Virus record (IMG/VR): IMGVR_UViG_3300046692_000069
Coordinates: 1-64,000 of that record
DNA: 64,000 nucleotides
Source of the DNA: a virus
Reading direction: 5' to 3' (one strand)
Position numbers and translations under genes: made by a program
Shown here: positions 1 to 64,000 of the stretch, in pieces
Numbering within the stretch: position 1 is the first letter of the stretch
Layout of the letters: every line of letters starts with the position of its first letter
Notes under the pieces: generated by a model
What the model was told of the DNA's origin: nothing
The model's input: only the letters and a program-made list of their open reading frames with translations
Database searches by the model: none

Positions 1-135
1 GGCTTCCTTCTCCGCTTCCTAGGCGAAAGGGAAATCGAGTTCGTTGCATCGCTGTGGGGATTCTCTTCTCCGCTATCGGCAAATGCTATTGCGGCGGGGT
101 GGGCGCGTACTCACAGCGAGAAGGGCAAGTCATGA
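1..135 (+). CDS. 3' end of an unknown gene cut by the window edge
   Basis: An open frame runs from the first base to a TGA at 133-135, which overlaps the ATG of the next gene in an ATGA junction. That coupling is typical of this genome and is the main reason to believe it is coding. The 44 visible residues are moderately hydrophobic in the first third and end in a basic tail. No family is recognisable. Confidence 0.45.
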   Translation, partial: GFLLRFLGEREIEFVASLWGFSSPLSANAIAAGWARTHSEKGKS

Positions 136-431
136 CGATTAGAGTTGATGGTGTTTCATATGCGGTCGACAACTTGCAAGGCGGCGACGGCGGATTGCCG
201 TTCTCATCTGGAGGACGGATCGTCACGCATCGATATAACGGCGGTCGATATGGCGGCATGTTTTATCTTTCAGCGCGCGGAGAGTTTGGCATAGCTGGCA
301 TATGGGCCACCGATATTAGAGACGCCGCCGCCTTGGCTCGCGAGGGTGCGGCGATCCAATATAACATTGACAAGGCTCGCGTTGACGAATACGAAGCACA
401 AATGAAGGAGGTGTTGAATGCCAACAGTTGA
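132..431 (+). CDS. Hypothetical protein, 99 aa
   Basis: The start at 132 (MTIRVDGVSYAVDN) is chosen because it has a GAGAAGG ribosome site at normal spacing and overlaps the preceding stop. A longer in-frame start at 54 has no such site. The protein is Gly-rich in its middle, with aromatic residues suggesting a small beta fold, and ends in an acidic-basic helix. The family is not recognised. It is translationally coupled to the next small gene. Confidence 0.7.
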   Translation: MTIRVDGVSYAVDNLQGGDGGLPFSSGGRIVTHRYNGGRYGGMFYLSARGEFGIAGIWATDIRDAAALAREGAAIQYNIDKARVDEYEAQMKEVLNANS

Positions 432-567
432 CGATACCATCGCAAAGATCACCCTGCGCGATCTATATGATGCGCTTAAATGGTGGAAGCCCGGAGATGC
501 GCTCACGAAGCTGCTTATTCTCGCCAAGTGGTATTTCGATAAGAAGGGAGCGCACCGTGTCGAGTAA
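418..567 (+). CDS. Small hypothetical protein, 49 aa
   Basis: ATG at 418 follows a perfect AAGGAGG site and overlaps the end of the upstream gene by 14 bases. The product (MPTVDDTIAKITLRDLYDAL, then a Trp-rich and basic end) looks like a single amphipathic helical protein. The downstream HNH gene starts inside its last codons, so the three genes form a coupled set. Function is unknown. Confidence 0.65.
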   Translation: MPTVDDTIAKITLRDLYDALKWWKPGDALTKLLILAKWYFDKKGAHRVE

Positions 568-874
568 CAATCGTTCCGAGGAAGCCAAGAAATGGCGCCA
601 ACTATATAAGCGCGCACTCTGGAAAAAGTTGCGCATAGACCACATCTCCGAAGAGCCTATGTGTCGCTACTGCCTTGAGCGCGACGGGTCTTTAGTCGCT
701 GCTGATATCGTTGACCATATCACGCCGCACAAGGGCGATGAAAAGAAGTTCTTTAATCCGAACAATCTTCAATCTCTCTGCGAGTCGTGCCATAACGGCG
801 AAAAGGCTATGGAGGAAAACGGCAAGAAGTTCATGCGCTATGACGAGAACGGCATCCCGATTGGCTTCCGATAG
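557..874 (+). CDS. HNH endonuclease, HK97 gp74-like
   Basis: A 105-residue HNH nuclease. The GTG start at 557 has a GAAGGGAG site. Seen directly: a CRYC zinc pair (Cys36, Cys39), the catalytic DH at 53-54 with His58, Asn70, and a second zinc pair in CESCHN (75-80). Proteins of this size and layout usually sit beside the small terminase and help the terminase cut DNA at packaging. Here it lies 17 kb upstream of the terminase genes, unless the genome is circular. That makes a packaging role plausible but not shown. A free-standing mobile nuclease is the alternative. Confidence 0.88.
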   Translation: MSSNNRSEEAKKWRQLYKRALWKKLRIDHISEEPMCRYCLERDGSLVAADIVDHITPHKGDEKKFFNPNNLQSLCESCHNGEKAMEENGKKFMRYDENGIPIGFR

Positions 875-877
875 GCA

Positions 878-907
878 TTGACACTACTCCGCAAGTCGTG
901 GTAGTGA
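878..907 (+). promoter_or_regulatory. Sigma-70-like promoter
   Basis: TTGACA at 878-883 and TAGTGA at 902-907 with an 18-base spacer, starting four bases after the HNH stop and upstream of the exported ClpP-like gene at 935. The -35 is perfect and the -10 is weak. Confidence 0.5.
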
Positions 908-934
908 GTCGACAACACACCAAAGGAGACGGCA

Positions 935-1438
935 ATGAAACTAGTCTTATGCGCAGCCGCTTTTGTTCTTGCTGCTCTCGCTACAACGTCGGTTACGGCT
1001 GGAAAGACGGAGCCTCGCATGATCATAAGGAATGATCGCGGTGGGTACGTCCAGAGCTATGTTGATAAGTATGCCAAGGATGCACGCGCCGGCACTAGGT
1101 ATGCCATTGACGGGCAGTGCAGCTCATCATGCTCTCTTATACTCGATCAGCGCAACGGCCTAGACGTATGCGTAACACCCAACGCATACATTGGCATCCA
1201 TAAGCCCTTTGCGTGGAATAAAGAGGAAAACAGAGTCAGCGATGATCCTTTCTCTATTTCTCAGGCTCGACAATTGTGGTGGGTGTACTTCTATCCGGCT
1301 TATCCAGACTGGCTTAAGGCGATCATGAAACGCAGCGGCGTTCCTAGCGTCCACGATGGCGCGCAACCATCCGAAATATTGATTATCGGTTTCGACATCC
1401 TGTCGCAGCATTACCCGGTTTGCAAGGTGGTGAAGTGA
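935..1438 (+). CDS. Exported ClpP-like (SACT-motif type) protein
   Basis: A 167-residue protein with an N-terminal signal peptide (basic MK, hydrophobic 3-20, likely cut near Ala22). The segment IDGQCSSSCSLIL (58-70), followed by a C.TPNAYIGIHKP stretch, matches the periplasmic ClpP-class proteins common in Rhizobiales and their phages. In these a Ser-Ala-Cys-Thr-like motif carries the nucleophile and a Cys pair may form a disulfide. Here the motif reads SSSCSL, so the exact nucleophile is uncertain. It is probably secreted to the periplasm of the infected cell. Substrate and role are unknown. It has its own promoter and an AAAGGAG ribosome site. Confidence 0.72.
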   Translation: MKLVLCAAAFVLAALATTSVTAGKTEPRMIIRNDRGGYVQSYVDKYAKDARAGTRYAIDGQCSSSCSLILDQRNGLDVCVTPNAYIGIHKPFAWNKEENRVSDDPFSISQARQLWWVYFYPAYPDWLKAIMKRSGVPSVHDGAQPSEILIIGFDILSQHYPVCKVVK

Positions 1439-1677
1439 TGGTCAGAATCAAAGAACTCAACTGGCACAAGGCAAGCAACGGATGCATTGCGGCCATAACG
1501 ACGATTGGCACCTACGAGATTTTACAAACGCCTAGCGGGCATTTTATCCCGTGCTTTGACGATGATATTATTGACTCTATTGAGGTTGCCGCAAATAATC
1601 TAAATGCAGCTAAAGCGCGCGTTTGGTCGCATCATGTCGCAATAGTATCGCAACTTATAGAAGTTGATCTATTATGA
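1438..1677 (+). CDS. Hypothetical early phage protein, 79 aa
   Basis: Starts MVRIKELNWHKASNGCIAA with ATG overlapping the previous TGA. An in-frame start six codons earlier has no better signal. The N-terminal I-K-E-L-x-W layout followed by a short beta-rich part and a C-terminal helix recurs in small proteins of alphaproteobacterial phages. No function is known. Confidence 0.75.
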   Translation: MVRIKELNWHKASNGCIAAITTIGTYEILQTPSGHFIPCFDDDIIDSIEVAANNLNAAKARVWSHHVAIVSQLIEVDLL

Positions 1678-1760
1678 TCACTGAAACTATACAGCTTACG
1701 TTGCTAATAATCATCGCCATGTGCTGGTTTTGGCTTATGTGGAAGGCAATCACCCAATGA
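1674..1760 (+). CDS. Tiny single-pass membrane protein, 28 aa
   Basis: A 28-residue frame bounded on both sides by ATGA overlaps (with genes ending at 1677 and starting at 1757). Residues about 5-23 are a hydrophobic Leu/Ile/Trp-rich membrane segment. Overlap on both sides favours real translation. Function is unknown. Confidence 0.5.
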   Translation: MITETIQLTLLIIIAMCWFWLMWKAITQ

Positions 1761-2251
1761 GTGATTCGGATCTTATTGACGATCAATATGATGCGGCAAT
1801 GGCGCGTGGATCATTGCGCGATAACTTCAAATACCGCAAGCCATTCGGTGATCCACCGCAGGGGACGCTTGTTATGTGGCGCGCTAATGAAAAGCGCTAT
1901 AGCGTTACGGTTGATGCTGAGGCAGAACGGTACGGTACAAAGATTGAGATTGAGCTGACGTGGTATCGCATTATCAGCTACACGCCGAAGGGGGTCTGGA
2001 TATCTCTAAGCTGGTTTTTCGATAACCCAACTCCGGAGTCTTTGGCTGAGGGAGAAAAGCGCTTCATCAATTTCGACCACACGAAGCGATTTGCCAGCGC
2101 ATCCCCGAAGGATGCCATTGAGCAATTCATGCATCGCCGTCGCAAGCAGTTCCTGATATTGCAGCGGCAGGCTGACTTGGCGCTATCGTTGTTCTTGAGT
2201 GCGGAAAACAGGCTTGAACTTATGGATTCTGGAATAGAGGAGAAGTGGTGA
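1757..2251 (+). CDS. Hypothetical protein, 164 aa
   Basis: Start chosen at MSDSDLIDDQYDAAM, coupled by ATGA to the upstream tiny gene. The protein is soluble, with an acidic N-terminus, a beta-rich centre (residues about 30-85) and a C-terminal helical part ending EEKW. The family is not recognised. Confidence 0.75.
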   Translation: MSDSDLIDDQYDAAMARGSLRDNFKYRKPFGDPPQGTLVMWRANEKRYSVTVDAEAERYGTKIEIELTWYRIISYTPKGVWISLSWFFDNPTPESLAEGEKRFINFDHTKRFASASPKDAIEQFMHRRRKQFLILQRQADLALSLFLSAENRLELMDSGIEEKW

Positions 2252-2478
2252 TGAAAACAATCCGCACGGTAAGGCGTACAATCGAAGCCGAAGAAGATTT
2301 GCGGGTTGCCCCGGCATTCAGTCCCGGAGATCGCGTGCATATTTGCTACGGGGAATATGAGGGGCACGTCATTACCATCCGCGACACTCGCTATAATCAC
2401 GACTATGGGCGTTTTGAATATACTTACGACGTCGTCTTTCGGTCGTGGTTGCCCGAAGACATGTTGCGGCTTATCTGA
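2251..2478 (+). CDS. Small SH3/KOW-like hypothetical protein, 75 aa
   Basis: ATG at 2251 overlaps the previous TGA and follows GAGGAG. The segment FSPGDRVHICYGEYEGHVIT resembles the strand-turn pattern of KOW/SH3-like barrels that bind nucleic acid or other proteins. This is a pattern reading only. It is the last gene before a promoter. Confidence 0.68.
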   Translation: MKTIRTVRRTIEAEEDLRVAPAFSPGDRVHICYGEYEGHVITIRDTRYNHDYGRFEYTYDVVFRSWLPEDMLRLI

Positions 2479-2514
2479 AAATAATTAAAGATGGCTTAGG
2501 CTCTATTTTTTCGT

Positions 2515-2543
2515 TTGAAATGCAGCTGCGTTCTCCGTATAAG
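2515..2543 (+). promoter_or_regulatory. Sigma-70-like promoter with conserved leader
   Basis: TTGAAA (2515-2520), 17-base spacer, TATAAG (2538-2543), then GGATCATCAACCAAGGAG before the gene at 2569. The TCATCAAC-to-GGAG leader recurs at several other promoters in this window. Confidence 0.7.
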
Positions 2544-2568
2544 GGATCATCAACCAAGGAGAGACGAC

Positions 2569-3165
2569 ATGACAACCCGCAACGAACGTAATTCCAAGAT
2601 CGCAGCCGAAGTCCTCGCTAAGGGCGAAGCTAACAAGGCGACCATTAAGACCGGACTCGAAGCGGTTAGCCGCATGTACGACGACGTTCGCGGCGAATTC
2701 AACGACGCAACTAAGTACGCCCATTGCTGGGATGTCGCCATGGAACTGCACAATGTACGCGTCGCAAAGCATGCTGGCGTGTTCGGTGATTGGTGGCCGC
2801 GCGTGTTCGAGCTTGTCGAGCTTCGCGAAGCTATCAAGGCTATGCCGGTAATCGTTCGTGAAGCCAAGATGGAAACTGTTGAGCAGAAGATTGTCCGCAC
2901 ACTTAAGGAAGAGATTGAGCGTCGTCGCGACAATTACGACCGCGCAAAGCGGGCCGTTGACTTGCTGGTAGAGTTTCATCCTAGCGAAGATACTGGCCTC
3001 ATGACTGCATTCGTCAAGCGCCTAAATACCCACGTCGTATATTGCCAGAATTCATTTGGAACTTCTTGGCTTCGTATCGACTGGTATCTTGATGGGCGCA
3101 AGACGGCATTTCAGTTTATCATGGGCGCAATTCAGGAAATTCGTGAAGAGAGCGGAATCAAGTAG
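2569..3165 (+). CDS. Hypothetical helical protein, 198 aa
   Basis: The start MTTRNERNSKIAAEV follows AAGGAGAGACGAC and the promoter at 2515. Charged helices dominate the first 150 residues, and the C-terminus is aromatic and may be globular. It is among the largest proteins of this early stretch. No family is recognised. Confidence 0.77.
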   Translation: MTTRNERNSKIAAEVLAKGEANKATIKTGLEAVSRMYDDVRGEFNDATKYAHCWDVAMELHNVRVAKHAGVFGDWWPRVFELVELREAIKAMPVIVREAKMETVEQKIVRTLKEEIERRRDNYDRAKRAVDLLVEFHPSEDTGLMTAFVKRLNTHVVYCQNSFGTSWLRIDWYLDGRKTAFQFIMGAIQEIREESGIK

Positions 3166-3186
3166 TCAATAAATGGAGACGAAGTC

Positions 3187-3525
3187 ATGAACAAAACAAG
3201 ACGCAAGGAACTAAACTCCCTTCAGGATCGCATTGAAGCGGCCAAGATCAAGCTGCTAGCTGATATCGAGTCATTCACTGCAGAGCTTGGCGAGATCGAA
3301 ACGGCTATCGAAGAGTTGGCCGAGCAAGAGCAGGAAGCTTACGACAATCTCACTGAGGGGCTTCAAAATAGCGATAGGGGCGGCGCCATGCAGGACGCCG
3401 TTATCCTGATGGAAGAGGCTAAGGGCGTTCTAGAATCCGCTAGGTTCATTGTCGAAGATATCGACGGCTCTGATCTCGACGCAGCTTTTGAGTCGCTAGA
3501 TAACGCCAAGGGAATGGCTAAATAA
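3187..3525 (+). CDS. Coiled-coil hypothetical protein, 112 aa
   Basis: Residues 5-65 form a heptad-like Leu/Ile/Glu-rich coiled coil and the whole protein is acidic (many Glu and Asp). GGAGACGAAGTC precedes the ATG. It probably oligomerises, but its partner is unknown. A GCGAAT-loop hairpin follows the stop codon. Confidence 0.75.
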   Translation: MNKTRRKELNSLQDRIEAAKIKLLADIESFTAELGEIETAIEELAEQEQEAYDNLTEGLQNSDRGGAMQDAVILMEEAKGVLESARFIVEDIDGSDLDAAFESLDNAKGMAK

Positions 3526-3531
3526 TCAACA

Positions 3532-3551
3532 GGGTGGCGCGAATGCCACCC
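3532..3551 (+). other. Intergenic RNA hairpin with GCGAAT loop
   Basis: A perfect 7-bp stem (GGGTGGC / GCCACCC) closes a GCGAAT loop just after the stop at 3525 and before a TTG-started gene. There is no U-tract, so it is not a classic terminator. The same loop occurs at 16603-16618. Confidence 0.55.
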
Positions 3552-3570
3552 ATTAACGAAAGGAATCACC

Positions 3571-3804
3571 TTGTTCACAACATCAACCATCATCGCCGCC
3601 GCCTTCGCTTATGGGGCAATCTATCAGCAGACTCTTGACGGGTTGCGTCTTGAATTCAAGTACACCACGACGCCGAAGAAATGGCATTTGCCTATCTCCG
3701 TCTTCTTTGCCCTGATCTGGCCAGTAACTTGGATCATTGGCTACGCGGCTAATGCTATCACGCTTGTTCGTCGCAGCATGAAAACTCCGCGCATCATCGG
3801 TTAA
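3571..3804 (+). CDS. Small membrane protein, 77 aa
   Basis: A TTG start at 3571 is supported by AAAGGAATCACC. Hydrophobic segments lie at about residues 3-18 and 42-63 (FFALIWPVTWIIGYAANAI), with a basic tail RRSMKTPR. It is likely in the inner membrane with two passes. Function is unknown. Confidence 0.7.
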   Translation: MFTTSTIIAAAFAYGAIYQQTLDGLRLEFKYTTTPKKWHLPISVFFALIWPVTWIIGYAANAITLVRRSMKTPRIIG

Positions 3805-3814
3805 GGATATCGAC

Positions 3815-4189
3815 ATGGACAAACTGACTATTCTAAAGCGCGCTCGCGATATCATTGCCAAGCAAGAAGCGCTGGCAAAGGGAAATTTCTATCGTCGTGA
3901 ACGCCTTCCAAACGGAAGGATGACTAGATCCGGGTGCGCGTGTGCGGTAGGTGCGATTGGCTTGGCTACGTTCCCGTCCGCTGCAAAGAGCGTTGCCAGT
4001 GCCGACGCGGCTGGCAAAAAAGAGGGAGTTGATGCAATTAAAGCCGTTGCCAATGCAATGGGACTTAATACTGGCGACAGATTAACCAGTGACATTATGA
4101 TCGACATCTTCATCGTCAACGACCAATCAACAAAAGAAGATGTCGTTGCGGCGTTCGACAGGGCTATTAGGCTGGAGGAATCAGCATGA
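3815..4189 (+). CDS. Hypothetical protein, 124 aa
   Basis: ATG at 3815 follows AAGGATATCGAC. The protein has a charged N-terminal helix, a GCACAVGAIGLA segment (about 40-51) and a long amphipathic C-terminal half ending in an acidic tail. No family is recognised. It couples by ATGA to the next gene. Confidence 0.74.
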   Translation: MDKLTILKRARDIIAKQEALAKGNFYRRERLPNGRMTRSGCACAVGAIGLATFPSAAKSVASADAAGKKEGVDAIKAVANAMGLNTGDRLTSDIMIDIFIVNDQSTKEDVVAAFDRAIRLEESA

Positions 4190-4368
4190 AGACCCATGGG
4201 CTAGAAATTGAATTGGGTTCTAATGTAACTGGTTACGGTATCCGTTGGTTTTGCAAGCTTACGAACGATGCTGGCGCCGTTGTTCTGGATGCCCATGATT
4301 TTGCAAAGAGGTCGCACGCGCTATTTTTCGCCAGGAGGTATGCAAGTTTGCATTTGTCGTGGTCATGA
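4186..4368 (+). CDS. Hypothetical protein, 60 aa
   Basis: ATGA-coupled to the genes on both sides, with GGAGGAATCAGC as ribosome site. It is a small mixed alpha/beta protein with a basic, aromatic C-terminus. The function is not recognisable. Confidence 0.65.
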   Translation: MKTHGLEIELGSNVTGYGIRWFCKLTNDAGAVVLDAHDFAKRSHALFFARRYASLHLSWS

Positions 4369-4481
4369 CTGATATTGTGTGCTATCAACAGTTATCGCCA
4401 GCATTTACGATAGCAATAATCGTAATGCTCCCGGTTGTCTCTTACATTGTTGCGAGGATTATCAATGCTAAAACCTCCTAA
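4365..4481 (+). CDS. Small membrane protein, 38 aa
   Basis: A short frame overlapping the upstream gene by ATGA and the downstream start at 4465. Residues about 12-32 (FTIAIIVMLPVVSYIVARII) form a single membrane helix. Position and coupling support translation. Function is unknown. Confidence 0.5.
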   Translation: MTDIVCYQQLSPAFTIAIIVMLPVVSYIVARIINAKTS

Positions 4482-4830
4482 TAAGTTTCATTCACGGCGC
4501 CAATGGGTGCGCTGGACGAAGATGGCGCGCGATCATTTGATTGCTAATCACCGCTTCGCTCTTCAAGACTTTTGCCGCGTTGGCAATACAGAGCCTTCCT
4601 TGAGTATGAAGGTGAGCTATCCGCGCTCTTTTGCGCGTTTCTCTAAGTGGCACTCTTCATTTTGGGATATTGCAGCGCGACTTCCGAGCAGTGGGTGGGT
4701 CTATTGGCCGGAGGGCGTGGACTTCGCGGGTGAGGCATTTGACCCACAAGACCCCGTTGACATCCTCCGTGAAATTAATGCATGGTCGACATATGACTAT
4801 AAAGCCGAGCAAGGAGAAATACATGACTAA
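4465..4830 (+). CDS. Hypothetical protein, 121 aa
   Basis: The start at 4465 (MLKPPNKFHSRRQWVRWTKM) is preferred because it follows GAGGATT and gives normal overlap with the small membrane gene. The N-terminus is strongly basic and Trp-rich, which suggests nucleic-acid contact, and the C-terminus is acidic. The family is unknown. Confidence 0.7.
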   Translation: MLKPPNKFHSRRQWVRWTKMARDHLIANHRFALQDFCRVGNTEPSLSMKVSYPRSFARFSKWHSSFWDIAARLPSSGWVYWPEGVDFAGEAFDPQDPVDILREINAWSTYDYKAEQGEIHD

Positions 4831-5407
4831 GTTGAATTGGCTTGGCGGCACTAATAATGTGCCGCTGCGCGCTTTTTTTGATGGCGGCCGGATTGATATT
4901 CGGAGTGTACCTCTGCGCGGCGGCCAGATATTTGAAGCTATGGCTTTTAATGATCGAGATTGCGTAGTTTGGCAGTCTCCTACATGCCATTCGATATGCA
5001 CGGCTAAACATTATGCTGAGTTTTATTACGCTGGGGAGAACGCTGCGCCGCGAACGCTAAGTGCCGTTGATGAGATGGGCGAAGAAAACGTAGAACTTCA
5101 GCGCGAGGTTGCCTCGCTAGCCGGCTCAGTCGACGGCCTTGAGTTTGCGAACGCGGGCAATCGATACCTGCTATGGAAAATCCGCAAAGAACTTGGCGAC
5201 TTTGCTGATAAGGACACAGATCTAGTTGCCGCTATCCGCACACTCGTATCCAGCCATAAGCGACTAGCGGAAAAGGTTGACGAGTCTCGCAAGGTTCTGT
5301 CGCCAACAAGCATCGCCGATATTGTGGACAGACTCGATAAGTTCGAGTATGGGTTGAAAAAGCTAGGCGACGCTGTTGACGAAATTCGCGGGGCGGATTA
5401 TCGCTAA
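4823..5407 (+). CDS. Hypothetical protein with C-terminal coiled coil, 194 aa
   Basis: ATG at 4823 has AAGGAGAAATAC and overlaps the previous stop by eight bases. A longer in-frame start at 4631 would overlap the upstream gene by 200 bases and is rejected. Residues 1-70 look globular with Cys residues, and residues about 85-190 are charged helix with coiled-coil character. Function is unknown. Confidence 0.74.
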   Translation: MTKLNWLGGTNNVPLRAFFDGGRIDIRSVPLRGGQIFEAMAFNDRDCVVWQSPTCHSICTAKHYAEFYYAGENAAPRTLSAVDEMGEENVELQREVASLAGSVDGLEFANAGNRYLLWKIRKELGDFADKDTDLVAAIRTLVSSHKRLAEKVDESRKVLSPTSIADIVDRLDKFEYGLKKLGDAVDEIRGADYR

Positions 5408-5471
5408 GGTTGATCATGCGCGAGATTCGCAAATCATCAATGGGGCATAAGTAGTTGGGGGCTAAGACACG

Positions 5472-5723
5472 ATGACGACCGCAGAACGCGAGTGTATGCA
5501 AGAGCACGAATATTATGATGACATCATTGCTCTTGAGATCGAAAGCAAGGGGTGCAACCTGAATGAGAAGCACAAGCAAGCATTTTCCGTTGGCGCCATG
5601 GTTGGCGCGTATGCATACCCATGCGTGGGTGAATACCTGTCATCATTATCGAGTGGCGAGCGGGTTGCTTACATGCTAGGATTGCGACTGGGGAATAGAG
5701 TTGCACTTGATATCGGCTTATAA
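5472..5723 (+). CDS. Hypothetical protein, 83 aa
   Basis: ATG at 5472 follows a weak G-rich ribosome site. The N-terminus is acidic (EHEYYDDIIALEIES) and the rest alternates small and aromatic residues. No family is recognised. Confidence 0.66.
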   Translation: MTTAERECMQEHEYYDDIIALEIESKGCNLNEKHKQAFSVGAMVGAYAYPCVGEYLSSLSSGERVAYMLGLRLGNRVALDIGL

Positions 5724-5739
5724 CGAAAGGGGAATAGCT

Positions 5740-6003
5740 ATGACGTATGAAGAACTTATTGAGGCCAGCAAACTAGACGACCCGCTCATCATTGATGGTC
5801 AGGTATATGACGTCACGGAAGATGGACTGTATATCCATGGGGTGGATGAGAATGGCGACTATTGCGATGACCTGTTGATTCGCATTCGCCACGACGGCTT
5901 TGAACTAAGCACGCGAGGTCCGGGGAATAGAGATGATGAATGGACGTATTGGGGCGTATTCTCGACGCTTGATATTCTGGTTGGGTTTATCTATACATTG
6001 TAA
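5740..6003 (+). CDS. Acidic hypothetical protein, 87 aa
   Basis: The start at 5740 (MTYEELIEASKLDDPLIIDG) follows AAAGGGGAAT. It is a strongly acidic, beta-rich small protein, with a charge pattern like DNA mimics or inhibitors, but no specific family is recognised. A terminator follows it. Confidence 0.72.
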   Translation: MTYEELIEASKLDDPLIIDGQVYDVTEDGLYIHGVDENGDYCDDLLIRIRHDGFELSTRGPGNRDDEWTYWGVFSTLDILVGFIYTL

Positions 6004-6011
6004 TATGTAGT

Positions 6012-6039
6012 AAATAGCGGGGTAATTCCTCGCTATTTT
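6012..6039 (+). terminator. Intrinsic terminator
   Basis: An 11-bp stem with one G-U pair (AAATAGCGGGG / CCTCGCTATTT), loop TAATT, then TTTT. It sits directly after the stop at 6003 and four bases before a promoter. Confidence 0.75.
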
Positions 6040-6042
6040 CGT

Positions 6043-6071
6043 TTGACTCAGTGGAGCGTATCGACTATTAA
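6043..6071 (+). promoter_or_regulatory. Sigma-70-like promoter
   Basis: TTGACT (6043-6048), 17-base spacer, TATTAA (6066-6071), followed by a leader containing ATATCAACGAAACAGGAG. It directly follows a terminator, forming a stop-and-restart module. Confidence 0.75.
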
Positions 6072-6098
6072 TATATCAACGAAACAGGAGTTAATGAT

Positions 6099-6260
6099 AT
6101 GACCGAACACGAACACAAACTAAACGAACGCCAAGGGGCCGCAATGGCTGTTGTTCTGGTGATCGGCATCATACTGCTGTGCGGGTGGAATAAACTAGCC
6201 GTCAAGCCTATGGGTGTGAGCAGCAATATCGAGGTGTACGGCGGGGATCAAGCCAAGTGA
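6099..6260 (+). CDS. Small membrane protein, 53 aa
   Basis: ATG at 6099 follows ACAGGAGTTAATGAT and its own promoter. A charged N-terminus (EHEHKLNERQ) is followed by a membrane helix at about residues 15-30 (MAVVLVIGIILLCGW) and a soluble tail. It is likely a single-pass inner-membrane protein of unknown role. The next gene starts in its stop codon. Confidence 0.68.
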   Translation: MTEHEHKLNERQGAAMAVVLVIGIILLCGWNKLAVKPMGVSSNIEVYGGDQAK

Positions 6261-6487
6261 TGCCGACCACGCACACCTACATGTTGTCGGATCGATACGG
6301 ACACGAACCCGTGGTCTTGCGTGTGGTCCGCTTCAGTGGCTGGGGTCCGTCGTGTGCATTGTTCGACGTGGCTGAGTACGCGGACAATGGCGATGCGTTG
6401 CGCAGGCGCAAGACAACCGGCGAATCGATACCACTATATATACAGAGGGCGGCATTCTTCAGTTGCGATCAAGAGTGGCCGCTGTGA
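6260..6487 (+). CDS. Hypothetical protein, 75 aa
   Basis: ATG at 6260 overlaps the previous TGA. A GTG one codon upstream is also possible. The protein is beta-rich with a basic middle (RRRKTTGES). Its stop overlaps the GTG of the sigma-like gene, so the two are coupled. Function is unknown. Confidence 0.65.
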   Translation: MPTTHTYMLSDRYGHEPVVLRVVRFSGWGPSCALFDVAEYADNGDALRRRKTTGESIPLYIQRAAFFSCDQEWPL

Positions 6488-6963
6488 GACCAGATGGATT
6501 CGACGCGGCCTTGATGGCTTACATGCCAAGGCTGACCTCCATGGCGAAATACATGGCGCGCGATAGGTGGCAAGACTTGCTGCATGATGCCGTTGCAGAC
6601 ATGCTGCACCTAGGCGCCCAATGCCGAATGGAAACGCACAAGATTTGGATGCAGACCGTTTTGCGTCGTTCGCACTTTGCGTACAATAGATATATGAGCC
6701 AAGAGAAGCGGGCGGCGAAAACTGTTCAGTGGACCGATGATGACGACAGGTGCACGACGCCTCCCGCTCAAGAACATGCGGCTGACCTATCCATAGCTCT
6801 TGATGTTCTAGACTCATTGCCGTATGGTGATATCGTGATGCGCAGGGCGACGGGCGTCCACCTGAAAGAGATCGGCGCTGAGCGCGGGACGAATAAAGAA
6901 GCGGTGCGCCAGCTAGAGGCCAAGACACGGCGCAAGATGAAGGAGATTTTGAATGAAGTATGA
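6484..6963 (+). CDS. Small sigma-70-like / ECF-type protein
   Basis: A 159-residue protein with two sigma-like parts. Residues about 8-60 resemble region 2 (core binding and -10 recognition: AKYMARDRWQDLLHDAV, then a QTVLRRSHFAYNRY helix). Residues about 108-155 resemble region 4 (ALDVLDSLPYGD, then a helix-turn-helix at KEIGAERGTNKEAVRQLEAK that would read a -35). The GTG start at 6484 overlaps the upstream stop. It may be a phage sigma factor or an RNA polymerase modifier. Two further sigma-like genes lie at 53947 and 54521. The fold assignment rests on sequence pattern only. Confidence 0.66.
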   Translation: MRPDGFDAALMAYMPRLTSMAKYMARDRWQDLLHDAVADMLHLGAQCRMETHKIWMQTVLRRSHFAYNRYMSQEKRAAKTVQWTDDDDRCTTPPAQEHAADLSIALDVLDSLPYGDIVMRRATGVHLKEIGAERGTNKEAVRQLEAKTRRKMKEILNEV

Positions 6964-7303
6964 TTTGCGAGTTATTGATGGAGAGCCAAAGTTTGTGTCT
7001 AGCGTTGTCAAGGAGGTGACGCGTCAAGTAATTATCGCATATGTTTGCGGCGATCAGGGTGGGCGCTATTCTGTATATGATTACACAGCCACTGGAGAAT
7101 TCTTGGGTTCTCGCCATGTCGACGGTGGAGATCTGCATGATGACATTCGTAATGCGGCCCTATCGGCTTGGCCCACGGGAGCTGTGCACGACGTCATCAA
7201 CGCTACTGTGGCGTGGAGAGATTCAAACTCCGGGAAGATGACGCCCGCTAGGCCGGTATCCGGCATCATCCCTAAGACTATACCGCTCAATAATATCATT
7301 TAA
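6953..7303 (+). CDS. Hypothetical protein, 116 aa
   Basis: ATG at 6953 follows AAGGAGATTTT and overlaps the end of the sigma-like gene, suggesting coupled expression. It appears soluble and beta-rich in the first 60 residues. No family is recognised. Given the coupling, a sigma-associated role is conceivable but is inference only. Confidence 0.72.
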   Translation: MKYDLRVIDGEPKFVSSVVKEVTRQVIIAYVCGDQGGRYSVYDYTATGEFLGSRHVDGGDLHDDIRNAALSAWPTGAVHDVINATVAWRDSNSGKMTPARPVSGIIPKTIPLNNII

Positions 7304-7314
7304 GGAGATATGAA

Positions 7315-7806
7315 GTGAAAGCTGAAGATGTAACAGAGGGTATGGTGCAGGCGTTCAAGGGCGCTTGTTGGGCAGATCGGCAGGGTATTAGAGATGGCCT
7401 AGCCGCCGCGCACAACTGCACCCCGCTAGACTTTATTATGCGCGCCGTGGATATGCCCGCCAACGCAGATGAAGCTGAGATGATGGAGAAGCTTGGCTTT
7501 GCGTATCTGAAGCAGCATGCTCCGGAACGCCTTACTGACGAGGGCGGCGCGCGGGCAGAGGCTGAAAGGCTTGTGCCGTATCGTGATGAGCTGCTAAAGA
7601 TTGCCGAAGATGTCGGCGAGGGTGAAGATCCCTTCTCGGCTTGGGAGGCCGTTGCCGCGCTGAAGCATGATAATGAGCGCATGAGCAAGGCGCTAGCGAA
7701 GATCGCCATCAAGGCCGAGGCCGGCCTATGTGCCGGATCATTTGGTGGCGCGCGTGCTTTCCATGAAGACATCCATTCCATCGCGACCGAAGCGCGAGGA
7801 GAGTAA
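7315..7806 (+). CDS. Hypothetical phage protein, 163 aa
   Basis: A GTG start (7315) with AAGGAGATATGAA. The N-terminal VTEGMVQAFKGACW and the C-terminal HDNERMSKALAKIA segments are helical and resemble small early proteins found in many rhizobial phages, often near genes like the next two. Biochemical function is unknown. Confidence 0.74.
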   Translation: MKAEDVTEGMVQAFKGACWADRQGIRDGLAAAHNCTPLDFIMRAVDMPANADEAEMMEKLGFAYLKQHAPERLTDEGGARAEAERLVPYRDELLKIAEDVGEGEDPFSAWEAVAALKHDNERMSKALAKIAIKAEAGLCAGSFGGARAFHEDIHSIATEARGE

Positions 7807-7808
7807 CA

Positions 7809-8504
7809 ATGCTGATAAGTGATGCAATGATAAAGGCAGCAAACGATGCGGCAGCTAAGGCTTGGCGTACCGGCGAAAACATGACTATCGCCATGCTGAC
7901 TACAGCCTTTGCGGCGTCAACATCCGGGGGTGAGCAGCACACTACTGGCTTGCCGGACGGTTGGCAATTGGTGCCTATTGAGCCCACGGTTGAGATGGCT
8001 AGAGCTGCAAATATGCCATGGGAGAGCCCTCGATTTCCCGACAGATGGAAAGCCATGATCGCCGCCACACCATCCCCGCCCGCAGCGGTGCAAGAGCCGG
8101 TGGTCGTGAAGGCTGACGAGCCTATGACATGGCGTAACATGTCTACCGCCCCCAAAGATGGGAAACATTGCATTCTTGCTGTAAAAGAAGGTGCATTCAT
8201 CTATTCGGTGCAAGGGGCTTTTCACGCCGGGCAGTGGAACGCAGTGCACCGTGGTAATGTAGAGCCATTGTGCTGGATGCCGAACATTCGGCTACCGACC
8301 AATTTCTCCGCCCTCTCCACCCCCCAAAGCGACCCAGCGCCCGAGACAAAACTGAGCGGCATAAATACTGACCTTCTTAAGGCTTTGAAATACGTCAGAC
8401 GCTTCCTCAACCCTGAGGATCACGACGTTTCCTATGTTGATGATGTCATTGACAAAGCTGAGGGACGAGGGCTGTACGCCACCACAGCGACGGAGGGCGA
8501 ATAG
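7809..8504 (+). CDS. Hypothetical protein with DUF551-like segment, 231 aa
   Basis: Residues about 104-160 carry a WRNMSTAPKDG segment, a GAFHAGQWNAV stretch and a closing PLCWMPNIRLP, as in small phage proteins of the DUF551 type. The N-terminus (about 38-75) has a Trp/Pro-rich PDGWQLVPIEPT block also common in phage accessory genes. It looks like a mosaic of short phage modules. Function is unknown. Confidence 0.74.
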   Translation: MLISDAMIKAANDAAAKAWRTGENMTIAMLTTAFAASTSGGEQHTTGLPDGWQLVPIEPTVEMARAANMPWESPRFPDRWKAMIAATPSPPAAVQEPVVVKADEPMTWRNMSTAPKDGKHCILAVKEGAFIYSVQGAFHAGQWNAVHRGNVEPLCWMPNIRLPTNFSALSTPQSDPAPETKLSGINTDLLKALKYVRRFLNPEDHDVSYVDDVIDKAEGRGLYATTATEGE

Positions 8505-9245
8505 ATGGTAGATCAAGCCACAATCGACCGCGTTGCGGCTGCTTTAGAAGGCGCTGACATCGGCCACAGTATGTCGCTGACCCGTTTGCTAGACGGCGTC
8601 CACACCTACACTTTGAAGATCAGGGGCGAGATCGAAACGCTCATCGACAATGATGAAGCCGACGCCATCGATCAGGTCTATACCCGAATTCGCGAGGTGA
8701 AACATCGCCTTCAGGCAGAGGCAGTTATCGCTGCTCTCAACCCCACGCCCGCACCCGAGATAGCCGTTCATCCTGACGATGAAGCAGTGGATCGGTTCGC
8801 AGCGGCCATGAAAGCTAAGCTCGCCAAGAAGCGCGCCGAAGGTAGGGGCGGTTGGGAAGACAAATCGCAGTGCTCGAATGAATTCCTGTCGAAGCTTTTG
8901 CTAGAACACATCGCGAAGGGTGACCCGGTCGATGTCGGCAACCTATCCATGATGATCCACCAGCGCGGCGAACGCGTCATTTCGGCAGAGCCAGTTTCTG
9001 GGGTTATCGCCGCGCATAAAAACTTTATAAATGCGTGGGAAAGCCTACCTGGTGATACACGCTACTCTGTAACGACCATGCAGGATTGGATCAGTGGTCC
9101 AATGAAAGCAGCAGTTGATAGGGCTCGTTCAGCCGTAAGTTCAATCTCAGCCGCCATGCCCACATCCTCCGCAGAGATAGCCGTGCTTAGGGCTGAGAAC
9201 GAAGCTCAAGCCGTCACCCCCGAGCAAGAGGAGGCGAAGCAATGA
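8505..9245 (+). CDS. Mosaic phage accessory protein, 246 aa
   Basis: The start follows GGAGGGCGAATAG. Residues about 100-155 contain the widespread phage pattern EGRGGWEDKSQC followed by a helical stretch and KGDPVDVGNLSMM. The flanks are helical and Ala-rich. Such modules recur in accessory proteins of many temperate and virulent phages without known function. It is probably recombinant in origin, since its parts also occur separately in other phages. Confidence 0.75.
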   Translation: MVDQATIDRVAAALEGADIGHSMSLTRLLDGVHTYTLKIRGEIETLIDNDEADAIDQVYTRIREVKHRLQAEAVIAALNPTPAPEIAVHPDDEAVDRFAAAMKAKLAKKRAEGRGGWEDKSQCSNEFLSKLLLEHIAKGDPVDVGNLSMMIHQRGERVISAEPVSGVIAAHKNFINAWESLPGDTRYSVTTMQDWISGPMKAAVDRARSAVSSISAAMPTSSAEIAVLRAENEAQAVTPEQEEAKQ

Positions 9246-9520
9246 CCAAATACCCAGACAGGTACGTAATTACAGCATTGGTTGCTGACGGCGATCATAA
9301 GGGGGAGCGCGTATATCTCCGTTGGGCAGAAGAAGCGGGTGGCTGGTGGTATTGGGGTCCGGAGGCGCGGGCTTATCGATTCGAGTCGCGGTCAGGTGAT
9401 AAGTTTGACGACGCCGTGTGGTGCGCGCAAAGAACTGGCCGACCGCAATGGTACGCTCCGGATCTATCCACTATCGAGGTGCGAGCGGTTCCGGCAATAG
9501 TGGAGGTTGTTGTCCGATGA
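9242..9520 (+). CDS. Hypothetical protein, 92 aa
   Basis: ATGA-coupled to its neighbours on both sides. Trp-rich (GGWWYWGPEARAY), suggesting a compact beta fold. No family is recognised. Confidence 0.7.
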   Translation: MTKYPDRYVITALVADGDHKGERVYLRWAEEAGGWWYWGPEARAYRFESRSGDKFDDAVWCAQRTGRPQWYAPDLSTIEVRAVPAIVEVVVR

Positions 9521-9720
9521 CGCATGGACCATGGATTGATCACGACGGCATTCGCTGCCCACTTCCTGACGATACAGCGGTGGAGGTTCGCCTGCGCTAT
9601 GGCGGCCTTAATCGGCGCGAGGCTGGGTTGTTCATTTGGAAGTGGAATCCTCTGCGCGGCGCTTTTGGGTATGAGCGCGACGATGATATCGTTGCTTATC
9701 GGGTAATAAAAGGAGAGTGA
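9517..9720 (+). CDS. Hypothetical protein, 67 aa
   Basis: The start at 9517 (MTHGPWIDHDGIRCPLPDDT) is set by the ATGA overlap. A longer frame upstream lies over another gene. The GPW.DHDGI.CP pattern is seen in small phage proteins of unknown role. Confidence 0.68.
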   Translation: MTHGPWIDHDGIRCPLPDDTAVEVRLRYGGLNRREAGLFIWKWNPLRGAFGYERDDDIVAYRVIKGE

Positions 9721-9721
9721 C

Positions 9722-9982
9722 ATGAGCGAACTAAACAGACGCGAAGCGGCATGGATTCGCAAGCTGCAAAATGTCTTGGATGAGTGCCCATCTGATCGCA
9801 TTGGGTTCTATACCATCGGAGATAGTGACGTTACGCTGTACGACCGCACCAAAGAGAAGGATATTAACGACGCGATTTACGACCGACATGGTGGCGATTT
9901 CTGCCAAGCGGTCGATGATGCTGACGCGGGATTCAATGCCTGCTTACTATTCCCTGCGAACGTTCATTCTACATCTGGATAA
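9722..9982 (+). CDS. Hypothetical protein, 86 aa
   Basis: GGAGAGTGAC precedes the ATG. The segment FYTIGDSDVTLYD followed by DRHGGDFCQAVDDAD suggests a small mixed alpha/beta protein. It is the last gene before the 820-base non-coding block. Confidence 0.7.
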   Translation: MSELNRREAAWIRKLQNVLDECPSDRIGFYTIGDSDVTLYDRTKEKDINDAIYDRHGGDFCQAVDDADAGFNACLLFPANVHSTSG

Positions 9983-9998
9983 TTCCTCCCGTACGCTA

Positions 9999-10037
9999 TT
10001 GACCTTTGGCGCCGCTCATGCATAATGGGCGGCGTTA
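9999..10037 (+). promoter_or_regulatory. Promoter overlapping a hairpin
   Basis: TTGACC (9999-10004) and TAATGG (10023-10028), 18-base spacer. An 8-bp stem (10010-10017 with 10027-10034) places the -10 in the hairpin loop and right arm, followed by TTATTC. Confidence 0.5.
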
Positions 10038-10304
10038 TTCGTTTAGGACATACCTATCGATGGGGCGCATAAATTTGGTGCGGCCTTAACCATTATCACC
10101 CATTATTTCCATTAGCCGAGCAACAAACTAACCCCATATGCGTTTGGAATAATCACCCAAAACCAATGCGTTGCGCGCATATCACTCACGTATATTAGCA
10201 TTTAGCGCACACACAGTACTCTAGGTTGTGGAAAAAATGCACACATATACACCATATATATATATATTAGCACATTTTTTCGTGTTTTATCCAATGAAAT
10301 CATT

Positions 10305-10694
10305 GCACAGTTAAATTTTAGGCAGTGAGTTGCACACTTTTTAATCAGTGCTAAGTCATTGATATTTTCTCTCGAAACCACGAAATGCACAGTAGCGCAC
10401 ACTAACAATCTTGCAACTGTGCAGAAATTATTTTTCGTTTGCACAGTCAATTACCCCTACTGTGCGGAATATTATTCTTTTGGGTGTTTTTGCTGTTTTT
10501 TGCTATTTCTTACAAACTACCAAAGCATTGATTTATAAGGTTTTTCGTTATATATAGTTCTTCTTATATTTAAGCCGCACAGTAGCGCACAGTAGCCATA
10601 TTTTCACTGTGCAAAAGTTGCGCACAGTAGGCCATTTATCTCTACATCCCCTCTAATCTCTATCTGTGCTATCTCCCTCTAAGGGGATGCACAG
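10305..10694. repeat. GCACAG motif array
   Basis: Forward GCACAG begins at 10305, 10387, 10441, 10577, 10587, 10622 and 10689. The reverse form CTGTGC begins at 10417, 10460, 10607 and 10664. Several are extended to GCACAGTAG. Eleven copies in 390 bases is far above chance. Confidence 0.8.
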
Positions 10695-10715
10695 TAGAGA
10701 TAGAGAGTAGAGGGG
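10648..10715. repeat. 18-bp imperfect inverted repeat
   Basis: Left arm 10648-10665 and right arm 10698-10715 match at 17 of 18 positions. A GCACAG motif lies just inside each arm, and a small CCCT/AGGG stem is nested between them. It could be a cruciform, an RNA hairpin or a protein-binding site. Confidence 0.7.
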
Positions 10716-10748
10716 TAGAGTAAATATCGAGAGAGCGTGAGTGTGCAG

Positions 10749-10777
10749 TTGACAGGAGTCGAAAAAGACATTACGGG
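10749..10777 (+). promoter_or_regulatory. Probable sigma-70-like promoter
   Basis: TTGACA (10749-10754) with a 17-base spacer to TACGGG (10772-10777), upstream of the gene at 10805. The -10 is weak. Confidence 0.4.
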
Positions 10778-10804
10778 TAGTGGAGATGAAAAGGAGAAAT
10801 TGAC

Positions 10805-11197
10805 ATGAGCCATACGAGAAGCGCCCGCAATGCAGACGGTCAGTTCGCGGTCACGGTTTGGGATTATGAGGGCAACCTATTTGCGTTCGGTGAATTCCGT
10901 TCCGTCGAGGCTGCTGATGCATTTGCCCATGAGGAAGAGCGTCGCATGATATTTGCCACGCAAATGGCTGGAGACGTCTATAGTGATGAATGCGCCGAGT
11001 TGACCGATGAGGATCTTTTTGAAGGAATTGGGCGAATGAAGAAATATGCAGACGTAAGGGTAACCTTGATCGTATCGTTTGAAGATGATGGCGAGAACGA
11101 TCTAAAGGATCAGGCTCACGACGCGGCTATCTTTGCCGGCCTTCCCAATGGCGCATTCGACGTCGAAGTCATCGGCGAAGTTCGCGACACGGAGTGA
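10805..11197 (+). CDS. Hypothetical protein, 130 aa
   Basis: AAGGAGAAATTGAC precedes the ATG. It is acidic, with an N-terminal beta part (FAVTVWDYEGNLFAFGEF) and a second strand-rich part at about 80-130. No family is recognised. It is the first gene after the GCACAG block. Confidence 0.74.
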   Translation: MSHTRSARNADGQFAVTVWDYEGNLFAFGEFRSVEAADAFAHEEERRMIFATQMAGDVYSDECAELTDEDLFEGIGRMKKYADVRVTLIVSFEDDGENDLKDQAHDAAIFAGLPNGAFDVEVIGEVRDTE

Positions 11198-11202
11198 CGG
11201 CC

Positions 11203-11388
11203 ATGAAGCTAAGTGATTTCATCGCAGACCTAGAGCTGTTGCGCGCTAAGCATGGCGATGATGTCGAGGTGAAGGCGCACGATATAGAGCGCGGATATGT
11301 TCCCGCAGATGCCTATCTGGTAGCGTGGCGGACTCCACTAGGAGTAATTACCCGCAAAGAAGTGCATATCGAACCAGCCAACCAATGA
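11203..11388 (+). CDS. Small hypothetical protein, 61 aa
   Basis: ATG at 11203 is preferred over an in-frame GTG at 11194 because GGAG sits eight bases upstream. MKLSDFIADLELLRAKHGDD followed by V..H....YVPADA resembles a widespread small phage protein pattern. Function is unknown. Confidence 0.68.
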   Translation: MKLSDFIADLELLRAKHGDDVEVKAHDIERGYVPADAYLVAWRTPLGVITRKEVHIEPANQ

Positions 11389-11399
11389 AGGAGAAAGAC

Positions 11400-11531
11400 A
11401 TGGGTTTCATGTGCAGGATTGGCCGTCACGCATGGCGGTACATCAAAGGAAGCGAAACGCACGTTGCGTGGAAAGAGGAATGCAAGCACTGCGGCAAGAT
11501 CGTTAATCGCTCTGCATTTGATGGTTGGTGA
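11400..11531 (+). CDS. Small zinc-knuckle-like protein, 43 aa
   Basis: ATG at 11400 follows GGAGAAAGAC. One CKHCGK motif plus an N-terminal Cys and a WRYIKGSETHVAW segment suggest a small metal-binding protein. An earlier ATG at 11385 overlaps the upstream stop and has no ribosome site. Confidence 0.6.
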   Translation: MGFMCRIGRHAWRYIKGSETHVAWKEECKHCGKIVNRSAFDGW

Positions 11532-11537
11532 AAATAG

Positions 11538-11567
11538 TTCTTGCGTCTCCAGCGAATCGGCTATATT
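11538..11567 (+). promoter_or_regulatory. Probable promoter of the TCTCC-spacer type
   Basis: A good TATATT -10 (11562-11567) and a poor -35 (TTCTTG 18 bases upstream, or TTGCGT at 15). The spacer holds GCGTCTCC, and the leader ACGAAACGGAG matches other promoter cassettes here. Confidence 0.45.
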
Positions 11568-11595
11568 GTCATTTTAACGAAACGGAGTTGACGAC

Positions 11596-11817
11596 ATGGC
11601 CCGCATTATCAGAACGCCACTAACGCTAGCGCGCGCTAACGAAAGCGGGATCACTGTTGAGATGTCATGGAAAGCTAACCATCCAAAGGCTGGCCTTATG
11701 GGTATTCTTGAGCGCCGCGCTGACGGCACAGATACCGGCGTATGGGTAGTGTATAACGACGGCGAAGAATCATACATTGCCGAGATTGGCGATTTGGTGA
11801 TTGTGTCCATTAAGTAG
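11596..11817 (+). CDS. Hypothetical protein, 73 aa
   Basis: CGGAGTTGACGAC precedes the ATG. It is beta-rich, with WVVYNDGEESYIAEIGDLV suggesting a small barrel. No family is recognised. Confidence 0.7.
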   Translation: MARIIRTPLTLARANESGITVEMSWKANHPKAGLMGILERRADGTDTGVWVVYNDGEESYIAEIGDLVIVSIK

Positions 11818-11827
11818 GAGAACGAAA

Positions 11828-12037
11828 ATGACCGATACTGAGAAGCTAGCCATCGCCGTTAAGGCATTGCGTGCTATTGCTGGATATTGCAATCAACCTG
11901 CTGATAAATGGCGCGCGGAACATCATGACATGGCCAAGCGCATGGATGAGGGTCTATCGAATAACTGGAAGGTCGGGGTTCTAAGTGATGCCGCGCTTCA
12001 CTCATTGGGCGTAATTGGCATGTACATATCCCCATGA
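11828..12037 (+). CDS. Hypothetical protein, 69 aa
   Basis: The start at 11828 follows AGGAGAACGAAA. It is helical, with MTDTEKLAIAVKALRAIAGY typical of short phage accessory proteins. It couples by ATGA to the nuclease gene downstream. Confidence 0.68.
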   Translation: MTDTEKLAIAVKALRAIAGYCNQPADKWRAEHHDMAKRMDEGLSNNWKVGVLSDAALHSLGVIGMYISP

Positions 12038-12630
12038 CCATCCCACGCAAACGACCAATCAAGCGCCAAGCCCGCATGATCCATGAACCGAACCTTCTCC
12101 AGCCCGGACGCAAGGTAACGCAGACCGTAAAGATTGACGGCGTTCGCTACAAGGTCACCCAGACCATGCGAGCAGACGGGACGGTCGACGTCAAGCGCGT
12201 AGAGGCCGCCCCTCTGGAAGAGGATTTGCAAGCCGCCGTAGTTGACGAGCTTCGCGCTCGCGATGACTATCGCACATGGTTCTTGTTAGCTGGTGATATG
12301 GGTGCGGCAGATCGCGGGCCGAAAGCTATTGCCACTGCGCTAAAGACGGGCCTTGAGAAGGGGGAGCCAGACCTACGGCTCTATGTATGGCCCGGAAACT
12401 TGATCCTAATAGAGCTTAAGGTCCTGCCCGGTGGGACAGTAAAGAAGCATCAAGCAGACAGGCACGACGACTTGCGGGGGGTTGGCTTTGACGTGCACGT
12501 TGTGTGGGCGGCTGATGCTGGATCTGCAGTAAGTCAGGTTGTTGCCATCCTTGAGGATGCTCTCATGGATAATGGTCAGTATCAAAGGTGGCTACAATTG
12601 CCGCCGTCGACTAAAAAGGGGATTGATTGA
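12034..12630 (+). CDS. VRR-NUC nuclease
   Basis: A 198-residue protein whose C-terminal 140 residues form a VRR-NUC (PD-(D/E)XK) domain. Visible catalytic elements are Glu63 in LEEDLQ, the GEPD motif (110-113), the ELK motif (127-129) and Gln140. The first 60 residues are a basic extension with a small beta unit. Family members are structure-selective or Holliday-junction endonucleases in phages, or host-DNA nucleases. A role in resolving replication intermediates or degrading DNA is inferred. Confidence 0.83.
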   Translation: MTIPRKRPIKRQARMIHEPNLLQPGRKVTQTVKIDGVRYKVTQTMRADGTVDVKRVEAAPLEEDLQAAVVDELRARDDYRTWFLLAGDMGAADRGPKAIATALKTGLEKGEPDLRLYVWPGNLILIELKVLPGGTVKKHQADRHDDLRGVGFDVHVVWAADAGSAVSQVVAILEDALMDNGQYQRWLQLPPSTKKGID

Positions 12631-12631
12631 T

Positions 12632-13381
12632 ATGCCAGTTTACTACAGGAACAAGAAGAGCGGAGTTATCCATGAGCTTGTCGGGAGACTGACATGGGGT
12701 GGCGGCACTCTCAAGAATCCATCAGGGTCAACTATTATGGTTGGCCACGCTACGCTGATTGATAAATTCGAGCTTATGCAAACTACTGATTCGGCCAGCG
12801 ACAGGGTGGCGATCGCCATTGCGGCAGAGAACGAGAAGTTAGCCGCTGGTCTAGCCGCACATACGCCCACGGAGCTACTTGATAGATTGAAGGAGCACTA
12901 TCATTCGGCGCAGATCTGGAAAGGCGAAGCGGATAAGATGCGGGCGGCATTCCTTGATGTCGACCGCTATCGCCGCGAAGTCCGCGCGCATCTTGGTCGC
13001 GTTAAGAAGGAATTGTTTGCCGCAAAGGGTCGCGTCAAGGAGCTGGAGAGTGGCAAGGCTTTTTCAGTGCTGTTATCGCAGGTCGCTGAGCTAAAGCGCT
13101 TGTTGCGGCGCGCCAACTCGAAAGCCGAGCGCAACCGCATTAATTCCGCGAATCGAGAGCGTGCAGCGCGAGACAATGCGCGTTACTGGAAAGCGCAATG
13201 TGAATTGGCAAATGAACAAGCGCGTAGCCAACTTGGCGTTGGGTCTTCGCACACCGCAATGGCCGTTGACTGTGCTGTTGCGCCTCCTGTCGACGCGCCA
13301 GATACCGAATCTATCGCCACTCTATCCTTGCGCATTTCCGCTCTTGAACGTGGCCTAGAAAAATCACGAAGAGGAAGTTGA
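12632..13381 (+). CDS. Coiled-coil hypothetical protein, 249 aa
   Basis: The start at 12632 follows AAAGGGGATTGATTGAT. The N-terminal 50 residues are beta-rich, while residues about 70-205 form long charged helices. The stretch EHYHSAQIWKGEADKMR is common to phage proteins that wind into coiled coils. Function is unknown. Confidence 0.74.
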   Translation: MPVYYRNKKSGVIHELVGRLTWGGGTLKNPSGSTIMVGHATLIDKFELMQTTDSASDRVAIAIAAENEKLAAGLAAHTPTELLDRLKEHYHSAQIWKGEADKMRAAFLDVDRYRREVRAHLGRVKKELFAAKGRVKELESGKAFSVLLSQVAELKRLLRRANSKAERNRINSANRERAARDNARYWKAQCELANEQARSQLGVGSSHTAMAVDCAVAPPVDAPDTESIATLSLRISALERGLEKSRRGS

Positions 13382-13413
13382 CCACTAAACGGTAAGAGTT
13401 ATATCCCTTTTAC

Positions 13414-13541
13414 TGGATGAGACGAAGCGGACAAAACCTTTACCTTTCATATGTGAATTACGGTTTTTAGTTGCGCTTGCGGTCTCATCCATAATGGCGA
13501 GTGGATAAAACAATACTGCCTAGCGCTGTTGCCACTCCCAT
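13414..13541 (+). ncRNA. Structured intergenic element (two stem-loops)
   Basis: A 10-bp perfect inverted repeat (13414-13423 with 13482-13491) encloses a further AAAACC/GGTTTT stem and an AAGCG/CGCTT pairing. It is followed by a second stem GAGTGG/CCACTC (about 13499-13541). No coding frame is convincing here. It may be a structured RNA or an operator region. Confidence 0.4.
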
Positions 13542-13584
13542 CGTGTTTCGCGACGACTGTTGATTAGCGCATTCCGGTGACGGT

Positions 13585-13775
13585 TGACATATCCAGTTGG
13601 CGCGCATTTTGTTGCCTAGTCCCACTTGCATGCTGTCTCCTTTCCGGCTTGTTCGTGCCCTTCGTGGGTTGGCGTTTTGGTTGGGCGTCTGGACTAGGTG
13701 TTAATTGGTGGTGCGACTTCCCTCCGGTTGGCACTATCACAAAAGAGCGCGCCATTCAGTTGGCGTGCTCTTTTT
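13585..13775 (+). ncRNA. Candidate small RNA ending in an intrinsic terminator
   Basis: TTGACA at 13585 gives a possible -35 (the -10 is poor). An 8-bp closing stem CCTAGTCC/GGACTAGG pairs 13615-13622 with 13691-13698, and a strong terminator ends at 13775. Nothing convincing is encoded. The predicted RNA is about 160 bases. Confidence 0.45.
13741..13775 (+). terminator. Intrinsic terminator
   Basis: A 14-bp stem with one G-U pair (13741-13754 with 13761-13774), loop TTCAGT, then TTTTT. It is among the strongest terminators in the window. Confidence 0.85.
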
Positions 13776-13787
13776 GCATTTTAGGTG

Positions 13788-13816
13788 TTGACGTTGTCTC
13801 CGGGTTCGTGCACAAA
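13788..13816 (+). promoter_or_regulatory. Possible promoter with TCTCC spacer motif
   Basis: TTGACG at 13788-13793 with GTCTCCGG in the spacer, as in the cassettes at 14278, 15370 and 15779. No good -10 is present. It directly follows a terminator and precedes the gene at 13842. Confidence 0.35.
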
Positions 13817-13841
13817 GGGTCATAGAGCAAAGGAGATGAAC

Positions 13842-14225
13842 ATGCACAAGATATACGGATGGACTGACGAAGTTACGGCTTGCGACTGCTGCGGCAAGTC
13901 TGATCTCTCGGGAACGTTCTGCGTAGAGCTTGAGGATGGCGCGCAGCTTCATTACGGCTCGACATGCGTCAAGCGTAACACCGGCATTAAGAACCCAAAG
14001 ACGGCTGCCTCTCAGTTCGAGAATGAGCGCTCTGCTGCTGCTCGCAAGGAATACATTGAGTCGCCAGAGTGGCGCGCGTACTTCGCAAGGCAAGAGGCCG
14101 GTCATAAAGCCGGTATCGTGCCGGGAAAGGCATTCAAGGAATACATGCATGATGTCGCTGAGGCTGATGCCGCTCTTAAGCGCAGTCTCGCGGAGAAGTA
14201 CAGAATTCCCACTTATAGAGTTTAA
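13842..14225 (+). CDS. Zinc-binding hypothetical protein, 127 aa
   Basis: The second ATG (13842) is used because AAAGGAG lies six bases upstream. The first ATG at 13836 abuts the ribosome site. CDCCGK and two later Cys residues (FCVELED, then STCVKRN) form a zinc-ribbon-like N-terminus, as in phage proteins annotated only as Cys-rich. The C-terminal 70 residues are charged helix. It may bind nucleic acid. Confidence 0.73.
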   Translation: MHKIYGWTDEVTACDCCGKSDLSGTFCVELEDGAQLHYGSTCVKRNTGIKNPKTAASQFENERSAAARKEYIESPEWRAYFARQEAGHKAGIVPGKAFKEYMHDVAEADAALKRSLAEKYRIPTYRV

Positions 14226-14277
14226 GTCCTAGCTATTACGACCATAAAAATAATCCACAGGGGCCGTCACTTTGTTG

Positions 14278-14307
14278 TTGACGGCTTCTCCCGTTTAGTG
14301 CTAAGTA
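14278..14307 (+). promoter_or_regulatory. Sigma-70-like promoter with conserved leader
   Basis: TTGACG (14278-14283), 18-base spacer containing TTCTCCC, TAAGTA (14302-14307), then TTAGTCATCAACACGGAG before the gene at 14334. It is the clearest example of the shared leader. Confidence 0.65.
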
Positions 14308-14333
14308 TTAGTCATCAACACGGAGACACGCAC

Positions 14334-14498
14334 ATGACCGCCACCATCGTTCGCTACGACATCATCGACCGCCAGACGGGTAAGGTTGTTGCTGCCGCTA
14401 CGACACGCAAGGGCGCGACTCGTGCAGTTGACAGCCGTGACAACAAGTATGGTGCTTATCGCTACACGGCTAAGGCTGTGTGGTCTGACGAAGCTTAA
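14334..14498 (+). CDS. Small basic hypothetical protein, 54 aa
   Basis: The start at 14334 follows CGGAGACACGCAC. RYDIIDRQTGKVVAAATTRK and a basic second half suggest a tiny beta-beta-alpha protein. Such proteins with a GKVV.....TR.GA pattern are common in phage early regions. Function is unknown. Confidence 0.65.
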   Translation: MTATIVRYDIIDRQTGKVVAAATTRKGATRAVDSRDNKYGAYRYTAKAVWSDEA

Positions 14499-14527
14499 TA
14501 GAGGCGCATAACCAAGGAGTCGCCGTC

Positions 14528-14647
14528 ATGAGAGCCAAGAATAGACGCCAGCAAGCAAGGCGCCGCGATACATTCATCGTCGCGCTCGCATGTGTTCCTG
14601 CGGCTCTTATCGCTGGCGTCATGATTATATCTCTGGCGGCATTTTAA
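14528..14647 (+). CDS. Tiny membrane protein, 39 aa
   Basis: AAGGAGTCGCCGTC precedes ATG 14528. A strongly basic head (RAKNRRQQARRRD) is followed by one membrane helix (FIVALACVPAALIAGVMII). It is inserted N-in by the positive-inside rule. Function is unknown. Confidence 0.6.
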   Translation: MRAKNRRQQARRRDTFIVALACVPAALIAGVMIISLAAF

Positions 14648-14656
14648 GGAGGATAT

Positions 14657-14962
14657 ATGCCCATATACGTAATGTCTATAAATGATAAAAAGCGCATGTC
14701 CGGTTTCTCATGGCGCATCCATAAGCTAACGCCCGCGCAAATCGCCGTCCTGCGCCAAGCTATTGCGGATGGCGGCGAGATCATCATGTCAGGCATGGAC
14801 TGCACAGAACCACGTCCACGTCGTGACGTTGTCGAGCGTCTCGCTGCCTTAGGGTTGGTTAAGTACGCCGCAAGTAGCCAGACTGGCTTTGGTATTGGCA
14901 TCAATGACTATTTGCGTATTACGGATGCTGGTCGCAAAATTGTTTTTGGTGCTTCACCATGA
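14657..14962 (+). CDS. Winged-helix-like hypothetical protein, 101 aa
   Basis: AAGGAGGATAT precedes ATG 14657. Residues 24-98 fit a winged-helix pattern: LTPAQIAVLRQAI, RRDVVERLAALGLVKY as recognition part, then a beta wing and YLRITDAGRKIV. It is a possible DNA-binding regulator, by pattern only. It is coupled by ATGA to the next small gene. Confidence 0.65.
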   Translation: MPIYVMSINDKKRMSGFSWRIHKLTPAQIAVLRQAIADGGEIIMSGMDCTEPRPRRDVVERLAALGLVKYAASSQTGFGIGINDYLRITDAGRKIVFGASP

Positions 14963-15126
14963 CCTACCTTAACGATAAATATGAGATTCGCTCATGGGAC
15001 GGCTGGATACTCGCAACCTACGCGCCAGAGAAATGTTTGCGTATCGCCAAGGCGCTCGTTGGCATTGGCGTACGTCGGCATTACGTTGTGGACACTGCTA
15101 CGCGGGCTGTTGTGTGGCGGGCTTAA
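14959..15126 (+). CDS. Small hypothetical protein, 55 aa
   Basis: ATGA overlap with the upstream gene. MTYLNDKYEIRSWDGWILA, then a basic helix and a VVDTATRAVVWRA end: a small alpha/beta protein of unknown role. Confidence 0.58.
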   Translation: MTYLNDKYEIRSWDGWILATYAPEKCLRIAKALVGIGVRRHYVVDTATRAVVWRA

Positions 15127-15136
15127 GGAGATGGAT

Positions 15137-15373
15137 ATGAACGACCGAGACAAGAAGCAACTATCCAAGTTAATCGTACGCGCGACTAACGCCAGCAACG
15201 CATATGGCAAAGCAATGAACGATCTTGCCAAGTTTGAACTAAAGCACTGGGGCTTCGAGCATGCAGACAGGGATATTGACCAGATCATTGACGGTTGCTG
15301 TGGCGGATGTGGCTTTAGCCGTGGAATGACGGCGGATGAATTTATTCGTCTGATGGACGAAAATAGGGATTGA
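15137..15373 (+). CDS. Hypothetical protein with Cys pair, 78 aa
   Basis: ATG 15137 is chosen because AAGGAG lies six bases upstream. A leading ATG at 15131 abuts it. The protein is helical with a GCCGGCGFSRGM segment that may bind metal. Its stop codon overlaps the -35 of the next promoter. Confidence 0.66.
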   Translation: MNDRDKKQLSKLIVRATNASNAYGKAMNDLAKFELKHWGFEHADRDIDQIIDGCCGGCGFSRGMTADEFIRLMDENRD

Positions 15374-15398
15374 CCGCGTCTCCAGAGTCCAATATACC
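15370..15398 (+). promoter_or_regulatory. Sigma-70-like promoter with TCTCC spacer
   Basis: TTGACC (15370-15375) overlaps the upstream stop codon. A 17-base spacer starting GCGTCTCC leads to TATACC (15393-15398). Confidence 0.7.
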
Positions 15399-15425
15399 TT
15401 GTGCATGGAAACGGGGATTACGGAC

Positions 15426-15755
15426 ATGGACGCACGCATTGGCAAGCTGAACAGCGGCAAGTTCTACGCATTCGTGAGTGGCTACGACAAGCCAGCAACC
15501 TACGGCACGCTTGAGCAGGTAGAGATTGCATTGGGCCTGCGCAAGGCATCCCCAAAGGCCAAGACGCTGCGCAGCTACGAAGTCACCGTTACGCCCGCTA
15601 TCGTCGTCTACGCTGGCGCATGGAAGGGCGACTCCTACACGGTGGACGTATCGGCCTACACGGCAGCGGATGCCATTAAGCAGGCTCGCGCAAAGCGCCG
15701 CGAGGAAGATGGTCGCTTTGCGGTTCCTGCCGCATACAAGGCCTCGCGAAAATAA
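15426..15755 (+). CDS. Hypothetical protein, 109 aa
   Basis: The start at 15426 (MDARIGKLNSGKFYAFVSGY) aligns with the promoter leader ACGGGGATTACGGAC. The C-terminal half has YTVDVSAYTAADAIKQARAK, a pattern typical of small early proteins of rhizobial phages. No function is known. Confidence 0.7.
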   Translation: MDARIGKLNSGKFYAFVSGYDKPATYGTLEQVEIALGLRKASPKAKTLRSYEVTVTPAIVVYAGAWKGDSYTVDVSAYTAADAIKQARAKRREEDGRFAVPAAYKASRK

Positions 15756-15778
15756 TTCAGGTCTCGTGCATTTTCCGC

Positions 15779-15808
15779 TTTACAGCGTCTCCGATTTGGT
15801 GCTAAACA
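15779..15808 (+). promoter_or_regulatory. Sigma-70-like promoter with conserved leader
   Basis: TTTACA (15779-15784), 18-base spacer starting GCGTCTCC, TAAACA (15803-15808), then TTGGTCATCGAAACGGAG. It is closely similar to the cassette at 14278. Confidence 0.65.
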
Positions 15809-15835
15809 TTGGTCATCGAAACGGAGACGACGAAC

Positions 15836-15982
15836 ATGACGCACTTCATTACAGCACTTACGAACGACAAAGCTCAGCTTATTGTTAGCGAGACGCAGAC
15901 GACGGATGTGCAGCTGTGCACGATCATTGTGCACAACCTCAAGACTCGCGGCTACATCGTCCGCGTAAAGACGGAGAGCTGA
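15836..15982 (+). CDS. Small hypothetical protein, 48 aa
   Basis: ATG 15836 follows ACGGAGACGACGAAC and a promoter. It begins MTHFITALTNDKAQLIVSET and ends with a basic strand. The gene downstream starts one base after its stop. Function is unknown. Confidence 0.62.
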   Translation: MTHFITALTNDKAQLIVSETQTTDVQLCTIIVHNLKTRGYIVRVKTES

Positions 15983-15983
15983 C

Positions 15984-16205
15984 ATGTTCTACGCACTCGA
16001 CTTCAAAGGCCGCAATAACCTTCTCGCTCAAGAGATCCCATCCGCTGTTGGCATGCGCGGTTTCTACATCCATGAGCTTGGTGGCGAGTATGACTTTCGT
16101 GACTTCGAATACCGCATTGCTAAGGGTGAGGCGCGGGAAGTGACGTTTGTCGGACGTCGGCTTGATGAGATAGTGAAGTACAGGGCGCTATTAGCAGCGG
16201 CCTAG
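15984..16205 (+). CDS. Hypothetical protein, 73 aa
   Basis: GGAGAGCTGAC precedes ATG 15984. A small alpha/beta protein with GMRGFYIHELGGEYDFRDFE. No family is recognised. A terminator follows. Confidence 0.67.
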   Translation: MFYALDFKGRNNLLAQEIPSAVGMRGFYIHELGGEYDFRDFEYRIAKGEAREVTFVGRRLDEIVKYRALLAAA

Positions 16206-16230
16206 CCCGTCGCAAAACTATTTTCCATTA

Positions 16231-16252
16231 CCCGGCATTTTGTCGGGTTTTT
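16231..16252 (+). terminator. Intrinsic terminator
   Basis: A 6-bp stem with one G-U pair (CCCGGC/GTCGGG), loop ATTTT, then TTTTT. It is immediately followed by a promoter. Confidence 0.65.
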
Positions 16253-16256
16253 GTCG

Positions 16257-16285
16257 TTGACATGTTCTACAAATACTCCTAAGGT
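16257..16285 (+). promoter_or_regulatory. Sigma-70-like promoter with conserved leader
   Basis: TTGACA (16257-16262), 17-base spacer, TAAGGT (16280-16285), then TTCATCAACAAGGAG before the gene at 16310. Confidence 0.72.
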
Positions 16286-16309
16286 GTATTCATCAACAAG
16301 GAGACGGAC

Positions 16310-16594
16310 ATGGCCAAGGTACACCTCAGAGCAAACAAGCTGATTGACGAAAACACGCGCCCTCGCGCCGTATGCGCTACCCGTCCGGGCAGCAACGGCA
16401 AAGTACTCAACAATGGACGCGCCTCTTATCGCTTCATGGCTTCCGAGATTGTTGGTCGCCCTGAATTCGCTAAGGTAGCGCCTGCCGACAGATGCGCACA
16501 CTGCCTTGATACCGGCCTCGTAATGCGCAACATCGTTCGCAAGCAAAAGGGATTGCCGCCGCTGGAAAGCCTGTTCTCTGATCTGGAAGCATAA
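16310..16594 (+). CDS. Hypothetical protein with CxxC, 94 aa
   Basis: A basic N-terminal half and a CAHCLDTG motif (about 62-69) give a small, possibly zinc-binding protein. It is driven by the promoter at 16257. Function is unknown. A GCGAAT hairpin follows its stop. Confidence 0.7.
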   Translation: MAKVHLRANKLIDENTRPRAVCATRPGSNGKVLNNGRASYRFMASEIVGRPEFAKVAPADRCAHCLDTGLVMRNIVRKQKGLPPLESLFSDLEA

Positions 16595-16602
16595 CAACCA
16601 AC

Positions 16603-16618
16603 TGGGCGCGAATGCCCA
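16603..16618 (+). other. Intergenic hairpin with GCGAAT loop
   Basis: A 5-bp stem TGGGC/GCCCA with loop GCGAAT, just after a stop codon and before the ribosome site of the gene at 16637. Same loop and position as 3532-3551. Confidence 0.5.
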
Positions 16619-16636
16619 TCATCAAGGGATACGGAA

Positions 16637-16972
16637 ATGGCAAATCAACAATCAGACATTTACAACGCATACGTCGAACGCACTGAGCGCAATAACGTTA
16701 ATCCCGGCCCCTGCATCAAGGGCGACGCGGTGTTCGTTGAGCTTCGCGCGAACATTGCTGACTTCGACTTTAGCAAGCCGTACAGCTATACAACTAACTA
16801 TTGGGACAACGACTCGCGCACGAAGGTGTTCAAGTTTGACGATGGCAGGATTGCCGAGTACGCGACCGACAACAGCTACTTTCGCACGCCCTTGCTTGTG
16901 ATATTTGAGCAGGAAGAGGACTGGTCAAACTACCAGCGCGCTATGGGCATGTTCCATTATCTCTACACGTAA
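16637..16972 (+). CDS. Hypothetical protein, 111 aa
   Basis: AAGGGATACGGAA precedes the ATG. It is aromatic-rich and acidic in the middle (FSKPYSYTTNYWDNDSRTK). It is the last gene of the early region, closed by a terminator. No family is recognised. Confidence 0.72.
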   Translation: MANQQSDIYNAYVERTERNNVNPGPCIKGDAVFVELRANIADFDFSKPYSYTTNYWDNDSRTKVFKFDDGRIAEYATDNSYFRTPLLVIFEQEEDWSNYQRAMGMFHYLYT

Positions 16973-16978
16973 TGCCCT

Positions 16979-17002
16979 AGGCTCGCTCACGCGGGCCTTT
17001 TC
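16979..17002 (+). terminator. Intrinsic terminator of the early region
   Basis: An 8-bp stem with one G-U pair (AGGCTCGC/GCGGGCCT), loop TCAC, then TTTTC. It lies directly after the stop at 16972. Confidence 0.75.
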
Positions 17003-17015
17003 TTTTGCGGCCCCA

Positions 17016-17044
17016 TTGACCATCACCCACACACGCGCTATCTA
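17016..17044 (+). promoter_or_regulatory. Sigma-70-like promoter facing the terminase region
   Basis: TTGACC (17016-17021), 17-base spacer, TATCTA (17039-17044). The predicted start near 17051 coincides with the first base of a hairpin. Confidence 0.55.
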
Positions 17045-17049
17045 GTATA

Positions 17050-17121
17050 CGTTGCCACCCCGGCAACGGCCCCGCGACTAAGGCCCTGACGTCTCGTAAA
17101 CGTTGGGGCCTATTTGCGTTT
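17050..17121 (+). ncRNA. Candidate small structured RNA
   Basis: Right at the predicted start lies a 7-bp hairpin CGTTGCC/GGCAACG (17050-17068), followed by a second stem GGCCCC/GGGGCC (17068-17073 with 17105-17110) and TATTTGCGTTT. No gene follows for 700 bases. Confidence 0.45.
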
Positions 17122-17560
17122 AGGCATCCACATTCCCATCCCTATACACCTACCGCCATACAGCCCCATAGACGCGCTCTGTGGCGTGGCTGATGTGGTT
17201 GCCTATCCATGTGTGCCCGTGCCCGTGTGCGAGGCGCTGTGTGCGCAGACCTATCCATGCCCACCCATCCCCTATCTATCGGCCGCGCGCCTACCCATGC
17301 TCATGGGTCCATGCGCCTATGCCCCGTGCATGGCCGTGGGTGGGCGTTGTGGTGTGGTCGCGCCATCGGTCGCGGTGATCGGGGATGGCGCCCTATAGCC
17401 CCTCTGTGTGGTCGTGTGGGGCCGTCCATGCCCGTGCCTATGGCTGGCGCATCGAGTCGACACATCCATGCCAATCCACAGCGATTCGGGCATCAGACCC
17501 GCCCCACCCATCGTACCATGCCCCTCGAGTCGAGTCAATAGGTCGAAAAAGGAAAATATT
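17122..17560. other. GC-rich non-coding tract with CCATG repeats, likely packaging region
   Basis: No convincing gene. The base composition is unlike its surroundings, rich in C and G with at least seven CCATG motifs and repeated CCTATCCATG. Its place just upstream of the terminase genes suits a cos or pac signal. That is inference. Confidence 0.45.
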
Positions 17561-17604
17561 TTCGTTTTTTCTCGAAAAAAGGTCATTTATTCCCGATTTA
17601 TGGG

Positions 17605-17633
17605 TTGACACGCAAAACGAATCGTGATAGACT
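17605..17633 (+). promoter_or_regulatory. Sigma-70-like promoter upstream of terminase
   Basis: TTGACA (17605-17610), 17-base spacer, TAGACT (17628-17633). A G-tract follows at about 17648-17656. Confidence 0.68.
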
Positions 17634-17799
17634 GGAAGGTTGCCCTAGGGGGGGGATTCGAAGGTTTGGGGCTTTTTTGCCATCGGGTACCGGCGGGGGG
17701 CCTTCGTACACGCATCTGCTTTTTAAAATATAGGGGTTTGTATTAAAATATTTAAATTTTTTAAATTATTTGCATATATATTAGTATTATATTCGCATA

Positions 17800-17826
17800 T
17801 TGACATGACGGCCCCTATGGTAATAT
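17800..17826 (+). promoter_or_regulatory. Possible extended -10 promoter for terminase
   Basis: TGG-TAATAT (-10 at 17821-17826, extended form) with TTGACA only 15 bases upstream at 17800. It lies 27 bases before the small terminase start. Confidence 0.4.
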
Positions 17827-17852
17827 CTGGAGTACGAAAGGAGCTTCGTATT

Positions 17853-18248
17853 ATGGCAAGACCGCGTAAACCTCTAGCTTTGGCAAAGATTGAGGGGCGG
17901 GACAAGGTGAACGCAGGCCGGTTTAGAGGACGCAATGAGCCATCCGTAAACACGCCCGTAGGCGACCCCCCACCCTACATCATGGATACAGAGGAAAACA
18001 AGGCTCGAAGCGCATGGTACGAATACGCCATGGAACTTCCATGGTTAAACGCTTCTCATAGGTCGCTCCTTGAGATGGCGTCGCTCATACGTGGTGAAGT
18101 GATGGCGGGCAGGCTACCCGGTATCCAGCGCTTAAACCTACTAAGGCAATGCTTAGGCTCCATGGGAGCAACCCCCGCAGATGCGTCCAAAGTAGGCGCG
18201 GGTGGAAATGACGACAACAAAGATCCGGAAGACGCATTTTTTGAATGA
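17853..18248 (+). CDS. terS: Small terminase subunit-like protein
   Basis: 131 residues, starting MARPRKPLALAKIEGRD after GAAAGGAGCTTCGTATT. The basic, Pro-containing start followed by a central helical part (SAWYEYAMELPWLNASHRS and a MASLIRGEVMAG helix) is typical of the phage P27-type small terminase family. It binds the packaging site and feeds DNA to the large subunit. The acidic Gly/Asp C-terminus is a likely contact point. The assignment is supported by the large terminase directly downstream. Confidence 0.82.
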   Translation: MARPRKPLALAKIEGRDKVNAGRFRGRNEPSVNTPVGDPPPYIMDTEENKARSAWYEYAMELPWLNASHRSLLEMASLIRGEVMAGRLPGIQRLNLLRQCLGSMGATPADASKVGAGGNDDNKDPEDAFFE

Positions 18249-18260
18249 TGGGAGTTGACA

Positions 18261-20438
18261 GTGGTAGATAAGCAGATAGAAGATACGGAAAACCCATCCA
18301 TTGAAATTGCGGCGAAGACTCGTACGAAAAAACAACCCGCAACCGCACAGACGAAGGAGAAGACGGCTAATGTTAAATCGCGCCGCACAAGCCGCAAAGG
18401 AAGCGGCGGGAAGACAGGAGAGACGAAACGAACTGTTCGCAATGGATCGAGCGCTAGAGTGTCAGTGGAAGGGAAGGTTGCTGAGCAACCGATTCGGAAG
18501 CTCAACGCATTGGAGCGCGCTACTGCCTATGCGGATGCGGTACTGGCTGGCGACATCATTGCCGGCCCTCATGTGCGAAACGCTTGTCGTCGGTTCCATG
18601 ATGACCTTGCTCATGGCCGGGAACGCGGTATCTACTTTAACGTAGAGAAGGCCCAACGGGTATTTGACTTCTTTGAGCAGATGCTTAAGCTTTCTGACGG
18701 TCAATTTGAAGGAAAGCCGCTAATACTTGCGCCATCTCAGGCGTTTAAGATCGCCAATCTTTTCGGATTTATGCAGGTTCCAAAGGATGCCGATGGTAAT
18801 TTCGTGTGGGAACCGGGAAGGCGCGCGGCGCTAGGATTGTTTGAACGCAGGCGGTTCAGGCGCGCCTATATTGAAGAAGGCAAAGGCAACGGTAAGTCCC
18901 CGCTCGCTGGCGGTATTGGTCTTTATGGGCTAATGGGTGACGGCGAAGGAAGTTCGCAGATCTACGCGGCGGCCGCCAAGAAGGATCAGGCGAACATTCT
19001 ATTCCATGATGCCTGCAAGATGGTGCGGGCCGCACCATCACTGTTGAAGCGCATCAAGTTTTCCGGCTCTCCCGGCAAAGAGCACAATATGGCATTCCTC
19101 CGAAAGGGAGCGTTCTTTCGACCTATCTCGCGCGAGGCGGGGAAATCTGGCTCTGGGCCCCGCCCTCTTTTTGCGCTCTGCGATGAAGTGCACGAACATC
19201 CCGACCGCACCATTATGGAAATGCTAGAGCGTGGCTTTAAGTTTCGTGTATCACCCCTCCTGCTGATGATCACGAATAGCGGGACGGATAAGCAATCAAT
19301 TTGCTGGGAAGAGCATGAGTGGGCGTGCAAGGTTGCGGCGGGAACCAAGACGCCAGATGAGAATTTTACTTACACGGGAGAGCCAATTGACGACGTTACC
19401 TTCAGCTACGTTTGCGCTCTTGATATTGGGGATGATCCCCTCACGGATAGCTCTTGCTGGGTAAAAGCAAATCCAATGCTTAACATCATCCTTAGCGAGG
19501 AATACCTTGCGGGGGTTGTTAAGCAGGCTGTAGACATGCCAGGTAAGCGCAATGGCATTCTTCGTCTTCACTTTTGCGTCTGGACGGATTCCGTCGATGC
19601 GTGGATGGGTAAGGAGATCGTTGATAGGGCGATGGAGCATTTCGACCCTTACGAGATCCACAAGGAGAAGGAAGTTGCGGCCTCTATCGACTTGTCAGCT
19701 AGTCGAGATTTGACGGCAGCGGCTTTTGTCGTTGAAACTGGAGAGGTTGAAGTAGAGCGGCAACTGCAAGATGGCAGCGTAGAAATTAAGACGCTGCCGA
19801 CGTATGATGCATGGATAGAGGCATGGACTCCGAAAGACACAATGGTCAAGCGAGAGTCTGAGGACCATCAGCCGTACTTGTTTTGGTCGCAAACCAATCA
19901 CGTAGGATCTGAAAACCAGCCATATCTAAGGGCGCTGCCGGGTGAGCGAATTCGACATGATTATCTTGCTGGATTCTTTCAGGACGTTGATTCAAAATTT
20001 AAGATACTAGGTATCGCATATGACAGATACCAATACGACAAGTTCCGTGAGGAGTGTGATGACAGGGGTCTTGACTTGCGCCACGTCGCCCATCCGCAGG
20101 GCGGGAAGTTTAGGGCGAAGCCGGACCCAATCGAAGTTGAGGCTGCGAAGGCGAATAAAGAAGAGCCGCCGCTTGGCCTCTGGATGCCCGGAAGTATCAA
20201 GGCGCTAGAGGATGCGTTTACGGACGGACGAATTAGACTTAGATTTAGCCCGGTTCTTATGTCGGCGCTAATGGGTGCGACGCTTTCGCCTCCCGATGAC
20301 CATGGAAATAAGTGGTTCATCAAATCGAAAGCAACCGTCCGTATCGACCCGGCTGTGGCTTTGGCTATGGCGTTCGGGTTGATGCAGGACAAGCCACGGA
20401 AGAAGAAGCCTAAACAATTTCAGCTCATGGTTTTTTGA
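18261..20438 (+). CDS. terL: Large terminase subunit
   Basis: The DNA-packaging ATPase-nuclease of the HK97-like (Terminase_1) group, 725 residues. GTG 18261 is chosen because GGGAG lies six bases before it. Walker A GKGNGKS is at 207-213 and Walker B/Glu CDEVHE holds Asp308-Glu309. The RNase H-like nuclease half shows Asp477 in SIDLSASRDL and Asp588 in AYDRYQYD as metal ligands. It moves DNA into the prohead at the portal and cuts it. Unusual is a Lys/Arg/Thr-rich, probably disordered extension over about residues 15-75, which makes it longer than common homologues of about 550-600 residues. Confidence 0.95.
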   Translation: MVDKQIEDTENPSIEIAAKTRTKKQPATAQTKEKTANVKSRRTSRKGSGGKTGETKRTVRNGSSARVSVEGKVAEQPIRKLNALERATAYADAVLAGDIIAGPHVRNACRRFHDDLAHGRERGIYFNVEKAQRVFDFFEQMLKLSDGQFEGKPLILAPSQAFKIANLFGFMQVPKDADGNFVWEPGRRAALGLFERRRFRRAYIEEGKGNGKSPLAGGIGLYGLMGDGEGSSQIYAAAAKKDQANILFHDACKMVRAAPSLLKRIKFSGSPGKEHNMAFLRKGAFFRPISREAGKSGSGPRPLFALCDEVHEHPDRTIMEMLERGFKFRVSPLLLMITNSGTDKQSICWEEHEWACKVAAGTKTPDENFTYTGEPIDDVTFSYVCALDIGDDPLTDSSCWVKANPMLNIILSEEYLAGVVKQAVDMPGKRNGILRLHFCVWTDSVDAWMGKEIVDRAMEHFDPYEIHKEKEVAASIDLSASRDLTAAAFVVETGEVEVERQLQDGSVEIKTLPTYDAWIEAWTPKDTMVKRESEDHQPYLFWSQTNHVGSENQPYLRALPGERIRHDYLAGFFQDVDSKFKILGIAYDRYQYDKFREECDDRGLDLRHVAHPQGGKFRAKPDPIEVEAAKANKEEPPLGLWMPGSIKALEDAFTDGRIRLRFSPVLMSALMGATLSPPDDHGNKWFIKSKATVRIDPAVALAMAFGLMQDKPRKKKPKQFQLMVF

Positions 20439-20449
20439 TCTGGGTAGAG

Positions 20450-20508
20450 TTGATAAGAAAGACGACAAGTTTAGATATAGTTGCTGGGTAGGGTTATCCT
20501 TAGCCAGC
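20450..20508 (+). promoter_or_regulatory. Promoter with start-site hairpin before capsid gene
   Basis: TTGATA (20450-20455), 16-base spacer, TAGATA (20472-20477). A hairpin of ten pairs out of eleven (20483-20493 with 20498-20508, loop TTAT) lies at the predicted transcript start. Confidence 0.5.
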
Positions 20509-20530
20509 GCCCGATAAGAAAGGGTTTTGA

Positions 20531-22501
20531 ATGGAAAACAGAATTGCGTTTTCCTTTCTTAGCGTTGATAAGGCCATTGATACAATCGGCAACGAACGTA
20601 TCATCAGCGGCATGGCAACGACCCCGACCCCTGATAGGGTTGGCGACATTGTTGAGCCGTTGGGCGTGATCTTCAAGAATCCTCTTCCGCTGCTTTTGTG
20701 GCATGATCATTCCGCCCCAGTCGGTACGGTCGTATTCGGTAAGCCTACAGAGAACGGTATTCCGTACACTGCTAAGCTTCCCGTAGTTCAGGAAGAAGGA
20801 AAATTAAAAGATCGCGTTGATGAGGCTTGGCAGAGCGTTAAGTTAGGTCTTGTACGGGCTGTATCGATTGGCTTCAGGCCGTTGAAATACAGCATCATCG
20901 ACGGCGGCGGTTTGCAGTTTACGTCAACCGAAGTTTTCGAGCTTTCGCTTGTAACCGTTCCGGCAAATGTTGAGGCGACGATTGACTTTGTTAAGTCTCT
21001 CGACAACGAAGCAAGAGCAAAGGCATCGGCCAAGAGCAAAACAAAGGCGGCGCCTGCCGTGGTCAATAAGACCGTAAAGGGTGGCGTTAGCATCATCAAT
21101 GTCAAAAAGGAGACAAGCTTGGATTTTCTCGAAACCATCAAGAATTTCAAGGACACCATCACCGCAAAGAACGCTCGTCTTGACGAACTGCTTGCCAAGT
21201 CCACCGAAGCAACGCTTTCCGTTGAAGAAGGCGAAGAGCACGACGGCCTGATTACGGAAATCGGCGAAATCGAAAAGCACATTGAGCGTCTCGAAGCCGG
21301 CGCCGCTCGCGCCAAGGCCGCTGCCATTCCCGTCAATGGCAATACCGCCAAGTCCGGCACTGAAGCCCGTCAGGGCAAGGTTGCTGCTACTGCCAAGGCT
21401 GGCCAGCTTGAAAAGGGCATCAGCTTTGCGCAATGGACCATCGCGATTGCAATGGGTAAGGGCAACATCAACGCTGCTCAGTCCATCGCCGCAAACCGCT
21501 TCCCGAACAACGAAGAGCTGAACGGCGCCATGAAGGCCGCTGTTTCGGCCGGCACCACGACCGACCCAACTTGGGCCGCTCCTCTGGTCGACACCTACCA
21601 GCGCTTTGCCGGTGACTTCGTTGAGTTCCTGCGTCCGGCCACCATCATCGGCAAGTTTGGTACGAACGGCATCCCGTCGCTCCGCGCCATTCCGTTCAAC
21701 GTCTCGATTGCTGGTCAGACCTCTGGCGGTTCCGCTCAGTGGGTTGGTGAAGGTCAGGCAAAGCCACTCACGAAGTTCGATTTCAATCTTACCAATCTCC
21801 GTTGGGCCAAGGTTGCGACGATTTCGGTTCTGACTGAAGAGCTGATCCGCTTCTCCAATCCGGCCGCTGAAGCGCTTGTTCGTGACTCGCTCCGTGATGC
21901 TATCGTGGCTCGCCTCGATATCGACTTTGTCGACCCCGCCAAGGCAGCCGTTACCGACGTGTCCCCGGCCTCGATCACCAACGGCGTTGTGCCGATTGCG
22001 TCTTCGGGTGTTGATGCCAATGCTGTCCGCGCAGACGTTAAGGCAATCTTCACGGCCTTCATCAATGCCGGCAAGTCGCCTACTCAGGGCGTCTGGATTA
22101 TGTCTGAAGTTACGGCCCTCTCGCTGTCGCTGATGCAGAATCCGCTTGGTCAGCCAGAGTTTGCCGGCGTCACCGTTACCGGTGGCACGTTCCACGGGCT
22201 CCCGGTCATTACGTCGCAGTACATCGGCAACGACATCGTTGTTCTGGCTGATGCGTCGGAAATCTACCTTGCCGACGACGGTCAGGTTGCGGTTGACGTT
22301 TCCCGTGAAGCCTCGCTTCAGATGGACTCGGCTCCGACCGGCAACTCCGGTACGCCGACCGCTGCGAACCTCGTTTCGCTGTGGCAGACCAACAGCGTGG
22401 CCATCCGTGCCGAGCGTTGGATCAACTGGCAGAAGCGCCGCGCATTCGCGGTTCAGGTTCTGTCCGGTGTCAACTGGGGCGCTGTCGCTATCGGCTCGTA
22501 A
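20531..22501 (+). CDS. Prohead protease-major capsid fusion (HK97 type)
   Basis: 656 residues. Residues 1-157 are a U35-type prohead protease (His58 in LLWHDH, Ser112 in VSIGF as likely catalytic residues). Residues 160-190 are a Lys/Ala linker, and about 197-290 a helical delta/scaffold part. About 300-656 is the HK97-fold major capsid protein. The protease would cut the scaffold part during maturation. A strong AAGGAG six bases before an in-frame TTG (codon 197, at 21119) suggests a second start giving capsid protein without protease. Codon use becomes more GC-rich and regular in the capsid part, as expected for an abundant product. Confidence 0.93.
   Translation: MENRIAFSFLSVDKAIDTIGNERIISGMATTPTPDRVGDIVEPLGVIFKNPLPLLLWHDHSAPVGTVVFGKPTENGIPYTAKLPVVQEEGKLKDRVDEAWQSVKLGLVRAVSIGFRPLKYSIIDGGGLQFTSTEVFELSLVTVPANVEATIDFVKSLDNEARAKASAKSKTKAAPAVVNKTVKGGVSIINVKKETSLDFLETIKNFKDTITAKNARLDELLAKSTEATLSVEEGEEHDGLITEIGEIEKHIERLEAGAARAKAAAIPVNGNTAKSGTEARQGKVAATAKAGQLEKGISFAQWTIAIAMGKGNINAAQSIAANRFPNNEELNGAMKAAVSAGTTTDPTWAAPLVDTYQRFAGDFVEFLRPATIIGKFGTNGIPSLRAIPFNVSIAGQTSGGSAQWVGEGQAKPLTKFDFNLTNLRWAKVATISVLTEELIRFSNPAAEALVRDSLRDAIVARLDIDFVDPAKAAVTDVSPASITNGVVPIASSGVDANAVRADVKAIFTAFINAGKSPTQGVWIMSEVTALSLSLMQNPLGQPEFAGVTVTGGTFHGLPVITSQYIGNDIVVLADASEIYLADDGQVAVDVSREASLQMDSAPTGNSGTPTAANLVSLWQTNSVAIRAERWINWQKRRAFAVQVLSGVNWGAVAIGS
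21107..21121 (+). promoter_or_regulatory. Internal ribosome site and TTG start inside the capsid fusion
   Basis: AAGGAG at 21107-21112, six bases, then TTG at 21119-21121 in frame with the fusion. Translation from here would yield a 460-residue protein beginning with the delta domain, the same layout as HK97 gp5. Confidence 0.55.
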
Positions 22502-22522
22502 TATCTAGCCGGTAAAGTCGCA

Positions 22523-22569
22523 TTGACTTAAAGGGCTGGGAGCTGTAATATGCTCTCAGCCCTTTTTTT
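22523..22569 (+). terminator. Strong terminator with an embedded promoter
   Basis: A 14-bp stem with one G-U pair (22530-22543 with 22552-22565) and an 8-base loop is followed by a T-run: an intrinsic terminator for the capsid gene. TTGACT (22523-22528), a 17-base spacer and TAATAT (22546-22551) form a near-consensus promoter whose -10 fills the loop. Confidence 0.85.
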
Positions 22570-22585
22570 ATTAACGGAGGTATGC

Positions 22586-24055
22586 TTGGCTAAGGTTATT
22601 ATTGACGGCGTTGAATACGCGCCCGTTTCCAGCGTGTCGGCGGCCAAGATTGGCATTGTGATAACTACGCATAATCGGCACGATGTACTTAAGCGTTCGC
22701 TAGAGCATCATCTCCAGCACCTTCCGACCGGCGCAGTTGTCTTCGTTGTTGACGACGGCTCCGCCGCTCCTGTGTCAGTTGACGACAGTCGAGTAACGGT
22801 CGTTCGCAACGAAAGGAGCATGGGAATCGTCTACTCTAAAAACAGGTCGTTGTCCCTACTCATGGATGCGGGATGCGATCACCTTTTTCTGTGGGATGAC
22901 GATGCGTACCCACTCACGAACGATTGGCATGTGCAATATGTCGAAAGCGGAGAGGCACATCTCGCCTATCAGTTCCTAGATCTAGCCGGCCCTAGAAAGC
23001 TAAAGGACATTGCCGTCATTCATCGCGATTCGAAGCATGTTGCCTATACGGGTCAGCGCGGAGTTATGCTCTATTACAAGCGCCACGCCATCGATAAAGT
23101 TGGTGGTTTTGATTCGATATACGGACGCGGGATGTATGAGCATTCCGATTTGGCGATGCGAATTTATCAGTCCGGCCTAAACTCTTGGGCTTTTGCTGAT
23201 GTCGTCGGCTCAAATGAGCTTATCCACTCGATGGATGAGCACGAAGAGGTGGAGCGTTCTGTTGCCATGGGTGATCGTCAAGCCCTTGTGGATCGAAACG
23301 TTAAGGTGCACAACGCGCGGCGGGATAATGGTTATTCAGGTTATGCTCCTTATGACGTGAAGCCCAACGTCGTATTGACGTCTTTTCTTACGTGTCATCC
23401 CGATCCGCAACGTGGCATCCGCATGGAAGCAAAGGCTTCGATGCTGTCGGAGTGGTCAAGCAGCATTAAGGGCGCCGCTGCCATTGTGTTGGCTGATGAG
23501 CTTGACGAAAATCCGCCCTACGCATCCAGAGTAAAGGTTGACTCTCTGGAGGGAAACGTATATTTCATTAGGTGGCTGCATGTGTACAATTGGCTCCGGA
23601 GCAATCCTAGCGTTGGCAAGGTGTTTGTCACCGATGGGACTGACGTTGTCATGCTTCGTGAGCCTTGGGAGCATATGACATCAGGTAGCCTATACGTCGG
23701 CTCAGAGGCCAAGACTCTCGATGACGCATGGATTACGTCTAATCACGCGGCATCGCATTTGAAGGCGTTCCTAGAGGCCAATAAGGGCAAGACAATGCTG
23801 AATGCCGGCATCGTTGGCGGCGACAGAGAAGATGTCATGGCGTTCGCGCACGATATCATCAAGGACTACTATTTCACCATATCGCGCCGGTTCTGGAAAA
23901 CGGAGCCGCAGGGCAATGAGGTTGGGGACATGGCGACGTTTAATTACGTGGCCTATACCAAGTGGGCCAATAAGATCATGACTGGTCCTCTAGTACATAC
24001 CGTGTTTAAGACTGAGGGCGTAGGCAAGGAATATGCTTGGTTTCGCCACAAGTAA
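22586..24055 (+). CDS. Two-domain glycosyltransferase (GT2 plus second GT-A-like domain)
   Basis: 489 residues, TTG start with ACGGAGGTATGC. Residues about 20-240 are a family-2 glycosyltransferase (IVITTHNRHDVLKRSLEH, then FVVDDGSAAP, then a LFLWDDDAYPL metal-binding DDD). Residues about 265-489 resemble a second nucleotide-sugar transferase fold (VFVTDGTDVVM and LNAGIVGGDRE). It sits between capsid and portal genes, right after a terminator-promoter module. It probably transfers sugars to a virion protein or to a surface molecule. Host lipopolysaccharide modification is the alternative. Confidence 0.82.
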   Translation: MAKVIIDGVEYAPVSSVSAAKIGIVITTHNRHDVLKRSLEHHLQHLPTGAVVFVVDDGSAAPVSVDDSRVTVVRNERSMGIVYSKNRSLSLLMDAGCDHLFLWDDDAYPLTNDWHVQYVESGEAHLAYQFLDLAGPRKLKDIAVIHRDSKHVAYTGQRGVMLYYKRHAIDKVGGFDSIYGRGMYEHSDLAMRIYQSGLNSWAFADVVGSNELIHSMDEHEEVERSVAMGDRQALVDRNVKVHNARRDNGYSGYAPYDVKPNVVLTSFLTCHPDPQRGIRMEAKASMLSEWSSSIKGAAAIVLADELDENPPYASRVKVDSLEGNVYFIRWLHVYNWLRSNPSVGKVFVTDGTDVVMLREPWEHMTSGSLYVGSEAKTLDDAWITSNHAASHLKAFLEANKGKTMLNAGIVGGDREDVMAFAHDIIKDYYFTISRRFWKTEPQGNEVGDMATFNYVAYTKWANKIMTGPLVHTVFKTEGVGKEYAWFRHK

Positions 24056-24067
24056 AAGGATGAAGAC

Positions 24068-24670
24068 ATGAATACATTATATGCAGTCGTCGCCCATCAT
24101 TCGCGCGAGAAACAAGCCCTAGAACTGTGTTGCGCTCTAGGCGCTGAGCTGTTTATGGACGGCGGCAACGGTGGCGCGCTGGCCAATCATCGGCGCGCTA
24201 TCCAGTGGGCCGCAAAGCAACGTGAGCGCGTTGTGATTCTTGAGGATGATGCGCAGCCGGTTATTGGTTTTAAGTTCAAGGTTGACGAATGGTTAGAATG
24301 CTATCCGCATAACCTTATCAGCTTTTATCTAGGAACTGGCCGCCCGCCCCAATTTCAACCGTTGATTAACGAATCGATATCGCTGGCTGACATAAGCGGC
24401 TCCAGCGTAATATATTTGCCGCAATTGTTGCACGGTGTTTGCTACTCCATCCCTCAAAGTTGGATAACTCACATCGCCGCGCAACTTCCAGAGCGTGGCG
24501 TTGCCGCTGATTACGCCATCGGCGACGCATGGCGCCGTGTTACTGGTGGCGTGGGCGTCGTTTATCCGATCAGGTCCCTTGTCGACCACGAAGACGGCCA
24601 AAGCGTGGAGCGACACCCTGATGGACAACCAAGAACAGAACGCCGCAAGGCTTGGCGGCTAGACAACTGA
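24068..24670 (+). CDS. Glycosyltransferase family 25-like protein
   Basis: 200 residues. The pattern ALANHRRAIQWAAKQRE followed by VVILEDDAQPV (about 58-69) is the acceptor-donor core of family 25 glycosyltransferases, known from lipooligosaccharide synthesis. The LEDDA acidic residues would bind metal and nucleotide-sugar. It lies 13 bases after the first glycosyltransferase, so the two probably act in one pathway, perhaps virion protein glycosylation. Target is inference. Confidence 0.78.
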   Translation: MNTLYAVVAHHSREKQALELCCALGAELFMDGGNGGALANHRRAIQWAAKQRERVVILEDDAQPVIGFKFKVDEWLECYPHNLISFYLGTGRPPQFQPLINESISLADISGSSVIYLPQLLHGVCYSIPQSWITHIAAQLPERGVAADYAIGDAWRRVTGGVGVVYPIRSLVDHEDGQSVERHPDGQPRTERRKAWRLDN

Positions 24671-24681
24671 AGGAGAAAAGT

Positions 24682-24984
24682 GTGCAGGTTTCAATTGAAT
24701 TCATAAAGGACTATGGTCACTACAAGGTTGGCGATATCCTCTCCATTCCGGATGGACAGGCAAAGGTTTTGCGGTTGCTGGGATATGCCATCCACAAAGA
24801 GCCGCAGAGGGCCGTAGAGGCTGTTTCCGTGGCCGAGCAACCGGTTGCCGCCAATGAGGCCCCAGAGCGCGACATTGAGGCTCTGCGGGCCGAATACTTG
24901 GCCATTACAGGCGAGCGCGTGCACCACAAGCTTGGTGCCGAGAAGATTGCATTGAAGATTGAGGAACTAAAGGCCGGTAACTAG
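24682..24984 (+). CDS. Hypothetical protein of the head gene cluster, 100 aa
   Basis: GTG 24682 follows AAGGAGAAAAGT. The first 40 residues (VSIEFIKDYGHYKVGDILSI and a following LRLLGYA) match a small beta unit seen in head-cluster proteins of siphophages. The C-terminal 40 residues are a helix-rich LRAEYLAITGERVHHKLG unit. A head or connector accessory role is possible. Function is unknown. Confidence 0.7.
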   Translation: MQVSIEFIKDYGHYKVGDILSIPDGQAKVLRLLGYAIHKEPQRAVEAVSVAEQPVAANEAPERDIEALRAEYLAITGERVHHKLGAEKIALKIEELKAGN

Positions 24985-25012
24985 TTGAGTCGCTTGCCGT
25001 CGAAGCTAGATA
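24985..25012 (+). promoter_or_regulatory. Possible promoter before the portal gene
   Basis: TTGAGT (24985-24990), 16-base spacer, TAGATA (25007-25012), directly upstream of a hairpin at the predicted start. Confidence 0.4.
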
Positions 25013-25014
25013 TC

Positions 25015-25049
25015 AGGCGCGGGGGTTCGTCTCTCGCGCCTTTCCTTTT
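25015..25049 (+). terminator. Terminator-like hairpin before portal gene
   Basis: A 7-bp perfect stem AGGCGCG/CGCGCCT with a 13-base loop and a TTTCCTTTT tail. It may attenuate transcription between glycosyltransferase and portal genes. Confidence 0.6.
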
Positions 25050-25062
25050 AGAGGAGCAAAAC

Positions 25063-26472
25063 ATGAGTGAAAGAAGCGGCTTTATTCGCCGCCTTAAGAG
25101 AATTACGTCTGGCTTGCTTTCCCCGCCTTCTTCGCGCGGTGGATGGCTTGGCCCCATACTGGAATCTTATCCCGGTGCGTGGCAGCAGAACGTTGAGATT
25201 TCCAACGACACACTAACGTCTGTTGGCGCTGTATTCGCGTGCGTTACGCTTATCGCTTCGGACATTTCAAAGCTTCGAATGAAGCTGACAAAATTCACGA
25301 ACGGCGCGTGGGTGGAGGCCACTAATACGGCCTACTCGCCAATGCTGAAGCGGCCAAATAAAAACCAGAATAGAATCCAATTCCTTGAGGCTTGGATTTT
25401 GTCGAAGTTGCTTCACGGCAATACCTATGTACTAAAGGTGCGGGATGCCACGGGTCACGTTCGCGGCCTAAAGGTTCTTGATCCGCGTCTAGTGCAGCCG
25501 CTGGTTTCGCCAGACGGAAGCGTGTTCTATAGCATCAACACGGACAATTTTAACGGCATTCAAGATCCGCCAGAAGCTATTCCGGCTAGCGAGATCATTC
25601 ATGATCGTTACAATTGCCTGTTCCATCCACTCGTTGGGATTTCGCCGCTCTATTCGGCTGGCCTAGCGGCTCGTCAGGCATGGCATATCCAGAATAGCCA
25701 AACCCTGTTGTTTGCCAACGGCGTTAAGGCCCCCGGCATCCTTACGGCTCCGGGCGCCATCAGCGACGAAATCGCTGAGCGACTCAAGACTGATTGGGAA
25801 GCCAAATATGCTGGCTCCAAGGGTATTGGCAAAGTCGCCGTGCTTGGCGATGGACTAGAATTCCAAGCGATGTCTACAAGCGCCGTCGATGCCGAGCTTA
25901 TCAAACAGCTTGATTGGACCGGTATTTCCATCTGTTCTGCCTTCCACGTCCCGCCATTTATGATTGGCATTGGTTCGGCCCCGCCGTATACCGACATGGC
26001 GTCGGTTAACCTTCAGTACTATTCGCAGGCTCTACAGCACCTCATTGAGGCCGTCGAGCTTTGTGTTGATGAAGGCGTTGGCTTGGCGGATGACATGGGT
26101 GTCGAGCTTGACACGAATGGCTTGCTTCGCATGGATGCCAAGACTCAGGCTGAAACGATCACAACTTACACCAAGTCCGGCATCATGAAGCTGAATGAGG
26201 CGCGTCGGAAGATTGATCTTCCTGATATGGATGGCGGCGATTCCGTTTACCTCCAGCAACAGAACTTCAGTCTTGAGGCGCTGAATAAGCGCGACAGCTC
26301 AGATGATCCGTTCAAGACTGGCGGCAGCTCGAAAACCACACAGCCGTCGTCGTCGCAGACTACGGACCCTCAAAAGTCTATCCGTAAGTCAATTGAGCGC
26401 AGCGAGGATGATGCGATTGAGTATCTGTCCATTCTCGTAAACAAGATGGAAGGATTCGAACTTGAATATTGA
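25063..26472 (+). CDS. Portal protein (HK97 family)
   Basis: 469 residues, ATG 25063 with GAGGAGCAAAAC. An in-frame TTG at 24985 would cross the terminator hairpin and is rejected. The pattern VGAVFACVTLIASDISKL, a LLHGNTYVLKV segment and WTGISICSAFHVPPFMIG are characteristic of the dodecameric HK97-type portal, the vertex through which DNA enters and leaves. The C-terminal 60 residues are Ser/Thr/Gln-rich and disordered. Its place after the capsid gene is unusual, since portal normally precedes protease and capsid. Confidence 0.93.
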   Translation: MSERSGFIRRLKRITSGLLSPPSSRGGWLGPILESYPGAWQQNVEISNDTLTSVGAVFACVTLIASDISKLRMKLTKFTNGAWVEATNTAYSPMLKRPNKNQNRIQFLEAWILSKLLHGNTYVLKVRDATGHVRGLKVLDPRLVQPLVSPDGSVFYSINTDNFNGIQDPPEAIPASEIIHDRYNCLFHPLVGISPLYSAGLAARQAWHIQNSQTLLFANGVKAPGILTAPGAISDEIAERLKTDWEAKYAGSKGIGKVAVLGDGLEFQAMSTSAVDAELIKQLDWTGISICSAFHVPPFMIGIGSAPPYTDMASVNLQYYSQALQHLIEAVELCVDEGVGLADDMGVELDTNGLLRMDAKTQAETITTYTKSGIMKLNEARRKIDLPDMDGGDSVYLQQQNFSLEALNKRDSSDDPFKTGGSSKTTQPSSSQTTDPQKSIRKSIERSEDDAIEYLSILVNKMEGFELEY

Positions 26473-27766
26473 AACCATTAAAAAGCTTGAAGATGTATTC
26501 TCCAAGCTGACAAATCACGTCAAGGCAGCGTTGCAGCCAATGGCGCAAGAGCTTCGTGATATGAAGGCGTCGATTGCAAGCGTCGTCAAGCATCAAGAAG
26601 ATTTCAAGGCTGAAATCAAGTCGTCTGACTCGATTTTTCGCGATGAGATCACGGCCATTGAATTGGTTGCTCATGATGCCACGGCGACAGCGAAAGACGC
26701 CAAGGAAACTGCAGAAGCAGCCGTCCAGCTTTGGCATGATCACGAATCCGGATGGAATAAAAAGTTCGATAGTGCCGTGCAGCATTATGCCGATACGTCC
26801 AGCGGCGTGATCAAGGATGTATTGCCTCATGAGCTTGGCCACGAAGTTAAGCTGATCGGTGGGAAGTCGTTTGTTATTAAGAACGGCGTCGATGGCAAAG
26901 ACGGGGAAAAAGGCGCGGATGGCATCAACGGAGATAACGGCGTCGATGGCAAAGATGGCAAAGATGGCGACAATGGCGTCGGAATCGTAGCTATTGACCT
27001 TGCTCAGGCCGATGACGACGTCACGATTGCGGGCCTTCTTTCGAATGGCGAGACATTCTCTTTGCCTTTCCGGATTAAGAGCGGTATTGACGGCGAAGAT
27101 GGCCGTGACGGTATCGACGGCATTCGCGGCATTGATGGGGTTAATGGCGTCGACGGATCCGATGGCAAAGACGGGCGGGATGGCATCGACGGCAAGGACG
27201 GACGCGATGGCGTGGATGGCAAGGATGGATCTGACGTTGTTGATGGCTTCATCGACAGAGACAACAATCTTGTCCTAACTTTCGCCAACGGCAAGGCAAA
27301 AACCCTTGGTGTGGTGGTAGGTCGCGGCGGCGAAAAAGGCAAAGATGGCCATAACGGCGCCGATGGCTTCGACGGCAAGGACGGCCGCGACGGCGCGGAC
27401 GGCAAGGATGGCTTTGGCCTTGATGATCTGAGCATGGAGCACGATGGCGAGCGCGGATTCTCATTCGTATTTCGCTCTGGCGATCTTGAGAGGCGCTTTG
27501 ATTTCCGCCTTCAGGTTCCTATCTATCGCGGTGTGTACGGCGCTGGTAAGGCGTACGAGTCTGGAGACATGGTTTCTCACTTCGGCGCCGTATACCACTT
27601 CAATGGTGGCGACAAGGCTCCGGGAATTGATACATCTTGGACGCTTGCGGTTGCCAATGGCCAACGCGGCAAGACTGGCGCCAAGGGTGATAATGGCAAA
27701 CCGGGTAACGACGGCCGCGACGGTCGCGACCTTACCAAAATTATGCCAGATGGGAGTAAGTATTAA
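26462..27766 (+). CDS. Collagen-like fibre protein with C-terminal carbohydrate-binding module
   Basis: 434 residues, TTG start with AAGGA overlapping the portal end by 11 bases. Residues 1-125 are helical and coiled-coil. About 140-175, 205-265 and 285-320 are Gly-X-Y collagen-like repeats rich in GKDG and GRDG, which form triple helices. About 355-395 (YRGVYGAGKAYESGDMV, later WTLAVANGQ) resembles a family 5/12 carbohydrate-binding module, and a last Gly-X-Y run ends the protein. It is probably a trimeric head or neck fibre that binds sugars. A tail-fibre role is possible, but the position beside the portal favours the head. Confidence 0.82.
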   Translation: MNIETIKKLEDVFSKLTNHVKAALQPMAQELRDMKASIASVVKHQEDFKAEIKSSDSIFRDEITAIELVAHDATATAKDAKETAEAAVQLWHDHESGWNKKFDSAVQHYADTSSGVIKDVLPHELGHEVKLIGGKSFVIKNGVDGKDGEKGADGINGDNGVDGKDGKDGDNGVGIVAIDLAQADDDVTIAGLLSNGETFSLPFRIKSGIDGEDGRDGIDGIRGIDGVNGVDGSDGKDGRDGIDGKDGRDGVDGKDGSDVVDGFIDRDNNLVLTFANGKAKTLGVVVGRGGEKGKDGHNGADGFDGKDGRDGADGKDGFGLDDLSMEHDGERGFSFVFRSGDLERRFDFRLQVPIYRGVYGAGKAYESGDMVSHFGAVYHFNGGDKAPGIDTSWTLAVANGQRGKTGAKGDNGKPGNDGRDGRDLTKIMPDGSKY

Positions 27767-28092
27767 TGGCTGCTGACCCTATTGATATCATCACGCTTGA
27801 GGAGGCGAAGCGCAGGCTTCGCATTCTTCATGACGACGAAGACGAATCGATACAGGATATGATTACAGACGCCAGCGCCGCCATTGTCGACTACATCAAG
27901 CTTGATGATGCGGCTATTGTGTTGCTGTCGCCCATTCAAAGCCGCTGCTTGCGGGCCGCATGCCAGAACATGGTGAAATGGCTCTATAATGACAAGGACA
28001 ATACAACATCGTATACCCGCGCGGCCCTTGGGTATCTTCCCGACTCGGTTACTATGACACTGCATCGAATCCGCAAGCCGTCGATGGCCTAG
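27766..28092 (+). CDS. Head-tail connector, gp6-like
   Basis: 108 residues, TAATG-coupled to the fibre gene. ITLEEAKRRLRILHDDEDE followed by a helical DMITDASAAIVDYI segment and a C-terminal helix is the standard pattern of HK97 gp6-type adaptors, which form a ring under the portal. Position and size agree. Confidence 0.86.
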   Translation: MAADPIDIITLEEAKRRLRILHDDEDESIQDMITDASAAIVDYIKLDDAAIVLLSPIQSRCLRAACQNMVKWLYNDKDNTTSYTRAALGYLPDSVTMTLHRIRKPSMA

Positions 28093-28277
28093 TGTGGGTT
28101 CGATTTGACAAGGGGTTCTCATGGATGCCAGCAAAGAACTTTTGCATAGACTTCCGTGAGGGCTCCATTCAGTTCGTAAAGCGTGATTGCTTTGCGGCTG
28201 CGAAGAGGGCGGGCGTAATAACCCGCCTAAAACGTAATCGATATGGAAATTTTACGGAGGTTGATGATGACGCCTAG
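28092..28277 (+). CDS. Small head-cluster protein, 61 aa
   Basis: A GTG start overlaps the upstream TAG. WVRFDKGFSWMPAKNFCIDF and basic AAKRAGVITRLKR are seen in many small proteins between connector genes of rhizobial siphophages. It is possibly an assembly accessory. The ribosome site is weak, so coupling is likely. Confidence 0.68.
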   Translation: MWVRFDKGFSWMPAKNFCIDFREGSIQFVKRDCFAAAKRAGVITRLKRNRYGNFTEVDDDA

Positions 28278-28611
28278 CGGTAGATTTTTGCTGAAGTTTC
28301 AGCAGCGTGCGGAAGACGATGACGGCTTTGGCAATGTCATGCGCGGCGGAGATTTCGAGGATGTCTTCACGTCTTACGCCACTGTAACGCCTTTGCGGCC
28401 CGGAAGTGAGGCAGTTATCAATGCTTCGCTTACTGGCATTCAGCCATTGACCGTTAGCATCCCATCGCACTCAAAAGCGCGCATGGTCGACAACGCTTGG
28501 CGGGCAATCAACGTTCGTACTGGCGTTATCTACAATATCGCATCGGCAGTTGACTCCAACGGCGCTAACGCGACAATTGATATCACGATGACATCAGGGA
28601 CATCTCCATAA
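28267..28611 (+). CDS. Head closure / head-tail joining protein
   Basis: 114 residues. ATG 28267 lies six bases from GGAGG, while the ATG one codon earlier is too close. RFLLKFQQRAEDDDGFGNV and later ARMVDNAWRAINVRTGVIYNI match the SPP1 gp16-like head-tail joining family, which closes the connector after packaging. Confidence 0.82.
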   Translation: MTPSGRFLLKFQQRAEDDDGFGNVMRGGDFEDVFTSYATVTPLRPGSEAVINASLTGIQPLTVSIPSHSKARMVDNAWRAINVRTGVIYNIASAVDSNGANATIDITMTSGTSP

Positions 28612-29153
28612 TGGCGTGGAAAGTAAACATCAAGGGACTTGAGCAACTGAAGAAAAAGGTTGCGGCACTTCCAGCTGCCACCCGAAACGAAATAGCTGAC
28701 GCAATGGCTAAGGGTGCGGGTGAGATGGTTGATTTCGCTCAATCCCTCGCGCCACACAAGACGTTACAAGACTCAATCGGCTGGTCATGGGGCGATCTAC
28801 CGAAAGGCAAGCGTTCTCTAGGCACGTTCGGACGCGGTGGGTTTACCAAGTCAAGCGGAGGAAGCGCGGCCAAGGGGTCGGGAACTAAAGACGATCTACT
28901 CATTACGGTTTACGCCGGCGATGACGAAGCATTTTATGCGCGGTGGGTAGAGTTTGGCACAAAGCCGCATAGCTTGGCAAAGGGCGCTATCCTCAAGCGA
29001 GGTAAAAAGCAGACTACGGGAATCCAGCATCCCGGCACAGCGGCAACTCCGTTCTTCTTTCCAGCCTACAGGGCGCTAAGGAAGCGCATCAATCAGCGGA
29101 TAAGGCGAGCGATTAACAAAGCAGCGAAGCGCGTAGCGCAGGGCGGCAGATAG
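28611..29153 (+). CDS. Tail completion protein, HK97 gp10-like
   Basis: 180 residues, TAATG coupling. WKVNIKGLEQLKKKVAALPA at the start and ARWVEFGTKPHSLAKGA with a TAATPFFFPAYRAL end are the hallmark of HK97 gp10-type neck proteins, which sit between connector and tail tube. The C-terminus is strongly basic. Confidence 0.88.
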   Translation: MAWKVNIKGLEQLKKKVAALPAATRNEIADAMAKGAGEMVDFAQSLAPHKTLQDSIGWSWGDLPKGKRSLGTFGRGGFTKSSGGSAAKGSGTKDDLLITVYAGDDEAFYARWVEFGTKPHSLAKGAILKRGKKQTTGIQHPGTAATPFFFPAYRALRKRINQRIRRAINKAAKRVAQGGR

Positions 29154-29161
29154 GGGATTGC

Positions 29162-29596
29162 ATGGCAGTATTTTCGCCAATGAATGCACTAAAGCAAGCA
29201 GCCACTTCGGCGATGAAGGCTGATTCAGATTTGCTTGGTATAGTTACGGGTGGCATCTACGACCGGGCACCGGCTAACACTCAGTACCCCATGATATCGA
29301 TGGAGTCATCATTTGCCGTTGATGGCTCCTATGAATGCAATGATGACTCGGTTGAAATAACTCTGCAAATTGCCGTTTGGGACTATTCCCCAGAAAGCGG
29401 CTCAAAGTCATACAACACATTCAACGCTTCGGAGGCGTCTTTTCTTGTCAAGCGTGCCATTATGACGCTTGATGGTGCTCAGCTTACTCCGGATTGGCGC
29501 GTTGTTAGTGTCCAGTACAGGACAACGAGAAATATTACGGCAAGCGATGGCGTCACCACTCAGAGCGTCAACACGTTCATTGTCATCGTAGAGTAG
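29162..29596 (+). CDS. Tail terminator (DUF3168 family)
   Basis: 144 residues. The N-terminal LKQAATSAMKADSDLLGIV, then GGIYDRAPANTQYPMISM, and the closing beta-rich part fit DUF3168, the tail terminator that caps the tail tube and joins it to the head. Order (gp10-like, then DUF3168, then tube) is canonical. Confidence 0.86.
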   Translation: MAVFSPMNALKQAATSAMKADSDLLGIVTGGIYDRAPANTQYPMISMESSFAVDGSYECNDDSVEITLQIAVWDYSPESGSKSYNTFNASEASFLVKRAIMTLDGAQLTPDWRVVSVQYRTTRNITASDGVTTQSVNTFIVIVE

Positions 29597-29678
29597 GAGT
29601 CCCTATGGGCGTTGATACATAGTTCTTAAGAGCAATATCTGAAACTGCACAGTATTGAAATTTCCAAAGGAGAAAAGT

Positions 29679-30128
29679 ATGGCAAAGCCGGTAACTATTC
29701 GTTTCGGCATGTTCGCAGTGATGCTAGGCAACGTGGCGACTCCGGGAGTTTACGCCGCGCCTTGCGGCTTCACTTCCAAGTCCCTTCAGCTCACGAAGGA
29801 ACTTAACGAGGTAACTATTCCCGACTGCGATGACCCTGATGCGGTTGCTTGGATTGGCCGTGATGCGGCGTCTCTGTCGGCGCAGGTATCGGGCGAGGGT
29901 GTCCTTGCGCAAGAGGCCGTTGACACTTGGCTGGCCGCGCAGGAGAGCATTGATTCGATTCCCATCAAGATTGTTCTGTCCTTCCCCGCCAAGACTGTTA
30001 CGTGGACGGGCCTTGCTCATGTGTCCGACTTGACCATTACGGGCGAACTTGGCCAGCGGGTGACTATGAATGTTACCATTCAGAGTGATGGCGAGCTTGT
30101 TCGCGTTTCCGCGCCGGTTGGTTCGTAA
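29679..30128 (+). CDS. Major tail tube protein
   Basis: 149 residues, ATG 29679 with AAAGGAGAAAAGT. The mostly beta sequence with VTIPDCDDPDAVAWIGRDA-like centre (about 48-66) and WTGLAHVSDLTITGELG fits the TP901-1/lambda gpV tube fold that stacks in hexameric rings. It is followed by a terminator, as expected for a highly expressed gene. A leader of about 80 bases with a GCACAG motif lies upstream. Confidence 0.88.
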   Translation: MAKPVTIRFGMFAVMLGNVATPGVYAAPCGFTSKSLQLTKELNEVTIPDCDDPDAVAWIGRDAASLSAQVSGEGVLAQEAVDTWLAAQESIDSIPIKIVLSFPAKTVTWTGLAHVSDLTITGELGQRVTMNVTIQSDGELVRVSAPVGS

Positions 30129-30135
30129 TTACACT

Positions 30136-30170
30136 GGCAGCACTCGGCATTCGTGCTGGGTGCTGCTTTT
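30136..30170 (+). terminator. Intrinsic terminator after tail tube gene
   Basis: A stem of about 13 pairs with two G-U pairs (from GCAGCAC, closing at GGTGCTGC) and a short TTC loop, followed by TTTT. Confidence 0.75.
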
Positions 30171-30188
30171 AACTGAAGGGATAGGCAT

Positions 30189-30767
30189 ATGAGAAGTGGA
30201 CATTTGGAGGCGGAATTTGCAGATGGTGAATACGTCTTTAAGTTGGGATGGGGTCAGCTAGTTGAGCTGCAAGAAAAGTGCAACATTGGGCCGCACGCAC
30301 TGCTTAGGCGCCTTGAGGCTGGCCTATGGATGGTTGATGACATCGCTGAAACGATTAGGCTCGCGCTAATCGGTGGCGACCCAGTCAACATGCAGCCGAT
30401 CAAGGCAAAGAAGCTAGTTGAGCGCTACGTCAAGGATAGGCCGCTTACTGAAAACATTTCGTTGGTGCGCGTAATTCTTATGGTCGCGCTGTTTGGGGGC
30501 GAATCCGTAGAGCCTGTCGACCAGAAGAAGAAGACGGAAGAAACGTCGAGGGCCGTTGCCGATGAAGATGGAAAGATGAATTTCCAAGATCTTTACGGCA
30601 TTGGTGCCGTGCTTGGATATACACCAGCGCAGGTTAACGAGATGTCGGTTTGGCAACTGATGGTCGCGTATAACGGCTACGCCAAGGCGAATACCCCAGA
30701 TGATGGATCGACCATCACGGAGGAGGAGGCGAAAGACCTCTATGAATTCGTTCAGAATATTGAGTAA
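30189..30767 (+). CDS. Tail assembly chaperone (GTA gp10-like plus C-terminal domain)
   Basis: 192 residues. Residues 1-105 match the gene-transfer-agent gp10 type chaperone (EAEFADGEYVFKLGWGQL, later ETIRLALIGGDPVN). After an acidic linker, residues 130-192 (YGIGAVLGYTPAQVNEMSVW) resemble the small second chaperone domain. In many siphophages the two are made by ribosomal frameshift or as two genes. Here they are one continuous frame. The protein coats the tape measure during tail assembly. Confidence 0.82.
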   Translation: MRSGHLEAEFADGEYVFKLGWGQLVELQEKCNIGPHALLRRLEAGLWMVDDIAETIRLALIGGDPVNMQPIKAKKLVERYVKDRPLTENISLVRVILMVALFGGESVEPVDQKKKTEETSRAVADEDGKMNFQDLYGIGAVLGYTPAQVNEMSVWQLMVAYNGYAKANTPDDGSTITEEEAKDLYEFVQNIE

Positions 30768-30781
30768 TAACTAATCTTAAT

Positions 30782-30851
30782 AAGGCGCAAGTTGATGCCT
30801 GACCGATAATTGCTAATTCAGTGGTATCGGGCTGCACGCATGCGCCTTTTT
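30782..30851 (+). terminator. Large hairpin terminator enclosing a promoter-like sequence
   Basis: Outer stem AAGGCGCA/TGCGCCTT (30782-30789 with 30841-30848) ends in TTTTT. An inner stem CCGATA/TATCGG lies at 30803 and 30825. TTGATG (30792) and TAATTC (30814) with a 16-base spacer lie inside the arms. Confidence 0.65.
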
Positions 30852-30871
30852 CACTTTAGAATGGAGAGAAC

Positions 30872-33100
30872 ATGGCGGCAACAGACCTAGAGAGATTGGT
30901 GGTTCAGTTGTCCGCCGACATGAAGCAGTACCAAAACGCCATGGATAAGGCGGTTGGGCTGACCGACAAGAGCACCAAGAAGATTCAGAAGCAATTCGAA
31001 TCCATGGCGTCTAAAGTTAACTCTTCATTCGCCTCCATTGGCGCGAAGGGACTTGGTCTTGCTGCCGGCGCCGTTGGCACTGACAAGCTGATCGAGTTCG
31101 CCGACAGCTACACCAGAATTCAAAACTCCCTAAAGGTTGCCGGCCTTCAGGGAGATGAGCTTACCGCTACATTTGGAAAGCTTTATGATATTGCCCTGAA
31201 GAATCACGCGCCCATTGAGGCGCTTGCTTCGCTTTATGGCAGGGCTGCGCTTCAAGCTAAGGCTCTCGGCGCATCCAATGCGGACCTAATCAAGTTTACC
31301 GATTCCGTTGCTACATCGCTCAGAGTTAGCGGTACTTCCGCCTCTGAGGCTGGAGGCGCGCTACTTCAGCTTGGTCAGTCACTTGGTACGGGCCGCGTTA
31401 TGGCCGAAGAATTCAATTCGGTCCTTGAAGGTATGCCAGCCCTCGCGCTTGCCGCTGCCCGTCGCATCAAGGACGCTAATGGTAGCGTTGGCGAGCTTAA
31501 GGCTCTTGTGTCCAACGGCAAGGTTTCGTCCCGCGCCTTGTTTGATGCCATCATTCTTGCCAATCAAGATATTCAGAAGCAGGCTGAGCTTACGAGCATC
31601 ACGATTAGCGGCGCGATGACCGACTTGAGCACGTCGCTAATTAAAGCAGTTGGCGAGTTCGATGATACGACAGGCGCATCTGATGCGCTCGCTAAAGCAA
31701 TTAGCGCGATTGCAGAGCAGATCGGCCCTCTTGGTCAGCTATTCGCCGATACGTGGCAAACTCTAAGTAGCATGGACCTAGGGACGTTCGCAGAGAATTG
31801 GTGGACTATTTCAACGGCCCTACATGGCGCCGCTGATGGCTTCAATGAGCTTAATAAGCAGGCTAATATAGCTGGTCAGGGTCTCAATAGCGCAATCAAG
31901 GATACGTACTCAGAATTCAAGAATGCTTGGTTTACATCCGTTGAAGATCAGCAAAAGGCCATCACGGATAGAAACGCCAAGGAGGCTAAGTCAGCTGAGA
32001 TTGCGGCTGTATACGGTGCGCAAGTAAAGGAAAATGCAGACGCCATCACGAAGATGAACAAGGCCGCGTCAGATGCGGGTGGCGGCATGGGAGTTGGACA
32101 GTTCGGGCCGGCTATACCGGCTGGGCGCGGCAAGTCTCAGGGGCCAAACAACGCCAACACTATTAAGCCAACTCCTGTTGATGATCGGCAGATTAACCTT
32201 AGTGATTACAAGGTTCCCGGCGCGAAGGACAAGAAGGCAACCAAAGACAAGCAGGACGCCTACGAAAAGGCGACGAAGTCCGTTCAAGACCGCATCAACG
32301 TCATGACGGCCGAGACGGCAGCGCAATCAAAGCTTAATCCGCTAGTCGATGATTATGGATTCGCCGTTGCTAAAGCTAAGACGCAGCAAGAGCTGTTGAA
32401 TGCCGCTGAAAAGGCAAAGAAGGCCATTACGCCAGAGCTTACGGCGCAGATCGAGGCGCAGGCCACAGCCTACGCAAACGCAACGGTAAATGCAGCCAAG
32501 CTCAATGAAGAGCAAGAGCGCATGAAGAAGATGCAGCAAGACATCTCCGATACGGCAAAGGACGTAACGCAGGGCATCGTGCAGGGATTCATCCAAGGCA
32601 AGAGCGCGGCTGAGGTGTTTTCTGGCGCGCTTCAGAAGGTTGCAGACAAGCTGCTGAATTTGGCTTTTGATCAGCTCTTTGATCCGACAAGCAAAGGAGG
32701 CATGGGGCTTGGCGGCGGATTCGCCAAACTGTTCGGTTTCGCGGCTGGTGGCTATACCGGCTACGGTAACAAGGATGATCCGGCCGGCATCGTCCACAAG
32801 GGTGAATACGTTATCCCGGCCGATAAGGTCAAGAAGATGGGCGTACCGAACATCGAGCGCATGATTGGCTACGCCAACGGCGGTCCTGTCGGTATACCTA
32901 GCATGTCGCGCCTTGCTGGGTCCGGAGTTGGTAGTGGCGGCCTAAGCATCAACTACGCCCCATCATACGATAATCGTGGGGTCGACAACGAGAGGCTTGC
33001 TAAGCTAGAGCAAATCCAAGCCAAGGACAGGGCGGAGTTTAGCGCTCGCGTTGTCAATTCTGTTCGCAAGGCAAAAAGCAGTAACGTGAAGGGAGTCTGA
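30872..33100 (+). CDS. Tape measure protein
   Basis: 742 residues. An N-terminal helical part (LERLVVQLSADMKQYQNAM) precedes a tape-measure domain with Ala/Gly-rich helices, a charged linker at about 410-470, and a C-terminal AGGYTGYGNKDDPAGIV then KGEYVIPADKV motif typical of siphophage tape measures. It sets tail length and is injected with DNA. From the usual 0.15 nm per residue, a tail of about 110 nm is expected. One hydrophobic stretch near 55-70 may insert into the membrane. Confidence 0.95.
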   Translation: MAATDLERLVVQLSADMKQYQNAMDKAVGLTDKSTKKIQKQFESMASKVNSSFASIGAKGLGLAAGAVGTDKLIEFADSYTRIQNSLKVAGLQGDELTATFGKLYDIALKNHAPIEALASLYGRAALQAKALGASNADLIKFTDSVATSLRVSGTSASEAGGALLQLGQSLGTGRVMAEEFNSVLEGMPALALAAARRIKDANGSVGELKALVSNGKVSSRALFDAIILANQDIQKQAELTSITISGAMTDLSTSLIKAVGEFDDTTGASDALAKAISAIAEQIGPLGQLFADTWQTLSSMDLGTFAENWWTISTALHGAADGFNELNKQANIAGQGLNSAIKDTYSEFKNAWFTSVEDQQKAITDRNAKEAKSAEIAAVYGAQVKENADAITKMNKAASDAGGGMGVGQFGPAIPAGRGKSQGPNNANTIKPTPVDDRQINLSDYKVPGAKDKKATKDKQDAYEKATKSVQDRINVMTAETAAQSKLNPLVDDYGFAVAKAKTQQELLNAAEKAKKAITPELTAQIEAQATAYANATVNAAKLNEEQERMKKMQQDISDTAKDVTQGIVQGFIQGKSAAEVFSGALQKVADKLLNLAFDQLFDPTSKGGMGLGGGFAKLFGFAAGGYTGYGNKDDPAGIVHKGEYVIPADKVKKMGVPNIERMIGYANGGPVGIPSMSRLAGSGVGSGGLSINYAPSYDNRGVDNERLAKLEQIQAKDRAEFSARVVNSVRKAKSSNVKGV

Positions 33101-33101
33101 T

Positions 33102-33752
33102 ATGGCGCTAATAACATTTCCATATGATTTGCTCGCTGACTTTCCGGGCTGGAGCACGGAATTTAAGCTCAACTATCGGCAGGACAGGAGTCGGTCTGCC
33201 GGTGGAACTACGTACGTTAAGGATATGGGCAGCGCCATTTGGCGAACAACTTACTCCTCGCGCACGATGAGACCAAACGAGCTGGATAAGTGGCGCGCAA
33301 AGCTAGACCTGCTGGATGGCGGGTTGAATACATTCCTTGGCGTCCCGCTATCAAGGTGCTATCCCGTCGCCTACCCAAATGGTAGCGGGCAGTGGGCAAC
33401 TCCATGGAATAGCGGCGTAACTGGACAGGGTTCATTGTCTTCTATTGTGACGCCCAATAAGGAGATAAGGATTGCGGGATTGCCAGCCAACTACCAGCTC
33501 AATGTAGGCGATATGATCCGCATAGGGACAAGAAACCTTCATCGCGTCATGACGGCGGCGTTGTCGACTGGTGGAGGGTTTGCTACCGTTGAAATCCGTC
33601 CGCCGTTGTGGCCGGAATCGGTTGCCGGCTCCGCAGTGTATTTCCGGCGTCCATTTTGCAACATGGTTGTCGACCCGGACAGTATCGCCACTACCGCCGA
33701 CAGGTCGACGGGCATGGGCACTATTTCATTCGATGGATGGGAGTATCGCTAA
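33102..33752 (+). CDS. Distal tail-like protein, 216 aa
   Basis: It lies directly after the tape measure gene, the usual place of the distal tail protein. It begins MALITFPYDLLADFPGWSTE and has a Gly/Trp-rich middle and a beta-rich end closing FDGWEYR. It resembles a conserved tail protein of rhizobial siphophages. Assignment to the ring that joins tube and tail tip is from position and overall beta pattern. Confidence 0.65.
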   Translation: MALITFPYDLLADFPGWSTEFKLNYRQDRSRSAGGTTYVKDMGSAIWRTTYSSRTMRPNELDKWRAKLDLLDGGLNTFLGVPLSRCYPVAYPNGSGQWATPWNSGVTGQGSLSSIVTPNKEIRIAGLPANYQLNVGDMIRIGTRNLHRVMTAALSTGGGFATVEIRPPLWPESVAGSAVYFRRPFCNMVVDPDSIATTADRSTGMGTISFDGWEYR

Positions 33753-34384
33753 TGCCAAGGAATATTTCACCTGAAAACTTGGCGGCGATGCAGCAAGGGC
33801 GGCTGGTGTTCCGTGACTTCATGACCATCAAGGCTAGGGACCGGACTACGGGCAATATCGTGCTTGACAACGTATGGTCGGATTACGGCAATGTCTCGGC
33901 GCAGATCATCGACCCAGATACCGGCCTCACCGTCTCTCGCGATTGGTATGGCTCTGGCACCTTGATCAACATTGATGATATTCCAATGACCGCTAACCTT
34001 CAGGTGCAAAGCATTGGGATTAGCGTTGGTCAGATCAACGCCCATATTGAGAACCTGCTTCGAGGCTACGACCTTCGCCAAGCTCCTGTGGAGATTTATC
34101 GCGGGTTCTTCAATCCATCTACGCGCGTAATGGTGGCGCCGGCTGAAGCCCGTTGGCTTGGTTTTGTTGATGGGGTCGAGATCGATACGCCAAGTGAAAA
34201 CCAATATGGCGACGGTAAGATTACAAGCACCAGTAATACGCAGGAGATTACGCGGGCTAACTCGCAGACGCGGTCAGACTCGGCGCAAACACATAGATTG
34301 ACTGGGGATACGTTCTATAAGGACTCCGCAACCGTTGGCTCTTGGAAATTGTGGTGGGGGAACACCAAAGGTAAAACTACATGA
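33752..34384 (+). CDS. Tail tip / baseplate hub-like protein, 210 aa
   Basis: ATG 33752 overlaps the upstream TAA. LVFRDFMTIKARDRTTGNIV, a GSGTLINIDDIPMTANLQV strand pair and VEIYRGFFNPSTRVM resemble the conserved hub protein that sits between distal tail and central tip in these phages. The C-terminus is Ser/Thr-rich. Exact role is inferred from order. Confidence 0.62.
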   Translation: MPRNISPENLAAMQQGRLVFRDFMTIKARDRTTGNIVLDNVWSDYGNVSAQIIDPDTGLTVSRDWYGSGTLINIDDIPMTANLQVQSIGISVGQINAHIENLLRGYDLRQAPVEIYRGFFNPSTRVMVAPAEARWLGFVDGVEIDTPSENQYGDGKITSTSNTQEITRANSQTRSDSAQTHRLTGDTFYKDSATVGSWKLWWGNTKGKTT

Positions 34385-34818
34385 TCCGCAAGGCCCAAAA
34401 ATCAGACATACCAGCCATCATCGATATGGCTGAGGGGTTTCACAAGGAGACCGGGTATCCGGTCTCCTTTGACGTTGCCCGTGTGACGAGTTTCATATCA
34501 AGCCTCGTCGGAACATCATCCGCCGCCATCTTTGTCGCTGGCGAGCCTCTGTGTGGATTTCTGGCAGCGATTCGCGACGTATCCCCCATGACGGGAGAGA
34601 TGTACGCAAACGAAGTTGCCTTTTGGGTCTGTCCGGATCAAAGACGCGGCCCGTCTGGAGCGGCGCTGATTGATGCCTATGTCGATTGGGCTATATCTTG
34701 GAAATGCGACGTTGCAAGAATGACGACGCAAGCAAACATGCGTCCTGAGTTGGTCGGAAGATTATATAGGCGACATGGCTTTGAGGCGCATGAGACTGCA
34801 TTCATAAGGAGACTGTAA
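34381..34818 (+). CDS. GNAT-family N-acetyltransferase
   Basis: 145 residues, ATGA-coupled inside the tail operon. IRKAQKSDIPAIIDMAEGFH is the GNAT motif C start. VAFWVCPDQRRGPSGAALID contains the acetyl-CoA pyrophosphate loop (Q/R-x-x-G-x-G/A equivalent QRRGPSG), and the last strand ends GRLYRRHGFEAHE. It would acetylate an amine on a small molecule or protein. GNAT genes inside tail clusters occur in other siphophages, with unknown targets, possibly tail proteins or host defence factors. Confidence 0.85.
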   Translation: MIRKAQKSDIPAIIDMAEGFHKETGYPVSFDVARVTSFISSLVGTSSAAIFVAGEPLCGFLAAIRDVSPMTGEMYANEVAFWVCPDQRRGPSGAALIDAYVDWAISWKCDVARMTTQANMRPELVGRLYRRHGFEAHETAFIRRL

Positions 34819-34821
34819 CCA

Positions 34822-37464
34822 ATGCCAGCATTTACAGCCATAGCCGGGATTGTGACGGGCGTAAGTGCCTTTCTTGGCTCGCTTGGCACTATTGGAACAT
34901 TTGCGCTAAAGATGGCCGTTGGCATCGGCCTTTCGTTGGCGGCTCAGGCATTAGCTGGGAAGCCAAAGACGCAGTCGCAACAGACTGGCGTCAATGGAGA
35001 CCTGCAAGCTGGTGGAGACCTACCAAGGACGATCATCGTCGGCAGATACCATACTGCCGGCTCGCTTGTTTGGGCGAACACGTGGGGGAAGGATGACGGG
35101 ACGCCAAACGCATGGCTAAGTCAGGTCATTGCCATCTCTGATATTCGCATCAAGGGACTGCTTGAATTGTGGGTTGACGGCGCTAAGGTGACGTATAATC
35201 CTGCCGGCAACAATGACACCATCTACGGATACTCTATTCCGGAATACGTCAAGAGCGGCGCCAATCTGTACGTAAAGTTCTATAGTGGCGCGCAGACTGT
35301 AGCGGACGAAGCCCTCGTAACTAAGGCCAGCACGTCAGACCGCACGTGGGATAGCTCGCGCATTGGTGCTGGCGTTTCGTACATCGTGGTCCACTCTAGG
35401 TATACCAAGGGCCAGTTCTCTGGCTTTCCTACGTTTGGCTTCACGGTTGACGGCATGCCGCTTTACGATCCCTCGCGAGACTCCACCGTTGGCGGCGTTG
35501 GCCCGCAACGCTATACGGACCCCAGTACGTGGGGCGGCGACGGAGATTACCTTCCCGTAGTTCAGATCTATAATCTTTGGCGCGGCATTCGCTATAATGG
35601 CGAATGGCTTTGCGGCATGCAAAACATGTCAGCTAACCGACTTCCGTCCGCGAACTGGATTGCAGGCATTGAGGAATGCCGAAAACCAATCCTAGACGCA
35701 TCGGCCGCTACGGTTCCGCAGTACAGGAGCGGCCTTGAGATTACGGTTGATACTCCGCTGTCAGATAGCTCCGACGCGCTGTTGACGGCATGTCAGGGCA
35801 AGATATCTGAGATCGGCGGCATATATCGTATCTTTGTGGGTGCGCCAACGTCGCCAACGATTGGCTTTACCGATGACGATATTCTGTCGACGGAAGAGCA
35901 GAGCTTTACGCCATTCTACGGCCTGTCAGACACCATCAACGGCATTACGGCAACCTATACCGACGAAAGCACGTGGCAGTCAACCACGGCCCCTCCGCTG
36001 TACCGAACGGACTTGGAGACGTTCGCCGGCAATAGGCGATTGCTGTCAAACGTTGACTTCCACGCGGTAACCAACGCTGAGCAAGTGCAGCGGCTCATGA
36101 AGTCGGCGCTTCTTTCCGCTCAGCGAGCGCGACGCCATACAATCGTTCTGCCTCCTAGCTTTTGGGCCTACGGAGTTCCGGGGGAAGTCATTCAATGGAC
36201 TTCAGCTAGGAACGGCTATGTCAATAAGCTGTTTCAGATCGATGGCGCTAGCGACCGCGCCAACTGCGATATTATGCTTGACATCACGGAAGTCGACCCG
36301 GATGATTACGACTGGGACCCGTCTACAGACTTCACGCCTCCGGTTGATGGTGCGCTTGGGCCAGTCGTTCCGCAGCCACAGGCTATCGTTGACTGGTTTG
36401 CTGAGCCGTACATCATGATTGACAATGATGGCGAAAGCCGGCGACCCGGCATCCGCATTACTTGGTCTACTGATCCTGAAACAATTGTTGGCAACATGGG
36501 CGTCAAGTGGCGAGTTCGGGATGCCGTATCTCTTGCAATTCTATGGGATGGCCAAACCAGCGTCATCGAAGCTGGTGCCGCGATCATTACGCAAGGTCTG
36601 TTGCCAAATACAAACTATCAGGTTGCCGGGGCGTACATCCCGACAGATCCGGACAGAGACACGACATGGAGTTCATGGATTGAAGTTCGAACCGACAACA
36701 TTCTTCTCGGTGAGTCCGACATCTATTTCCCTGGCGTAGTAGAGGGCATCAAGGAATTCGTCAGTGACGCTACGCTTTGGATTCGAGATGGAACACGCCA
36801 AGCTCTTATTGATGCGCAGCGAATCGCAAGACTTACTGCTGATCAGGACATGGGCAATTACAGAGATCGACAAACTCTTCGCACGGAGCTGACGAGTGCA
36901 ACTGGTCTAATAACAGCCTCGTACCTAAATGCTATCACGGTAGCAACAGGGCCGGATTCTGCGCTTGCTCAGAGGATAGAAAGCATTGAGGTTATTATTC
37001 CAGACTTGGCGACTGTTGACGCTATGGACTTGCTGTCTGCGCAGGTCGATACTGTTGACGGTGAGGTGCAGGCAAACGCCACGGCCATAACGTCGCTTAA
37101 TGCGCAAGTCGGCGAAGTGTCCGCGAGTGCAAACTTTAGGATGAGCGTCTATGCAGCGCCAAGTGGATATTCATCCCGTATAGGGATGGAGGCGCGTGGC
37201 GGGTCTACAGGTGCATATCGTTCTGCGTCATTATTCCTTGATGTACCTGCATCCACAAGTGTGCCAACGCGTGTTGCTATCGTGGCTGATCAGTTCTCTA
37301 TAACAAATGGCACAAACACCAATAACCCATTCGTCTTTCAGAGTGGTGTTCTTACGCTGAATGCTGCCAACATCGGCACTGTCACGGCTGGTCTAATCAA
37401 TGGCGGCCCCGGAGCGAAGATGGTTATCGATATTACTAACGGCACGATTACTGTGTCTGATTAA
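34822..37464 (+). CDS. Central tail tip protein (gpJ-like)
   Basis: 880 residues. A hydrophobic, Gly-rich N-terminus (about 5-45) is followed by a conserved LPRTIIVGRYHTAGSLVW segment, a tail-hub core to about 510, and fibronectin-III-like domains at about 530-640 (IRITWSTDPET and TNYQVAGAYI). A helical part follows (about 660-780) and a beta-rich C-terminus. This is the lambda gpJ-type central fibre that contacts the receptor. The C-terminal 100 residues are the most likely specificity part. Confidence 0.9.
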   Translation: MPAFTAIAGIVTGVSAFLGSLGTIGTFALKMAVGIGLSLAAQALAGKPKTQSQQTGVNGDLQAGGDLPRTIIVGRYHTAGSLVWANTWGKDDGTPNAWLSQVIAISDIRIKGLLELWVDGAKVTYNPAGNNDTIYGYSIPEYVKSGANLYVKFYSGAQTVADEALVTKASTSDRTWDSSRIGAGVSYIVVHSRYTKGQFSGFPTFGFTVDGMPLYDPSRDSTVGGVGPQRYTDPSTWGGDGDYLPVVQIYNLWRGIRYNGEWLCGMQNMSANRLPSANWIAGIEECRKPILDASAATVPQYRSGLEITVDTPLSDSSDALLTACQGKISEIGGIYRIFVGAPTSPTIGFTDDDILSTEEQSFTPFYGLSDTINGITATYTDESTWQSTTAPPLYRTDLETFAGNRRLLSNVDFHAVTNAEQVQRLMKSALLSAQRARRHTIVLPPSFWAYGVPGEVIQWTSARNGYVNKLFQIDGASDRANCDIMLDITEVDPDDYDWDPSTDFTPPVDGALGPVVPQPQAIVDWFAEPYIMIDNDGESRRPGIRITWSTDPETIVGNMGVKWRVRDAVSLAILWDGQTSVIEAGAAIITQGLLPNTNYQVAGAYIPTDPDRDTTWSSWIEVRTDNILLGESDIYFPGVVEGIKEFVSDATLWIRDGTRQALIDAQRIARLTADQDMGNYRDRQTLRTELTSATGLITASYLNAITVATGPDSALAQRIESIEVIIPDLATVDAMDLLSAQVDTVDGEVQANATAITSLNAQVGEVSASANFRMSVYAAPSGYSSRIGMEARGGSTGAYRSASLFLDVPASTSVPTRVAIVADQFSITNGTNTNNPFVFQSGVLTLNAANIGTVTAGLINGGPGAKMVIDITNGTITVSD

Positions 37465-37473
37465 GGATAGATA

Positions 37474-37881
37474 ATGACTAGTAGAATTTACATAGCTCCC
37501 GCAAGAATTATCGTATCCCGCCCCGGCTTTACTGTCGGGGCGGGGATGCCAGATAGCCAGAAGATATTTGATTCAGATTGGAATTGGAGCGGCATCTTAC
37601 TTGAGGCTGGCGCGGCTACAGATCCGGGTGGATCTACTGACTGGAATTTGATGTTCAAGAAAAACTATGGCTATCCGCCATGCGTTGTCGCCAAGATGCT
37701 GAGCGCTAGCCCCGGCAGCGTTCCTTGGGCTGGGCCGGATGTAACATCTCCAATGGATGTTAGCACTCGAATTAATCAGCCAGTCATATATAGCGATAGA
37801 ATTATCTTTCCTAGAGTCTATCTAACTGGCGGCAACATAAATTATGGGAATGTTGAGTACGAAGTGTACGGGGTGGATTGA
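37474..37881 (+). CDS. Small tail tip protein, paralogue 1
   Basis: 135 residues. It begins with a beta motif (RIYIAPARIIVSRPGFTV) and ends with a VEYEVYGVD strand. The same plan recurs in the next two genes, so the three look like diverged duplicates. Such small proteins after gpJ often decorate the tail tip or vary by host. Function is inferred from place. Confidence 0.66.
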   Translation: MTSRIYIAPARIIVSRPGFTVGAGMPDSQKIFDSDWNWSGILLEAGAATDPGGSTDWNLMFKKNYGYPPCVVAKMLSASPGSVPWAGPDVTSPMDVSTRINQPVIYSDRIIFPRVYLTGGNINYGNVEYEVYGVD

Positions 37882-38360
37882 TGGTAAACAGAATGAGGTT
37901 TGGCTATAATGCCGCCGTTAACGACTACGGGATGTTCATTAGCAAGCCCGGCCTAGATATCAGCAATGTTTCTACTAACTATCTTCTTGATAGTCGCTAT
38001 AGAACGCTATCCGTTCATGCTCACGGTCTAGACACAATGACTCGGTCTACGGCTGTGTCTGGACAGACTATCTGGTACTCTGAAATCACATTTGCCGATC
38101 TTGGGTATAGGCCAGTATTCTATGGAAGCATTCGATATGACTCCGCTAACTCTGCCGGCCTTCCAGTCAATTGTTGCGGCTTCCCCTTGTCGTATTGCGC
38201 CTCTTATCGCCAGAACGGCTCATCAGGTGAGCGTCTGACAACCAATAGCGTTTGGTGGGTCAGCAACACCACGCTGAGGGCGAAGGCCATTATGAACGTC
38301 AATGGATCTGGTGGCCAGATGACTTTCCAGTGGATCGTTTTCAGGAATAGGTTTGAATAG
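37881..38360 (+). CDS. Small tail tip protein, paralogue 2
   Basis: 159 residues, ATG overlapping the previous TGA. It shares the plan of paralogue 1: MFISKPGLDISN, a L.DSRYRTL strand, a DLGYRPVFYGSIRY strand and a final TFQWIVFRNR. Probably a tail tip or fibre accessory protein. Confidence 0.64.
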   Translation: MVNRMRFGYNAAVNDYGMFISKPGLDISNVSTNYLLDSRYRTLSVHAHGLDTMTRSTAVSGQTIWYSEITFADLGYRPVFYGSIRYDSANSAGLPVNCCGFPLSYCASYRQNGSSGERLTTNSVWWVSNTTLRAKAIMNVNGSGGQMTFQWIVFRNRFE

Positions 38361-38738
38361 ATGACGAGAAGAGTAGTTATTGGCAACGTTGGCGGGACAT
38401 TCTACTTCAGGTCCTCGCCGGTTGGGGTCGATGCCGTGACGGGAGATCCGTCATATTTATCAGCTTATGAGGGCATGGTCCCTTGCGTTCCGAAGGCATC
38501 GGGAACAATTGTAGTGCCCGCCGCAGCGAGCAACAACGGCGGCGCAACGGCTTCTGTGGCCCTGTCTCAGTCATTCTCATACCCCCCGTTCATTCTCATT
38601 AAATCAACGGACAACATCCTCCCCGGAGGGGATACAATAGGCGGGTGGTTTGTCGCTGGAAGCACGCCAAACATCTATTTCTTCAATAGATCAGGCTCAA
38701 CCAAGACCGTGAAGTGGTGGGCATTCGCTGAACTATAA
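38361..38738 (+). CDS. Small tail tip protein, paralogue 3
   Basis: 125 residues, starting right after the previous stop. RVVIGNVGGTFYFRSSPVGV and FSYPPFILIKSTDN match the shared plan, ending WWAFAEL. Third of a tandem set. Confidence 0.64.
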   Translation: MTRRVVIGNVGGTFYFRSSPVGVDAVTGDPSYLSAYEGMVPCVPKASGTIVVPAAASNNGGATASVALSQSFSYPPFILIKSTDNILPGGDTIGGWFVAGSTPNIYFFNRSGSTKTVKWWAFAEL

Positions 38739-38766
38739 TTGATAGACGCTGCACGGGTGCTATTTA
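38739..38766 (+). promoter_or_regulatory. Possible promoter before tailspike operon
   Basis: TTGATA (38739-38744), 16-base spacer, TATTTA (38761-38766), with AAAGGAG downstream at the next gene. Confidence 0.4.
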
Positions 38767-38788
38767 CAGGAAAATAAAGGAGTAAGTT

Positions 38789-39085
38789 ATGAGTGAGAAG
38801 AGGACGATTTCAGAAAAGGTCATCATTGGCGAGCTTCAGGCGAGACTGGCATTCACGGAGGAGCGGTGCCTCAAACTGGCAGCCGCTGTAACTGAGATTG
38901 ATGAAGATCTAACAATTGCTAGGAAGGCAATTGAGGTGGCTCGCAATGAATCGTCGGAGGCACGCAATCGTATTGCGGACCTTGATCGTGAATTGCATGA
39001 GGCGCAGATTCGCCTTGCGGAAATTGAGGCGCCTACGCTGGGCGCCAAGAAGCACAACAGAACACCTAACGAGGGCACACAATAA
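38789..39085 (+). CDS. Coiled-coil protein before tailspike, 98 aa
   Basis: Residues 10-82 are an unbroken charged coiled coil, and the tail is basic and probably disordered. It overlaps the tailspike start in a TAATG junction, so it may be a spike chaperone or adaptor. Function is unknown. Confidence 0.72.
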   Translation: MSEKRTISEKVIIGELQARLAFTEERCLKLAAAVTEIDEDLTIARKAIEVARNESSEARNRIADLDRELHEAQIRLAEIEAPTLGAKKHNRTPNEGTQ

Positions 39086-41280
39086 TGGCCGTTACGCTTC
39101 CATCGGTATATCAGGACGGCACAGCCACGATAACTGGCGGAACCGTCGTCACTGGACAAAGTACGCTATGGGTGAATGCCGTACTTCCCGGTGACTTCTT
39201 CGGGGTGCACAAGGGCTACGCCATCCGCATTCTGTCCGTTGACAGTGATACACAGCTTACTCTAGCCAACGCTTGGCCGGGATCTGCGCAGACTGCCGCG
39301 CACTATGAGATAATGCTGCAAAGCGATGTTGGGCGCATGCAGGAAACCAGCCGACAGCTCTTGCAACAGCTAAGTAATGGTAACATTGAGGCGCTAACGG
39401 GACTGATTGGAGCGGCAAACTCCATCCCCATCTTTACCGGCGTTGGCACGATGTCACTTGTTGAGGTGGGAACTAGCGGCAATAAAATTCCATTGTTAGA
39501 TACAGCAAACACATGGAGCGCTAAACAGACGACAAATGGCGGGTGGCGCCTTGATGCCCCTAGTGGCTCTGATCGAGTCATCGACTGGACAACTTCCGGT
39601 TCGCAGCGCTGGGCAGCGCACGCGAATGCGGCCCCCGAGTCCGGATCGAATGCAGGATCTGATTTTCAGATATCTAGATTTGCAGACAATGGCACCCATA
39701 TTGATAATCCATTGCAGATTAATCGAGCTACAGGCGTTACGACGATTACTAACCTAGCTGCGTCAAGTATTGCGGACGGCTCCATTACCGTTCCTAAGCT
39801 TGCAGCCGAAGTCGCGACAAGATTGATTGAATTCGACATACGCGATTCCCGCTTTGCCGGAGGCGCTAAGTTTGATGACGCCACGGACGATACTCCGGCT
39901 TTTGCTGCTGCTATCGCTTATTTCCAGACGCTTGGCGGTATCAATCAGTATCAGGGAAAGAACGCTGCCCGTCTGCGCATGCCGCGTGGTGTCAGTCGCG
40001 TATCTAACCTTGACGTGACGAACGCATCGAACGTCCAGTTCGTTGGTGAAGGCGATGGCGTCACGACGCTACGCAACACGGCCAACGCACCATGTATCAA
40101 TTCGACTAACGTAACCGGGACGAATGACTCCTTCCGTATGGCGTTTAGGGACTTCTGCATTTATGGGCCGGGGCGTGCAAACACTAGCGCTCACGGGATG
40201 GATTTGAAGGCGCTCAATAACGGCAGCATTCAGGATGTGCGTTTCTATGCTTGCCGCGACGCCTTGCGCCTTACGAACAATTGGCAGACGGACGTATCTA
40301 GACTAAAGGTCGATGGGGGGGGCACGGTTGGCGGCTCACTGACTTGCTACAATGGCGTCGTCATGCTCGACGGTCCCGGAGCAGTTCTGGAAAATGCCGT
40401 TAAGTTTTACGGTGGCGTCATTTCAGGCTGTGAGAATTGGGGCTTTCGTGGGCAGTCTGTTACGGGATCGGCCATCTTTGGTATGGAAATCCTTGCTTGC
40501 GGTCAGGTCGGCCTCTATGTCGGCGACAACCCATCCGGCAAGGATCTTAAGTGGTTTACCTATGCTGGCGGCCTGATTGATACTTGCGGTCAGTTGTTTA
40601 TTGCTCATAGAGGCGGCGCAACTTACGGAGGCCAAATACACCTCTCTGGCTTGTGGATGGGTTATGGCAATAAAGGTGGCGGCTTGGGTACTGCGATTGA
40701 AGTTCAGGGGATTAATGATGCGACATTCCGTCCTGACGTAATTTTTAACTCTGATGCTTCGTTTATCGCATCCGCCTGTGACAACGTCATCTTTGATTTT
40801 GGCACCATTCAGGGTTATGATAGGTCGCTTGTTGGTGTAGTTCCTATTCAGCTTGCCAATTCCACGAACGTAACGGTTCGCGGTGGCGGCATGAAGAAGA
40901 CTCCTAGTTCGCCTAGCACTATTTGCGTAGCGGAAACAGGCACGTCAAATTCCAACAATATTCAGGGCATCAATGCCGATGGTGGCGGCACGATTATTGG
41001 CTCGACAACTATCATTAAGGGCAATCGCGGTATTTGGTCTCGCCGCTCCGGTCAGGCCAACATTGCCGCAGGAGCGGCGAGCGTAGTAGTCAATCATGGA
41101 TGTGTGCGTGCGCCCGTAATCGGTGATATTTACGTAACGCCATCGTTCAACTTGGCGGGACAAGGTGTTGCAACTTATTGGGTTGACACCATAACGTCAA
41201 CAAGTTTTACGCTTAACCTTAGCTCCGCAACGCCAAATGCTTTGAATTTCCATTGGTCTTGCGACGTATCGAGAGGATGA
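39085..41280 (+). CDS. Tailspike with beta-helix (pectate-lyase-like) domain
   Basis: 731 residues. Residues 1-90 are a beta-rich virion-binding part (MAVTLPSVYQDGTATITGG). About 225-250 hold an IADGSITVPKLA linker. From about 260 (DDATDDTPAFAAAIAYFQ) a right-handed beta-helix begins, with repeated short strands and Asn/Gly turns to about 640, followed by a small beta end domain. Proteins of this kind are trimeric depolymerases that bind or cut host surface polysaccharide. Catalytic residues cannot be fixed from sequence. Confidence 0.88.
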   Translation: MAVTLPSVYQDGTATITGGTVVTGQSTLWVNAVLPGDFFGVHKGYAIRILSVDSDTQLTLANAWPGSAQTAAHYEIMLQSDVGRMQETSRQLLQQLSNGNIEALTGLIGAANSIPIFTGVGTMSLVEVGTSGNKIPLLDTANTWSAKQTTNGGWRLDAPSGSDRVIDWTTSGSQRWAAHANAAPESGSNAGSDFQISRFADNGTHIDNPLQINRATGVTTITNLAASSIADGSITVPKLAAEVATRLIEFDIRDSRFAGGAKFDDATDDTPAFAAAIAYFQTLGGINQYQGKNAARLRMPRGVSRVSNLDVTNASNVQFVGEGDGVTTLRNTANAPCINSTNVTGTNDSFRMAFRDFCIYGPGRANTSAHGMDLKALNNGSIQDVRFYACRDALRLTNNWQTDVSRLKVDGGGTVGGSLTCYNGVVMLDGPGAVLENAVKFYGGVISGCENWGFRGQSVTGSAIFGMEILACGQVGLYVGDNPSGKDLKWFTYAGGLIDTCGQLFIAHRGGATYGGQIHLSGLWMGYGNKGGGLGTAIEVQGINDATFRPDVIFNSDASFIASACDNVIFDFGTIQGYDRSLVGVVPIQLANSTNVTVRGGGMKKTPSSPSTICVAETGTSNSNNIQGINADGGGTIIGSTTIIKGNRGIWSRRSGQANIAAGAASVVVNHGCVRAPVIGDIYVTPSFNLAGQGVATYWVDTITSTSFTLNLSSATPNALNFHWSCDVSRG

Positions 41281-41286
41281 TATGAT

Positions 41287-41517
41287 ATGAAGTATGTAGT
41301 TGAATTTGATGGCGGCTTTCATTGGTATCGAAAAGGCAATGAGGAATACTCTACGCGTAAGGATGCCAATGCAGCCATGGACGCGTGCGCGCAAAGCAAT
41401 CCGTGCAAAGCATACCGGGTAGCCGAACTCATTGAGGGCTATACAGGTATTACGGAGCAAGAAAATCCGTTTATGCGCATGGCGGCGGCAGCCTCACAGC
41501 ATCGCGGCGCGCCGTAG
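41287..41517 (+). CDS. Hypothetical protein after tailspike, 76 aa
   Basis: GAGAGGATGATATGAT precedes ATG 41287. A small alpha/beta protein with MKYVVEFDGGFHWYRKG and two Cys residues (ACAQSNPCKAYRVAEL). Function is unknown. Confidence 0.68.
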   Translation: MKYVVEFDGGFHWYRKGNEEYSTRKDANAAMDACAQSNPCKAYRVAELIEGYTGITEQENPFMRMAAAASQHRGAP

Positions 41518-41518
41518 G

Positions 41519-41548
41519 TTGATCGCTTCGATAAAATAGCAATATCTT
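41519..41548 (+). promoter_or_regulatory. Possible lysis promoter
   Basis: TTGATC (41519-41524), 18-base spacer, TATCTT (41543-41548), directly before a terminator hairpin and the endolysin gene. Confidence 0.35.
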
Positions 41549-41554
41549 TCATAG

Positions 41555-41583
41555 CAGGGCGGCAACTTGTCGCCCTGTTTCTT
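41555..41583 (+). terminator. Intrinsic terminator of the tail operon
   Basis: A 10-bp stem with one G-U pair (CAGGGCGGCA/TGTCGCCCTG), loop ACT, then TTTCTTTT. Confidence 0.78.
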
Positions 41584-41603
41584 TTCCAAGACAGGAGACC
41601 CAT

Positions 41604-42524
41604 ATGAGCGCAGCAAACAGCAAAGTATTTTGGGATTATATCCGGCGCGCACCTCTTGGCGGTAAGCTTAGTACGGCGCAAATCAACGGCATTAAGGCCA
41701 TCATTGCATACTGTGAGGCGCGCTCGCTGCCAATGGTGTGGCTGGCCTATATCCTCGCGACAGCATTCCATGAGACGGGCGGCAAGTTTCAGCCAATCGG
41801 CGAGGGCCTGACGTACACGACTCTTGGCGCCCTTCGCGCGGCGTTCAAGACGCCATTCAAAGACAAGCCAGATTCGTTCTTGGCTCCGTTCTTGCGCAAT
41901 CCGCAGGGGCTAGCCAACTATGTATACGCCAATCGCAATGGCAATGGCGACGTCAAGAGTGGCGAAGGTTACAAATATCGCGGTCGCGGTCTTGTGCAGT
42001 TGACCTTCAAGAACAACTATGCCGCGTTCGGTCTTGCCGCCAATCCTGATGCGGCCCATGATATGGATACGGCTGTACGCGTCCTTGTCGACGGCATGCT
42101 GCGTGGCCAGTTCGGGAAGAAGTTGTCGGCTTTCGGCAATGACGAGGCGAGCTTTGATGCTAAGGGCGCGCGTGCTTCGGTCAGCTCCGACAAGGGCGCA
42201 TTGATCGCAACTCATTATCAGGCATTCCTTGATGCCCTGAAGTCTGTTGATGAAGTTGTTGCTTCGGCAGCTCCGGACATCGATCCGCCCGTGCCTGTGT
42301 TGGGTGGCTATTCTGCGCCCATTGCAATCGCTGATGACGTGCCAGCTACCAAGAGCGGTATCGTCCAGACCATTCTTGGAACCCTGTCTGGTGGCGGTAT
42401 CTTGAGCGCTGTAGCCGGCATCGCCAATCCATGGGCATTCGGGCTGCTCGCAATCCTTATTGTCATTGGCGCGGTGTTCGCGTGGGGCTTCTTCAGTGGA
42501 AGGATTAATTTCAATCGTGTTTAG
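41604..42524 (+). CDS. Endolysin: GH19 muramidase/chitinase-like with C-terminal membrane segment
   Basis: 306 residues. Residues 1-210 form a glycoside hydrolase family 19 domain. Catalytic Glu57 is in AFHETGG, a second acid lies near 119-121, and YRGRGLVQLT (125-134) is the family signature. It would cut peptidoglycan sugar chains. A Pro/Ala linker (about 215-250) leads to a hydrophobic segment at about 277-297 and a basic end. The C-terminal membrane segment is uncommon and suggests that the enzyme is held at the inner membrane, or needs it for release. Its last codons overlap the spanin gene. Confidence 0.9.
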   Translation: MSAANSKVFWDYIRRAPLGGKLSTAQINGIKAIIAYCEARSLPMVWLAYILATAFHETGGKFQPIGEGLTYTTLGALRAAFKTPFKDKPDSFLAPFLRNPQGLANYVYANRNGNGDVKSGEGYKYRGRGLVQLTFKNNYAAFGLAANPDAAHDMDTAVRVLVDGMLRGQFGKKLSAFGNDEASFDAKGARASVSSDKGALIATHYQAFLDALKSVDEVVASAAPDIDPPVPVLGGYSAPIAIADDVPATKSGIVQTILGTLSGGGILSAVAGIANPWAFGLLAILIVIGAVFAWGFFSGRINFNRV

Positions 42525-42768
42525 TTTGATCGCTACCCTTGCGGCGAAAGTCAAGGGCTGGATGGTTGGTGCGGCGCTTGCTATTGGCGTCGTCGTCATC
42601 GCCTACATCGAAGGTCGTCAGGCGGCTACGCAGAACGCGAAGCTAAAGCAGGCGAATGAAAACCTCAACGCAATCAAGACGGCTAGGAGTGTCGAAAATG
42701 AAGTTGCTGGCTACGATCCTGCTAAGCTTGACGCTAGGCTTTCTCGGTGGGTGCGCGACAAGCAGTAG
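42517..42768 (+). CDS. Inner-membrane spanin (Rz-like)
   Basis: 83 residues from a GTG at 42517; a TTG at 42526 is an alternative. A membrane segment at about 15-33 (WMVGAALAIGVVVIAYIEG) is followed by a charged coiled coil (QAATQNAKLKQANENLNAI). This is the layout of i-spanins. The outer-membrane partner starts inside it in another frame, the usual Rz/Rz1 nesting, which supports the call. Confidence 0.72.
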   Translation: MFSLIATLAAKVKGWMVGAALAIGVVVIAYIEGRQAATQNAKLKQANENLNAIKTARSVENEVAGYDPAKLDARLSRWVRDKQ

Positions 42769-42886
42769 TTACTGCGATGTCGCCAGACCAATTTACGTTA
42801 GCGTTGACGATAAAATCACGCCGGGAACGGCCACTGGAATCGTCACGGAAAATGAAAAATACGAACGGATTTGCGGAGTTAAGTAA
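42698..42886 (+). CDS. Outer-membrane spanin lipoprotein (Rz1-like)
   Basis: 62 residues. ATG 42698 has GGAG eight bases away and lies out of frame inside the i-spanin gene. A signal peptide ends in a lipobox LGGC with Cys19 as the lipidated residue, then a short periplasmic domain with two more Cys. With the i-spanin it would fuse the two membranes at the last step of lysis. Confidence 0.8.
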   Translation: MKLLATILLSLTLGFLGGCATSSSYCDVARPIYVSVDDKITPGTATGIVTENEKYERICGVK

Positions 42887-43242
42887 TGGTCATTGAGACT
42901 TGGGTGATCACACTTCTTAGCTTCCTCATCATGGCGGGCGGCGTGCTTGTCAAGGTGACTTTGGGCGTCCATGAGCGGTCTGGCAAGGTCGATAAAGATC
43001 TTCAGGTGCACAAGACCGATACGAGGGAGGAGCTTTCAAAGCTTCGCCTTCACATGGCCGACAAATATGTTTCCAAGGATGACCTTGATAAGGCGATGGC
43101 TCCTCTTGTGTCCGCGCAGCGAGACACGCGCCAGTCAATCGAAACGTTGCGCGAAGAGACGAGGAGTCAAACCGGATCAATTGCGGACAGAATCGACAGG
43201 ATGATTGAACGGCAGAATACCCGGCCGCGTGGCGGGGCTTAA
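42886..43242 (+). CDS. Membrane protein of lysis cluster, holin candidate
   Basis: 118 residues, TAATG-coupled to the o-spanin. One N-terminal membrane segment (about 3-24: IETWVITLLSFLIMAGGVLV) is followed by a long charged helix with a coiled-coil pattern. It sits where a holin is expected and no other candidate is close, but single-segment proteins with long cytoplasmic helices may also be holin regulators. Function is uncertain. Confidence 0.6.
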   Translation: MVIETWVITLLSFLIMAGGVLVKVTLGVHERSGKVDKDLQVHKTDTREELSKLRLHMADKYVSKDDLDKAMAPLVSAQRDTRQSIETLREETRSQTGSIADRIDRMIERQNTRPRGGA

Positions 43243-43251
43243 TCCAGAGTG

Positions 43252-43273
43252 GGCGGGCGTCGAGGCGCTCGCC
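43252..43273 (+). other. Intergenic hairpin after lysis cluster
   Basis: An 8-bp stem with one G-U pair (GGCGGGCG/CGCTCGCC) and loop TCGAGG, between a stop codon and the next ribosome site. No U-tract, so it resembles the hairpins at 3532 and 16603 more than a terminator. Confidence 0.5.
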
Positions 43274-43290
43274 TAAAACAGGAGAATAAA

Positions 43291-44565
43291 ATGGTAACTG
43301 AACAGCAAATGCAAGATGCAGTTGCGGCCCTTCGTGAGCACGGCAGTCAAAGCGCCGCTGCACTGGCGTTGGGTATCGCGCGGTCTACGCTCCAGAATCA
43401 ATTGAAGCGCGCTGGTGAGGCTGGAATCGCTGGCTATGAGCCGGTCATTCCGGGGTTTCGGGTTTCACAGGTGTCGACGGCCCATGATGAGTCAGGCGCG
43501 ATTGTGCGCAAGTTTATTCAGCAGAAGCCAGAACGCGGCGGGGCGTTTGAGGTTCCCGATGGGCAGAAGATAAAGGGAGTATCTGCCCTAGTCAACGAAG
43601 ACGGCCGGGAAATCATTAAGTGGATTAAGACCGACGAAGATAAACAGCGCGCCGAATCGATTCGCAAGGCCGCTCTAGAGGCGCTACTTGATCAAGTGCC
43701 GCGCGTTGATGCATCCCCTCGTCAATGGCGCATTCCGCATGCTGACCTGCTGTGCCAATATACTTTGACTGACGTCCACCTCGGAATGCTTGCGTGGGGA
43801 GAAGAGACCGGCGCGGGAGACTATGACCTGTCCATTGCTGAGCAGTTGTTGGAATCGTGGTTTGATGCTGCTATTGACATGGCTCCAGACGCACACACTG
43901 GCGTTCTGGCGCAGCTAGGAGACTTGCTTCACCATGACAGCCACGAAAGCGTAACGCCAGCCCATAGGCATGTCTTGGATGCTGATAGCCGTTTTCAAAA
44001 GATGGTTCGGGTTGCCGTGCGTGTTATTCGTAAGATCGTGGCCAAGTTGCTGTTTAAGCATGAGCGCGTTGTGATCATCATGGCAGATGCCAATCACGAC
44101 CCGGCGTCTGAAGCTTGGCTGCGCGAGATGCTTGCGGCATTCTATGAGAATGAGCCGCGCGTTGAAGTTCTGTCTTCGGCCGGCACGTATTATGCCATCC
44201 CATGGGGCGATGTTTCGCTCTTTTATCACCACGGCCATAAGCGCGGTATCGCGAACGTAGATACGGTGTTTGCGGGCAAGTTCCGTTCGCTGTATGGCGC
44301 GACGAAGTACAGCTACGCACATATCGGTCACCTTCATAGTGATGAGCTGAAGAATACGAACCTGATGAAGGTAGAGCGCCATGAGACTCTTGCTTCTCCA
44401 GATGCATACGCCGCGCTTGGCGGGTGGCTGACGAATCAGAGCGCTAAGGTCATTCACTACCATAAGCGCTTTGGTGAGGTTGGTAGAAATACGATTACTC
44501 CTGCCATGCTTTCGGGTGAGGCTCTGGATAAACTTCAGGCGCTAATCGCAGCGTACGGGCGGTAA
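43291..44565 (+). CDS. HTH-metallophosphoesterase fusion
   Basis: 424 residues. Residues 5-42 are a helix-turn-helix (QDAVAALREHGSQSAAALAL with a STLQNQLKRA recognition part). Residues 160-400 form a calcineurin-like phosphoesterase: DVH at 161-163, GDLLHHD with Asp211, NHD at 268-270, a HHGHKRG stretch and GHLH with His347 and His349. These residues bind a two-metal centre. Substrates of this phage family are unknown; DNA or cyclic nucleotides are possible. The HTH suggests it is guided to DNA. Confidence 0.85.
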   Translation: MVTEQQMQDAVAALREHGSQSAAALALGIARSTLQNQLKRAGEAGIAGYEPVIPGFRVSQVSTAHDESGAIVRKFIQQKPERGGAFEVPDGQKIKGVSALVNEDGREIIKWIKTDEDKQRAESIRKAALEALLDQVPRVDASPRQWRIPHADLLCQYTLTDVHLGMLAWGEETGAGDYDLSIAEQLLESWFDAAIDMAPDAHTGVLAQLGDLLHHDSHESVTPAHRHVLDADSRFQKMVRVAVRVIRKIVAKLLFKHERVVIIMADANHDPASEAWLREMLAAFYENEPRVEVLSSAGTYYAIPWGDVSLFYHHGHKRGIANVDTVFAGKFRSLYGATKYSYAHIGHLHSDELKNTNLMKVERHETLASPDAYAALGGWLTNQSAKVIHYHKRFGEVGRNTITPAMLSGEALDKLQALIAAYGR

Positions 44566-44568
44566 ATT

Positions 44569-45060
44569 GTGATCAAGGGCCAAAAAAGAGGAGCGGCTGC
44601 TGACTGGTTAAAGTTTGCGGCCGCATACGAAGGTGAAGAATGTTTGATCTGGCCGTTTTGCCGCAATAATAAAGGTTATGGCGGCGTTCTTTGGATGGGT
44701 AAGCGGAGATTAACACATCGAGTCATATGCGAGATTACCAATGGACCGCCACCGGCACCAGATAGCCAAGCCGCCCATTCTTGTGGGAACGGACATGGCG
44801 GTTGCATTGCACCCCGTCACCTAAGTTGGAAAGATCAGTCTGGAAACGAGAGAGATAAGATAGGCCACGGAACATCAAACAGAGGCGGCCGTAATGGCAT
44901 GTCCGTATTGACTGAGGACGTGGTTGTTTCCATTTTGAGGCGGCGAAGGCTTGGGGTAACCTACAAGCAATTGTCGGCAGAGTTTGATGTTAAAATACAG
45001 ACAATAGCGTCAATTTGTCAAAGGCAAAACTGGCGCCACGTCGACATTGACGCGGAGTAA
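44569..45060 (+). CDS. HNH homing-type endonuclease with C-terminal HTH
   Basis: 163 residues, GTG start four bases after the phosphoesterase stop. ECLIWPFCRNNKGYGGV, THRVICE and AHSCGNGHGGCIAPRHLSW are the core of an HNH_3-type nuclease with a zinc site. The C-terminal 45 residues (LTEDVVVSILRRRRLG with a QLSAEFDV helix) form an HTH like those of mobile HNH proteins. It is a likely free-standing homing gene, bounded by a terminator. It is possibly a recent insertion, since neighbours do not need it. Confidence 0.85.
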   Translation: MIKGQKRGAAADWLKFAAAYEGEECLIWPFCRNNKGYGGVLWMGKRRLTHRVICEITNGPPPAPDSQAAHSCGNGHGGCIAPRHLSWKDQSGNERDKIGHGTSNRGGRNGMSVLTEDVVVSILRRRRLGVTYKQLSAEFDVKIQTIASICQRQNWRHVDIDAE

Positions 45061-45081
45061 TATTGGCGCGTAGATAAAATT

Positions 45082-45107
45082 AAAGGGGCCTTTTTGCTCC
45101 TTTTTTA
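45082..45107 (+). terminator. Intrinsic terminator
   Basis: An 8-bp stem with one G-U pair (AAAGGGGC/GCTCCTTT), loop CTTTTT, then TTTT. It ends the HNH transcript and is followed at once by a promoter. Confidence 0.75.
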
Positions 45108-45136
45108 TTGACACCCAACGCCGTGCATGGGATAAC
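45108..45136 (+). promoter_or_regulatory. Sigma-70-like promoter of the replication-side operon
   Basis: TTGACA (45108-45113), 17-base spacer, GATAAC (45131-45136), before the gene at 45162. Confidence 0.7.
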
Positions 45137-45161
45137 TGCTATACAAATAAGGAGAATGCGC

Positions 45162-45401
45162 ATGAAGGCTACATATCAATCATCCCGTTACGACTCAGGT
45201 ATCGACTATCGCCGATACGCGCGCTGTGATGCTGATGGCGTTTTTACGTATTGCCTCCAAGATCCAAAAACTGGATTCGATCACGTTCAGGGTCAGGTGG
45301 ATTCTAGCGAGCTTCCGGACCACGTCGTCAAGGAAGCGCGCATGCTGGCTGGCGAGGTGTATGGATGGGTTCGCTGGCTTGACGTGGGGGCAGCGTCGTG
45401 A
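45162..45401 (+). CDS. Hypothetical protein, 79 aa
   Basis: ATG 45162 is preferred over 45156 because AAGGAG lies seven bases before it. A small acidic-basic protein with SRYDSGIDYRRYARCDADGV and a helical end. First gene of the operon driven by the promoter at 45108. Function is unknown. Confidence 0.7.
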   Translation: MKATYQSSRYDSGIDYRRYARCDADGVFTYCLQDPKTGFDHVQGQVDSSELPDHVVKEARMLAGEVYGWVRWLDVGAAS

Positions 45402-45835
45402 GCGCAGCCCTAGAGTCCGCATGGGACGAACTCGTCAATAAAGACGACCGCACTTCACCACCCGAATATCCAGACATGTGCCTTATCACTCGCGAAGAGC
45501 TTGCGCAATTCATGATATTGTCCGGAGAGCCTCTAATTGAGGTTATCACGGATTTGCGCGACAAGATGGATACGGCCAACGCTCTTTTGCATTGCGAGTG
45601 CGGCAGTCGAGTTGATGGCCACGGCATGGGCGATGGACACTCTCCGGTTAGCATGTATCACTATGCGTATTACAAGCTTGAAGAAGAGAATGACCGCCTG
45701 CGCCATACGGTTGAATTCGTTCAGCGATGGGCTTGGCGCGAAGATCCCCCGAACGCTAGCCGTAAGCTCTCGGATGAAGAGCGGTTATCCACCATCAAGT
45801 TCTATCCGGGCATTAAGGTGAAGGCCAATGGGTAG
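45398..45835 (+). CDS. Hypothetical protein, 145 aa
   Basis: GTG start overlapping the upstream TGA. An acidic N-terminus, a HCECGSRVDGHGMGDGHSPV stretch (Cys and His rich, possible metal site) and a helix LEEENDRLRHTVEFVQRWAW that recurs in phage proteins. No known function. Confidence 0.73.
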   Translation: MSAALESAWDELVNKDDRTSPPEYPDMCLITREELAQFMILSGEPLIEVITDLRDKMDTANALLHCECGSRVDGHGMGDGHSPVSMYHYAYYKLEEENDRLRHTVEFVQRWAWREDPPNASRKLSDEERLSTIKFYPGIKVKANG

Positions 45836-46115
45836 CGTTCACAACGACTTATCATCGTGGGCAGCGAAAGCTAGGGAGCGAGGTAACGCCAAAATATACA
45901 TATCAACAGACGTTGCCGATAATGCATCTGCGATCATTGTGGGGCAGGCCAATAAAATAGAAGAGCTTGAAAATGCTTTGAGGCAAGGGTGGAGGCGCAT
46001 TCGCTGGTATCACCATCTATTGCCGTGGAAGTTGCGGCAAATGAGGGCGGCAAACAGGGCCTACGTCCGCGACAATTCTTTTCAAGCATATCTAAAAAAG
46101 ACGAGATCCGTATAA
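45828..46115 (+). CDS. Hypothetical protein, 95 aa
   Basis: Overlaps the upstream gene by eight bases. Helical, with ANKIEELENALRQGWRR and a basic C-terminus. No family recognised. Coupled by TAATG to the next small gene. Confidence 0.7.
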   Translation: MGSVHNDLSSWAAKARERGNAKIYISTDVADNASAIIVGQANKIEELENALRQGWRRIRWYHHLLPWKLRQMRAANRAYVRDNSFQAYLKKTRSV

Positions 46116-46255
46116 TGCGCAGCCGCAATTGGTATCCAGTGTTAGAAGAGAAGCGCGACCAGATGAGGGCGCGTCCATTTCGATACCGCTCAGCCAAGGG
46201 CCGTGCCATGTTTCGCCTTGAGGACTGGCGGTGGCGTTGGGATGAATGCGGATAA
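46115..46255 (+). CDS. Small basic protein, 46 aa
   Basis: A TAATG junction sets the start at 46115. Arg/Trp-rich (WYPVLEEKRDQMRARPFRYR then WRWRWDECG). It may bind nucleic acid. No ribosome site of its own, so it relies on coupling. Confidence 0.52.
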   Translation: MRSRNWYPVLEEKRDQMRARPFRYRSAKGRAMFRLEDWRWRWDECG

Positions 46256-46319
46256 TTTGCGCAATGCTGCTCTTGCATTTAATGCGATTGCTGATATCAT
46301 GGATAATAATTGCGCTTAG
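46242..46319 (+). CDS. Tiny hypothetical protein, 25 aa
   Basis: A short frame (MNADNLRNAALAFNAIADIM and a Cys-Ala end) overlapping the previous stop by 14 bases and filling the gap before 46348. Support is weak: no clear ribosome site. Confidence 0.25.
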   Translation: MNADNLRNAALAFNAIADIMDNNCA

Positions 46320-46347
46320 CATCAAAAAAGCAAGGAGAGGCACTAGC

Positions 46348-46557
46348 ATGATCATCAAACTAGACAAACTTCAATCCATCGGCCAGCGAATCCGCTGCGT
46401 CCGCAACTCCATAATCCAGCGTCCCGGAACATTCAAGCGCTGGTTTGCGTGGCATCCCGTTGAGGTAGCCAGCGGAGAAATCGTATGGCTTCAGACTGTT
46501 GACCGCAAGAAGCACGGTGGCTATAGCTATGTGGTCTACTCCTACTTCATCGTCTAA
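46348..46557 (+). CDS. Small basic hypothetical protein, 69 aa
   Basis: ATG 46348 follows AAGGAGAGGCACTAGC. The protein is basic and beta-rich (WFAWHPVEVASGEIVWLQTV). A longer in-frame start at 46246 would add a hydrophobic helix but lacks a ribosome site. Function is unknown. Confidence 0.65.
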   Translation: MIIKLDKLQSIGQRIRCVRNSIIQRPGTFKRWFAWHPVEVASGEIVWLQTVDRKKHGGYSYVVYSYFIV

Positions 46558-46577
46558 TCAAAAAGGAATGCATTCAC

Positions 46578-47252
46578 ATGACTAATGAAAGTTCAACCCA
46601 ATACGTGGTAGATGCCGGCATTGCCCGCACGCTTGCAACGGCATATCTTAACGCGCTGCAACTGGCTACCGATAAAGAGTTGGCGGCGCGCGCGGAGACG
46701 CTGGCGAAGTTCGTCGCCAACAAAGAGGAATACATTCGCGCCATTGCGCCGGGATCGCATTATCTTCCTCTTTACGTCAGCGCCAAGCATGCGCAACGGC
46801 GAGAGCGGGCCGAAGTCGATTACGAGCGCGAGCGCAACCGCCTTGAGTATGCGGCTAGAAACATCACGTATTGCCGCCGACACGAGCCCGTGATCAGGCT
46901 ACCTGTGCCCGTAACTGATTTTAATGTTACCCCGTTCCTTAAGCGGACGGCGGAAAACCTTGTCTACGCATCCCGTGTAACGACGCAATTCTTTATCGGC
47001 GTCAACAGCGAGGAGAATGCTGTTCTGTCTCGCGCCGCAGGGATCGTTAAGGCAGAACAGGACAAGCTGGCCAAGGCCGAAGTAATGAAGCTGGCCGCAC
47101 TTGAAGAAGCGCTTGATGCGAAGGGCTATAAGTATGATGTAATCAGCAATTCGTACATCAGGAAGGAAGAGCTTGCGCGGAGACGTGCCGAAGGGAAGTA
47201 CACGCCAAGCGCTGACTCCGAAACAATGGAGGTCTACAAGACTCATGACTGA
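46578..47252 (+). CDS. Hypothetical helical protein, 224 aa
   Basis: Mostly charged helices with a His/Cys segment (NITYCRRHEPVIRLPVPV) in the middle and a basic end (EELARRRAEGKY). No family recognised. Its stop overlaps the DUF1937-like gene by eight bases. Confidence 0.74.
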   Translation: MTNESSTQYVVDAGIARTLATAYLNALQLATDKELAARAETLAKFVANKEEYIRAIAPGSHYLPLYVSAKHAQRRERAEVDYERERNRLEYAARNITYCRRHEPVIRLPVPVTDFNVTPFLKRTAENLVYASRVTTQFFIGVNSEENAVLSRAAGIVKAEQDKLAKAEVMKLAALEEALDAKGYKYDVISNSYIRKEELARRRAEGKYTPSADSETMEVYKTHD

Positions 47253-47724
47253 TACCAACTCCCCTCTCCCTCCGCGCATCATGCCGTTCTTCAACGAAGA
47301 CGTCGCATGGGCGCTTGCGGAAGCCGCTGAGTTGGCCAGCAAAGGCGGTCCCGTCTATCTAGCCACGCCATATACTCGATACCCTCATGGGCAGGAAGAG
47401 GCTGCTAGGCGAGCTTCGGCTTATGCTGGGGAGTTTATCGCCTGCACCCTTCCGACGTTCTCTCCAATCGCCCACGGCCACGCAATCGCCAAGGCTGCGC
47501 ACATTGACCCATCCGACGTTGACTTTTGGGTGGCCGCCAACGAAGCCATGCTCCGCGCAAGCTCTAGCCTGATCGTCGTCAAGATGGACGGGTGGCAAGA
47601 AAGCAAGGGTGTGGCTATTGAGATTGCCGCGTTCGAAGAGGCGGAGAATCCCATCCTCTACCTTCCGGAAGACTTCTTCCTTGACTACTGCACAGGAGGC
47701 CGTTGTGAGCCAACAAAACGCTGA
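47245..47724 (+). CDS. DUF1937-like protein (nucleoside-metabolism type fold)
   Basis: 159 residues, ATG 47245. VYLATPYTRYPHGQEEAARR (about 37-56), FSPIAHGHAIAKAAHIDPSD and a DFWVAANEAMLRASSSLIV stretch with MDGWQESKGVAIEIAAFEEA fit DUF1937. This group is related to nucleoside 2-deoxyribosyltransferases (Rossmann-like fold, a conserved Tyr and an EI/E pair). The substrate could be a deoxynucleoside, or a nucleotide involved in defence. Reaction not shown. Confidence 0.78.
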   Translation: MTDTNSPLPPRIMPFFNEDVAWALAEAAELASKGGPVYLATPYTRYPHGQEEAARRASAYAGEFIACTLPTFSPIAHGHAIAKAAHIDPSDVDFWVAANEAMLRASSSLIVVKMDGWQESKGVAIEIAAFEEAENPILYLPEDFFLDYCTGGRCEPTKR

Positions 47725-48058
47725 TAAGCCGTGGATGGACTTGACGGATGAAAAGGCCGCCAAGTTGCGAGATTGGATGACCACACAGAACTATATCCGT
47801 GCAGCCAACATGGAGACGAAAGCGTGCGCGCCTAAGTGGCGGCATGCATGGAACACGGTCAAGCTATGGGCTGCGTTCCATGCTCATGCTATCAAGCGTT
47901 TCGGATTTTGGCACTCCGTCAAGTTCTTTCCTCTGGTCAATTACGACTATGCTAGATCCGTGTATAAGGACGGATTCATGACTGACGACTTCACGTCAAT
48001 TGACGAGTTCGACGCTATGGATGAGGCTGCGACAGACATGGGTTATTGGGAAGAGTGA
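47705..48058 (+). CDS. Hypothetical protein, 117 aa
   Basis: GTG 47705 with AGGAGG five bases away, overlapping the DUF1937-like gene by 20 bases. It is Trp/Phe-rich (FGFWHSVKFFPLVNYDYARS) with an acidic C-terminus. Immediately upstream of the Acb2-like gene and coupled to it. Function is unknown. Confidence 0.7.
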   Translation: MSQQNADKPWMDLTDEKAAKLRDWMTTQNYIRAANMETKACAPKWRHAWNTVKLWAAFHAHAIKRFGFWHSVKFFPLVNYDYARSVYKDGFMTDDFTSIDEFDAMDEAATDMGYWEE

Positions 48059-48468
48059 CTTCGTTTGTCACTCGCGAACGCGCCGAGCGGATGAGGCTGT
48101 ATATCGATAAGGTTGAGTCTATGCTCCCCGACGCTAGATCTATATCTATCACAGTCAAAGGAGAAGACGTGGAAAACGGCAAATATCATCTGCCCCATCC
48201 GGGAATCGTTGGTCACGCAAAGGCCGACAAACCTATCTCTGGATACGGCAAGCTGTCTGACGCAGATGTCGGCCTAATCAATAGCGCGAAGGAGCATCAA
48301 GAGCGATGCTTGCGTCTCTATGACCTCCTATCGGGCCTATCGATCTACGACCAGCGCTCGCTAGCCACGGCAAAGACGCACATTGAATCTGCGTTCTCTC
48401 TCATGGTAAAGGCTATCGCGCAACCGGGCGGAACGACTCGCATTGCGTTGCCGGGTGACATTCAGTAG
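48055..48468 (+). CDS. acb2: Acb2-like cyclic-nucleotide sponge (anti-CBASS)
   Basis: 137 residues from GTG 48055 (GTGA overlap), or 99 residues from an in-frame GTG at 48169 preceded by a perfect AAAGGAG. The shorter form matches the size of known Acb2 proteins. The C-terminal part reads ISGYGKLSDADVGLINSAKE, then YDQRSLATAKTHIES and LMVKAIAQP. This is the I-GY-x-L / IN-x-x-K / R-x-x-A-x-T / AIAQP pattern of the Acb2 (DUF7681) family. Acb2 forms helical hexamers that bind cyclic di- and trinucleotides and so stop CBASS effectors from being activated. Both start choices keep the whole domain. Binding is inferred from family likeness. Confidence 0.75.
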   Translation: MTSFVTRERAERMRLYIDKVESMLPDARSISITVKGEDVENGKYHLPHPGIVGHAKADKPISGYGKLSDADVGLINSAKEHQERCLRLYDLLSGLSIYDQRSLATAKTHIESAFSLMVKAIAQPGGTTRIALPGDIQ

Positions 48469-48480
48469 CAGGAGACGCGC

Positions 48481-49098
48481 ATGACGGAAGTAAACAACTA
48501 CCCTCCCATCATAGCCTTTACGGGCGGCAGAAACGTTGGCAAAACGACGGCTGCGGAGAAGCTTGTCAATGATTATGGATATGTGCGAGTCCACGCCTTC
48601 GAAGGCGGTAAGTATGCGGCATATCATTATTTTGTCTGGGTGCTAACTGGGCAGGTTGACGCCCCGCATGAGGTTGCGTCCCGAATGGTTTATGGCGACC
48701 TAAAGGACAAAGACTCCCCATATCTTCCAGAGGGAAAGTCTCCGCGATTCTTCATGGAGGAATTCGGTCACTTCATGGGTGTAAGTCTTGGCGTTCCGTG
48801 GACCCTAGGAATGGAGATCGACAGAGCGAAGCGCATCCATGGCGATGACGTCAAGCTCGTGATTGAGTCGCTGGTCTACGAGGTTGATGAGATCTATAGG
48901 CATAATGGCGTCGTCTGGCGACTTGAGCGACCGGGATTTGATTCCCCAGTTGGCGTTAAGACGGATGCCACGCAAAGGCTTATCAAGGAAGATTCTCTGA
49001 TCGCATCTTCTTCGCTGGAAGAGTTGGCGCTGAACATTGACGACCTGATGGCTATCAATGCCTATGCGGCTGGGTCTGCTTTGGTAAAGCAAGAATAA
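48481..49098 (+). CDS. Deoxynucleoside monophosphate kinase-like P-loop protein
   Basis: 205 residues. P-loop GGRNVGKTTAAEKL (residues about 15-28) near the N-terminus, followed by a helical lid region and a VIESLVYEVDEIYRHNGVVW strand typical of phage dNMP kinases that raise dNTP supply. The base-binding residues cannot be assigned. Another P-loop kinase role is possible. A bidirectional terminator follows. Confidence 0.75.
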   Translation: MTEVNNYPPIIAFTGGRNVGKTTAAEKLVNDYGYVRVHAFEGGKYAAYHYFVWVLTGQVDAPHEVASRMVYGDLKDKDSPYLPEGKSPRFFMEEFGHFMGVSLGVPWTLGMEIDRAKRIHGDDVKLVIESLVYEVDEIYRHNGVVWRLERPGFDSPVGVKTDATQRLIKEDSLIASSSLEELALNIDDLMAINAYAAGSALVKQE

Positions 49099-49100
49099 GA

Positions 49101-49122
49101 AAAGGGGGCCGAAGCCCCCTTT
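49101..49122. terminator. Bidirectional intrinsic terminator
   Basis: A perfect 9-bp stem AAAGGGGGC/GCCCCCTTT with loop CGAA on the + strand. Read on the - strand the loop is TTCG, a stable tetraloop, followed by TTTT, so it best terminates the leftward gene. It also closes the rightward kinase gene. Confidence 0.85.
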
Positions 49123-49123
49123 A

Positions 49124-49294
49124 TTACCGATAATCTCCGAATGCATCGAGTCGCATCTTGCTTGTGCGAGTACGATGGAACTTTCTTGCTTTCTCCCGCC
49201 GCTCATTATCGCGGATGCTGCGACGCGCAGACATGCGATCATCCGAGCTGTGAGCGGCGCGTTCAAAGTCTTCTTCGGTGAGGCGGTATTTCAT
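49124..49294 (-). CDS. The only leftward gene: small basic protein, 56 aa
   Basis: On the - strand an ATG at 49294-49292 follows AAAAGGAAAGACAA (a good ribosome site) and runs 57 codons to TAA at 49124. The product begins MKYRLTEEDFERAAHSSDD and is then very basic (RRSIRDNERREKARKFHRTR). It has its own promoter (49338-49366) and terminator (49101-49122), so it is a separate unit. It may be a regulator or a late acquisition. No homologue is recognised. Confidence 0.68.
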   Translation of the reverse strand: MKYRLTEEDFERAAHSSDDRMSARRSIRDNERREKARKFHRTRTSKMRLDAFGDYR

Positions 49295-49337
49295 TTGTCT
49301 TTCCTTTTATGTTCGCCACCATTGGCTGACGTGTATG

Positions 49338-49366
49338 GTTGTAAGTCTATCGCTCCAGTTTGTCAA
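49338..49366 (-). promoter_or_regulatory. Leftward sigma-70-like promoter
   Basis: On the - strand TTGACA (49366-49361), 17-base spacer, TACAAC (49343-49338), 44 bases upstream of the leftward start. Divergent from the promoter at 49392. Confidence 0.6.
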
Positions 49367-49391
49367 CGACAATAATCATTATTTTTCTAGG

Positions 49392-49419
49392 TTGATGCGA
49401 AAAAGAGCTGCGCTAATTA
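49392..49419 (+). promoter_or_regulatory. Rightward sigma-70-like promoter
   Basis: TTGATG (49392-49397), 16-base spacer, TAATTA (49414-49419), before the membrane-protein cluster. Confidence 0.5.
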
Positions 49420-49444
49420 AACGTAACATGGAAAGGAGAAGCAT

Positions 49445-49690
49445 ATGAATATGATTGTTGATGGGTTCAGCCGTGGATTTAGTCATTTCAAGACCACTAA
49501 GTCAGCGGCGTCGTGGGAGCGAAGGTATGCGCTCAAGGGTGCGGTTGCCGCTCTGATAGCTGGGGCCGCCGTCGCCACGATCTATGCGGTTGGGCCGCTT
49601 GCTGTCGTAACGTCTCTTGGTGGCCTACTGGTAGGGTACGCGGTAGCCTCGCGGTTCTACAGGTTCCTAGACAGGGACATCGAGCGATGA
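49445..49690 (+). CDS. Membrane protein, 81 aa, cluster member 1
   Basis: AAAGGAGAAGCAT precedes ATG 49445; a second ATG follows at 49451. After a basic N-terminus, two hydrophobic segments lie at about 32-50 (GAVAALIAGAAVATIYAV) and 53-70. First of three coupled membrane genes. Function is unknown; candidates are superinfection exclusion or membrane remodelling. Confidence 0.7.
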   Translation: MNMIVDGFSRGFSHFKTTKSAASWERRYALKGAVAALIAGAAVATIYAVGPLAVVTSLGGLLVGYAVASRFYRFLDRDIER

Positions 49691-49905
49691 ATGACTTCTT
49701 TAAGTACATCGGCGTTGCCGTTCTTCTAGTCGTCTCTTTCGTCCTGTCGCTAATTGTCGGAGTCGCGTTCTTGGTATTCTTGGTCGCCTACATCTTCGCG
49801 TCGCTTTTGGTTGCTGCCATTATTTGGGCTGCTGGTGACCTTCAGCAACGATATCGCCGATGGAAGTACCGCAAGCCAGGAACAATTAAGCAGAAAGGAA
49901 AGTAA
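49687..49905 (+). CDS. Membrane protein, 72 aa, cluster member 2
   Basis: ATGA-coupled. One or two strong membrane helices (about 6-48: GVAVLLVVSFVLSLIVGVAF, then a second segment) and a basic tail. Function is unknown. Confidence 0.67.
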   Translation: MNDFFKYIGVAVLLVVSFVLSLIVGVAFLVFLVAYIFASLLVAAIIWAAGDLQQRYRRWKYRKPGTIKQKGK

Positions 49906-50205
49906 ATGAGCATTCTATCAAACATCCGTATCGCAGTAGGCGACTTCTTTTCCAAGCCAAAGGCGTTTGCTGAAGCGCGCGGCTTGACCGCCAAGCTTGC
50001 GGTGACTGTCTACACGTCTATCCTCGTCGTCGCCCTGATTGCGCTTGCATTCATCGCAACTCCATTCGTATTTATCGAGGCAACTATCCGAGGATTTGTA
50101 TCGGCTGCTTTGGCCGGCTATCGCGATACGGCGGCAATCGCCAGCAACATTGCCAATGCAGTCAAGACCCATGCAGTCATGGTGAAGGTGCTATTCAGCA
50201 AATGA
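49906..50205 (+). CDS. Membrane protein, 99 aa, cluster member 3
   Basis: Starts right after the previous stop. An amphipathic N-terminus, a hydrophobic segment at about 30-58 (TVYTSILVVALIALAFIATP) and a further Ala-rich helix. It overlaps the ATPase gene by ATGA. Confidence 0.67.
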   Translation: MSILSNIRIAVGDFFSKPKAFAEARGLTAKLAVTVYTSILVVALIALAFIATPFVFIEATIRGFVSAALAGYRDTAAIASNIANAVKTHAVMVKVLFSK

Positions 50206-50963
50206 GCATCCTAGACAATCTGAAATCACAGGAAAGCGACGACCCGCCAATTATCCTTCTTTACGGGGTCGACGGCATTGGCAAGTCTACGCTGGCGGCA
50301 GAATTCCCCGATGCAGTCTATCTGCGCACTAAGGGCGAGCGCGTGCCAAAGGGTGTCAATATCCCCGGCATGGAAATCACCAGCTTTATTAAGATGGAAG
50401 ATACGCTAGATGCCCTCCTGAAGGACGATCACAAGTTCAAGTGGGTGATTATCGACTCTCTTGATGGCTTTGAGCCGCTGGTGTGGGATGAGACGTGCTA
50501 CCGGATCAATAAGAAATCCATTGAAGAGCTTGGATACGGCAAGGGTTACGTAGAGGCTGATGAGGAATGGGGCGCGTTCTCAGATCTGGTATTTGAGCTT
50601 CAAGCGGCCGGTATTGGCGTCTTGATCTTGGCCCATCCAGCTATCGAGCGATTCGAATCCCCGATGTCGGAGCCATACAACCGCTTCACGATCAAGATTC
50701 ACAAGCGTGCAAATGCCATCATGCGAGAGCGCGCCGATATCGTCGCTTTCATGAACTGGAAAGTTCAAATGAAGTCGACGGAAGAACGTGGCGGCCGCAA
50801 AGCCTCCCACGCCGAGGGCAAGGAGCGAGAGATCCTTGTTACGGGTTCGCCGTCTTTTGACGCAAAGAACCGTTACGCAATGCCCAACTCTATCACCTAC
50901 AGATTGGGCGACGGATATAAAAAGCTATCAGAACACTTTCCGCCCGCCAAGGGCGTAAGGTAA
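50202..50963 (+). CDS. Sak4-like RecA-type ATPase (recombination mediator)
   Basis: 253 residues. Walker A GVDGIGKST (22-30) and Walker B-like VIIDSLDGFEP in an AAA_24/Sak4 fold. This is a single-strand annealing ATPase that works with a phage single-strand-binding protein, which is the next gene. The IRRE-like Arg residues and the helical ILAHPAIERFES segment are consistent. It would promote recombination-dependent replication. Confidence 0.85.
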   Translation: MSILDNLKSQESDDPPIILLYGVDGIGKSTLAAEFPDAVYLRTKGERVPKGVNIPGMEITSFIKMEDTLDALLKDDHKFKWVIIDSLDGFEPLVWDETCYRINKKSIEELGYGKGYVEADEEWGAFSDLVFELQAAGIGVLILAHPAIERFESPMSEPYNRFTIKIHKRANAIMRERADIVAFMNWKVQMKSTEERGGRKASHAEGKEREILVTGSPSFDAKNRYAMPNSITYRLGDGYKKLSEHFPPAKGVR

Positions 50964-50990
50964 TTAATTCAGACAAAGGAGAATACCAGA

Positions 50991-51725
50991 ATGGCAAAGC
51001 TTAATAATTCCATCCGTCCCGGCGATCAGGATACGACGCAGCGTACGGGCGGGGTTCTTCGCGGGACATTCATCGGTGTCGTTCGCGATACTGACGTCAA
51101 GGAGAATGCAAAGGGCACAGGCGACTTGATGACTGGATTTGTTGAAGTCACCAAGCCGGAAAACTTCAAGGGCCGTCGCATCTATCTCAATATCAATGTC
51201 CGCCACGACAACCCGAAGGCCGAAGAGATCGGCAAGCAGGAATTTGCCAAGCTCGCAAAGGCGGTCGGCATTCCGGACGATCAAGAGGTAGAGGACACCG
51301 AGGATCTGGAGGGTTACGAATTCGCCTTCAAGGCCGGCCCAGAAAAGGATGATCCGGAGCGCTCGAAGATTGTTCGCTACTACTTCCCGGATGAGCCTGA
51401 GCCGGAACTTGGTCCCGACAAGGAGCCGGAAGTTCGTGGCCGTCGTGATGAGCCGCGCGGTCGCCGTGGTGAAGAGGATCGCGGTTCGCGTGATCGTGGC
51501 CGGGATCGTGACGAAGGTCGCGGTAGCCGCGATGATGACCGTGGCTCGCGCAGCCGTGGCCGAGAAGATGAGGGTCGCAAGGATGAGGGCCGCGAAGAGC
51601 GTGGCCGGGGTTCTCGCGACCGTGACGACGACAGGCGCTCGCCGAAAGAAGTAGCGGAAGAAGACAAGGGCGGCAATGATGCCGGTGACCGGGATCGCCC
51701 GTGGTCCAAAAGTCGTGGCCGATAA
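50991..51725 (+). CDS. DUF669-like single-strand DNA-binding protein with Arg/Asp-rich tail
   Basis: 244 residues. Residues 1-135 resemble the DUF669-type SSB-like partner of Sak4 (GVLRGTFIGVVRDTDVKENA, then FKGRRIYLNINVRHDN). Residues about 136-244 are almost only Arg, Asp, Glu, Gly and Ser in repeats such as RGRRDEPRGRRG and RDRGRDRDEGRGSRD. This tail is disordered, similar to RGG or SR-like regions of RNA-binding proteins, and has no counterpart in usual DUF669 proteins that I know. It may drive condensation or bind nucleic acid. Confidence 0.82.
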   Translation: MAKLNNSIRPGDQDTTQRTGGVLRGTFIGVVRDTDVKENAKGTGDLMTGFVEVTKPENFKGRRIYLNINVRHDNPKAEEIGKQEFAKLAKAVGIPDDQEVEDTEDLEGYEFAFKAGPEKDDPERSKIVRYYFPDEPEPELGPDKEPEVRGRRDEPRGRRGEEDRGSRDRGRDRDEGRGSRDDDRGSRSRGREDEGRKDEGREERGRGSRDRDDDRRSPKEVAEEDKGGNDAGDRDRPWSKSRGR

Positions 51726-51731
51726 CGGCTA

Positions 51732-51772
51732 TTGACATCTGACACTAAGGGGCGGCTCACAACCGCCCCTTA
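51732..51772 (+). terminator. Hairpin terminator-like element with upstream -35 sequence
   Basis: A perfect 10-bp stem (51746-51755 with 51763-51772), loop CTCACAA, no U-tract. TTGACA lies just upstream at 51732, but the -10 position falls in the loop with poor match. It may be a degraded promoter-hairpin cassette. Confidence 0.5.
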
Positions 51773-51795
51773 TCAGGTTAACGAAAGGAGATAAC

Positions 51796-52188
51796 ATGAA
51801 GATAAAGACCATCTATTTTGCTCATCCCGTGTCGCTATATAATACAGATATTGAGCGTCGAGCCACGGAAAAGCTCCTGTCTATGGGCTGGAGTGTTTTG
51901 TGCCCAAATGCCGAAGTTCACCAGCAAGGCTATGCTGACTTTGGATTCGCATACTTCCATAGCCTTGTTCGCAGGACCAATGCAATCGCCTATCAATCCG
52001 ACAGGGGTTGCATTGGTCCGGGAGTCGCCAGCGAGTTGCTAGAGGCCGTTGTAAATGGCAAGGACATCTATTATCTCGGCAATGAGCAGGATGTGTTTTA
52101 TTGCTATGAGCCAAACCTAAGATTTGCCGGCCTAACGGTTCGCACGATTGCTGAGCAGAGAGCTATCAATAAGGAAGCCAAGCAATGA
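51796..52188 (+). CDS. Nucleoside 2-deoxyribosyltransferase-like protein
   Basis: 130 residues. TIYFAHPVSLYNTDIERRA (about 5-23), NAIAYQSDRGCIGPGVASE and a final strand YYLGNEQDVFYCYE follow the Rossmann-like plan of nucleoside 2-deoxyribosyltransferase-related proteins. It probably acts on a nucleoside or an NAD-type molecule, but catalytic residues (the usual Tyr and Glu) are only guesses. A second related protein is at 47245. Confidence 0.68.
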   Translation: MKIKTIYFAHPVSLYNTDIERRATEKLLSMGWSVLCPNAEVHQQGYADFGFAYFHSLVRRTNAIAYQSDRGCIGPGVASELLEAVVNGKDIYYLGNEQDVFYCYEPNLRFAGLTVRTIAEQRAINKEAKQ

Positions 52189-52382
52189 AAATCATCGGAA
52201 AAGACAACTATGGACGCGAGAGCGTAGCCGACATTCTAGTCTGTGAAAACGTACGCAATGACTACCTAGGCAATATTATGGTTGCGGCACTAAACGAAGA
52301 CCAAGGCGATGATGGCAACACATTCTTCGACCTAGTTTCCGACGACTATCGACTTTGGCGCGGTATGGAGGATCTTGTCTAA
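52185..52382 (+). CDS. Hypothetical protein, 65 aa
   Basis: ATGA-coupled on the upstream side and TAATG-coupled to the nuclease gene. Mostly acidic, with MKIIGKDNYGRESVADILVC at the start. The gene resembles small phage proteins of unknown role. Confidence 0.65.
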   Translation: MKIIGKDNYGRESVADILVCENVRNDYLGNIMVAALNEDQGDDGNTFFDLVSDDYRLWRGMEDLV

Positions 52383-53317
52383 TGGCTCCTGTACCAAAGC
52401 GCCAACACCTAACGACCGAGTACATATTTCGTGCGTATGAGGCGCAGGTTGAAGAGTGGGAATCGCTTGGTATTTCCGTTAGCGAGTGCGGGTTGGAATG
52501 CGACCGCGCGCTGTTTTATTCATTCCGCTGGGCGTCGCCGCACCAAAAGAAACCCGGCCGTATAATCAGGCGCATGGACACAGGCTCTCGCGAAGAGCCG
52601 CGACTGATTGGCGATCTACAGCTATCCGGTGTCGACGTAAGCGAACGCCAAAGGAAGATGCTGTTTTGCGGTGGCCACGTTCGCGGCAAGGCGGATGCAG
52701 GTAAGGCCGTTGGCTTCATTGAGGCGCCGAAGGCTATCCACGCGCTGGAGACGAAAGCCCTCAATGCCAAGCGCTTCAGAGCCGCGCAAAAACATGGTTG
52801 CGCGAAAGCAGAGCCACTTCACTATGCTCAATGCCAGCTTGCAATGCATGCCTTCAGCCTAGAGCGTTGTGCTTATTTCATCTCCAACACCGATGATGAC
52901 GACTTGCACCTTGAGCGAATCAAATACGATATCCATTACGCATCTAGGCTAGTCTCTCGTCTTCGGCGCATTATCGAGATGCAAAAGCCTCCGGGCAAGC
53001 TTTGTAGCGATATAGACGACCATCGCGGCATGTTCTGCAAGCATAAGAATGTGTGCTTTGGTGATAGGCTTATGTGCCAGACTTGCCGATCATGCATCTT
53101 TGCGAAGCCAGAGCTTGAAGGTGATGGCATATGGTCTTGTGAGCGCCATGAAGTTGTTTTGTCGACGGAAGAGCAAAAGGCCGCATGCCCGCAGCACCTC
53201 AATATCCCGGATACGGTTCCAGGCGAACTGGTGCGGATAAATAAAGACGAAGGAACAATCACTTACAACATTCATGGCGTTGGTGAGTGGATTGATGGTC
53301 CAGTTGACATTGACTAG
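52382..53317 (+). CDS. Cas4/RecB-like PD-(D/E)XK nuclease
   Basis: 311 residues. SECGLECDRALFYSFRW (about 33-49) resembles the Cas4/RecB entry motif, CGGHVRGKADA and HALETKAL give the Asp and Glu-x-Lys of the nuclease core, and HYAQCQLAMHAF supplies the Gln of the RecB motif. A C-terminal Cys cluster (CKHKNVCFGDRLMCQTCRSC) is suited to an iron-sulfur or zinc site. With Sak4 and SSB it would make or process DNA ends for recombination. Confidence 0.82.
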   Translation: MAPVPKRQHLTTEYIFRAYEAQVEEWESLGISVSECGLECDRALFYSFRWASPHQKKPGRIIRRMDTGSREEPRLIGDLQLSGVDVSERQRKMLFCGGHVRGKADAGKAVGFIEAPKAIHALETKALNAKRFRAAQKHGCAKAEPLHYAQCQLAMHAFSLERCAYFISNTDDDDLHLERIKYDIHYASRLVSRLRRIIEMQKPPGKLCSDIDDHRGMFCKHKNVCFGDRLMCQTCRSCIFAKPELEGDGIWSCERHEVVLSTEEQKAACPQHLNIPDTVPGELVRINKDEGTITYNIHGVGEWIDGPVDID

Positions 53318-53339
53318 AGTTATCGCGTTCGGGTACTAA
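53310..53339 (+). promoter_or_regulatory. Sigma-70-like promoter
   Basis: TTGACT (53310-53315), 18-base spacer, TACTAA (53334-53339), leader ending ACGAAAGGAG before the gene at 53371. Confidence 0.55.
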
Positions 53340-53370
53340 TAGATTATCGAAGCACGAAAGGAGAAATGAC

Positions 53371-53649
53371 ATGGATTTCAAATTGTTGAGCGATGCCACA
53401 AAGACCAATGAGGCGTTCGCCGCTCATCCCGATATCGAGATTCGGGGCTATGCCATTAACGGCAAGAAACTTTTCGCCACGGCGGTCGCCGTCCATAAGC
53501 CGACTGGCCTAACTCTTGTTCGTCGCATCTTCTTCAATAAGAAGGGTGTGATTAAGAATACTCGACAGTGGACCACGTCGCAGCCGGCCGCTGAATTTAT
53601 GGCCGCCAACGGAGTTCCGGCCAATGCCGCTAAGGCGACAAATGAATAG
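53371..53649 (+). CDS. Hypothetical protein, 92 aa
   Basis: Promoter and GAAAGGAG upstream. A small alpha/beta protein with VAVHKPTGLTLVRRIFFNKK. Coupled to the next gene. Function is unknown. Confidence 0.7.
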   Translation: MDFKLLSDATKTNEAFAAHPDIEIRGYAINGKKLFATAVAVHKPTGLTLVRRIFFNKKGVIKNTRQWTTSQPAAEFMAANGVPANAAKATNE

Positions 53650-53908
53650 GGATGCGATGCGGCAATTGATTGTCGAGGCCAAGCGCGACAAAGAGCCTAT
53701 CATTCTTGAGAATGCATATGGCAAGGTAATCGGAGTCATTGGCGACGATGGTGATTGCTCCGTAACAAATGTCGACCCGCAAAGGCTAATGGCGGCAATG
53801 CTTGCTGACCCAGCTAGGCACGCAGCAAATAAAGATGCGAGAATGTCGCTGGTTAAGGCCGTAAATAGACAACGCATAAAGAAGTTTATGGCGTCTCTGT
53901 TTAATTGA
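53642..53908 (+). CDS. Hypothetical protein, 88 aa
   Basis: Overlaps the upstream stop by eight bases. A helical protein with IVEAKRDKEPIILENAYGKV and a basic end. No family recognised. It precedes the sigma-like pair. Confidence 0.67.
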   Translation: MNRDAMRQLIVEAKRDKEPIILENAYGKVIGVIGDDGDCSVTNVDPQRLMAAMLADPARHAANKDARMSLVKAVNRQRIKKFMASLFN

Positions 53909-53946
53909 TTGATCAGACACCCATCACGAAAGGAAATAATACCATA

Positions 53947-54534
53947 ATGACAATTACCGAAAGCGTTGCAATCCGTCCCGCATACATTGATGAGGCGGTT
54001 GTGAACTATACGCCAGCCCTGAAGTCTATGGCGGCGCGCCTGTTTAGGGCGAATGATGATTTCACCAAGCAACTCCGGAATGAACTGGTCATCGAAACGC
54101 AAACTACAGCCCTTGAGAAGTGGGAAACATTTCGCGAGGACGGCGGGATCTATCTGTGGCTAATGTGGCGTATGCGGGATGTCCATAACCGTATGATGCG
54201 CGATCTAAAACGCCGAAGGCATACTTACTCGTATCAGAGCGCCAAGCTTGCCCATGATGGCGCTGGAGGCAACACAGGCGGCACGGCGTCTGATGATCCA
54301 GACTATGTGCTGGGCAGGATAACGGATGGCATCGACCCAGCGCAGCACCATTCCCTTGAGGTTAAGCAGGCCATAGAGCACGCCATGAAGACGACTGAGG
54401 GTCGACAGCTACTCCAGTGGGCTATCGGGTACTCTCTTGACGAGATTGACGACACCGTGTCGCGGCAAGCCGTTAATCAACGCATCACACGCGCACGCAA
54501 GGCATTGACGGTGGCGATGAATGTCGCAGCCTAG
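53947..54534 (+). CDS. Sigma-like protein 2, tandem pair member A
   Basis: 195 residues. Residues about 14-80 resemble sigma region 2, with WETFREDGGIYLWLMWRMRD as the core-binding and -10 helices. Residues about 140-190 (HAMKTTEGRQLLQWAIGY, then a QAVNQRITRARKAL helix) resemble region 4. The middle is a Gly/Asp-rich linker. It may direct RNA polymerase to phage promoters. No test is available here. Coupled by a 14-base overlap to the next gene. Confidence 0.6.
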   Translation: MTITESVAIRPAYIDEAVVNYTPALKSMAARLFRANDDFTKQLRNELVIETQTTALEKWETFREDGGIYLWLMWRMRDVHNRMMRDLKRRRHTYSYQSAKLAHDGAGGNTGGTASDDPDYVLGRITDGIDPAQHHSLEVKQAIEHAMKTTEGRQLLQWAIGYSLDEIDDTVSRQAVNQRITRARKALTVAMNVAA

Positions 54535-55078
54535 CATTGATGAGCGTAACGATCGCATTATGGCGTATTGGCCGGCAATCATTATGGCCGCGACAAAGCG
54601 TTATCCACGCAATCGAGAGGCGGCTTATGATTTGGCAGTCGACACCGTTATGGAGTGCAGAAAGAACTGGGATGGCTTTAGGGAGGATGGTGGATTCTAC
54701 AATTGGATTATGTGGCAGTTGCGTGGCGCATTGAGCAGTAGGCTCAAGAGGCTACATAGTGATAAGGCAACCGCAGAGCTCGATGCTACGCGAGGAGCTA
54801 TATCTGATGGATTGGCTCTAGATATTGTTGTCGATCCTGCTTCTATGCCGCAAGCATCCGTAAGTGCGAAAATGATGATCAATGATATCCTGAAGACAAA
54901 CGAGGGTGAAGCTCTCGTGTTGACGGGAATGGGTTATAACTCTGATGAAATCGCAAGAATGATTAACAAGACGCCATCCAATGTGCGAAACATAATAGCG
55001 CATGGGCGAGCTAAGTTGAGAGGCGATTACATTGCAACCCCGCTACTACCAAAACGAGTCCATCGACTCCCTGTTTGA
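54521..55078 (+). CDS. Sigma-like protein 3, tandem pair member B
   Basis: 185 residues, paralogous to member A. FREDGGFYNWIMWQLRGALS aligns with its FREDGGIYLWLMWRMRD segment, and ILKTNEGEALVLTGMGYNSD with a MINKTPSNVRNIIAHGRAKL helix forms the region 4 part. Its C-terminus overlaps the helicase start by 47 bases. The pair suggests duplication and a specialised role. Confidence 0.62.
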   Translation: MSQPSIDERNDRIMAYWPAIIMAATKRYPRNREAAYDLAVDTVMECRKNWDGFREDGGFYNWIMWQLRGALSSRLKRLHSDKATAELDATRGAISDGLALDIVVDPASMPQASVSAKMMINDILKTNEGEALVLTGMGYNSDEIARMINKTPSNVRNIIAHGRAKLRGDYIATPLLPKRVHRLPV

Positions 55079-56807
55079 TTACTGGGATTCTGAGGCCGGC
55101 AATCCACTGATTGACCTAGCGACTGGCGCCGGCAAGTCGTTTGTTATGACGGGTATTATTCGCCGACTACTTCGTGGGTGGTGCGACATGAGAATTGTCG
55201 TGGTAACCCACGTCAAGGAGCTAATTGAGCAGAATCACCAAGAGCTTATAGATGAATGGCCGGAGGCGCCTGCTGGAATATACTCTGCTGGACTGGGTCG
55301 ACGCGATTACCGCGCACAAATCCTGTTCGGCGGCATTCAAACAATATGGAACAAAACCAACGAAATAGGCTTTGTCGATATCGTTCTTATCGATGAATGC
55401 CACCTCATAAGTCGTGACGCTGATGGGCGCTATGGCGCGTTCTTCGCAGAGCTACGCAAAGTCAATCCAGACTTGAAGATTGTCGGATTGACAGCCACTC
55501 CATATCGCCTTGACTCCGGTAGATTGGATGAGGGCGAAGATCGAATGTTCGATAAGGTTATCTACACCTACTCCATTGCCGATGGCGTTAGGGATGGTTA
55601 TTTGACGCCGCTATCGACAAAGGAGACCGCTAGCGAGATTAGCACATTTGGAGTCAAGAAAGCCGGCAAGGACTTTCAAAAGACAGCACTTGGAAAGGCG
55701 GCCGACGAAATAACCGAGGCTGCAGTTGCTGAGATCGTTGCAAAGGGCCGCGATAGACAGTCGTGGATGGCGTTTTGCTCTGGAAAGGAGCACGCGTATC
55801 ACGTTCGGGACGCAATCAATCGTCACGGCATTACCTGTGAAGCCATTGTTGACGACACGCCTAAAGGCGAGCGCCGCGACATCATCAGGGCATACAAGAA
55901 CTATGAGATTCGTTGCCTCACAAACAATGCCGTCCTAACCACTGGATTTAACCACAAGGGCGTCGATTTGATTGCAGCCCTTCGCCCGACGCTATCCGTT
56001 TCTCTTTATCTCCAGATGATGGGACGCGGGACTCGTGCTATCTATCGCACTGGATTCGATGAACACGACCCAAAGTGGACGGCGGAAGATAGGCGCCAAG
56101 CTATTGCGGATGGCCCGAAGCCGACGTGCTTGATTTTGGACTTCGCCCGCCTAGTTGATGAGCATGGCCCCGTAGACTCCGTTGTTGTTAGCGATCCGGG
56201 GTCTGGTGATGGAGAGGCCCCATCCAAGGTGTGCCCTCCTGAAACTCGCGAAGGTGCAAAAAGGGACAAGAACGGCATATTTGGTTGCGGGGAGAAGTTG
56301 CATGCTAGCGCTAGGTCATGTAAGTTCTGTGGATATGAATTTGAATTCGACACGGGGCCAAAGATTGATAGCACAGCAAGCGACAAGCCTATTATGTCGA
56401 CAACTCCACCAGAGTGGCGGTATGTCCTAAATCGTCGGTTCAATCTAAACCAGAAAGGAGACGCGCCAAACATCAAGGTTTCATACATCAACGGCAAGTC
56501 TCAGATTTACGAATGGCTTGGACCGGCTCATAAGGGGCTGCTTCACAATAGGTTTAAGTCGTTCTGGCATGCGCATGGTGGTAAAGATCCGCTGCCGCGT
56601 GATGCCTTAGAATTTCTTGACCGGCAAAACGAGTTGAGGCAAACGCAAAGAATTCTAGTGACTCCCGGAAAGGGTGGTTACTGGAATATTAAAGATTATG
56701 ATGTCGGCGCTATCGCTGATGAACGAAGCCTGTTCCAAAAGTTAAAGGGCGATCGCAAAGAGCGGCCGCCCTTGCTAGATGAAATGATGGATGAGATTCC
56801 ATTTTGA
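55032..56807 (+). CDS. SF2 DNA/RNA helicase with C-terminal zinc ribbon
   Basis: 591 residues, TTG start with GAGG eight bases away; the overlap with the sigma-like gene is long but the first residues (MQPRYYQNES) hold the Q-motif and must belong. Motif I ATGAGKS (30-36), motif II DECH (121-124), TATP (154-157) and motif VI QMMGRGTR near 328 are all present. Residues about 400-436 hold four Cys in CPPETREGAKR and CKFCGYEFEF, a zinc ribbon. It would unwind DNA in replication or recombination. Confidence 0.92.
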   Translation: MQPRYYQNESIDSLFDYWDSEAGNPLIDLATGAGKSFVMTGIIRRLLRGWCDMRIVVVTHVKELIEQNHQELIDEWPEAPAGIYSAGLGRRDYRAQILFGGIQTIWNKTNEIGFVDIVLIDECHLISRDADGRYGAFFAELRKVNPDLKIVGLTATPYRLDSGRLDEGEDRMFDKVIYTYSIADGVRDGYLTPLSTKETASEISTFGVKKAGKDFQKTALGKAADEITEAAVAEIVAKGRDRQSWMAFCSGKEHAYHVRDAINRHGITCEAIVDDTPKGERRDIIRAYKNYEIRCLTNNAVLTTGFNHKGVDLIAALRPTLSVSLYLQMMGRGTRAIYRTGFDEHDPKWTAEDRRQAIADGPKPTCLILDFARLVDEHGPVDSVVVSDPGSGDGEAPSKVCPPETREGAKRDKNGIFGCGEKLHASARSCKFCGYEFEFDTGPKIDSTASDKPIMSTTPPEWRYVLNRRFNLNQKGDAPNIKVSYINGKSQIYEWLGPAHKGLLHNRFKSFWHAHGGKDPLPRDALEFLDRQNELRQTQRILVTPGKGGYWNIKDYDVGAIADERSLFQKLKGDRKERPPLLDEMMDEIPF

Positions 56808-56821
56808 CAAAGGAGAATGAA

Positions 56822-57181
56822 ATGACTATCAAGACCGAAGCCCATAAGATCGCCGATAACGCGCGCATTGCCAGCGGAATCAGGGTTACCGTACGCCGTG
56901 CTGACCTGTTCTCTTATCATCGCAATGAGGCGGCTGCTAGCGACATCGTCGGCCATGCTCGCGTTGATCTTGACGACCTTGGAATTTCGCTGAATGGCCT
57001 GAAGCTAGTCAAGTTCCGGGACGGCGGCAACTATCGAATCCAAGCCCCTCCCGCAAAGGTGAATTCCAGCATATACGCCGTGTTCATTGTGCCGGACAGT
57101 CCGCTTGAACTGGCTATCCGCACGGCGGTTATTGAGCGGTTTATTGAGATTTCCAAGGGTGCGGAGGACTTGCTGCAATGA
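56822..57181 (+). CDS. Hypothetical protein, 119 aa
   Basis: ATG 56822 with AAAGGAGAATGAA. A small alpha/beta protein (IRVTVRRADLFSYHRNEAAA). It sits between helicase and a Cys-rich gene. Function is unknown. Confidence 0.7.
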   Translation: MTIKTEAHKIADNARIASGIRVTVRRADLFSYHRNEAAASDIVGHARVDLDDLGISLNGLKLVKFRDGGNYRIQAPPAKVNSSIYAVFIVPDSPLELAIRTAVIERFIEISKGAEDLLQ

Positions 57182-57414
57182 AGTGCTACAAGTGCAACGG
57201 TTGCGGCAATCTAGTGATGGATGAATCCGCGTATCTAGCTGAGATCAAGGTGCGGGGTGCTTACTCTTGCTGCCCTGAAAGCAGATATGAGCCGTATGAT
57301 ACTGGTGAGTATGATCTTGAGCGCATGAGGTTCGATGTAGATGTAGCGGCTAGGTTCGGTGACCTTATGTTTATGTTCCGATGGTGCAGCACACCACAAG
57401 GGGCTAGTTATTAG
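57178..57414 (+). CDS. Cys-rich zinc-ribbon-like protein, 78 aa
   Basis: ATGA-coupled. CYKCNGCGNLVM and CCPES give four or five Cys, a zinc ribbon for nucleic-acid or protein contact. The C-terminus is acidic and aromatic. Function is unknown. Confidence 0.68.
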   Translation: MKCYKCNGCGNLVMDESAYLAEIKVRGAYSCCPESRYEPYDTGEYDLERMRFDVDVAARFGDLMFMFRWCSTPQGASY

Positions 57415-57417
57415 TCG

Positions 57418-57540
57418 ATGCAGTGCCAGCGACACGATGAAGGAAGAGATATAACGCAACTAGCCGTAGACGCTATCAATGACATGCTGCGGCAATATCG
57501 AGAGGAAGGGAACATTCATGGCTACGCGCAAAAATACTAA
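57418..57540 (+). CDS. Tiny hypothetical protein, 40 aa
   Basis: A short frame that starts in the gap and overlaps the next start by 22 bases. MQCQRHDEGRDITQLAVDAI and a charged end make it plausible as protein. The ribosome site is weak. Low confidence. Confidence 0.35.
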   Translation: MQCQRHDEGRDITQLAVDAINDMLRQYREEGNIHGYAQKY

Positions 57541-58297
57541 GAGCACCAAGGCAATTACCGACGACGAAATTCCATCTATCGGCCACAATGGCGCGCCGGA
57601 AGACGATATCGACGTCAAGAAGGTTGCTGCCTTCAAGGATATTGACGATCTACTGGAAGAAACTTCGAACTGGGCGGATGGAGAGCCAATCACCAGCGAG
57701 ACGATGCATGACGAGATCACTAAGCTTGTCGGGATGCTTAAGGATGCCGGCGACCGTGCAGACTGCATTCGCGTCGAGCTGAAGCGGCCGCACGACGTAG
57801 CCGCAAAGGCCGTGCAGGATGAATTTAATCCGTATGTGCAGAAAGACAAAGGCAAGGTCGATAAGGCAAAGCGCGTCCTCAATGAGCTTCTTACGGCTTG
57901 GCGCGTAAAGGTAGCTCGCGAGCAGGAAGCCATTGCCCAACGCTTGCGTGATGAGGCGAGCGCGGCGCGCGAAGAAGCCAACAAGGCTATCCAAAATAGT
58001 CGCGGCAATCTTATCGAGCGTGAGTATGCCGAGGACGATCTGAAGCGCGCCAAGGAAGATGAGGCGGCCGCCAATCGAGCGGCCCGCGATGCTGGCAAGG
58101 GCCTTGGTCTGCGCACGGTACTGTCGTCTGTTGTCCTTGATAAAGATGCCGGCGTCGGCATGGATTGGGCGTTTGACTTCGCTCCGGAAAAGTTCTATGA
58201 ACTGGCTGAGCGACTAGCTTATGACCACGTCAGGACAAATCAGCTAGAACGTCTTGACGGGTTCGTTATAACCAGAGAGAAGGTTGCGAGAGGATGA
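57518..58297 (+). CDS. Coiled-coil hypothetical protein, 259 aa
   Basis: ATG 57518. After a basic N-terminus and a conserved IPSIGHNGAPEDD segment (about 19-31), the middle (120-200) is a long Glu/Arg/Ala coiled coil. The C-terminal part (about 205-255) is globular. Similar proteins occur near replication genes of rhizobial phages, without known role. It may be a scaffold for the replication complex. Confidence 0.74.
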   Translation: MATRKNTKSTKAITDDEIPSIGHNGAPEDDIDVKKVAAFKDIDDLLEETSNWADGEPITSETMHDEITKLVGMLKDAGDRADCIRVELKRPHDVAAKAVQDEFNPYVQKDKGKVDKAKRVLNELLTAWRVKVAREQEAIAQRLRDEASAAREEANKAIQNSRGNLIEREYAEDDLKRAKEDEAAANRAARDAGKGLGLRTVLSSVVLDKDAGVGMDWAFDFAPEKFYELAERLAYDHVRTNQLERLDGFVITREKVARG

Positions 58298-58325
58298 CAA
58301 TGACAGAGCGCGCGAGGAATGGCGA

Positions 58326-58676
58326 ATGACAGGCCACTACAAAAAGACAATTGCCGATCTTGTCGAGAGTGGTGGGCTTGTTGAATATGTCACAATACCA
58401 GCGCCGCACCATTCACATTTCCCATTCTACAGCAGTTTCGTTGATTTCCATGGGAGGTTGCCTACTTCGGCTGAAGTCGGAGACTATCTCAACTCCGATA
58501 GTAAGGGGATGTACTTTCAGCGTTTTGGGCGCGGATTACGCAAGCCACCAATGATCGTTGATTATGCAGATCCATCTATGTTTCGCCTGCGTCCAAAATC
58601 CGTAACCGACTCGAAGCACTATCCAGACGGCATGGTGATACCGAAAGAGAGGGATAATGTATTTAGAGCCGACTGA
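58326..58676 (+). CDS. Hypothetical protein, 116 aa
   Basis: ATG 58326 is used because AGGAATGGCGA precedes it. An upstream TTG (58284) would overlap the previous gene. It has a DFHGRLPTSAEVGDYLNSDS segment and a Pro-rich end. No family recognised. Confidence 0.65.
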   Translation: MTGHYKKTIADLVESGGLVEYVTIPAPHHSHFPFYSSFVDFHGRLPTSAEVGDYLNSDSKGMYFQRFGRGLRKPPMIVDYADPSMFRLRPKSVTDSKHYPDGMVIPKERDNVFRAD

Positions 58677-58878
58677 AGAGGAAAAGCGCGCCATTGCTGC
58701 GCTTCAAAGGATTGCAAAGAAGTGGCCTAAGTCTCTTTGGCTTTTTTCAGCATCTGGCTCTCTATGTGTCATGCGAACACTTCAAGGCGGCGAGCACGCT
58801 ACAGAGCGTCACGGCGAGATAGACCCAGATTATCATCTGGCAACAATCGACATTCCTAATGATGGGGGTGACTGGTAA
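58657..58878 (+). CDS. Hypothetical protein, 73 aa
   Basis: GAGAGGGATA precedes ATG 58657, which overlaps the upstream gene. TEEEKRAIAALQRIAKKWPK and a beta part, common in small phage proteins. Function is unknown. Confidence 0.67.
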   Translation: MYLEPTEEEKRAIAALQRIAKKWPKSLWLFSASGSLCVMRTLQGGEHATERHGEIDPDYHLATIDIPNDGGDW

Positions 58879-58879
58879 C

Positions 58880-59287
58880 ATGGCATTTGGAATACCTAGT
58901 GGTATCGGAGAAAACCTAGAGCTGCCATCTAATTGCTGGTTATGCGGCGCTGGTCACGCTACAGGGATCGGCGCCAACGGCGATTGGGGCAAGCGCTATG
59001 GGAAGGACACTATCGAACCGAAGTGGCTTTGTGAAGAATGTAAGCATCTATGCGCGCGGGTTAAAGAAATGAAGCATTCTGATTTGTGGGAAGTGCACGC
59101 CCTTGATGGTGGAGTCGAGGCCGTTGGTGAATACCTTGATACTATCGGTATATTCAACCTTGAGCACATGGATGGCCTTCAGGCTCGCATGATGGTTAAG
59201 GCCGCATGGCAGGGGTGCGCTAGAAAGCTGCGCAAGGACTTGGAAGAATCGTACGGCGAGCTGCCTCCGAAAGGGAGAAAGAAGTGA
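58880..59287 (+). CDS. Zinc-binding hypothetical protein, 135 aa
   Basis: ATG 58880 is preferred to 58859 for spacing from GGGGGTG. CWLCGAGHATG (about 20-30) and WLCEECKHLC (about 50-59) hold a four-Cys zinc site. A C-terminal helical part precedes the primase gene, which starts in its stop codon. It may be an accessory of the replisome. Confidence 0.68.
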   Translation: MAFGIPSGIGENLELPSNCWLCGAGHATGIGANGDWGKRYGKDTIEPKWLCEECKHLCARVKEMKHSDLWEVHALDGGVEAVGEYLDTIGIFNLEHMDGLQARMMVKAAWQGCARKLRKDLEESYGELPPKGRKK

Positions 59288-61587
59288 AGTCAAAAGAAAA
59301 GACCCAAATGCACATTCTTGCGGAAGCCTACGCGGGCAAGCCGTGGGAATGGGACATCTTTCCTGCTCGCGAAGAGGATCGTCGTGAATGGGATGAGATG
59401 CGCGGCGAAGAGGTGATGAAGCTTGAAAAGGCTCCATATCCAGCGCGTGGGCTTCGCGATGCCAAGCGCAGAGAGGCCGCCATTGAGGCTTGGTGGGGCC
59501 GTCTTCATCCGAATGCACTTGTTGCCCTGCCTACCGGTAGGGCGAATGACGTTTGGGTTCTTGATATTGACGTGCCGTCTAAAGACCACAAGGACGATGG
59601 CCGAGAATGGCTTGCTGAGATGGAAGATGAGCACGGCCCTCTGCCGCATACGCGAATTGGCGTAACGGCTGGCGGTGGCTTGCATTACTATTTCAAGTAT
59701 GTGGAGGGAATCGCGAATGGCTCCGGCCTAAGTTCTGGCCTTGGTCGTGGCGTTGACGTGCGCGGCGAGGGCGGATATGTGGTCGCGCCGGGGTCCATCA
59801 TGGCAGATGGTCGTTTCTATGAATGGAAAGACGATAACGCTCCGTTCGCCGACGCTCCGGATTGGCTGCTTGATATCGTTGTCAAGCGCAATGAGCGGCC
59901 TGAAGAGCCTCGCCAGCGCGCTTCTTCAGGATCAAACACCGATTATCGCCCATCGGGAGGAAACGACGCCTACGCGCGCACTGCGCTCGATGCTGAATGC
60001 CGAGACCTTGCGAGCATGGGTGAAGGTAGCGGGCGTGGCTTTGCGCTGAATAAGGCCGGCTTCAAGCTGGGGTCACTCGTTGCATCCGGGCACTTGTCTT
60101 ACGACGAAGTCTATGGGGCGCTTCTTAATGCGGCCCACGATAACGGCCTAGTCAAGACGGATGGTATTCGCGAGGTCGAGGCCAAGATTAGGCGCGGGCT
60201 GCAATCTGGTGGCAGAAAGCCACGCGATGTGCCAGAGGGCGACTATCAGGAAAACAATCTGCGCCTACGTGACTTGAAGAAGGTTATCGAGCGCGGCCTT
60301 GAGAAGGGAAAAGACAGGGAGGATAGCGAGCGGGGAAACATCGACGCCGATGAAGACGAATCGGCGGATGACGAGGAAGAGCTTGCAATCAAGATCACCC
60401 CGTTCAAGTACGTGGCTCCTAAAAACCTAAAGCGCCGGGAGTTCGTCTATGATGGCCATTATGTACGCAAGTACGTTTCAGTTACCATCTCCCCCGGAGG
60501 CGTTGGCAAGACGTCGCTTAGCATTGCGGAAGCACTAGCAATGACTAGTGGCCTCAATCTGCTTGGCTATGAAATTCCCGACAAGAAGCGCTTTAACGTG
60601 TGGCTATTCAACGCAGAAGATCCGCGCGACGAACTAGAGCGCCGAATCATGGCGTGCGCTGAATATTTCGGGCTTAAGCCAGATGACTACGAGGGCCGGC
60701 TGTTTGTCGATACTGGCCGCGAACAGGATCTTGTCATCATGCGCGAGGACAAGAAGAGCGGGCTAGTGACGGCGGAGCCTATCCTTGAGGCTGTTGTTCA
60801 GCACATGAAGCGCTACAAGATCGACGTCATGATTATCGATCCGTTCGTCTCTACTCACGGCGTCAATGAGAACGACAATGGCGCTATCGACAAGGTTGCT
60901 AAGCTCTGGTCACAGGTGGCAGATTATACGAACTGTGCCGTAGAGATCGTGCACCACGCCAAGAAGACGGGCGACAAAGCCGTTACGGTCGAGGATGCGC
61001 GCGGGGCGGTTGCGCTCTTGTCTGCCGCTAGATCGGCCCGCGTACTTAATCCTATGACGGATGCCGAGGCGAAAGAAGCGGCAGTCAAGCTTGAGGATCG
61101 TCGTTCATACTTCAGCATTGAGATGGGCAAGGTCAACCTCCTGAAGAATCCGGGCAAGCGCAAATGGCGCAAGCTTGAGTCTGTCCCCCTCGGCAATGGT
61201 ACGGGACGCGGTGGAGTCATCGGTCAGGATCATGCCGGCGTTGTGACTGAATGGCTTTGGCCAACAGCTAGCGAAGTGGCTGAGGAGCTTGACGAGAAAA
61301 TTGAGAAGCTGATTATCATCAATCTTCGCAACAAGCTCTACAAGATGAGCCAGCGCAGCTCCGACTGGGCCGGCCATATGATCGGGCAGCTACTCGGTAT
61401 CGAGACAGACAAGGATAGCAAGGACAACATTAATCGTTGCGAAAGCATCCTCCGGTCCTTGCATGAGCAGAAAAAGATTGCTAAGGTGCAAGAGGCTGTG
61501 GCACGGCGCACGGATAAGCAGTGGTTTTGGACCACTCCAGATGTGGCAATGAAGATGTTTGAAGATGCAAAGAAGGGTGATGAATGA
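59284..61587 (+). CDS. PrimPol-helicase replicase
   Basis: 767 residues, GTG start with GGGAGAAAGAA. Residues about 65-205 form a bifunctional primase-polymerase (PrimPol) domain: LDID with Asp94 and Asp96, GGGLHYYF with His134, and VDVRGEGGYVVAPGS (158-172). Residues about 250-305 are a helical primase C-terminal part. Residues about 375-600 form a RepA/RecA-like helicase with Walker A GGVGKT (405-410). The C-terminal 130 residues look winged-helical. It probably starts and drives phage DNA replication. A separate DNA polymerase was not seen in the window. Confidence 0.92.
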   Translation: MKSKEKTQMHILAEAYAGKPWEWDIFPAREEDRREWDEMRGEEVMKLEKAPYPARGLRDAKRREAAIEAWWGRLHPNALVALPTGRANDVWVLDIDVPSKDHKDDGREWLAEMEDEHGPLPHTRIGVTAGGGLHYYFKYVEGIANGSGLSSGLGRGVDVRGEGGYVVAPGSIMADGRFYEWKDDNAPFADAPDWLLDIVVKRNERPEEPRQRASSGSNTDYRPSGGNDAYARTALDAECRDLASMGEGSGRGFALNKAGFKLGSLVASGHLSYDEVYGALLNAAHDNGLVKTDGIREVEAKIRRGLQSGGRKPRDVPEGDYQENNLRLRDLKKVIERGLEKGKDREDSERGNIDADEDESADDEEELAIKITPFKYVAPKNLKRREFVYDGHYVRKYVSVTISPGGVGKTSLSIAEALAMTSGLNLLGYEIPDKKRFNVWLFNAEDPRDELERRIMACAEYFGLKPDDYEGRLFVDTGREQDLVIMREDKKSGLVTAEPILEAVVQHMKRYKIDVMIIDPFVSTHGVNENDNGAIDKVAKLWSQVADYTNCAVEIVHHAKKTGDKAVTVEDARGAVALLSAARSARVLNPMTDAEAKEAAVKLEDRRSYFSIEMGKVNLLKNPGKRKWRKLESVPLGNGTGRGGVIGQDHAGVVTEWLWPTASEVAEELDEKIEKLIIINLRNKLYKMSQRSSDWAGHMIGQLLGIETDKDSKDNINRCESILRSLHEQKKIAKVQEAVARRTDKQWFWTTPDVAMKMFEDAKKGDE

Positions 61588-61949
61588 TGTATGGAAAGTA
61601 TGTTGATTATGGTTTCGATATTTTCGCCCATTTTAGGGTCAGCAAGGGGCCTATCGTTCTTGGTAAGAGTGACTATCCATGGAGCGATGGATTGCCAGCA
61701 AAATCCGAAAAGAAAGCTAAGCGCAAAGCACAGGGCCGTGCGCGCATGAAGACGAGGCTTGCGCATCGCAAGGTGTCTCAGTTCGCTAAAAGGAAACGTC
61801 TTCGTTCGTGGCGCTTTATGCGTCCTGATATTGCTGCTACTCTATTTTATCATTCATTCATCACTAGCCAAGAAGATCGCCATGCGATGGGGTTGACAAA
61901 AAACCCTATTCGCCTTTGGGAATCTTCCCCGTCCACTGCTCGCGTATAA
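61584..61949 (+). CDS. Basic hypothetical protein, 121 aa
   Basis: ATGA overlap with the replicase. Residues about 35-80 are extremely basic (KSEKKAKRKAQGRARMKTRL), likely to bind nucleic acid. No family recognised. Confidence 0.66.
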   Translation: MMYGKYVDYGFDIFAHFRVSKGPIVLGKSDYPWSDGLPAKSEKKAKRKAQGRARMKTRLAHRKVSQFAKRKRLRSWRFMRPDIAATLFYHSFITSQEDRHAMGLTKNPIRLWESSPSTARV

Positions 61950-61964
61950 TCACAAGGAGACCGC

Positions 61965-62795
61965 ATGACCAATAAAAATGAATTCACCAATATCCGCTAT
62001 GCCAAGGGGCCGACAATACTCATGTCTAGTGGCGTATATTTCGACTACCTCTATCCAGAGGAAACGCCAATCACCATTGACGACTATGTCAACGGCCTTT
62101 TGTCTGAGGGGCGATATCGTGGGCAGACGATCAACAAAGTGACAGGCTATGGCGTTCGCTACACGGTTCTTCAGCATGCCTATTTGGCTGCGGTAGAGGC
62201 GAAACAGCACGCTAAAGAGCTTGGACTTAGCAAGGACGCCGCCGATGACCTTGCGTTTGAAGCGCTCATGCATGAGTCAGGTGAAGTAGTTTGCGGCGAC
62301 ATGACCAGTCCGCTAAAGTCATTACTGCCCGAATACAAGGTTATCGAGAAGCGATGCGAAAAAGCCATTGGCGATAGCTTTGGCGTGAAGGGGAATTATC
62401 ACGACATCGTCAAGGAAATCGATAATCGCCTTTGGATGACGGAACGCCGCGACATGCTTAATTGGTCTGGTGAGGAATGGAGTGGCGATCATGGGTTGCG
62501 GGCGTATAAAAGAACTATTTACCCTATTGCTGATGGGATGGTAAAGTCTATATGGCTGGCTACATGGCGCATTCTTGATGGTCCCGGACGCATGCGCCGC
62601 GCTCGCAATAAGGGGGTGGTTGTTGAAAATGGGTTTGGGTATCCCATATTTGGCAATGAATTGCTCGCGGATGGTTATGTTAATGTGTATTCCGGAGAAA
62701 ATGGTCATTTCCCCGGAGCCGTGAATAATGTCCCGTTGGACAGGAGCGGAGCAAAATACCGCATCCGGATCAAACTAAAGGATAATGCACAATGA
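61965..62795 (+). CDS. HD-type phosphohydrolase (YfbR-like)
   Basis: 276 residues. RGQTINKVTGYGVRYTVLQH supplies the first His, LAFEALMHESGEVVCGDMTS corresponds to the HD-dyad helix and the following Asp, and SPLKSLLPEYKVIEKRCEKA is the family signature of phage YfbR-like 5'-nucleotidase/HD proteins. Here the dyad reads His-Glu instead of His-Asp, which may change metal binding. It would act on deoxynucleotides. The C-terminal 100 residues are an additional part. Confidence 0.78.
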   Translation: MTNKNEFTNIRYAKGPTILMSSGVYFDYLYPEETPITIDDYVNGLLSEGRYRGQTINKVTGYGVRYTVLQHAYLAAVEAKQHAKELGLSKDAADDLAFEALMHESGEVVCGDMTSPLKSLLPEYKVIEKRCEKAIGDSFGVKGNYHDIVKEIDNRLWMTERRDMLNWSGEEWSGDHGLRAYKRTIYPIADGMVKSIWLATWRILDGPGRMRRARNKGVVVENGFGYPIFGNELLADGYVNVYSGENGHFPGAVNNVPLDRSGAKYRIRIKLKDNAQ

Positions 62796-63208
62796 CCGTG
62801 AACGATATCGATGCCGGGAAGTGCGGTGATCCAAAGAGCCTTCGACGTCGCATTGCTGAGGTTATAGCGCCGGGTTCATTCGGCTCCTCCCCTGTAGATT
62901 ACGGTTGGCAAGATGACGAGGATGGGTGGTTTCGCTTTAGCAATACAGACACATTCTTGATTCGAGTCGCGGCGCTTAATCAGGCCGATCGGGTTATTAA
63001 GTCCTTCCCGCAGATTGTTATCGAGAAAAATCATCCATATGAGGATGTGATTGCTGCGATCATGTTTACTACTGAGCACGCGGCCTATCGCGATGATGGC
63101 GTGTGGTTTCTGCATCTGTGGACTCATGGGGATTGGGATAAGATCGACATCGAATTCCCGGCGTGGCGTTGGTTCTTGAAGGGTAGCGGGGTTAATGTAG
63201 ATGGATAA
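62792..63208 (+). CDS. Hypothetical protein, 138 aa
   Basis: ATGA-coupled to the phosphohydrolase. Trp-rich (WQDDEDGWFRFSN, later WFLHLWTHGDWD). No family recognised. Confidence 0.68.
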   Translation: MTVNDIDAGKCGDPKSLRRRIAEVIAPGSFGSSPVDYGWQDDEDGWFRFSNTDTFLIRVAALNQADRVIKSFPQIVIEKNHPYEDVIAAIMFTTEHAAYRDDGVWFLHLWTHGDWDKIDIEFPAWRWFLKGSGVNVDG

Positions 63209-63395
63209 TGACAATCGCACGCAATCATATGAAAGCTGCGAGGCAGCTATAGCTTTCCTAAGTAGCGGCTATATATGCCTGCACGATGGCTCCGTGTGCA
63301 CATTCCTTGATTGGTTTCATGGTGGGTATTGGGATTATATGGACCGTGACTTTCCTATGTATGGCAAGTATGCAGAGGCCATTGCGGATAGTTAA
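63201..63395 (+). CDS. Hypothetical protein, 64 aa
   Basis: Overlaps the upstream stop by eight bases. AIAFLSSGYICLHDGSVCTF and an acidic aromatic end. Function is unknown. Confidence 0.63.
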   Translation: MDNDNRTQSYESCEAAIAFLSSGYICLHDGSVCTFLDWFHGGYWDYMDRDFPMYGKYAEAIADS

Positions 63396-63742
63396 TGTCG
63401 AGACGCGATGAAATACGCGACAAGATACTAGCCAGATGCACAGTCGACCCAGTTACGGGTTGCTGGCTATGGCAAGGCCCAACGTCTGGCAAGACCGGTC
63501 GTGGCGCTGGATATGGACGAATGAGCCTCGACGGCGCCACAGTTGCAACACATAAGGCCATGTGGACAAACGAACATGGCCTTATTCCTCCGCGCAAGGA
63601 GCTGGATCACGTATGCCGCAATCGTCTTTGTTGCAACCCAGACAATGATAAGCATGTCGAGATGGTTACGCGCCTTGAGAATGCTAGGCGAAGGGATGCG
63701 GCGGCACTTGAGGATAAGGTCTGCATAAGTGAAACATTTTAG
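63395..63742 (+). CDS. HNH endonuclease, mobile type
   Basis: 115 residues, TAATG start. CWLWQGPTSGKTGRGAGYGR and a following MSLDGATVATHKA part precede LDHVCRNRLCCNPDN, the HNH core with the catalytic His and a Cys pair. A C-terminal basic helix LENARRR ends it. This is the classic mobile HNH nuclease found between phage genes. It probably nicks DNA to spread itself. Confidence 0.85.
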   Translation: MSRRDEIRDKILARCTVDPVTGCWLWQGPTSGKTGRGAGYGRMSLDGATVATHKAMWTNEHGLIPPRKELDHVCRNRLCCNPDNDKHVEMVTRLENARRRDAAALEDKVCISETF

Positions 63743-63768
63743 CGTTGATGGCGCGGAAAGAGGCTGCT

Positions 63769-63978
63769 GTGGGTGAAGAAAATCAACAAATGGAAATAAA
63801 CCGCCTTCGCGTGGCTCTCGCTCGCATCGAAAAATGGTTTGGCGAATTCCCTGAAACGGGTGATTTTTGGGATGACGATAAATCGCGGCCGATGTCATAT
63901 GCCGCTTGCTACGGAAGCAACGGCGAGCGTGATTATATGCGGGCGGTTGCCCGTCAAGCACTGGAGGATTATCCATGA
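63769..63978 (+). CDS. Hypothetical protein, 69 aa
   Basis: GTG 63769 is chosen because AAAGAGG lies five bases upstream. ATG 63748 has no ribosome site. A small helical protein with MEINRLRVALARIEKWFGEF and a conserved-looking ARQALEDYP end. Function is unknown. Confidence 0.58.
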   Translation: MGEENQQMEINRLRVALARIEKWFGEFPETGDFWDDDKSRPMSYAACYGSNGERDYMRAVARQALEDYP

Positions 63979-64000
63979 GCCTATTAGGAATGAGACTTTA
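63975..64000 (+). CDS. 5' end of a gene cut by the window edge
   Basis: ATG 63975 overlaps the upstream stop (ATGA) and has GGAGG nearby. Only eight codons are visible (MSLLGMRL). If the sequence is circular, the next codon would be TAG, giving a very short peptide. Otherwise the gene continues. Confidence 0.4.

Follow-up and report, generated by a model that had tools for sequence, protein, structure and literature searches.

A clustered GCACAG repeat array in a phage genome as a probable replication origin, with the C-terminal domain of the primase-helicase as its candidate reader

The window, i.e. the whole 64-kb stretch of DNA analysed here, belongs to a viral contig of 70,357 bases that has 127 identical bases at both ends and therefore forms a circle of about 70.2 kb. 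A 127-base identical end repeat is found both in this contig (G000) and in G001, and both look closed, either circular or circularly permuted. All clear genes of the genome are on the plus strand. Between a gene cluster ended by a terminator-like hairpin and a new run of genes lies a non-coding block with the following features.

10007..10037, plus strand: terminator-like hairpin ending the upstream gene cluster
10026..10804, no strand: AT-rich non-coding block of about 780 bp, the proposed origin region
10207..10212, plus strand: iteron, GCACAC variant
10239..10244, plus strand: iteron, GCACAC variant
10305..10310, plus strand: iteron GCACAG
10332..10337, plus strand: iteron, GCACAC variant
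10352..10364, minus strand: exact IHF consensus TAAGTCATTGATA; its element CTAAGTCATTGAT is also in G001, at the matching place
10387..10392, plus strand: iteron GCACAG
10397..10402, plus strand: iteron, GCACAC variant, 10-bp step from 10387
10417..10422, minus strand: iteron GCACAG
10441..10446, plus strand: iteron GCACAG
10460..10465, minus strand: iteron GCACAG
10521..10533, minus strand: exact IHF consensus CAAAGCATTGATT
10577..10582, plus strand: iteron GCACAG
10587..10592, plus strand: iteron GCACAG, 10-bp step from 10577
10607..10612, minus strand: iteron GCACAG
10622..10627, plus strand: iteron GCACAG
10640..10720, no strand: long imperfect hairpin with a pyrimidine arm followed by a purine arm; equivalents in G001 and X2_26
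10664..10669, minus strand: iteron GCACAG, left side of the hairpin stem
10689..10694, plus strand: iteron GCACAG, right side of the hairpin stem
10741..10746, minus strand: iteron, GCACAC variant
10805..11197, plus strand: first gene 3' of the block, 130 aa
12034..12630, plus strand: VRR-NUC-like nuclease gene, a conserved neighbour of the array in relatives

All eleven GCACAG copies (7 forward and 4 reverse, 10305-10694) announced by a sequence-only reading of this DNA were found. The AT-richness it described is also clear, since the lowest-GC 300-bp stretch of the genome is at 10201 (0.35 vs 0.522 overall) and the array region has a GC content of 0.35-0.41. Its 10-base step at 10577/10587 is present, and a second pair with the same step (10387/10397) appears when the GCACAC variant is counted. 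The statement that no gene lies on either strand holds in substance, with a mechanical minus-strand ORF of 82 aa with a TTG start (10202-10450) overlapping the array. The motif, in turn, proved to be wider than GCACAG: allowing GCACAC gives 16 sites over about 540 bp (10207-10746), with the core [CT]GCACA[GC]T[AT][AG].

GCACAG occurs 29 times in the window, 11 of them within 390 bp. Shuffled versions of the window have a mean of 36 copies, which means that GCACAG is not generally abundant in this genome and that its clustering is local. About 0.46 copies would be expected in the 780-bp block against the 11 observed, and the maximum was 4 in 5000 runs of a first-order Markov model. The density elsewhere is therefore low, the other 18 copies being solitary; the one at 29647, which the sequence-only reading took (at about 29646) for a possible distant site, has nothing special among them and is not supported as such a site. 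When all 6-mers were compared, only GCACAG and GATGGC reached 11 copies per 400-bp window, and the GATGGC/GACGGC cluster is due to the collagen-like coding repeats of the gene at 26462-27766. All 6 copies of GCACAGTAG in the window are inside the block. The exact pair GCACAGTANNGCACAGTA is present in 19 viral contigs, with up to 4 sites together, and none of these contigs has a related primase or VRR-NUC, so the motif alone is no marker. The block thus contains multiple short repeats in non-coding AT-rich DNA, as in iteron origins.

Two side observations concern genes of the head region. The one at 26462-27766 belongs to the head cluster and encodes long collagen-like G-x-y repeats (DGKDGRDG...), while a glycosyltransferase-family gene (phrog_1579, 22550-24055) stands in an unusual place, between the major head protein and portal-like genes.

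The block also contains 2 of the 3 exact IHF consensus sites of the genome (P about 0.004 for at least 2, in composition-matched simulations). The long hairpin has a folding energy of -25.4 kcal/mol as single-stranded DNA (z -6.4), and its stem includes two opposed GCACAG copies; no T run follows it, so it is not an ordinary terminator. The block has two DnaA-like boxes, at 10227 and 10608, no more than chance would give; the latter overlaps an iteron. The GC skew does not switch at the block, but with all genes in one orientation it carries no information here.

The array region, used as a query for near and distant DNA matches in the phage collection, returned no relative. The first gene after the array led to one distant related locus, without an array, and Prim-Pol patterns from the window had no match in viral_contigs. 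The nearest relative found, G001 (IMGVR_UViG_3300047469_000054), is collinear with the window and has, at the matching place, a 690-bp AT-rich gap with a repeat of its own, GCACTTTT. The IHF consensus element CTAAGTCATTGAT is common to both, a second IHF consensus is present, and the hairpin of the gap has the shape of the window hairpin with a different sequence. A relative of the same gene order thus keeps the array at its site, with the motif changed. Rhizobium phage RHph_X2_26 is also collinear and has a related primase; we found a hairpin at the same place, just before the VRR-NUC gene, and no clear array. In Rhizobium phages 16-3 and RHph_X2_25, the space separating the Prim-Pol and VRR-NUC genes contains GCGTGACA or CGTGACA, 13-16 times and in both orientations; in 16-3 the array motif is GCGTGACAA, at about 56.2 kb. 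Arrays of differing motif at one site in relatives indicate that the letters change and the place is kept. The array is not annotated as an origin in the 16-3 and RHph_X2_25 records, and neither a 16-3 origin nor RHph_X2_26 came up in literature searches.

The window VRR-NUC-like product has a weak Pfam match (E 0.074) and 39-43% identity to its relatives. With a VRR-NUC alignment as query, 110 loci were fetched (79 viral and 31 genome), mostly from Rhizobiales phages or prophages, the named genome hosts being mostly Rhizobiales too. In the 36 loci with enough sequence, the best 7-mer per 400-bp window in the 2 kb before VRR-NUC had 5 to 19 copies, while among the downstream controls one locus had 5 copies of a 7-mer and none had more. 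Many of the 110 loci thus have an array next to VRR-NUC, and most of the strong arrays lie directly 3' of the Prim-Pol/RepA-like helicase gene. Many survey loci hold only 3-5 copies, which are weak individually. The motif types include CGGGACAA, GCGTGACAA, CCGGACA, ACCGTGCA, CTTACGCA, GGTGGATA, GACGAAAG, CGTTCCCA and CCGTGCA, and the gap of L104 has ACTGTGC, the same as in the window. The gaps form more stable hairpins than coding controls do (33 loci, -24.5 vs -17.0 kcal/mol, P 6e-7), although the gaps are usually less GC-rich.

Some other repeats were observed in these loci. A second recurrent word, (A)ATACAACC(TGATA), is found in the gaps of many prophage relatives (L104 at 3712-3760, L096, L112, L059, L070 and others) and is absent from the window block. 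L075 has 11 copies of GCTCCAC about 1840 bp before VRR-NUC, and L129/L131 have an array of 7-9 copies of TAGGAAA.

The sequence-only reading had named no known binding protein. The comparison with relatives points to a candidate; in the window phage about 19 kb separate its gene from the array, which it adjoins in 16-3.

59284..61587, plus strand: Prim-Pol, RepA-like (AAA_25) helicase and C-terminal winged helix, the proposed initiator
61294..61533, plus strand: C-terminal winged-helix domain (residues 671-750, predicted structure), the proposed iteron reader

The N-terminal domain of this protein is a Prim-Pol. Its middle domain shows sequence homology to RepA, the helicase of RSF1010 (1g8y, E 5.8e-9, profile positions 393-607), and on this basis belongs to the RepA helicase family. 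For the C-terminal domain, modelled alone, a winged helix of three helices and a beta hairpin is predicted with good confidence (pLDDT 88.8, pTM 0.79). The full-length model was poor over the helicase (pTM 0.34), so we used only the C-terminal domain, remodelled alone. In Foldseek this domain is most similar to winged-helix DNA-binding regulators, though not closely to any; since no match had E < 0.001 in Foldseek or Z >= 8 in VIA-align, the fold supports the term winged helix only, and not a family.

Motif families were assigned by us from enriched words. Among 29 distinct loci, similarity of the primase-helicase predicts a shared motif family with an AUC of 0.94 for the C-terminal 110 residues and 0.91 for the first 330, and since both halves are inherited together these values alone cannot single out the C-terminus, for which the swap cases are needed. 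Similarity of the adjacent VRR-NUC gives 0.55 in the same loci. In these sequence comparisons the motif follows the primase-helicase, not the VRR-NUC nuclease. As an example, the VRR-NUC of L104 is 92% identical to that of 16-3, yet L104 has a window-type primase-helicase and GCACAGT sites.

A natural swap is found in L096 and L103, with primases 96% identical over the first 330 residues and 26% over the last 95, and with the motifs ACCGTGCA and GGTGGATA, respectively. L090 and L097 have the C-terminal type of L103 and also its motif, GGTGGATA. Conversely, in L069/L088 and L096/L139 the N-termini are only 53-55% identical, the C-termini are similar and the motif is the same. These cases support a C-terminal domain that determines the origin motif, and suggest the tail end of the primase-helicase as the reader of the repeats. 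The C-terminus of L105 is only about 26% identical to that of L079, yet both have the CGGGACAA motif, so whole-domain identity is an imperfect predictor. In its recognition helix L105 retains FQRA, like the rest of the CGGGACAA loci; FQRA goes with CGGGACAA in L069, L079, L086, L088, L095, L105 and L110, FNRA with GCGTGACAA in L085 and RHph_X2_25, FTRA with CCGGACA in L133, and FVRV with CATACA in L114. In these few cases one residue of the presumed recognition helix seems to go with the motif, which we take as a lead only.

The sequence-only reading proposed iterons of a replication origin or an operator cluster, and the former is favored by the comparison with relatives. We consider it likely that the block is the replication origin of the phage, with GCACA[G/C]T iterons bound by the C-terminal winged helix of its own primase-helicase, a binding supported by the covariation and the natural swaps. 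Several copies of the protein would bind the opposed iterons through this domain, probably helped by IHF bending the DNA at two sites. By analogy with RSF1010 and pRN1, the iteron-bound protein would then load or assemble its hexameric RepA-like helicase, and the ring would open the AT-rich DNA. Strand parting would expose the hairpin, where the Prim-Pol domain may start a primer. A single protein would thereby do the work of RepC (iteron binding), RepA (helicase) and RepB' (primase) of RSF1010. Points against this reading are the distance between array and initiator gene in the window phage, the hairpin of RHph_X2_26 that comes with no clear array, the low copy numbers of many survey loci and the L105 exception.

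An operator cluster, in which a transcription regulator (perhaps the primase-helicase C-terminus itself) binds the repeats and controls the early genes from 10805, would agree with a block placed between a terminator and the start of a gene run, with sites in two opposed orientations and with winged helices being common in transcription regulators. However, the motif tracks a replication enzyme and not a repressor, 16-3-like phages have the array behind the primase gene and not before it, and the number of promoter-like matches in the block does not exceed chance. In addition, the C-repressor operators annotated in 16-3 (35.6-36.5 kb) are away from its array at 56.2 kb. We see this explanation as improbable, while a role in transcription control may exist alongside the origin function. 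Only slightly less plausible is an origin at which the repeats are recognised by a different initiator, whose gene lies near that of the primase-helicase and is inherited together with it. Such linkage can produce the same covariation, and the second recurrent word TACAACC in some gaps is not accounted for; against this, the motif of L096/L103 changes with the C-terminus while the first 330 residues are 96% identical, and it is in that C-terminal domain that the winged helix is predicted.

Repeat arrays and hairpins of phages also occur at packaging or end-processing sites (pac/cos) and attachment sites (attP). The annotated cos (60186-60195) and attP (30539-30798) of 16-3 are away from its array, the former by 3.6 kb, which together with the repressor operators counts against such roles of the equivalent array; moreover, the window array is 7 kb before the terminase genes, and the 70-kb genome has no tyrosine integrase (PF00589) as would be expected with an attP, making this a very unlikely explanation. 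We give still less credit to a centromere-like partition array of a phage able to live as a plasmid: short-repeat arrays in non-coding DNA mark parS/parC as well, but no ParA/ParB-like gene was found near the array among the genes scanned, and the motif covaries with the primase-helicase.

Some known systems share parts of the proposed origin. The phage P4 alpha protein acts at an iteron origin and resembles the protein proposed here in being a fused primase-helicase initiator with a repeat-bearing origin. P4, mentioned in PMC4234260 and PMC7145576, has a Toprim-type primase (PMC4234260), unlike the Prim-Pol of the window phage. In RSF1010, RepC binds the iterons, RepA unwinds and RepB' primes at stem-loops (PMC4234260). 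The block resembles its oriV in having iterons and a stem-loop, together with a RepA-fold hexameric helicase (1g8y match, E 6e-9). It differs in that one fused protein replaces three separate ones, and in that the iterons, at about 8-10 bp, are short, face both ways and vary between lineages. ORF904 of pRN1 has a Prim-Pol, an SF3 helicase and a C-terminal winged helix, and needs a stem-loop downstream of its gene (PMC4234260). The Prim-Pol, the winged helix and a stem-loop conserved in shape and not in sequence are shared with the window phage, the stem-loop being essential in pRN1, whereas pRN1 has no iterons and its helicase is SF3. In SaPI Rep and SCCmec Cch2, the helicase reads downstream iterons via its C-terminal domain, and SaPI5 Rep and Cch2 carry a D5-type Primase_Cterm helicase (PMC7581432). 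Relatives of the window phage are similar in having short iterons directly 3' of the helicase gene and a proposed C-terminal reader; the window helicase is of RepA/RecA fold (AAA_25), fused to Prim-Pol, and not of the D5/Primase_Cterm or DUF927 type of SaPI Rep/Cch2. A further likeness is to 16-3 and RHph_X2_25, which also combine an array, a VRR-NUC gene and a Prim-Pol, there in the order Prim-Pol, array, VRR-NUC, with the array adjoining the primase gene and with a different motif, GCGTGACAA.

We are evenly divided on a broader reading, in which phages and prophages forming a large, mainly Rhizobiales family would use one fused Prim-Pol/RepA-fold helicase/winged-helix initiator with a swappable C-terminal reader. 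Domain exchange would then alter the origin motif, and origin specificity would evolve as a modular code that might be readable from the recognition helix. The motifs in this series are GCACAGT, GCACTTTT, GCACGGT, GCGTAAG, GGTGGATA, CGGGACAA, GCGTGACAA, GACGAAA and others. An origin and its reader are predicted for rhizobial-type phages, a little-studied group to which the model phage 16-3 belongs; the 16-3 record has no origin annotation. The proposed initiator would link the three-protein RSF1010 system with single-protein initiators, and the series of naturally occurring pairs of reader domain and DNA motif would make initiator-origin specificity directly testable by domain swaps.

Follow-up and report, generated by a model that had tools for sequence, protein, structure and literature searches.

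A conserved, probable internal start site in a phage protease-capsid fusion gene that would supply free capsid protein

How can a phage whose prohead protease and major capsid protein are joined in one gene build a shell that needs several capsid proteins per protease? This is the stoichiometry problem raised by a fused protease-capsid gene, a rare type of gene; proheads of HK97 contain about 60 proteases for 415 capsid proteins, and those of D3 about 90 proteases each (PMC12749128). Such a gene lies in the window, by which we mean the whole stretch of 64,000 nucleotides that was analysed, itself part of a 70,357-base record of a virus whose host is bacteria. Protease-capsid fusions are already known, including in Paracoccus phages (PMC8306868, PMC6536676, PMC8508860), and such fusions are reported in work on MD8, on Paracoccus phages and on Rhodobacter phages. 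In full-text searches of the open-access literature, no description of an internal start in protease-capsid fusions was found. A preliminary description of the locus had proposed an internal ribosome site in the fusion that would make free capsid protein. The analysis presented here points to the same answer, as the locus very probably contains two in-frame nested genes, one encoding the fusion from the ATG at 20531 and the other a capsid precursor of 460 amino acids from the TTG at 21119 (Table 1).

Domain order of the fusion and position of the candidate inner start

The full-length protein belongs to PHROG_617, a family of fused major head proteins (E 1.8e-153, residues 6-649 on positions 12-626 of the 626 in the profile, a full-length match), which also holds the fused proteins of Marienburgvirus JLK-2012 and of Pseudomonas phage PAJU2, the PAJU2 counterpart being 49% identical to the window fusion. 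The preliminary description had read the protein as a protease, a linker, delta-like helices and an HK97 fold. This order was borne out by Peptidase_S78, by TIGR01554 and by an AlphaFold2 model (input alignment of 51 sequences, without rows from phage records), in which a compact protease is followed by a linker disordered at residues 145-195, two long helices and the HK97 fold. The Peptidase_S78 (PF04586) match covers residues 53-155 (E 6.7e-6) and, with 26.8 bits, passes the gathering cut-off of 21. H58 and S112, which from knowledge of the family we take to be the catalytic His and Ser of Peptidase_S78, are invariant in the 51 aligned sequences. The TIGR01543 profile of the HK97 prohead protease equivalog gave 41.4 bits, below its curated cut-off of 59, and by this score the window protease is a diverged member of the clan that falls outside the equivalog. 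The NCBIfam profile NF045541, built for prohead protease/capsid fusions, gave 32 bits against a cut-off of 525 and, on this comparison, represents a fusion family other than that of the window gene.

The capsid part is recognized by TIGR01554 (HK97 capsid) at residues 205-594 of the full protein, with 67.3 bits against a cut-off of 27.5. Comparison of the AlphaFold2 model with HK97 prohead I gave a Z of 16.1 and an rmsd of 3.5 over 254 residues; the fold matches listed by VIA-align span residues 293-648, with the protease domain barely covered by the fold comparison. The delta part could be aligned with residues 4-72 of 9gyi_B (profile search, E 1.2e-8), 9gyi being the HK97-type capsid protein of a capsid-forming PICI.

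Table 1. Features of the fusion gene and its surroundings, and location of the MD8-type fusions
Feature	Position	Strand	Basis
Protease-capsid fusion gene, 656 aa, PHROG_617	20531..22501	+	Open ORF and profile match
Predicted RNA hairpin over the first ATG (20531)	20529..20558	+	Folding, -15.4 kcal/mol, z only -1.3
Prohead protease domain (Peptidase_S78), residues about 4-144	20540..20962	+	Pfam match, alignment, AlphaFold2 model
Disordered linker, residues 145-196; length varies among relatives	20963..21118	+	pLDDT <50 at 145-195
Internal Shine-Dalgarno (SD) motif AAGGAG, duplex energy -8.7 kcal/mol	21107..21112	+	
Candidate internal start codon TTG, codon 197, in frame	21119..21121	+	
Putative nested capsid gene, 460-aa product	21119..22501	+	
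Delta-like scaffold helices, residues 199-226 and 231-264	21125..21322	+	AlphaFold2 model and sequence alignment
HK97-fold capsid domain, residues about 293-650	21407..22480	+	Structure comparison
Intrinsic-terminator-like hairpin, 14 pairs then T run, strong, directly 3' of the fusion gene	22530..22565	+	
MD8-type loci	L197:2372-4453 and L198-L277		

The two starts and the predicted domain borders can be read in the window itself. The preliminary description had placed an AAGGAG six bases before the TTG of codon 197, and this is what is found, the spacer being ACAAGC. In the AlphaFold2 model, this TTG falls between the end of the linker and the first delta helix. It is the sole TTG among the 32 Leu codons of the capsid part and, within the window gene, the only internal in-frame ATG, GTG or TTG with an SD match of more than 4 nt; one other such codon, GTG177, has a match of 4 nt. 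A TTG start is usually weaker than an ATG, and this counts against the inner start in the window. The product was expected to be led by the delta part, and indeed TIGR01554 matches residues 9-398 of the 460-residue protein from profile position 3, with the alignment to 9gyi_B running from residue 4 onward. The candidate inner start matches the N-terminus of HK97-type capsid proteins.

Conservation and nucleotide-level signals at the junction

Relatives were gathered from viral contigs, genome contigs and phage records, giving 191 usable loci, of which 147 were fused in one frame and 44 had separate ORFs; once near copies were taken out, 77 of the fused and 37 of the split members were left. 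The junction was found with a profile that begins at residue 198, so that the start codon did not define it, and an SD was scored where ≥4 nt matched and an ATG, GTG or TTG followed after a spacer of 4-11 nt. One of these three start codons was present at the junction in all 77 nonredundant fused relatives, and in 73 of the 77, which share ancestry and are not fully independent, it was accompanied by an SD of ≥4 nt (66 ATG, 4 GTG and 3 TTG). Scanning the remainder of the gene by this rule gave a mean of 4.5% and a maximum of 28.6%, and this difference supports the proposed internal ribosome site for free capsid protein. The four exceptions are L040, where AGGAG and ATG fall outside the rule by one codon of offset, L010, which has a weak purine run in place of an SD that fits the rule, and L023 and L039, whose ATG lacks a good SD. 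A check of close relatives in which the fusion is intact found no loss of the site: AAGGAG-6-TTG is retained in the near relatives L001 and L020, and in other members an SD accompanies an ATG or GTG. As a control, we used a conserved Met about 24 codons into the delta domain, encoded by ATG in 86%, near which an SD of ≥4 nt occurs in no more than 28.6%. Conserving a Met is therefore not enough to bring an SD with it.

Synonymous codons were then shuffled within each gene, leaving the protein unchanged, in 200 shuffles. An SD of at least 5 nt was observed in 53/77 members versus 16.9 ± 3.0 after shuffling (maximum 26), and one of at least 4 nt in 73 versus 54.7 ± 2.4 (maximum 61). The motif is read in differing codon phases, with a KE/QEG-type peptide in 39 members and a KG-type peptide in 31, which argues that the RNA motif is conserved and not the peptide. 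Junction starts other than ATG are TTG (Leu) or GTG (Val), and in the three members that start with TTG, this codon accounts for 2-12% of the other Leu codons of the gene. Among these relatives, conservation of the putative inner start is thus visible at the nucleotide level.

The 37 nonredundant split relatives, which include Moraxella phage Mcat7 and Stenotrophomonas phage SOVA965, encode protease and capsid as separate ORFs and start the capsid at the same place, showing that a capsid protein beginning there works in many relatives. By the same rule, 34/37 of these capsid genes have their own SD, and a 4-nt overlap of the ATGA type between protease and capsid was seen in 14 of the 34 split relatives measured. 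A quick tree built from the capsid part, which gives approximate counts, requires at least 13 changes between the fused and split states, at least 8 of them forced by well-supported branches. By these comparisons, the junction acts as a gene border even where there is no stop codon. In SOVA965 itself, the capsid gene (L033:2178-3583) is present as two overlapping ORFs, 2178-3059 and 3038-3583, reflecting a sequencing error or a frameshift.

The preliminary description had also noted that codon choice becomes more regular in the capsid part. This proved correct in the window gene, where the effective number of codons (Nc, lower when bias is greater) drops from 49.6 before the junction to 37.7 in the capsid part, and across the family, where mean Nc goes from 45.5 to 39.8 and is lower in the capsid part of 66/77 genes (p = 3e-11). 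Relative codon adaptiveness is 0.46-0.62 upstream versus 0.64-0.80 downstream, with the step sitting at the junction. The mRNA is also predicted to be more open there, the mean folding energy at the inner start being -9.0 kcal/mol compared with -9.8 to -18.3 kcal/mol in the remaining 60-nt windows up to 180 nt away, and family-wide the first starts are predicted to be more structured than the inner ones (p = 9e-7). Against synonymous shuffles, the effect at the inner start is small (mean z 0.28, p = 0.008), and a large share of the dip in structure comes from the amino-acid make-up of the linker. In the window, folding of 65 nt gave -15.4 kcal/mol at the first ATG (z -1.3) and -8.0 kcal/mol at the inner start, and the hairpin predicted over the first ATG could lower synthesis of the fusion.

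The SD energies in the window are -4.5 kcal/mol for the first start and -8.7 kcal/mol for the inner one. Family-wide, no difference was found between first (-7.2 kcal/mol) and inner (-7.6 kcal/mol) starts (p = 0.58), in a comparison where the first-start energy is skewed to strong values by choosing the best candidate per gene. As the two starts are alike across the family, SD strength was dropped as proof of much capsid and little protease. The codon step and the open inner start agree with synthesis of more capsid protein than fusion, which they would indicate as a direction and not as a measured ratio. As far as sequence comparison can tell, real initiation at the junction is strongly supported, with the shuffles, the codon step, the mRNA dip and the split relatives all in agreement.

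Proposed roles of the two products and alternative readings

In the model that we favor, ribosomes starting at the first ATG would produce the protease-linker-delta-HK97 fusion, and ribosomes binding the inner AAGGAG and starting at TTG197 would produce the 460-aa capsid precursor, whose N-terminus would be formed by the delta (scaffold) helices, as is normal for a capsid protein of the HK97 type. Most of the shell would consist of this plain precursor, with the fusion as a minority that probably co-assembles by its own capsid domain, so bringing the protease into the prohead, where it would cut away the delta domains and itself. In this scheme we infer that ribosomes initiate at the TTG, in what proportion the two products are made and that co-assembly delivers the protease. 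A conserved internal start would solve the stoichiometry problem without relying on cleavage, and cleavage of the fusion on top of internal initiation is plausible.

The gene could instead encode a polyprotein, made at full length only, whose protease cuts itself from the capsid part and whose inner start is unused. A self-cleavage model is published for PAJU2, a member of the same family (PMC8306868), whereas for the window gene we propose a nested inner start. The window protease retains the invariant H58 and S112, and the linker is predicted to be disordered and hence cuttable. However, a start codon, an SD, a codon-bias step and open mRNA at the junction would be needless for cleavage, yet all of them are present, and the linker holds no conserved peptide motif among the relatives. 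A polyprotein would in addition yield protease and capsid at 1:1, at odds with the numbers given above for HK97 proheads (PMC12749128). We therefore consider exclusive use of the full-length product unlikely.

A separate internal promoter might give a short capsid mRNA that is served by the inner SD, as in herpesvirus UL26.5, where an internal promoter gives a short mRNA. One sigma-70-like site, TTGATA-16-TATCAT, lies upstream within the gene at 20577-20604, but promoter-like sites in the region are at chance level, with 6 found versus 4.9 expected. We regard such a promoter as very unlikely, and it would need the inner start as well. Least probable of all is that the SD and start are functionless remains of a recent two-gene fusion, because, even if some relatives are split at this same start and fusion and fission are frequent, the synonymous-site evidence is against it, fused lineages about 40-60% identical still holding the excess of SDs (53 versus 16.9 shuffled) and the site being kept in a fused-only clade of 15 rows as well as in the fused set around the window.

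If internal initiation does occur, then the major capsid protein is misannotated in many phages and prophages, its N-terminus being placed about 200 residues too early. The fused and split relatives together would also offer a natural test bed for how the protease is delivered into the prohead.

Comparable arrangements and neighboring genes

The window fusion shares its protease clan, delta domain and capsid fold with HK97 gp4/gp5, but in HK97 protease and capsid are two genes, whereas the window has one fused gene with a probable internal start. An in-frame nested start is found in lambda C/Nu3, where the long product contains the protease and the short one does not. The window gene resembles this pair in its proposed in-frame nesting and in having the protease in the long product only. 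In lambda, however, the short product is a scaffold, the capsid has a separate gene and the protease is of another family, whereas the short product in the window would be the capsid protein itself with its own scaffold domain, unlike Nu3. Two polypeptides are also made from one gene in phage endolysins, with a 1:5 subunit stoichiometry in the case studied (PMC9430671), although these form a lysis enzyme and the window gene concerns capsid assembly. In-frame nested genes are thus known, but a major capsid protein nested in a protease fusion appears to be new.

The same nested arrangement was seen in fusions of other types. MD8-type fusions combine a ClpP/S49-like protease with a Mu-like capsid, unlike the window gene, and in 15/15 nonredundant relatives the protease domain is followed at residue 220 by an SD and an ATG. 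In gp10 of Rhodobacter phage RcBaka (L278:1454-3496), a single internal SD-start, AAGGA-6-ATG214, lies at the border between protease and scaffold. As the protease and/or capsid families of both differ from those of the window fusion, their nesting is probably an independent occurrence of the arrangement. We lean toward nested initiation as a general rule for phage protease-capsid fusions, on the strength of at least three types with differing protease and capsid families, MD8 standing for a set of related sequences and RcBaka for a single case. If this rule is general, "fused" genes would be two genes in a shared frame, and fusion and fission could then alternate freely with the capsid product unchanged.

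In the window, a large terminase gene (18255-20438) precedes the fusion gene, and two glycosyltransferase genes, then the portal gene, follow it. The glycosyltransferase genes (PHROG_1579 and PHROG_854, 22550-24670) thus stand between capsid and portal, just past the terminator-like hairpin listed in Table 1. Further downstream, a collagen-repeat ORF (26462-27766) overlaps the end of the portal ORF in a different frame, and its residues 319-401 match the C-terminal end (769-855) of the portal family PHROG_2271. The portal tail seems, from this match, to be a separate collagen-bearing ORF in the window.

Follow-up and report, generated by a model that had tools for sequence, protein, structure and literature searches.

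We found that an open reading frame at positions 48055-48468 (+ strand) of a 64,000-base stretch of viral DNA (the window) encodes what, judged by homology, is a new, divergent member of the known Acb2 family. The protein quite probably acts as a hexameric cyclic-oligonucleotide sponge of the anti-CBASS type, translated mainly from the GTG at 48169. The homology to Acb2, two residues (Tyr64 and Lys79) and a predicted helical hairpin come from this protein itself; the hexamer, the ligands and the inhibition of CBASS are carried over from relatives with solved structures.

The phage and the locus

The window covers the first 64,000 bases of a virus record that is 70,357 bases long. It contains structural and lysis genes (terminase, portal, major head protein, tail fibre and endolysin) and replication-type genes (helicase, primase-polymerase and a Cas4-type exonuclease), and based on these genes we consider the virus to be a tailed phage. 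No tRNA was found in the window by ARAGORN. The open reading frame of interest lies between a small open reading frame (47705-48058, + strand, 117 aa, with AGGAGG before its GTG at 47705) and a deoxynucleoside monophosphate (dNMP) kinase-like gene (48481-49098, + strand; phrog_139, E=2.8e-14). Further upstream is a DUF1937 or nucleoside 2-deoxyribosyltransferase-like gene (47245-47724, + strand) that matches PF09152 (E=1.6e-18) and phrog_355 (E=2.9e-9), in both cases with the product read from 47248.

Other parts of the window had features of their own. A glycosyltransferase gene (22550-24055; phrog_1579, E=2.4e-208) lies between the genes for the major head protein and the portal. Two adjoining open reading frames in 53905-55078 match the sigma-factor group phrog_1740 (RNA polymerase) with E=1.6e-6 and 1e-11, and are perhaps a duplicated phage sigma factor. 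The left 18 kb (1-17800) is a run of small open reading frames; when 10 of these, from 54-13,378, were compared to Pfam, an HNH endonuclease (428-874) was the only one above the cut-off.

The protein belongs to the Acb2 family

The Pfam model for the Acb2/Tad1 hairpin, PF24729 (which we take to be the former DUF7681), matches residues 63-123 of the 137-residue form of the protein (48241-48423, + strand) with 42.2 bits against a cut-off of 27 (E=9.5e-11), and the 99-residue form with E=5.3e-10. The model matched once in the whole 70,357-base record and in none of 14 control genomes. In addition, the protein matches positions 204-285 of the 289 in PHROG 717 (E=8.4e-6), the group from which, according to the accessible text of Jenson et al. 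(PMC10097602), homologues of T4 Vs.4/Acb2 were listed.

A profile built from 11 homologues matched the Acb2 structures 8h2j (E=2.5e-20) and 8ixz (E=1e-19) and T4 Vs.4 7uq2 (E=6.6e-13) in the PDB; the query is among the 11 members, so this result tests the family and not the single protein. As a single sequence, it matched Acb2 weakly in a phmmer search of the PDB (E=0.21). A tblastn search of 50,697 phage records found 18 records, all below 60% identity and none covering 80% of the query, and a search of 72,556 plasmids found five records with homologues. All of the homologues scanned against Pfam (8/8) matched PF24729 above the cut-off. A single-protein scan of IMG/VR found no close relatives of the 137-residue protein, and PADLOC gave no match to it at E<=1.

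The initial annotation had proposed membership in the Acb2 family from the patterns IS-GY-x-L, LIN-x-x-K, QRSLATAKT and VKAIAQP, all of which are found in the translation of 48055-48468 (the first two as ISGYGKL and LINSAKE), and had suggested a profile search. That search matched the Acb2/Tad1 model above its curated cut-off, and the proposed homology is borne out by PF24729, PHROG 717, the family profile against Acb2 structures and the top rows of the structural search described below.

The same Pfam model, by its name, also covers Tad1 (7uav, 8kbe). If the protein were a Tad1-type sponge, its main ligand would be gcADPR from Thoeris and its N-terminal extension would be an extra domain; its 137 residues are close to the size of Tad1 chains in the PDB (123-138 residues). 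However, the 11-member family profile matched Tad1 chains only with E of about 0.7, over 22 profile positions. Together with the structural comparisons below, this makes Tad1 a very improbable identity for the protein.

Predicted structure

The AlphaFold2 model of the 137-residue form, made with five aligned sequences, had a mean pLDDT of 64.5 and two confident helices, residues 69-93 and 100-122, with pLDDT of about 86-93 in ten-residue blocks over residues 71-120. The 99-residue form, modelled without an alignment, had the same hairpin (mean pLDDT 69.3). A helix just before the hairpin, comparable to the short N-terminal helix of Acb2, was absent from both models, in a region of low confidence.

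We compared the model to known structures. The top eight Foldseek rows from the PDB were all Acb2/Vs.4, with probability 0.97-0.99 and weak E-values of 0.13-0.34; the other 42 rows among the best 50 of 72 had probability 0.38 or less. There was no Foldseek match at E<=0.001 (best 0.13 in the PDB and 1.4e-3 in BFVD). The best BFVD row was the 126-residue protein L7TP98 (E=1.4e-3), and several BFVD rows were named 'Acb2/Tad1 hairpin domain-containing protein', every one at E above 0.1. The VIA Z-scores were 7.0-7.6 for Acb2/Vs.4 and 6.9 for the next row, which is unrelated. That is, the Acb2 scores are within the range of unrelated helical hairpins, and VIA alone is not decisive. Taken together, the predicted fold, a hairpin of two helices, agrees with that expected of Acb2, and Acb2/Vs.4 chains fill its eight best PDB rows, albeit with weak E-values.

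Tad1 fared less well in these comparisons. None was among the best 50 of the 72 Foldseek rows, and its VIA Z-score was 5.3. Tad1 has an antiparallel four-strand sheet N-terminal to the hairpin, as described in the accessible part of PMC12043709. Our model had no strands and no such sheet, in a part of the model that is weak (pLDDT under 50 over residues 27-62).

The N-terminal extension was modelled as a helix (residues 7-29; ten-residue block means of pLDDT 48, 68 and 51), and residues 27-62 as a disordered linker. Pfam at E<=1 matched the hairpin alone. These results do not support the earlier suggestion that the extension might be a second folded domain.

Ligand-site and interface residues

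T4 Vs.4 contacts cGAMP through Y8, H11, K23, R79 and F82 and forms its hexamer through L29, A66, A73 and A77 (Jenson et al., PMC10097602, accessible text). We mapped these positions using an alignment of 20 hairpin proteins; T4 Vs.4 is absent from that alignment itself, and its residues were matched to it by hand using the family-profile match. The residues of the window protein at the five ligand positions are Tyr64, Leu67, Lys79, Lys119 and Ala122, and those at the four interface positions are Cys85, Ala106, Ala113 and Met117. That is, the equivalents of Y8, K23, T68, A66 and A73 of T4 Vs.4 (7uq2) are kept, whereas the stacking residue F82 is replaced by Ala, R79 by Lys, H11 by Leu, A77 by Met and L29 by Cys.

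Tyr64, Asn76 and Lys79 are invariant (20/20). Position 119 is Lys in the window protein alone and Arg in the other 19 of 20, and position 122 is Phe in 12, Ala in seven and Met in one. Also kept in the window protein are Asp99, Arg101 and Pro124. Arg101 is presumably the counterpart of R67 of PaP2 Acb2, with a possible role at the trinucleotide site; a search of the literature on R67 and cA3 found nothing for that site.

The Acb2 proteins of the PaP2/PaMx33 type (8h2j, 8ixz) have the same hairpin and share the C-terminal AIAQP with the window protein. Tyr11 and Lys26 of 8h2j (counted on the alignment row), which we assume to be ligand-site residues, correspond to Tyr64 and Lys79. Like the window protein, PaP2 Acb2 has Leu where T4 has H11 and Ala where T4 has F82, but it keeps Arg where the window protein has Lys119. 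In addition, 8h2j has a 19-residue insert between the helices that the window protein lacks, and the window protein has a longer N-terminus and a C-terminal RIALPGD tail.

In a tree of the 20 hairpin cores, rooted by midpoint only and with 11 of 17 inner branches open, the window protein grouped with 13 rows from alphaproteobacterial phages or IMG/VR (support 100/99). These partners include proteins of RHEph10, RHph_N1_10, Strzyga, Polewnik and RcWaterboi and of IMG/VR contigs such as L015 (described below). The window protein is 31-41% identical to the eight members of this group that were measured, and eight of the 13 partners have an R-x-x-L-P-x-D tail. At the F82 position 12 of the 13 have Phe and one has Met, in contrast to Ala in the window protein, and their N-terminal tails differ from that of the window protein in length and sequence.

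The window protein is a long end branch of this tree (1.17 changes per column). Such divergence, with a Lys119 unique among the 20, would fit a hairpin that has been kept for another job after losing cyclic-nucleotide binding through the change from Arg to Lys. We consider this improbable. The change retains the charge, and Tyr64, Asn76, Lys79, Asp99, Arg101 and Pro124 are all kept.

Choice of start codon

The open reading frame ends with TAG at 48468 and could begin at either of two GTG codons that had been singled out earlier. From GTG 48055 (48055-48468, + strand) the product has 137 residues; this start overlaps the stop of the upstream small open reading frame as GTGA (48055-48058, 4 nt), in agreement with the coupling that had been described. 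From GTG 48169 (48169-48468, + strand) it has 99 residues, and the ribosome-binding site AAAGGAG is present as reported, at 48157-48163 (+ strand), 5 nt before the start. The forms differ by a 38-codon extension (48055-48168, + strand) whose translation is uncertain. There are three further in-frame starts, TTG 48046 and, in the extension, ATG 48091 and ATG 48121.

Among the five candidates, GTG 48169 alone has a 6-base match to a ribosome-binding site (AAGGAG, at 5 nt). ATG 48121 is preceded by a weak AAGG at a distance of 8 nt, and GTG 48055 has no match of 4 or more bases. We compared this to internal in-frame start codons in 24 plus-strand genes (8,065 codons), hand-picked from 64 open reading frames and trimmed by 60 codons at the start and 60 bases at the end. 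Only 1 of 338 had a 6-base site at 4-9 nt. Such sites are therefore rare inside the genes of this phage, consistent with the strong site claimed for GTG 48169, and over a stretch of 38 codons about 0.005 chance pairs of site and start would be expected.

The extension is weakly coding. Its codon score was 7.5 bits in frame, whereas the two alternative frames scored about -16 to -18. Ranked among 254 true windows, this score is at the 20th percentile; a score as high was seen in 0.2% of 508 windows taken off frame and in 0.8% of 1,446 such windows that are free of stops. Against a Markov null, the score was only 0.6 bits (13th percentile among true windows). Random sequences for this null (n=20,000) were open and scored as high in 0.7% of cases, which is 3.7% of the open ones. 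The coding signal stems from 48055-48120, and 48121-48168 scored -0.4.

The ribosome-binding site favours one start and the codon score another, and these two lines of evidence may both be valid. The 99-residue form from GTG 48169 is most likely the main product, perhaps accompanied by a longer one that starts, coupled, at 48055. It is also conceivable that the 137-residue protein is the sole product and that AAAGGAG encodes Lys-Gly-Glu by chance. The GTGA overlap and the codon score are in keeping with this, but the rarity of such a chance pair and the poor match before GTG 48055 argue against it.

A syntenic relative and the N-terminal tails

A Cas4 scan found one syntenic relative, the IMG/VR contig IMGVR_UViG_3300047469_000054 (L015). 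The gene order is kept: DUF1937-like, small open reading frame, hairpin protein, dNMP kinase, Sak4-like and Cas4-like. Identity to the window is 65% for the Sak4-like and Cas4-like proteins, 55% for the kinase, 38% for the hairpin protein and 31%, with many gaps, for the small open reading frame, which is shorter in L015. An IMG/VR scan with the L015 hairpin protein found itself alone.

The L015 hairpin protein has a long N-terminus, and its ATG (4190) is inside the end of the small open reading frame with AGGAG 5 nt before it. The hairpin frame is in the same phase across this junction in both genomes (TTGGGA in both), and 33 of 71 bases around the junction are identical without gaps. The upstream start in L015 favours a long product. 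We also asked if the extension is homologous to the L015 N-terminus, and found no significant similarity: shuffled sequences scored as high or higher in 36%, 28%, 13% and 8.6% of cases (n=2,000) and, when anchored at the end, in 15.5% of 5,000. The first 52 residues of the window protein had one match in the 50,697 phage records (E=5, none lower), and a search with the first 69 residues of the L015 protein also gave one (E=3).

The tails before the Gly-Tyr in the 20 hairpin proteins, counted from starts as annotated or chosen by us, are 9 to about 85 residues long. In 12 of the 20 just 9-13 residues precede the Gly-Tyr. The longer tails look unrelated except within close pairs. The Rhizobium phages RHph_X66 (L051:809-1273) and B1VFA (L052:761-1231) have a common Cys-rich start, CRGSI...GCGxCERC, with the look of a zinc-binding sequence, so the N-terminal tails of the family may be real add-on modules.

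The short tails of most homologues, and the lack of detectable similarity between the extension and its L015 counterpart, further weaken the case for the 137-residue protein alone, and we consider it unlikely. We assign the same low likelihood to a deliberate pair of products, in which long subunits would join hexamers made of the short form and tune the choice of ligand or the location. In its favour, both start regions are independently supported, one by codon score and the other by the ribosome-binding site. Against it, no conserved dual start was seen: two internal in-frame ATGs were examined in L015, and neither has a ribosome-binding-site match of 5 or more bases, and the extension sequences are not detectably conserved.

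The hairpin gene is accessory

The gene and its neighbours had been described as a possible small anti-defence and nucleotide island. We found that DUF1937-like and dNMP kinase genes also occur together at two loci without the hairpin, L036 and L039 (DUF1937-like genes at 36% and 35% identity by alignment), which argues that these neighbours are ordinary phage nucleotide metabolism and not part of such an island. The hairpin was present at 1 of 13 dNMP kinase loci (L032-L044, the last four being weak relatives at 32% identity) and 1 of 14 viral Sak4 loci; both (L033 and L018) are the L015 contig. Bacterial genomes, mostly Rhizobiales by name, contributed a further 27 Sak4 loci, and none of these had the hairpin. 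The loci were covered with flanks of no more than 6 kb, some of them truncated (1.2 kb upstream for L031), so that a missing hairpin at a locus is not proof of absence. With the hairpin missing from 12 of the 13 kinase loci, we rejected a dedicated anti-defence island. The hairpin gene is accessory.

Hairpin genes elsewhere have different surroundings. In Rhizobium phage RHph_X2_26 (L050:438-1243) the gene directly follows one annotated as encoding a TIR domain-containing protein, an unusual pairing with a possible signal sponge. In Rhodobacter phage RcWaterboi (L049:992-1282) and Leptolyngbya phage Lsp-JY19 (L008:1986-2210) it is the second gene after the major capsid gene, and thus in the structural region. 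Hairpin proteins are also encoded on plasmids, including Agrobacterium vitis pAvCG78b, which is of the conjugative type (L083:2929-3246), and Pararhizobium p5 (L082:2180-2764). A peptidase/ParA neighbourhood of p5 also occurs in Rhizobium phages, and p5 may be a phage-plasmid.

Proposed function

The Acb2 hexamer holds three cyclic dinucleotides, while separate pockets take up two cyclic trinucleotides; both kinds of ligand are kept from effectors (PMC12043709 and PMC10097602, accessible parts). By analogy, we propose that two antiparallel helices from each subunit of the window protein would pack into a hexamer, and that pockets between subunits would hold cyclic di- and probably trinucleotides. 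The sequestered signals would be kept from effectors of CBASS, and perhaps of type III CRISPR, during infection. The helix-plus-linker extension, which the hairpin does not need, would belong with the N-terminal tails that vary across the family. Acb2 can also trigger the Panoptes defence, according to the accessible parts of PMC12657218 and PMC12657230; the analysis also drew on parts of PMC11722364 and PMC13348362.

More speculatively, the coupled upstream start and the internal ribosome-binding site might yield two Acb2 isoforms, with the helical tail altering which signals mixed hexamers catch, or where. We regard this idea as doubtful, and a partial search of the literature found no case of two such isoforms. 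If true, it would provide a simple model for testing how sponge hexamers are tuned.

The nearest relatives of the genes of this phage are mostly in Rhizobiales, and the presence of a sponge suggests that the phage meets hosts with cyclic-oligonucleotide defence. The altered residue in the ligand pocket could shift the specificity of this divergent Acb2-type sponge.
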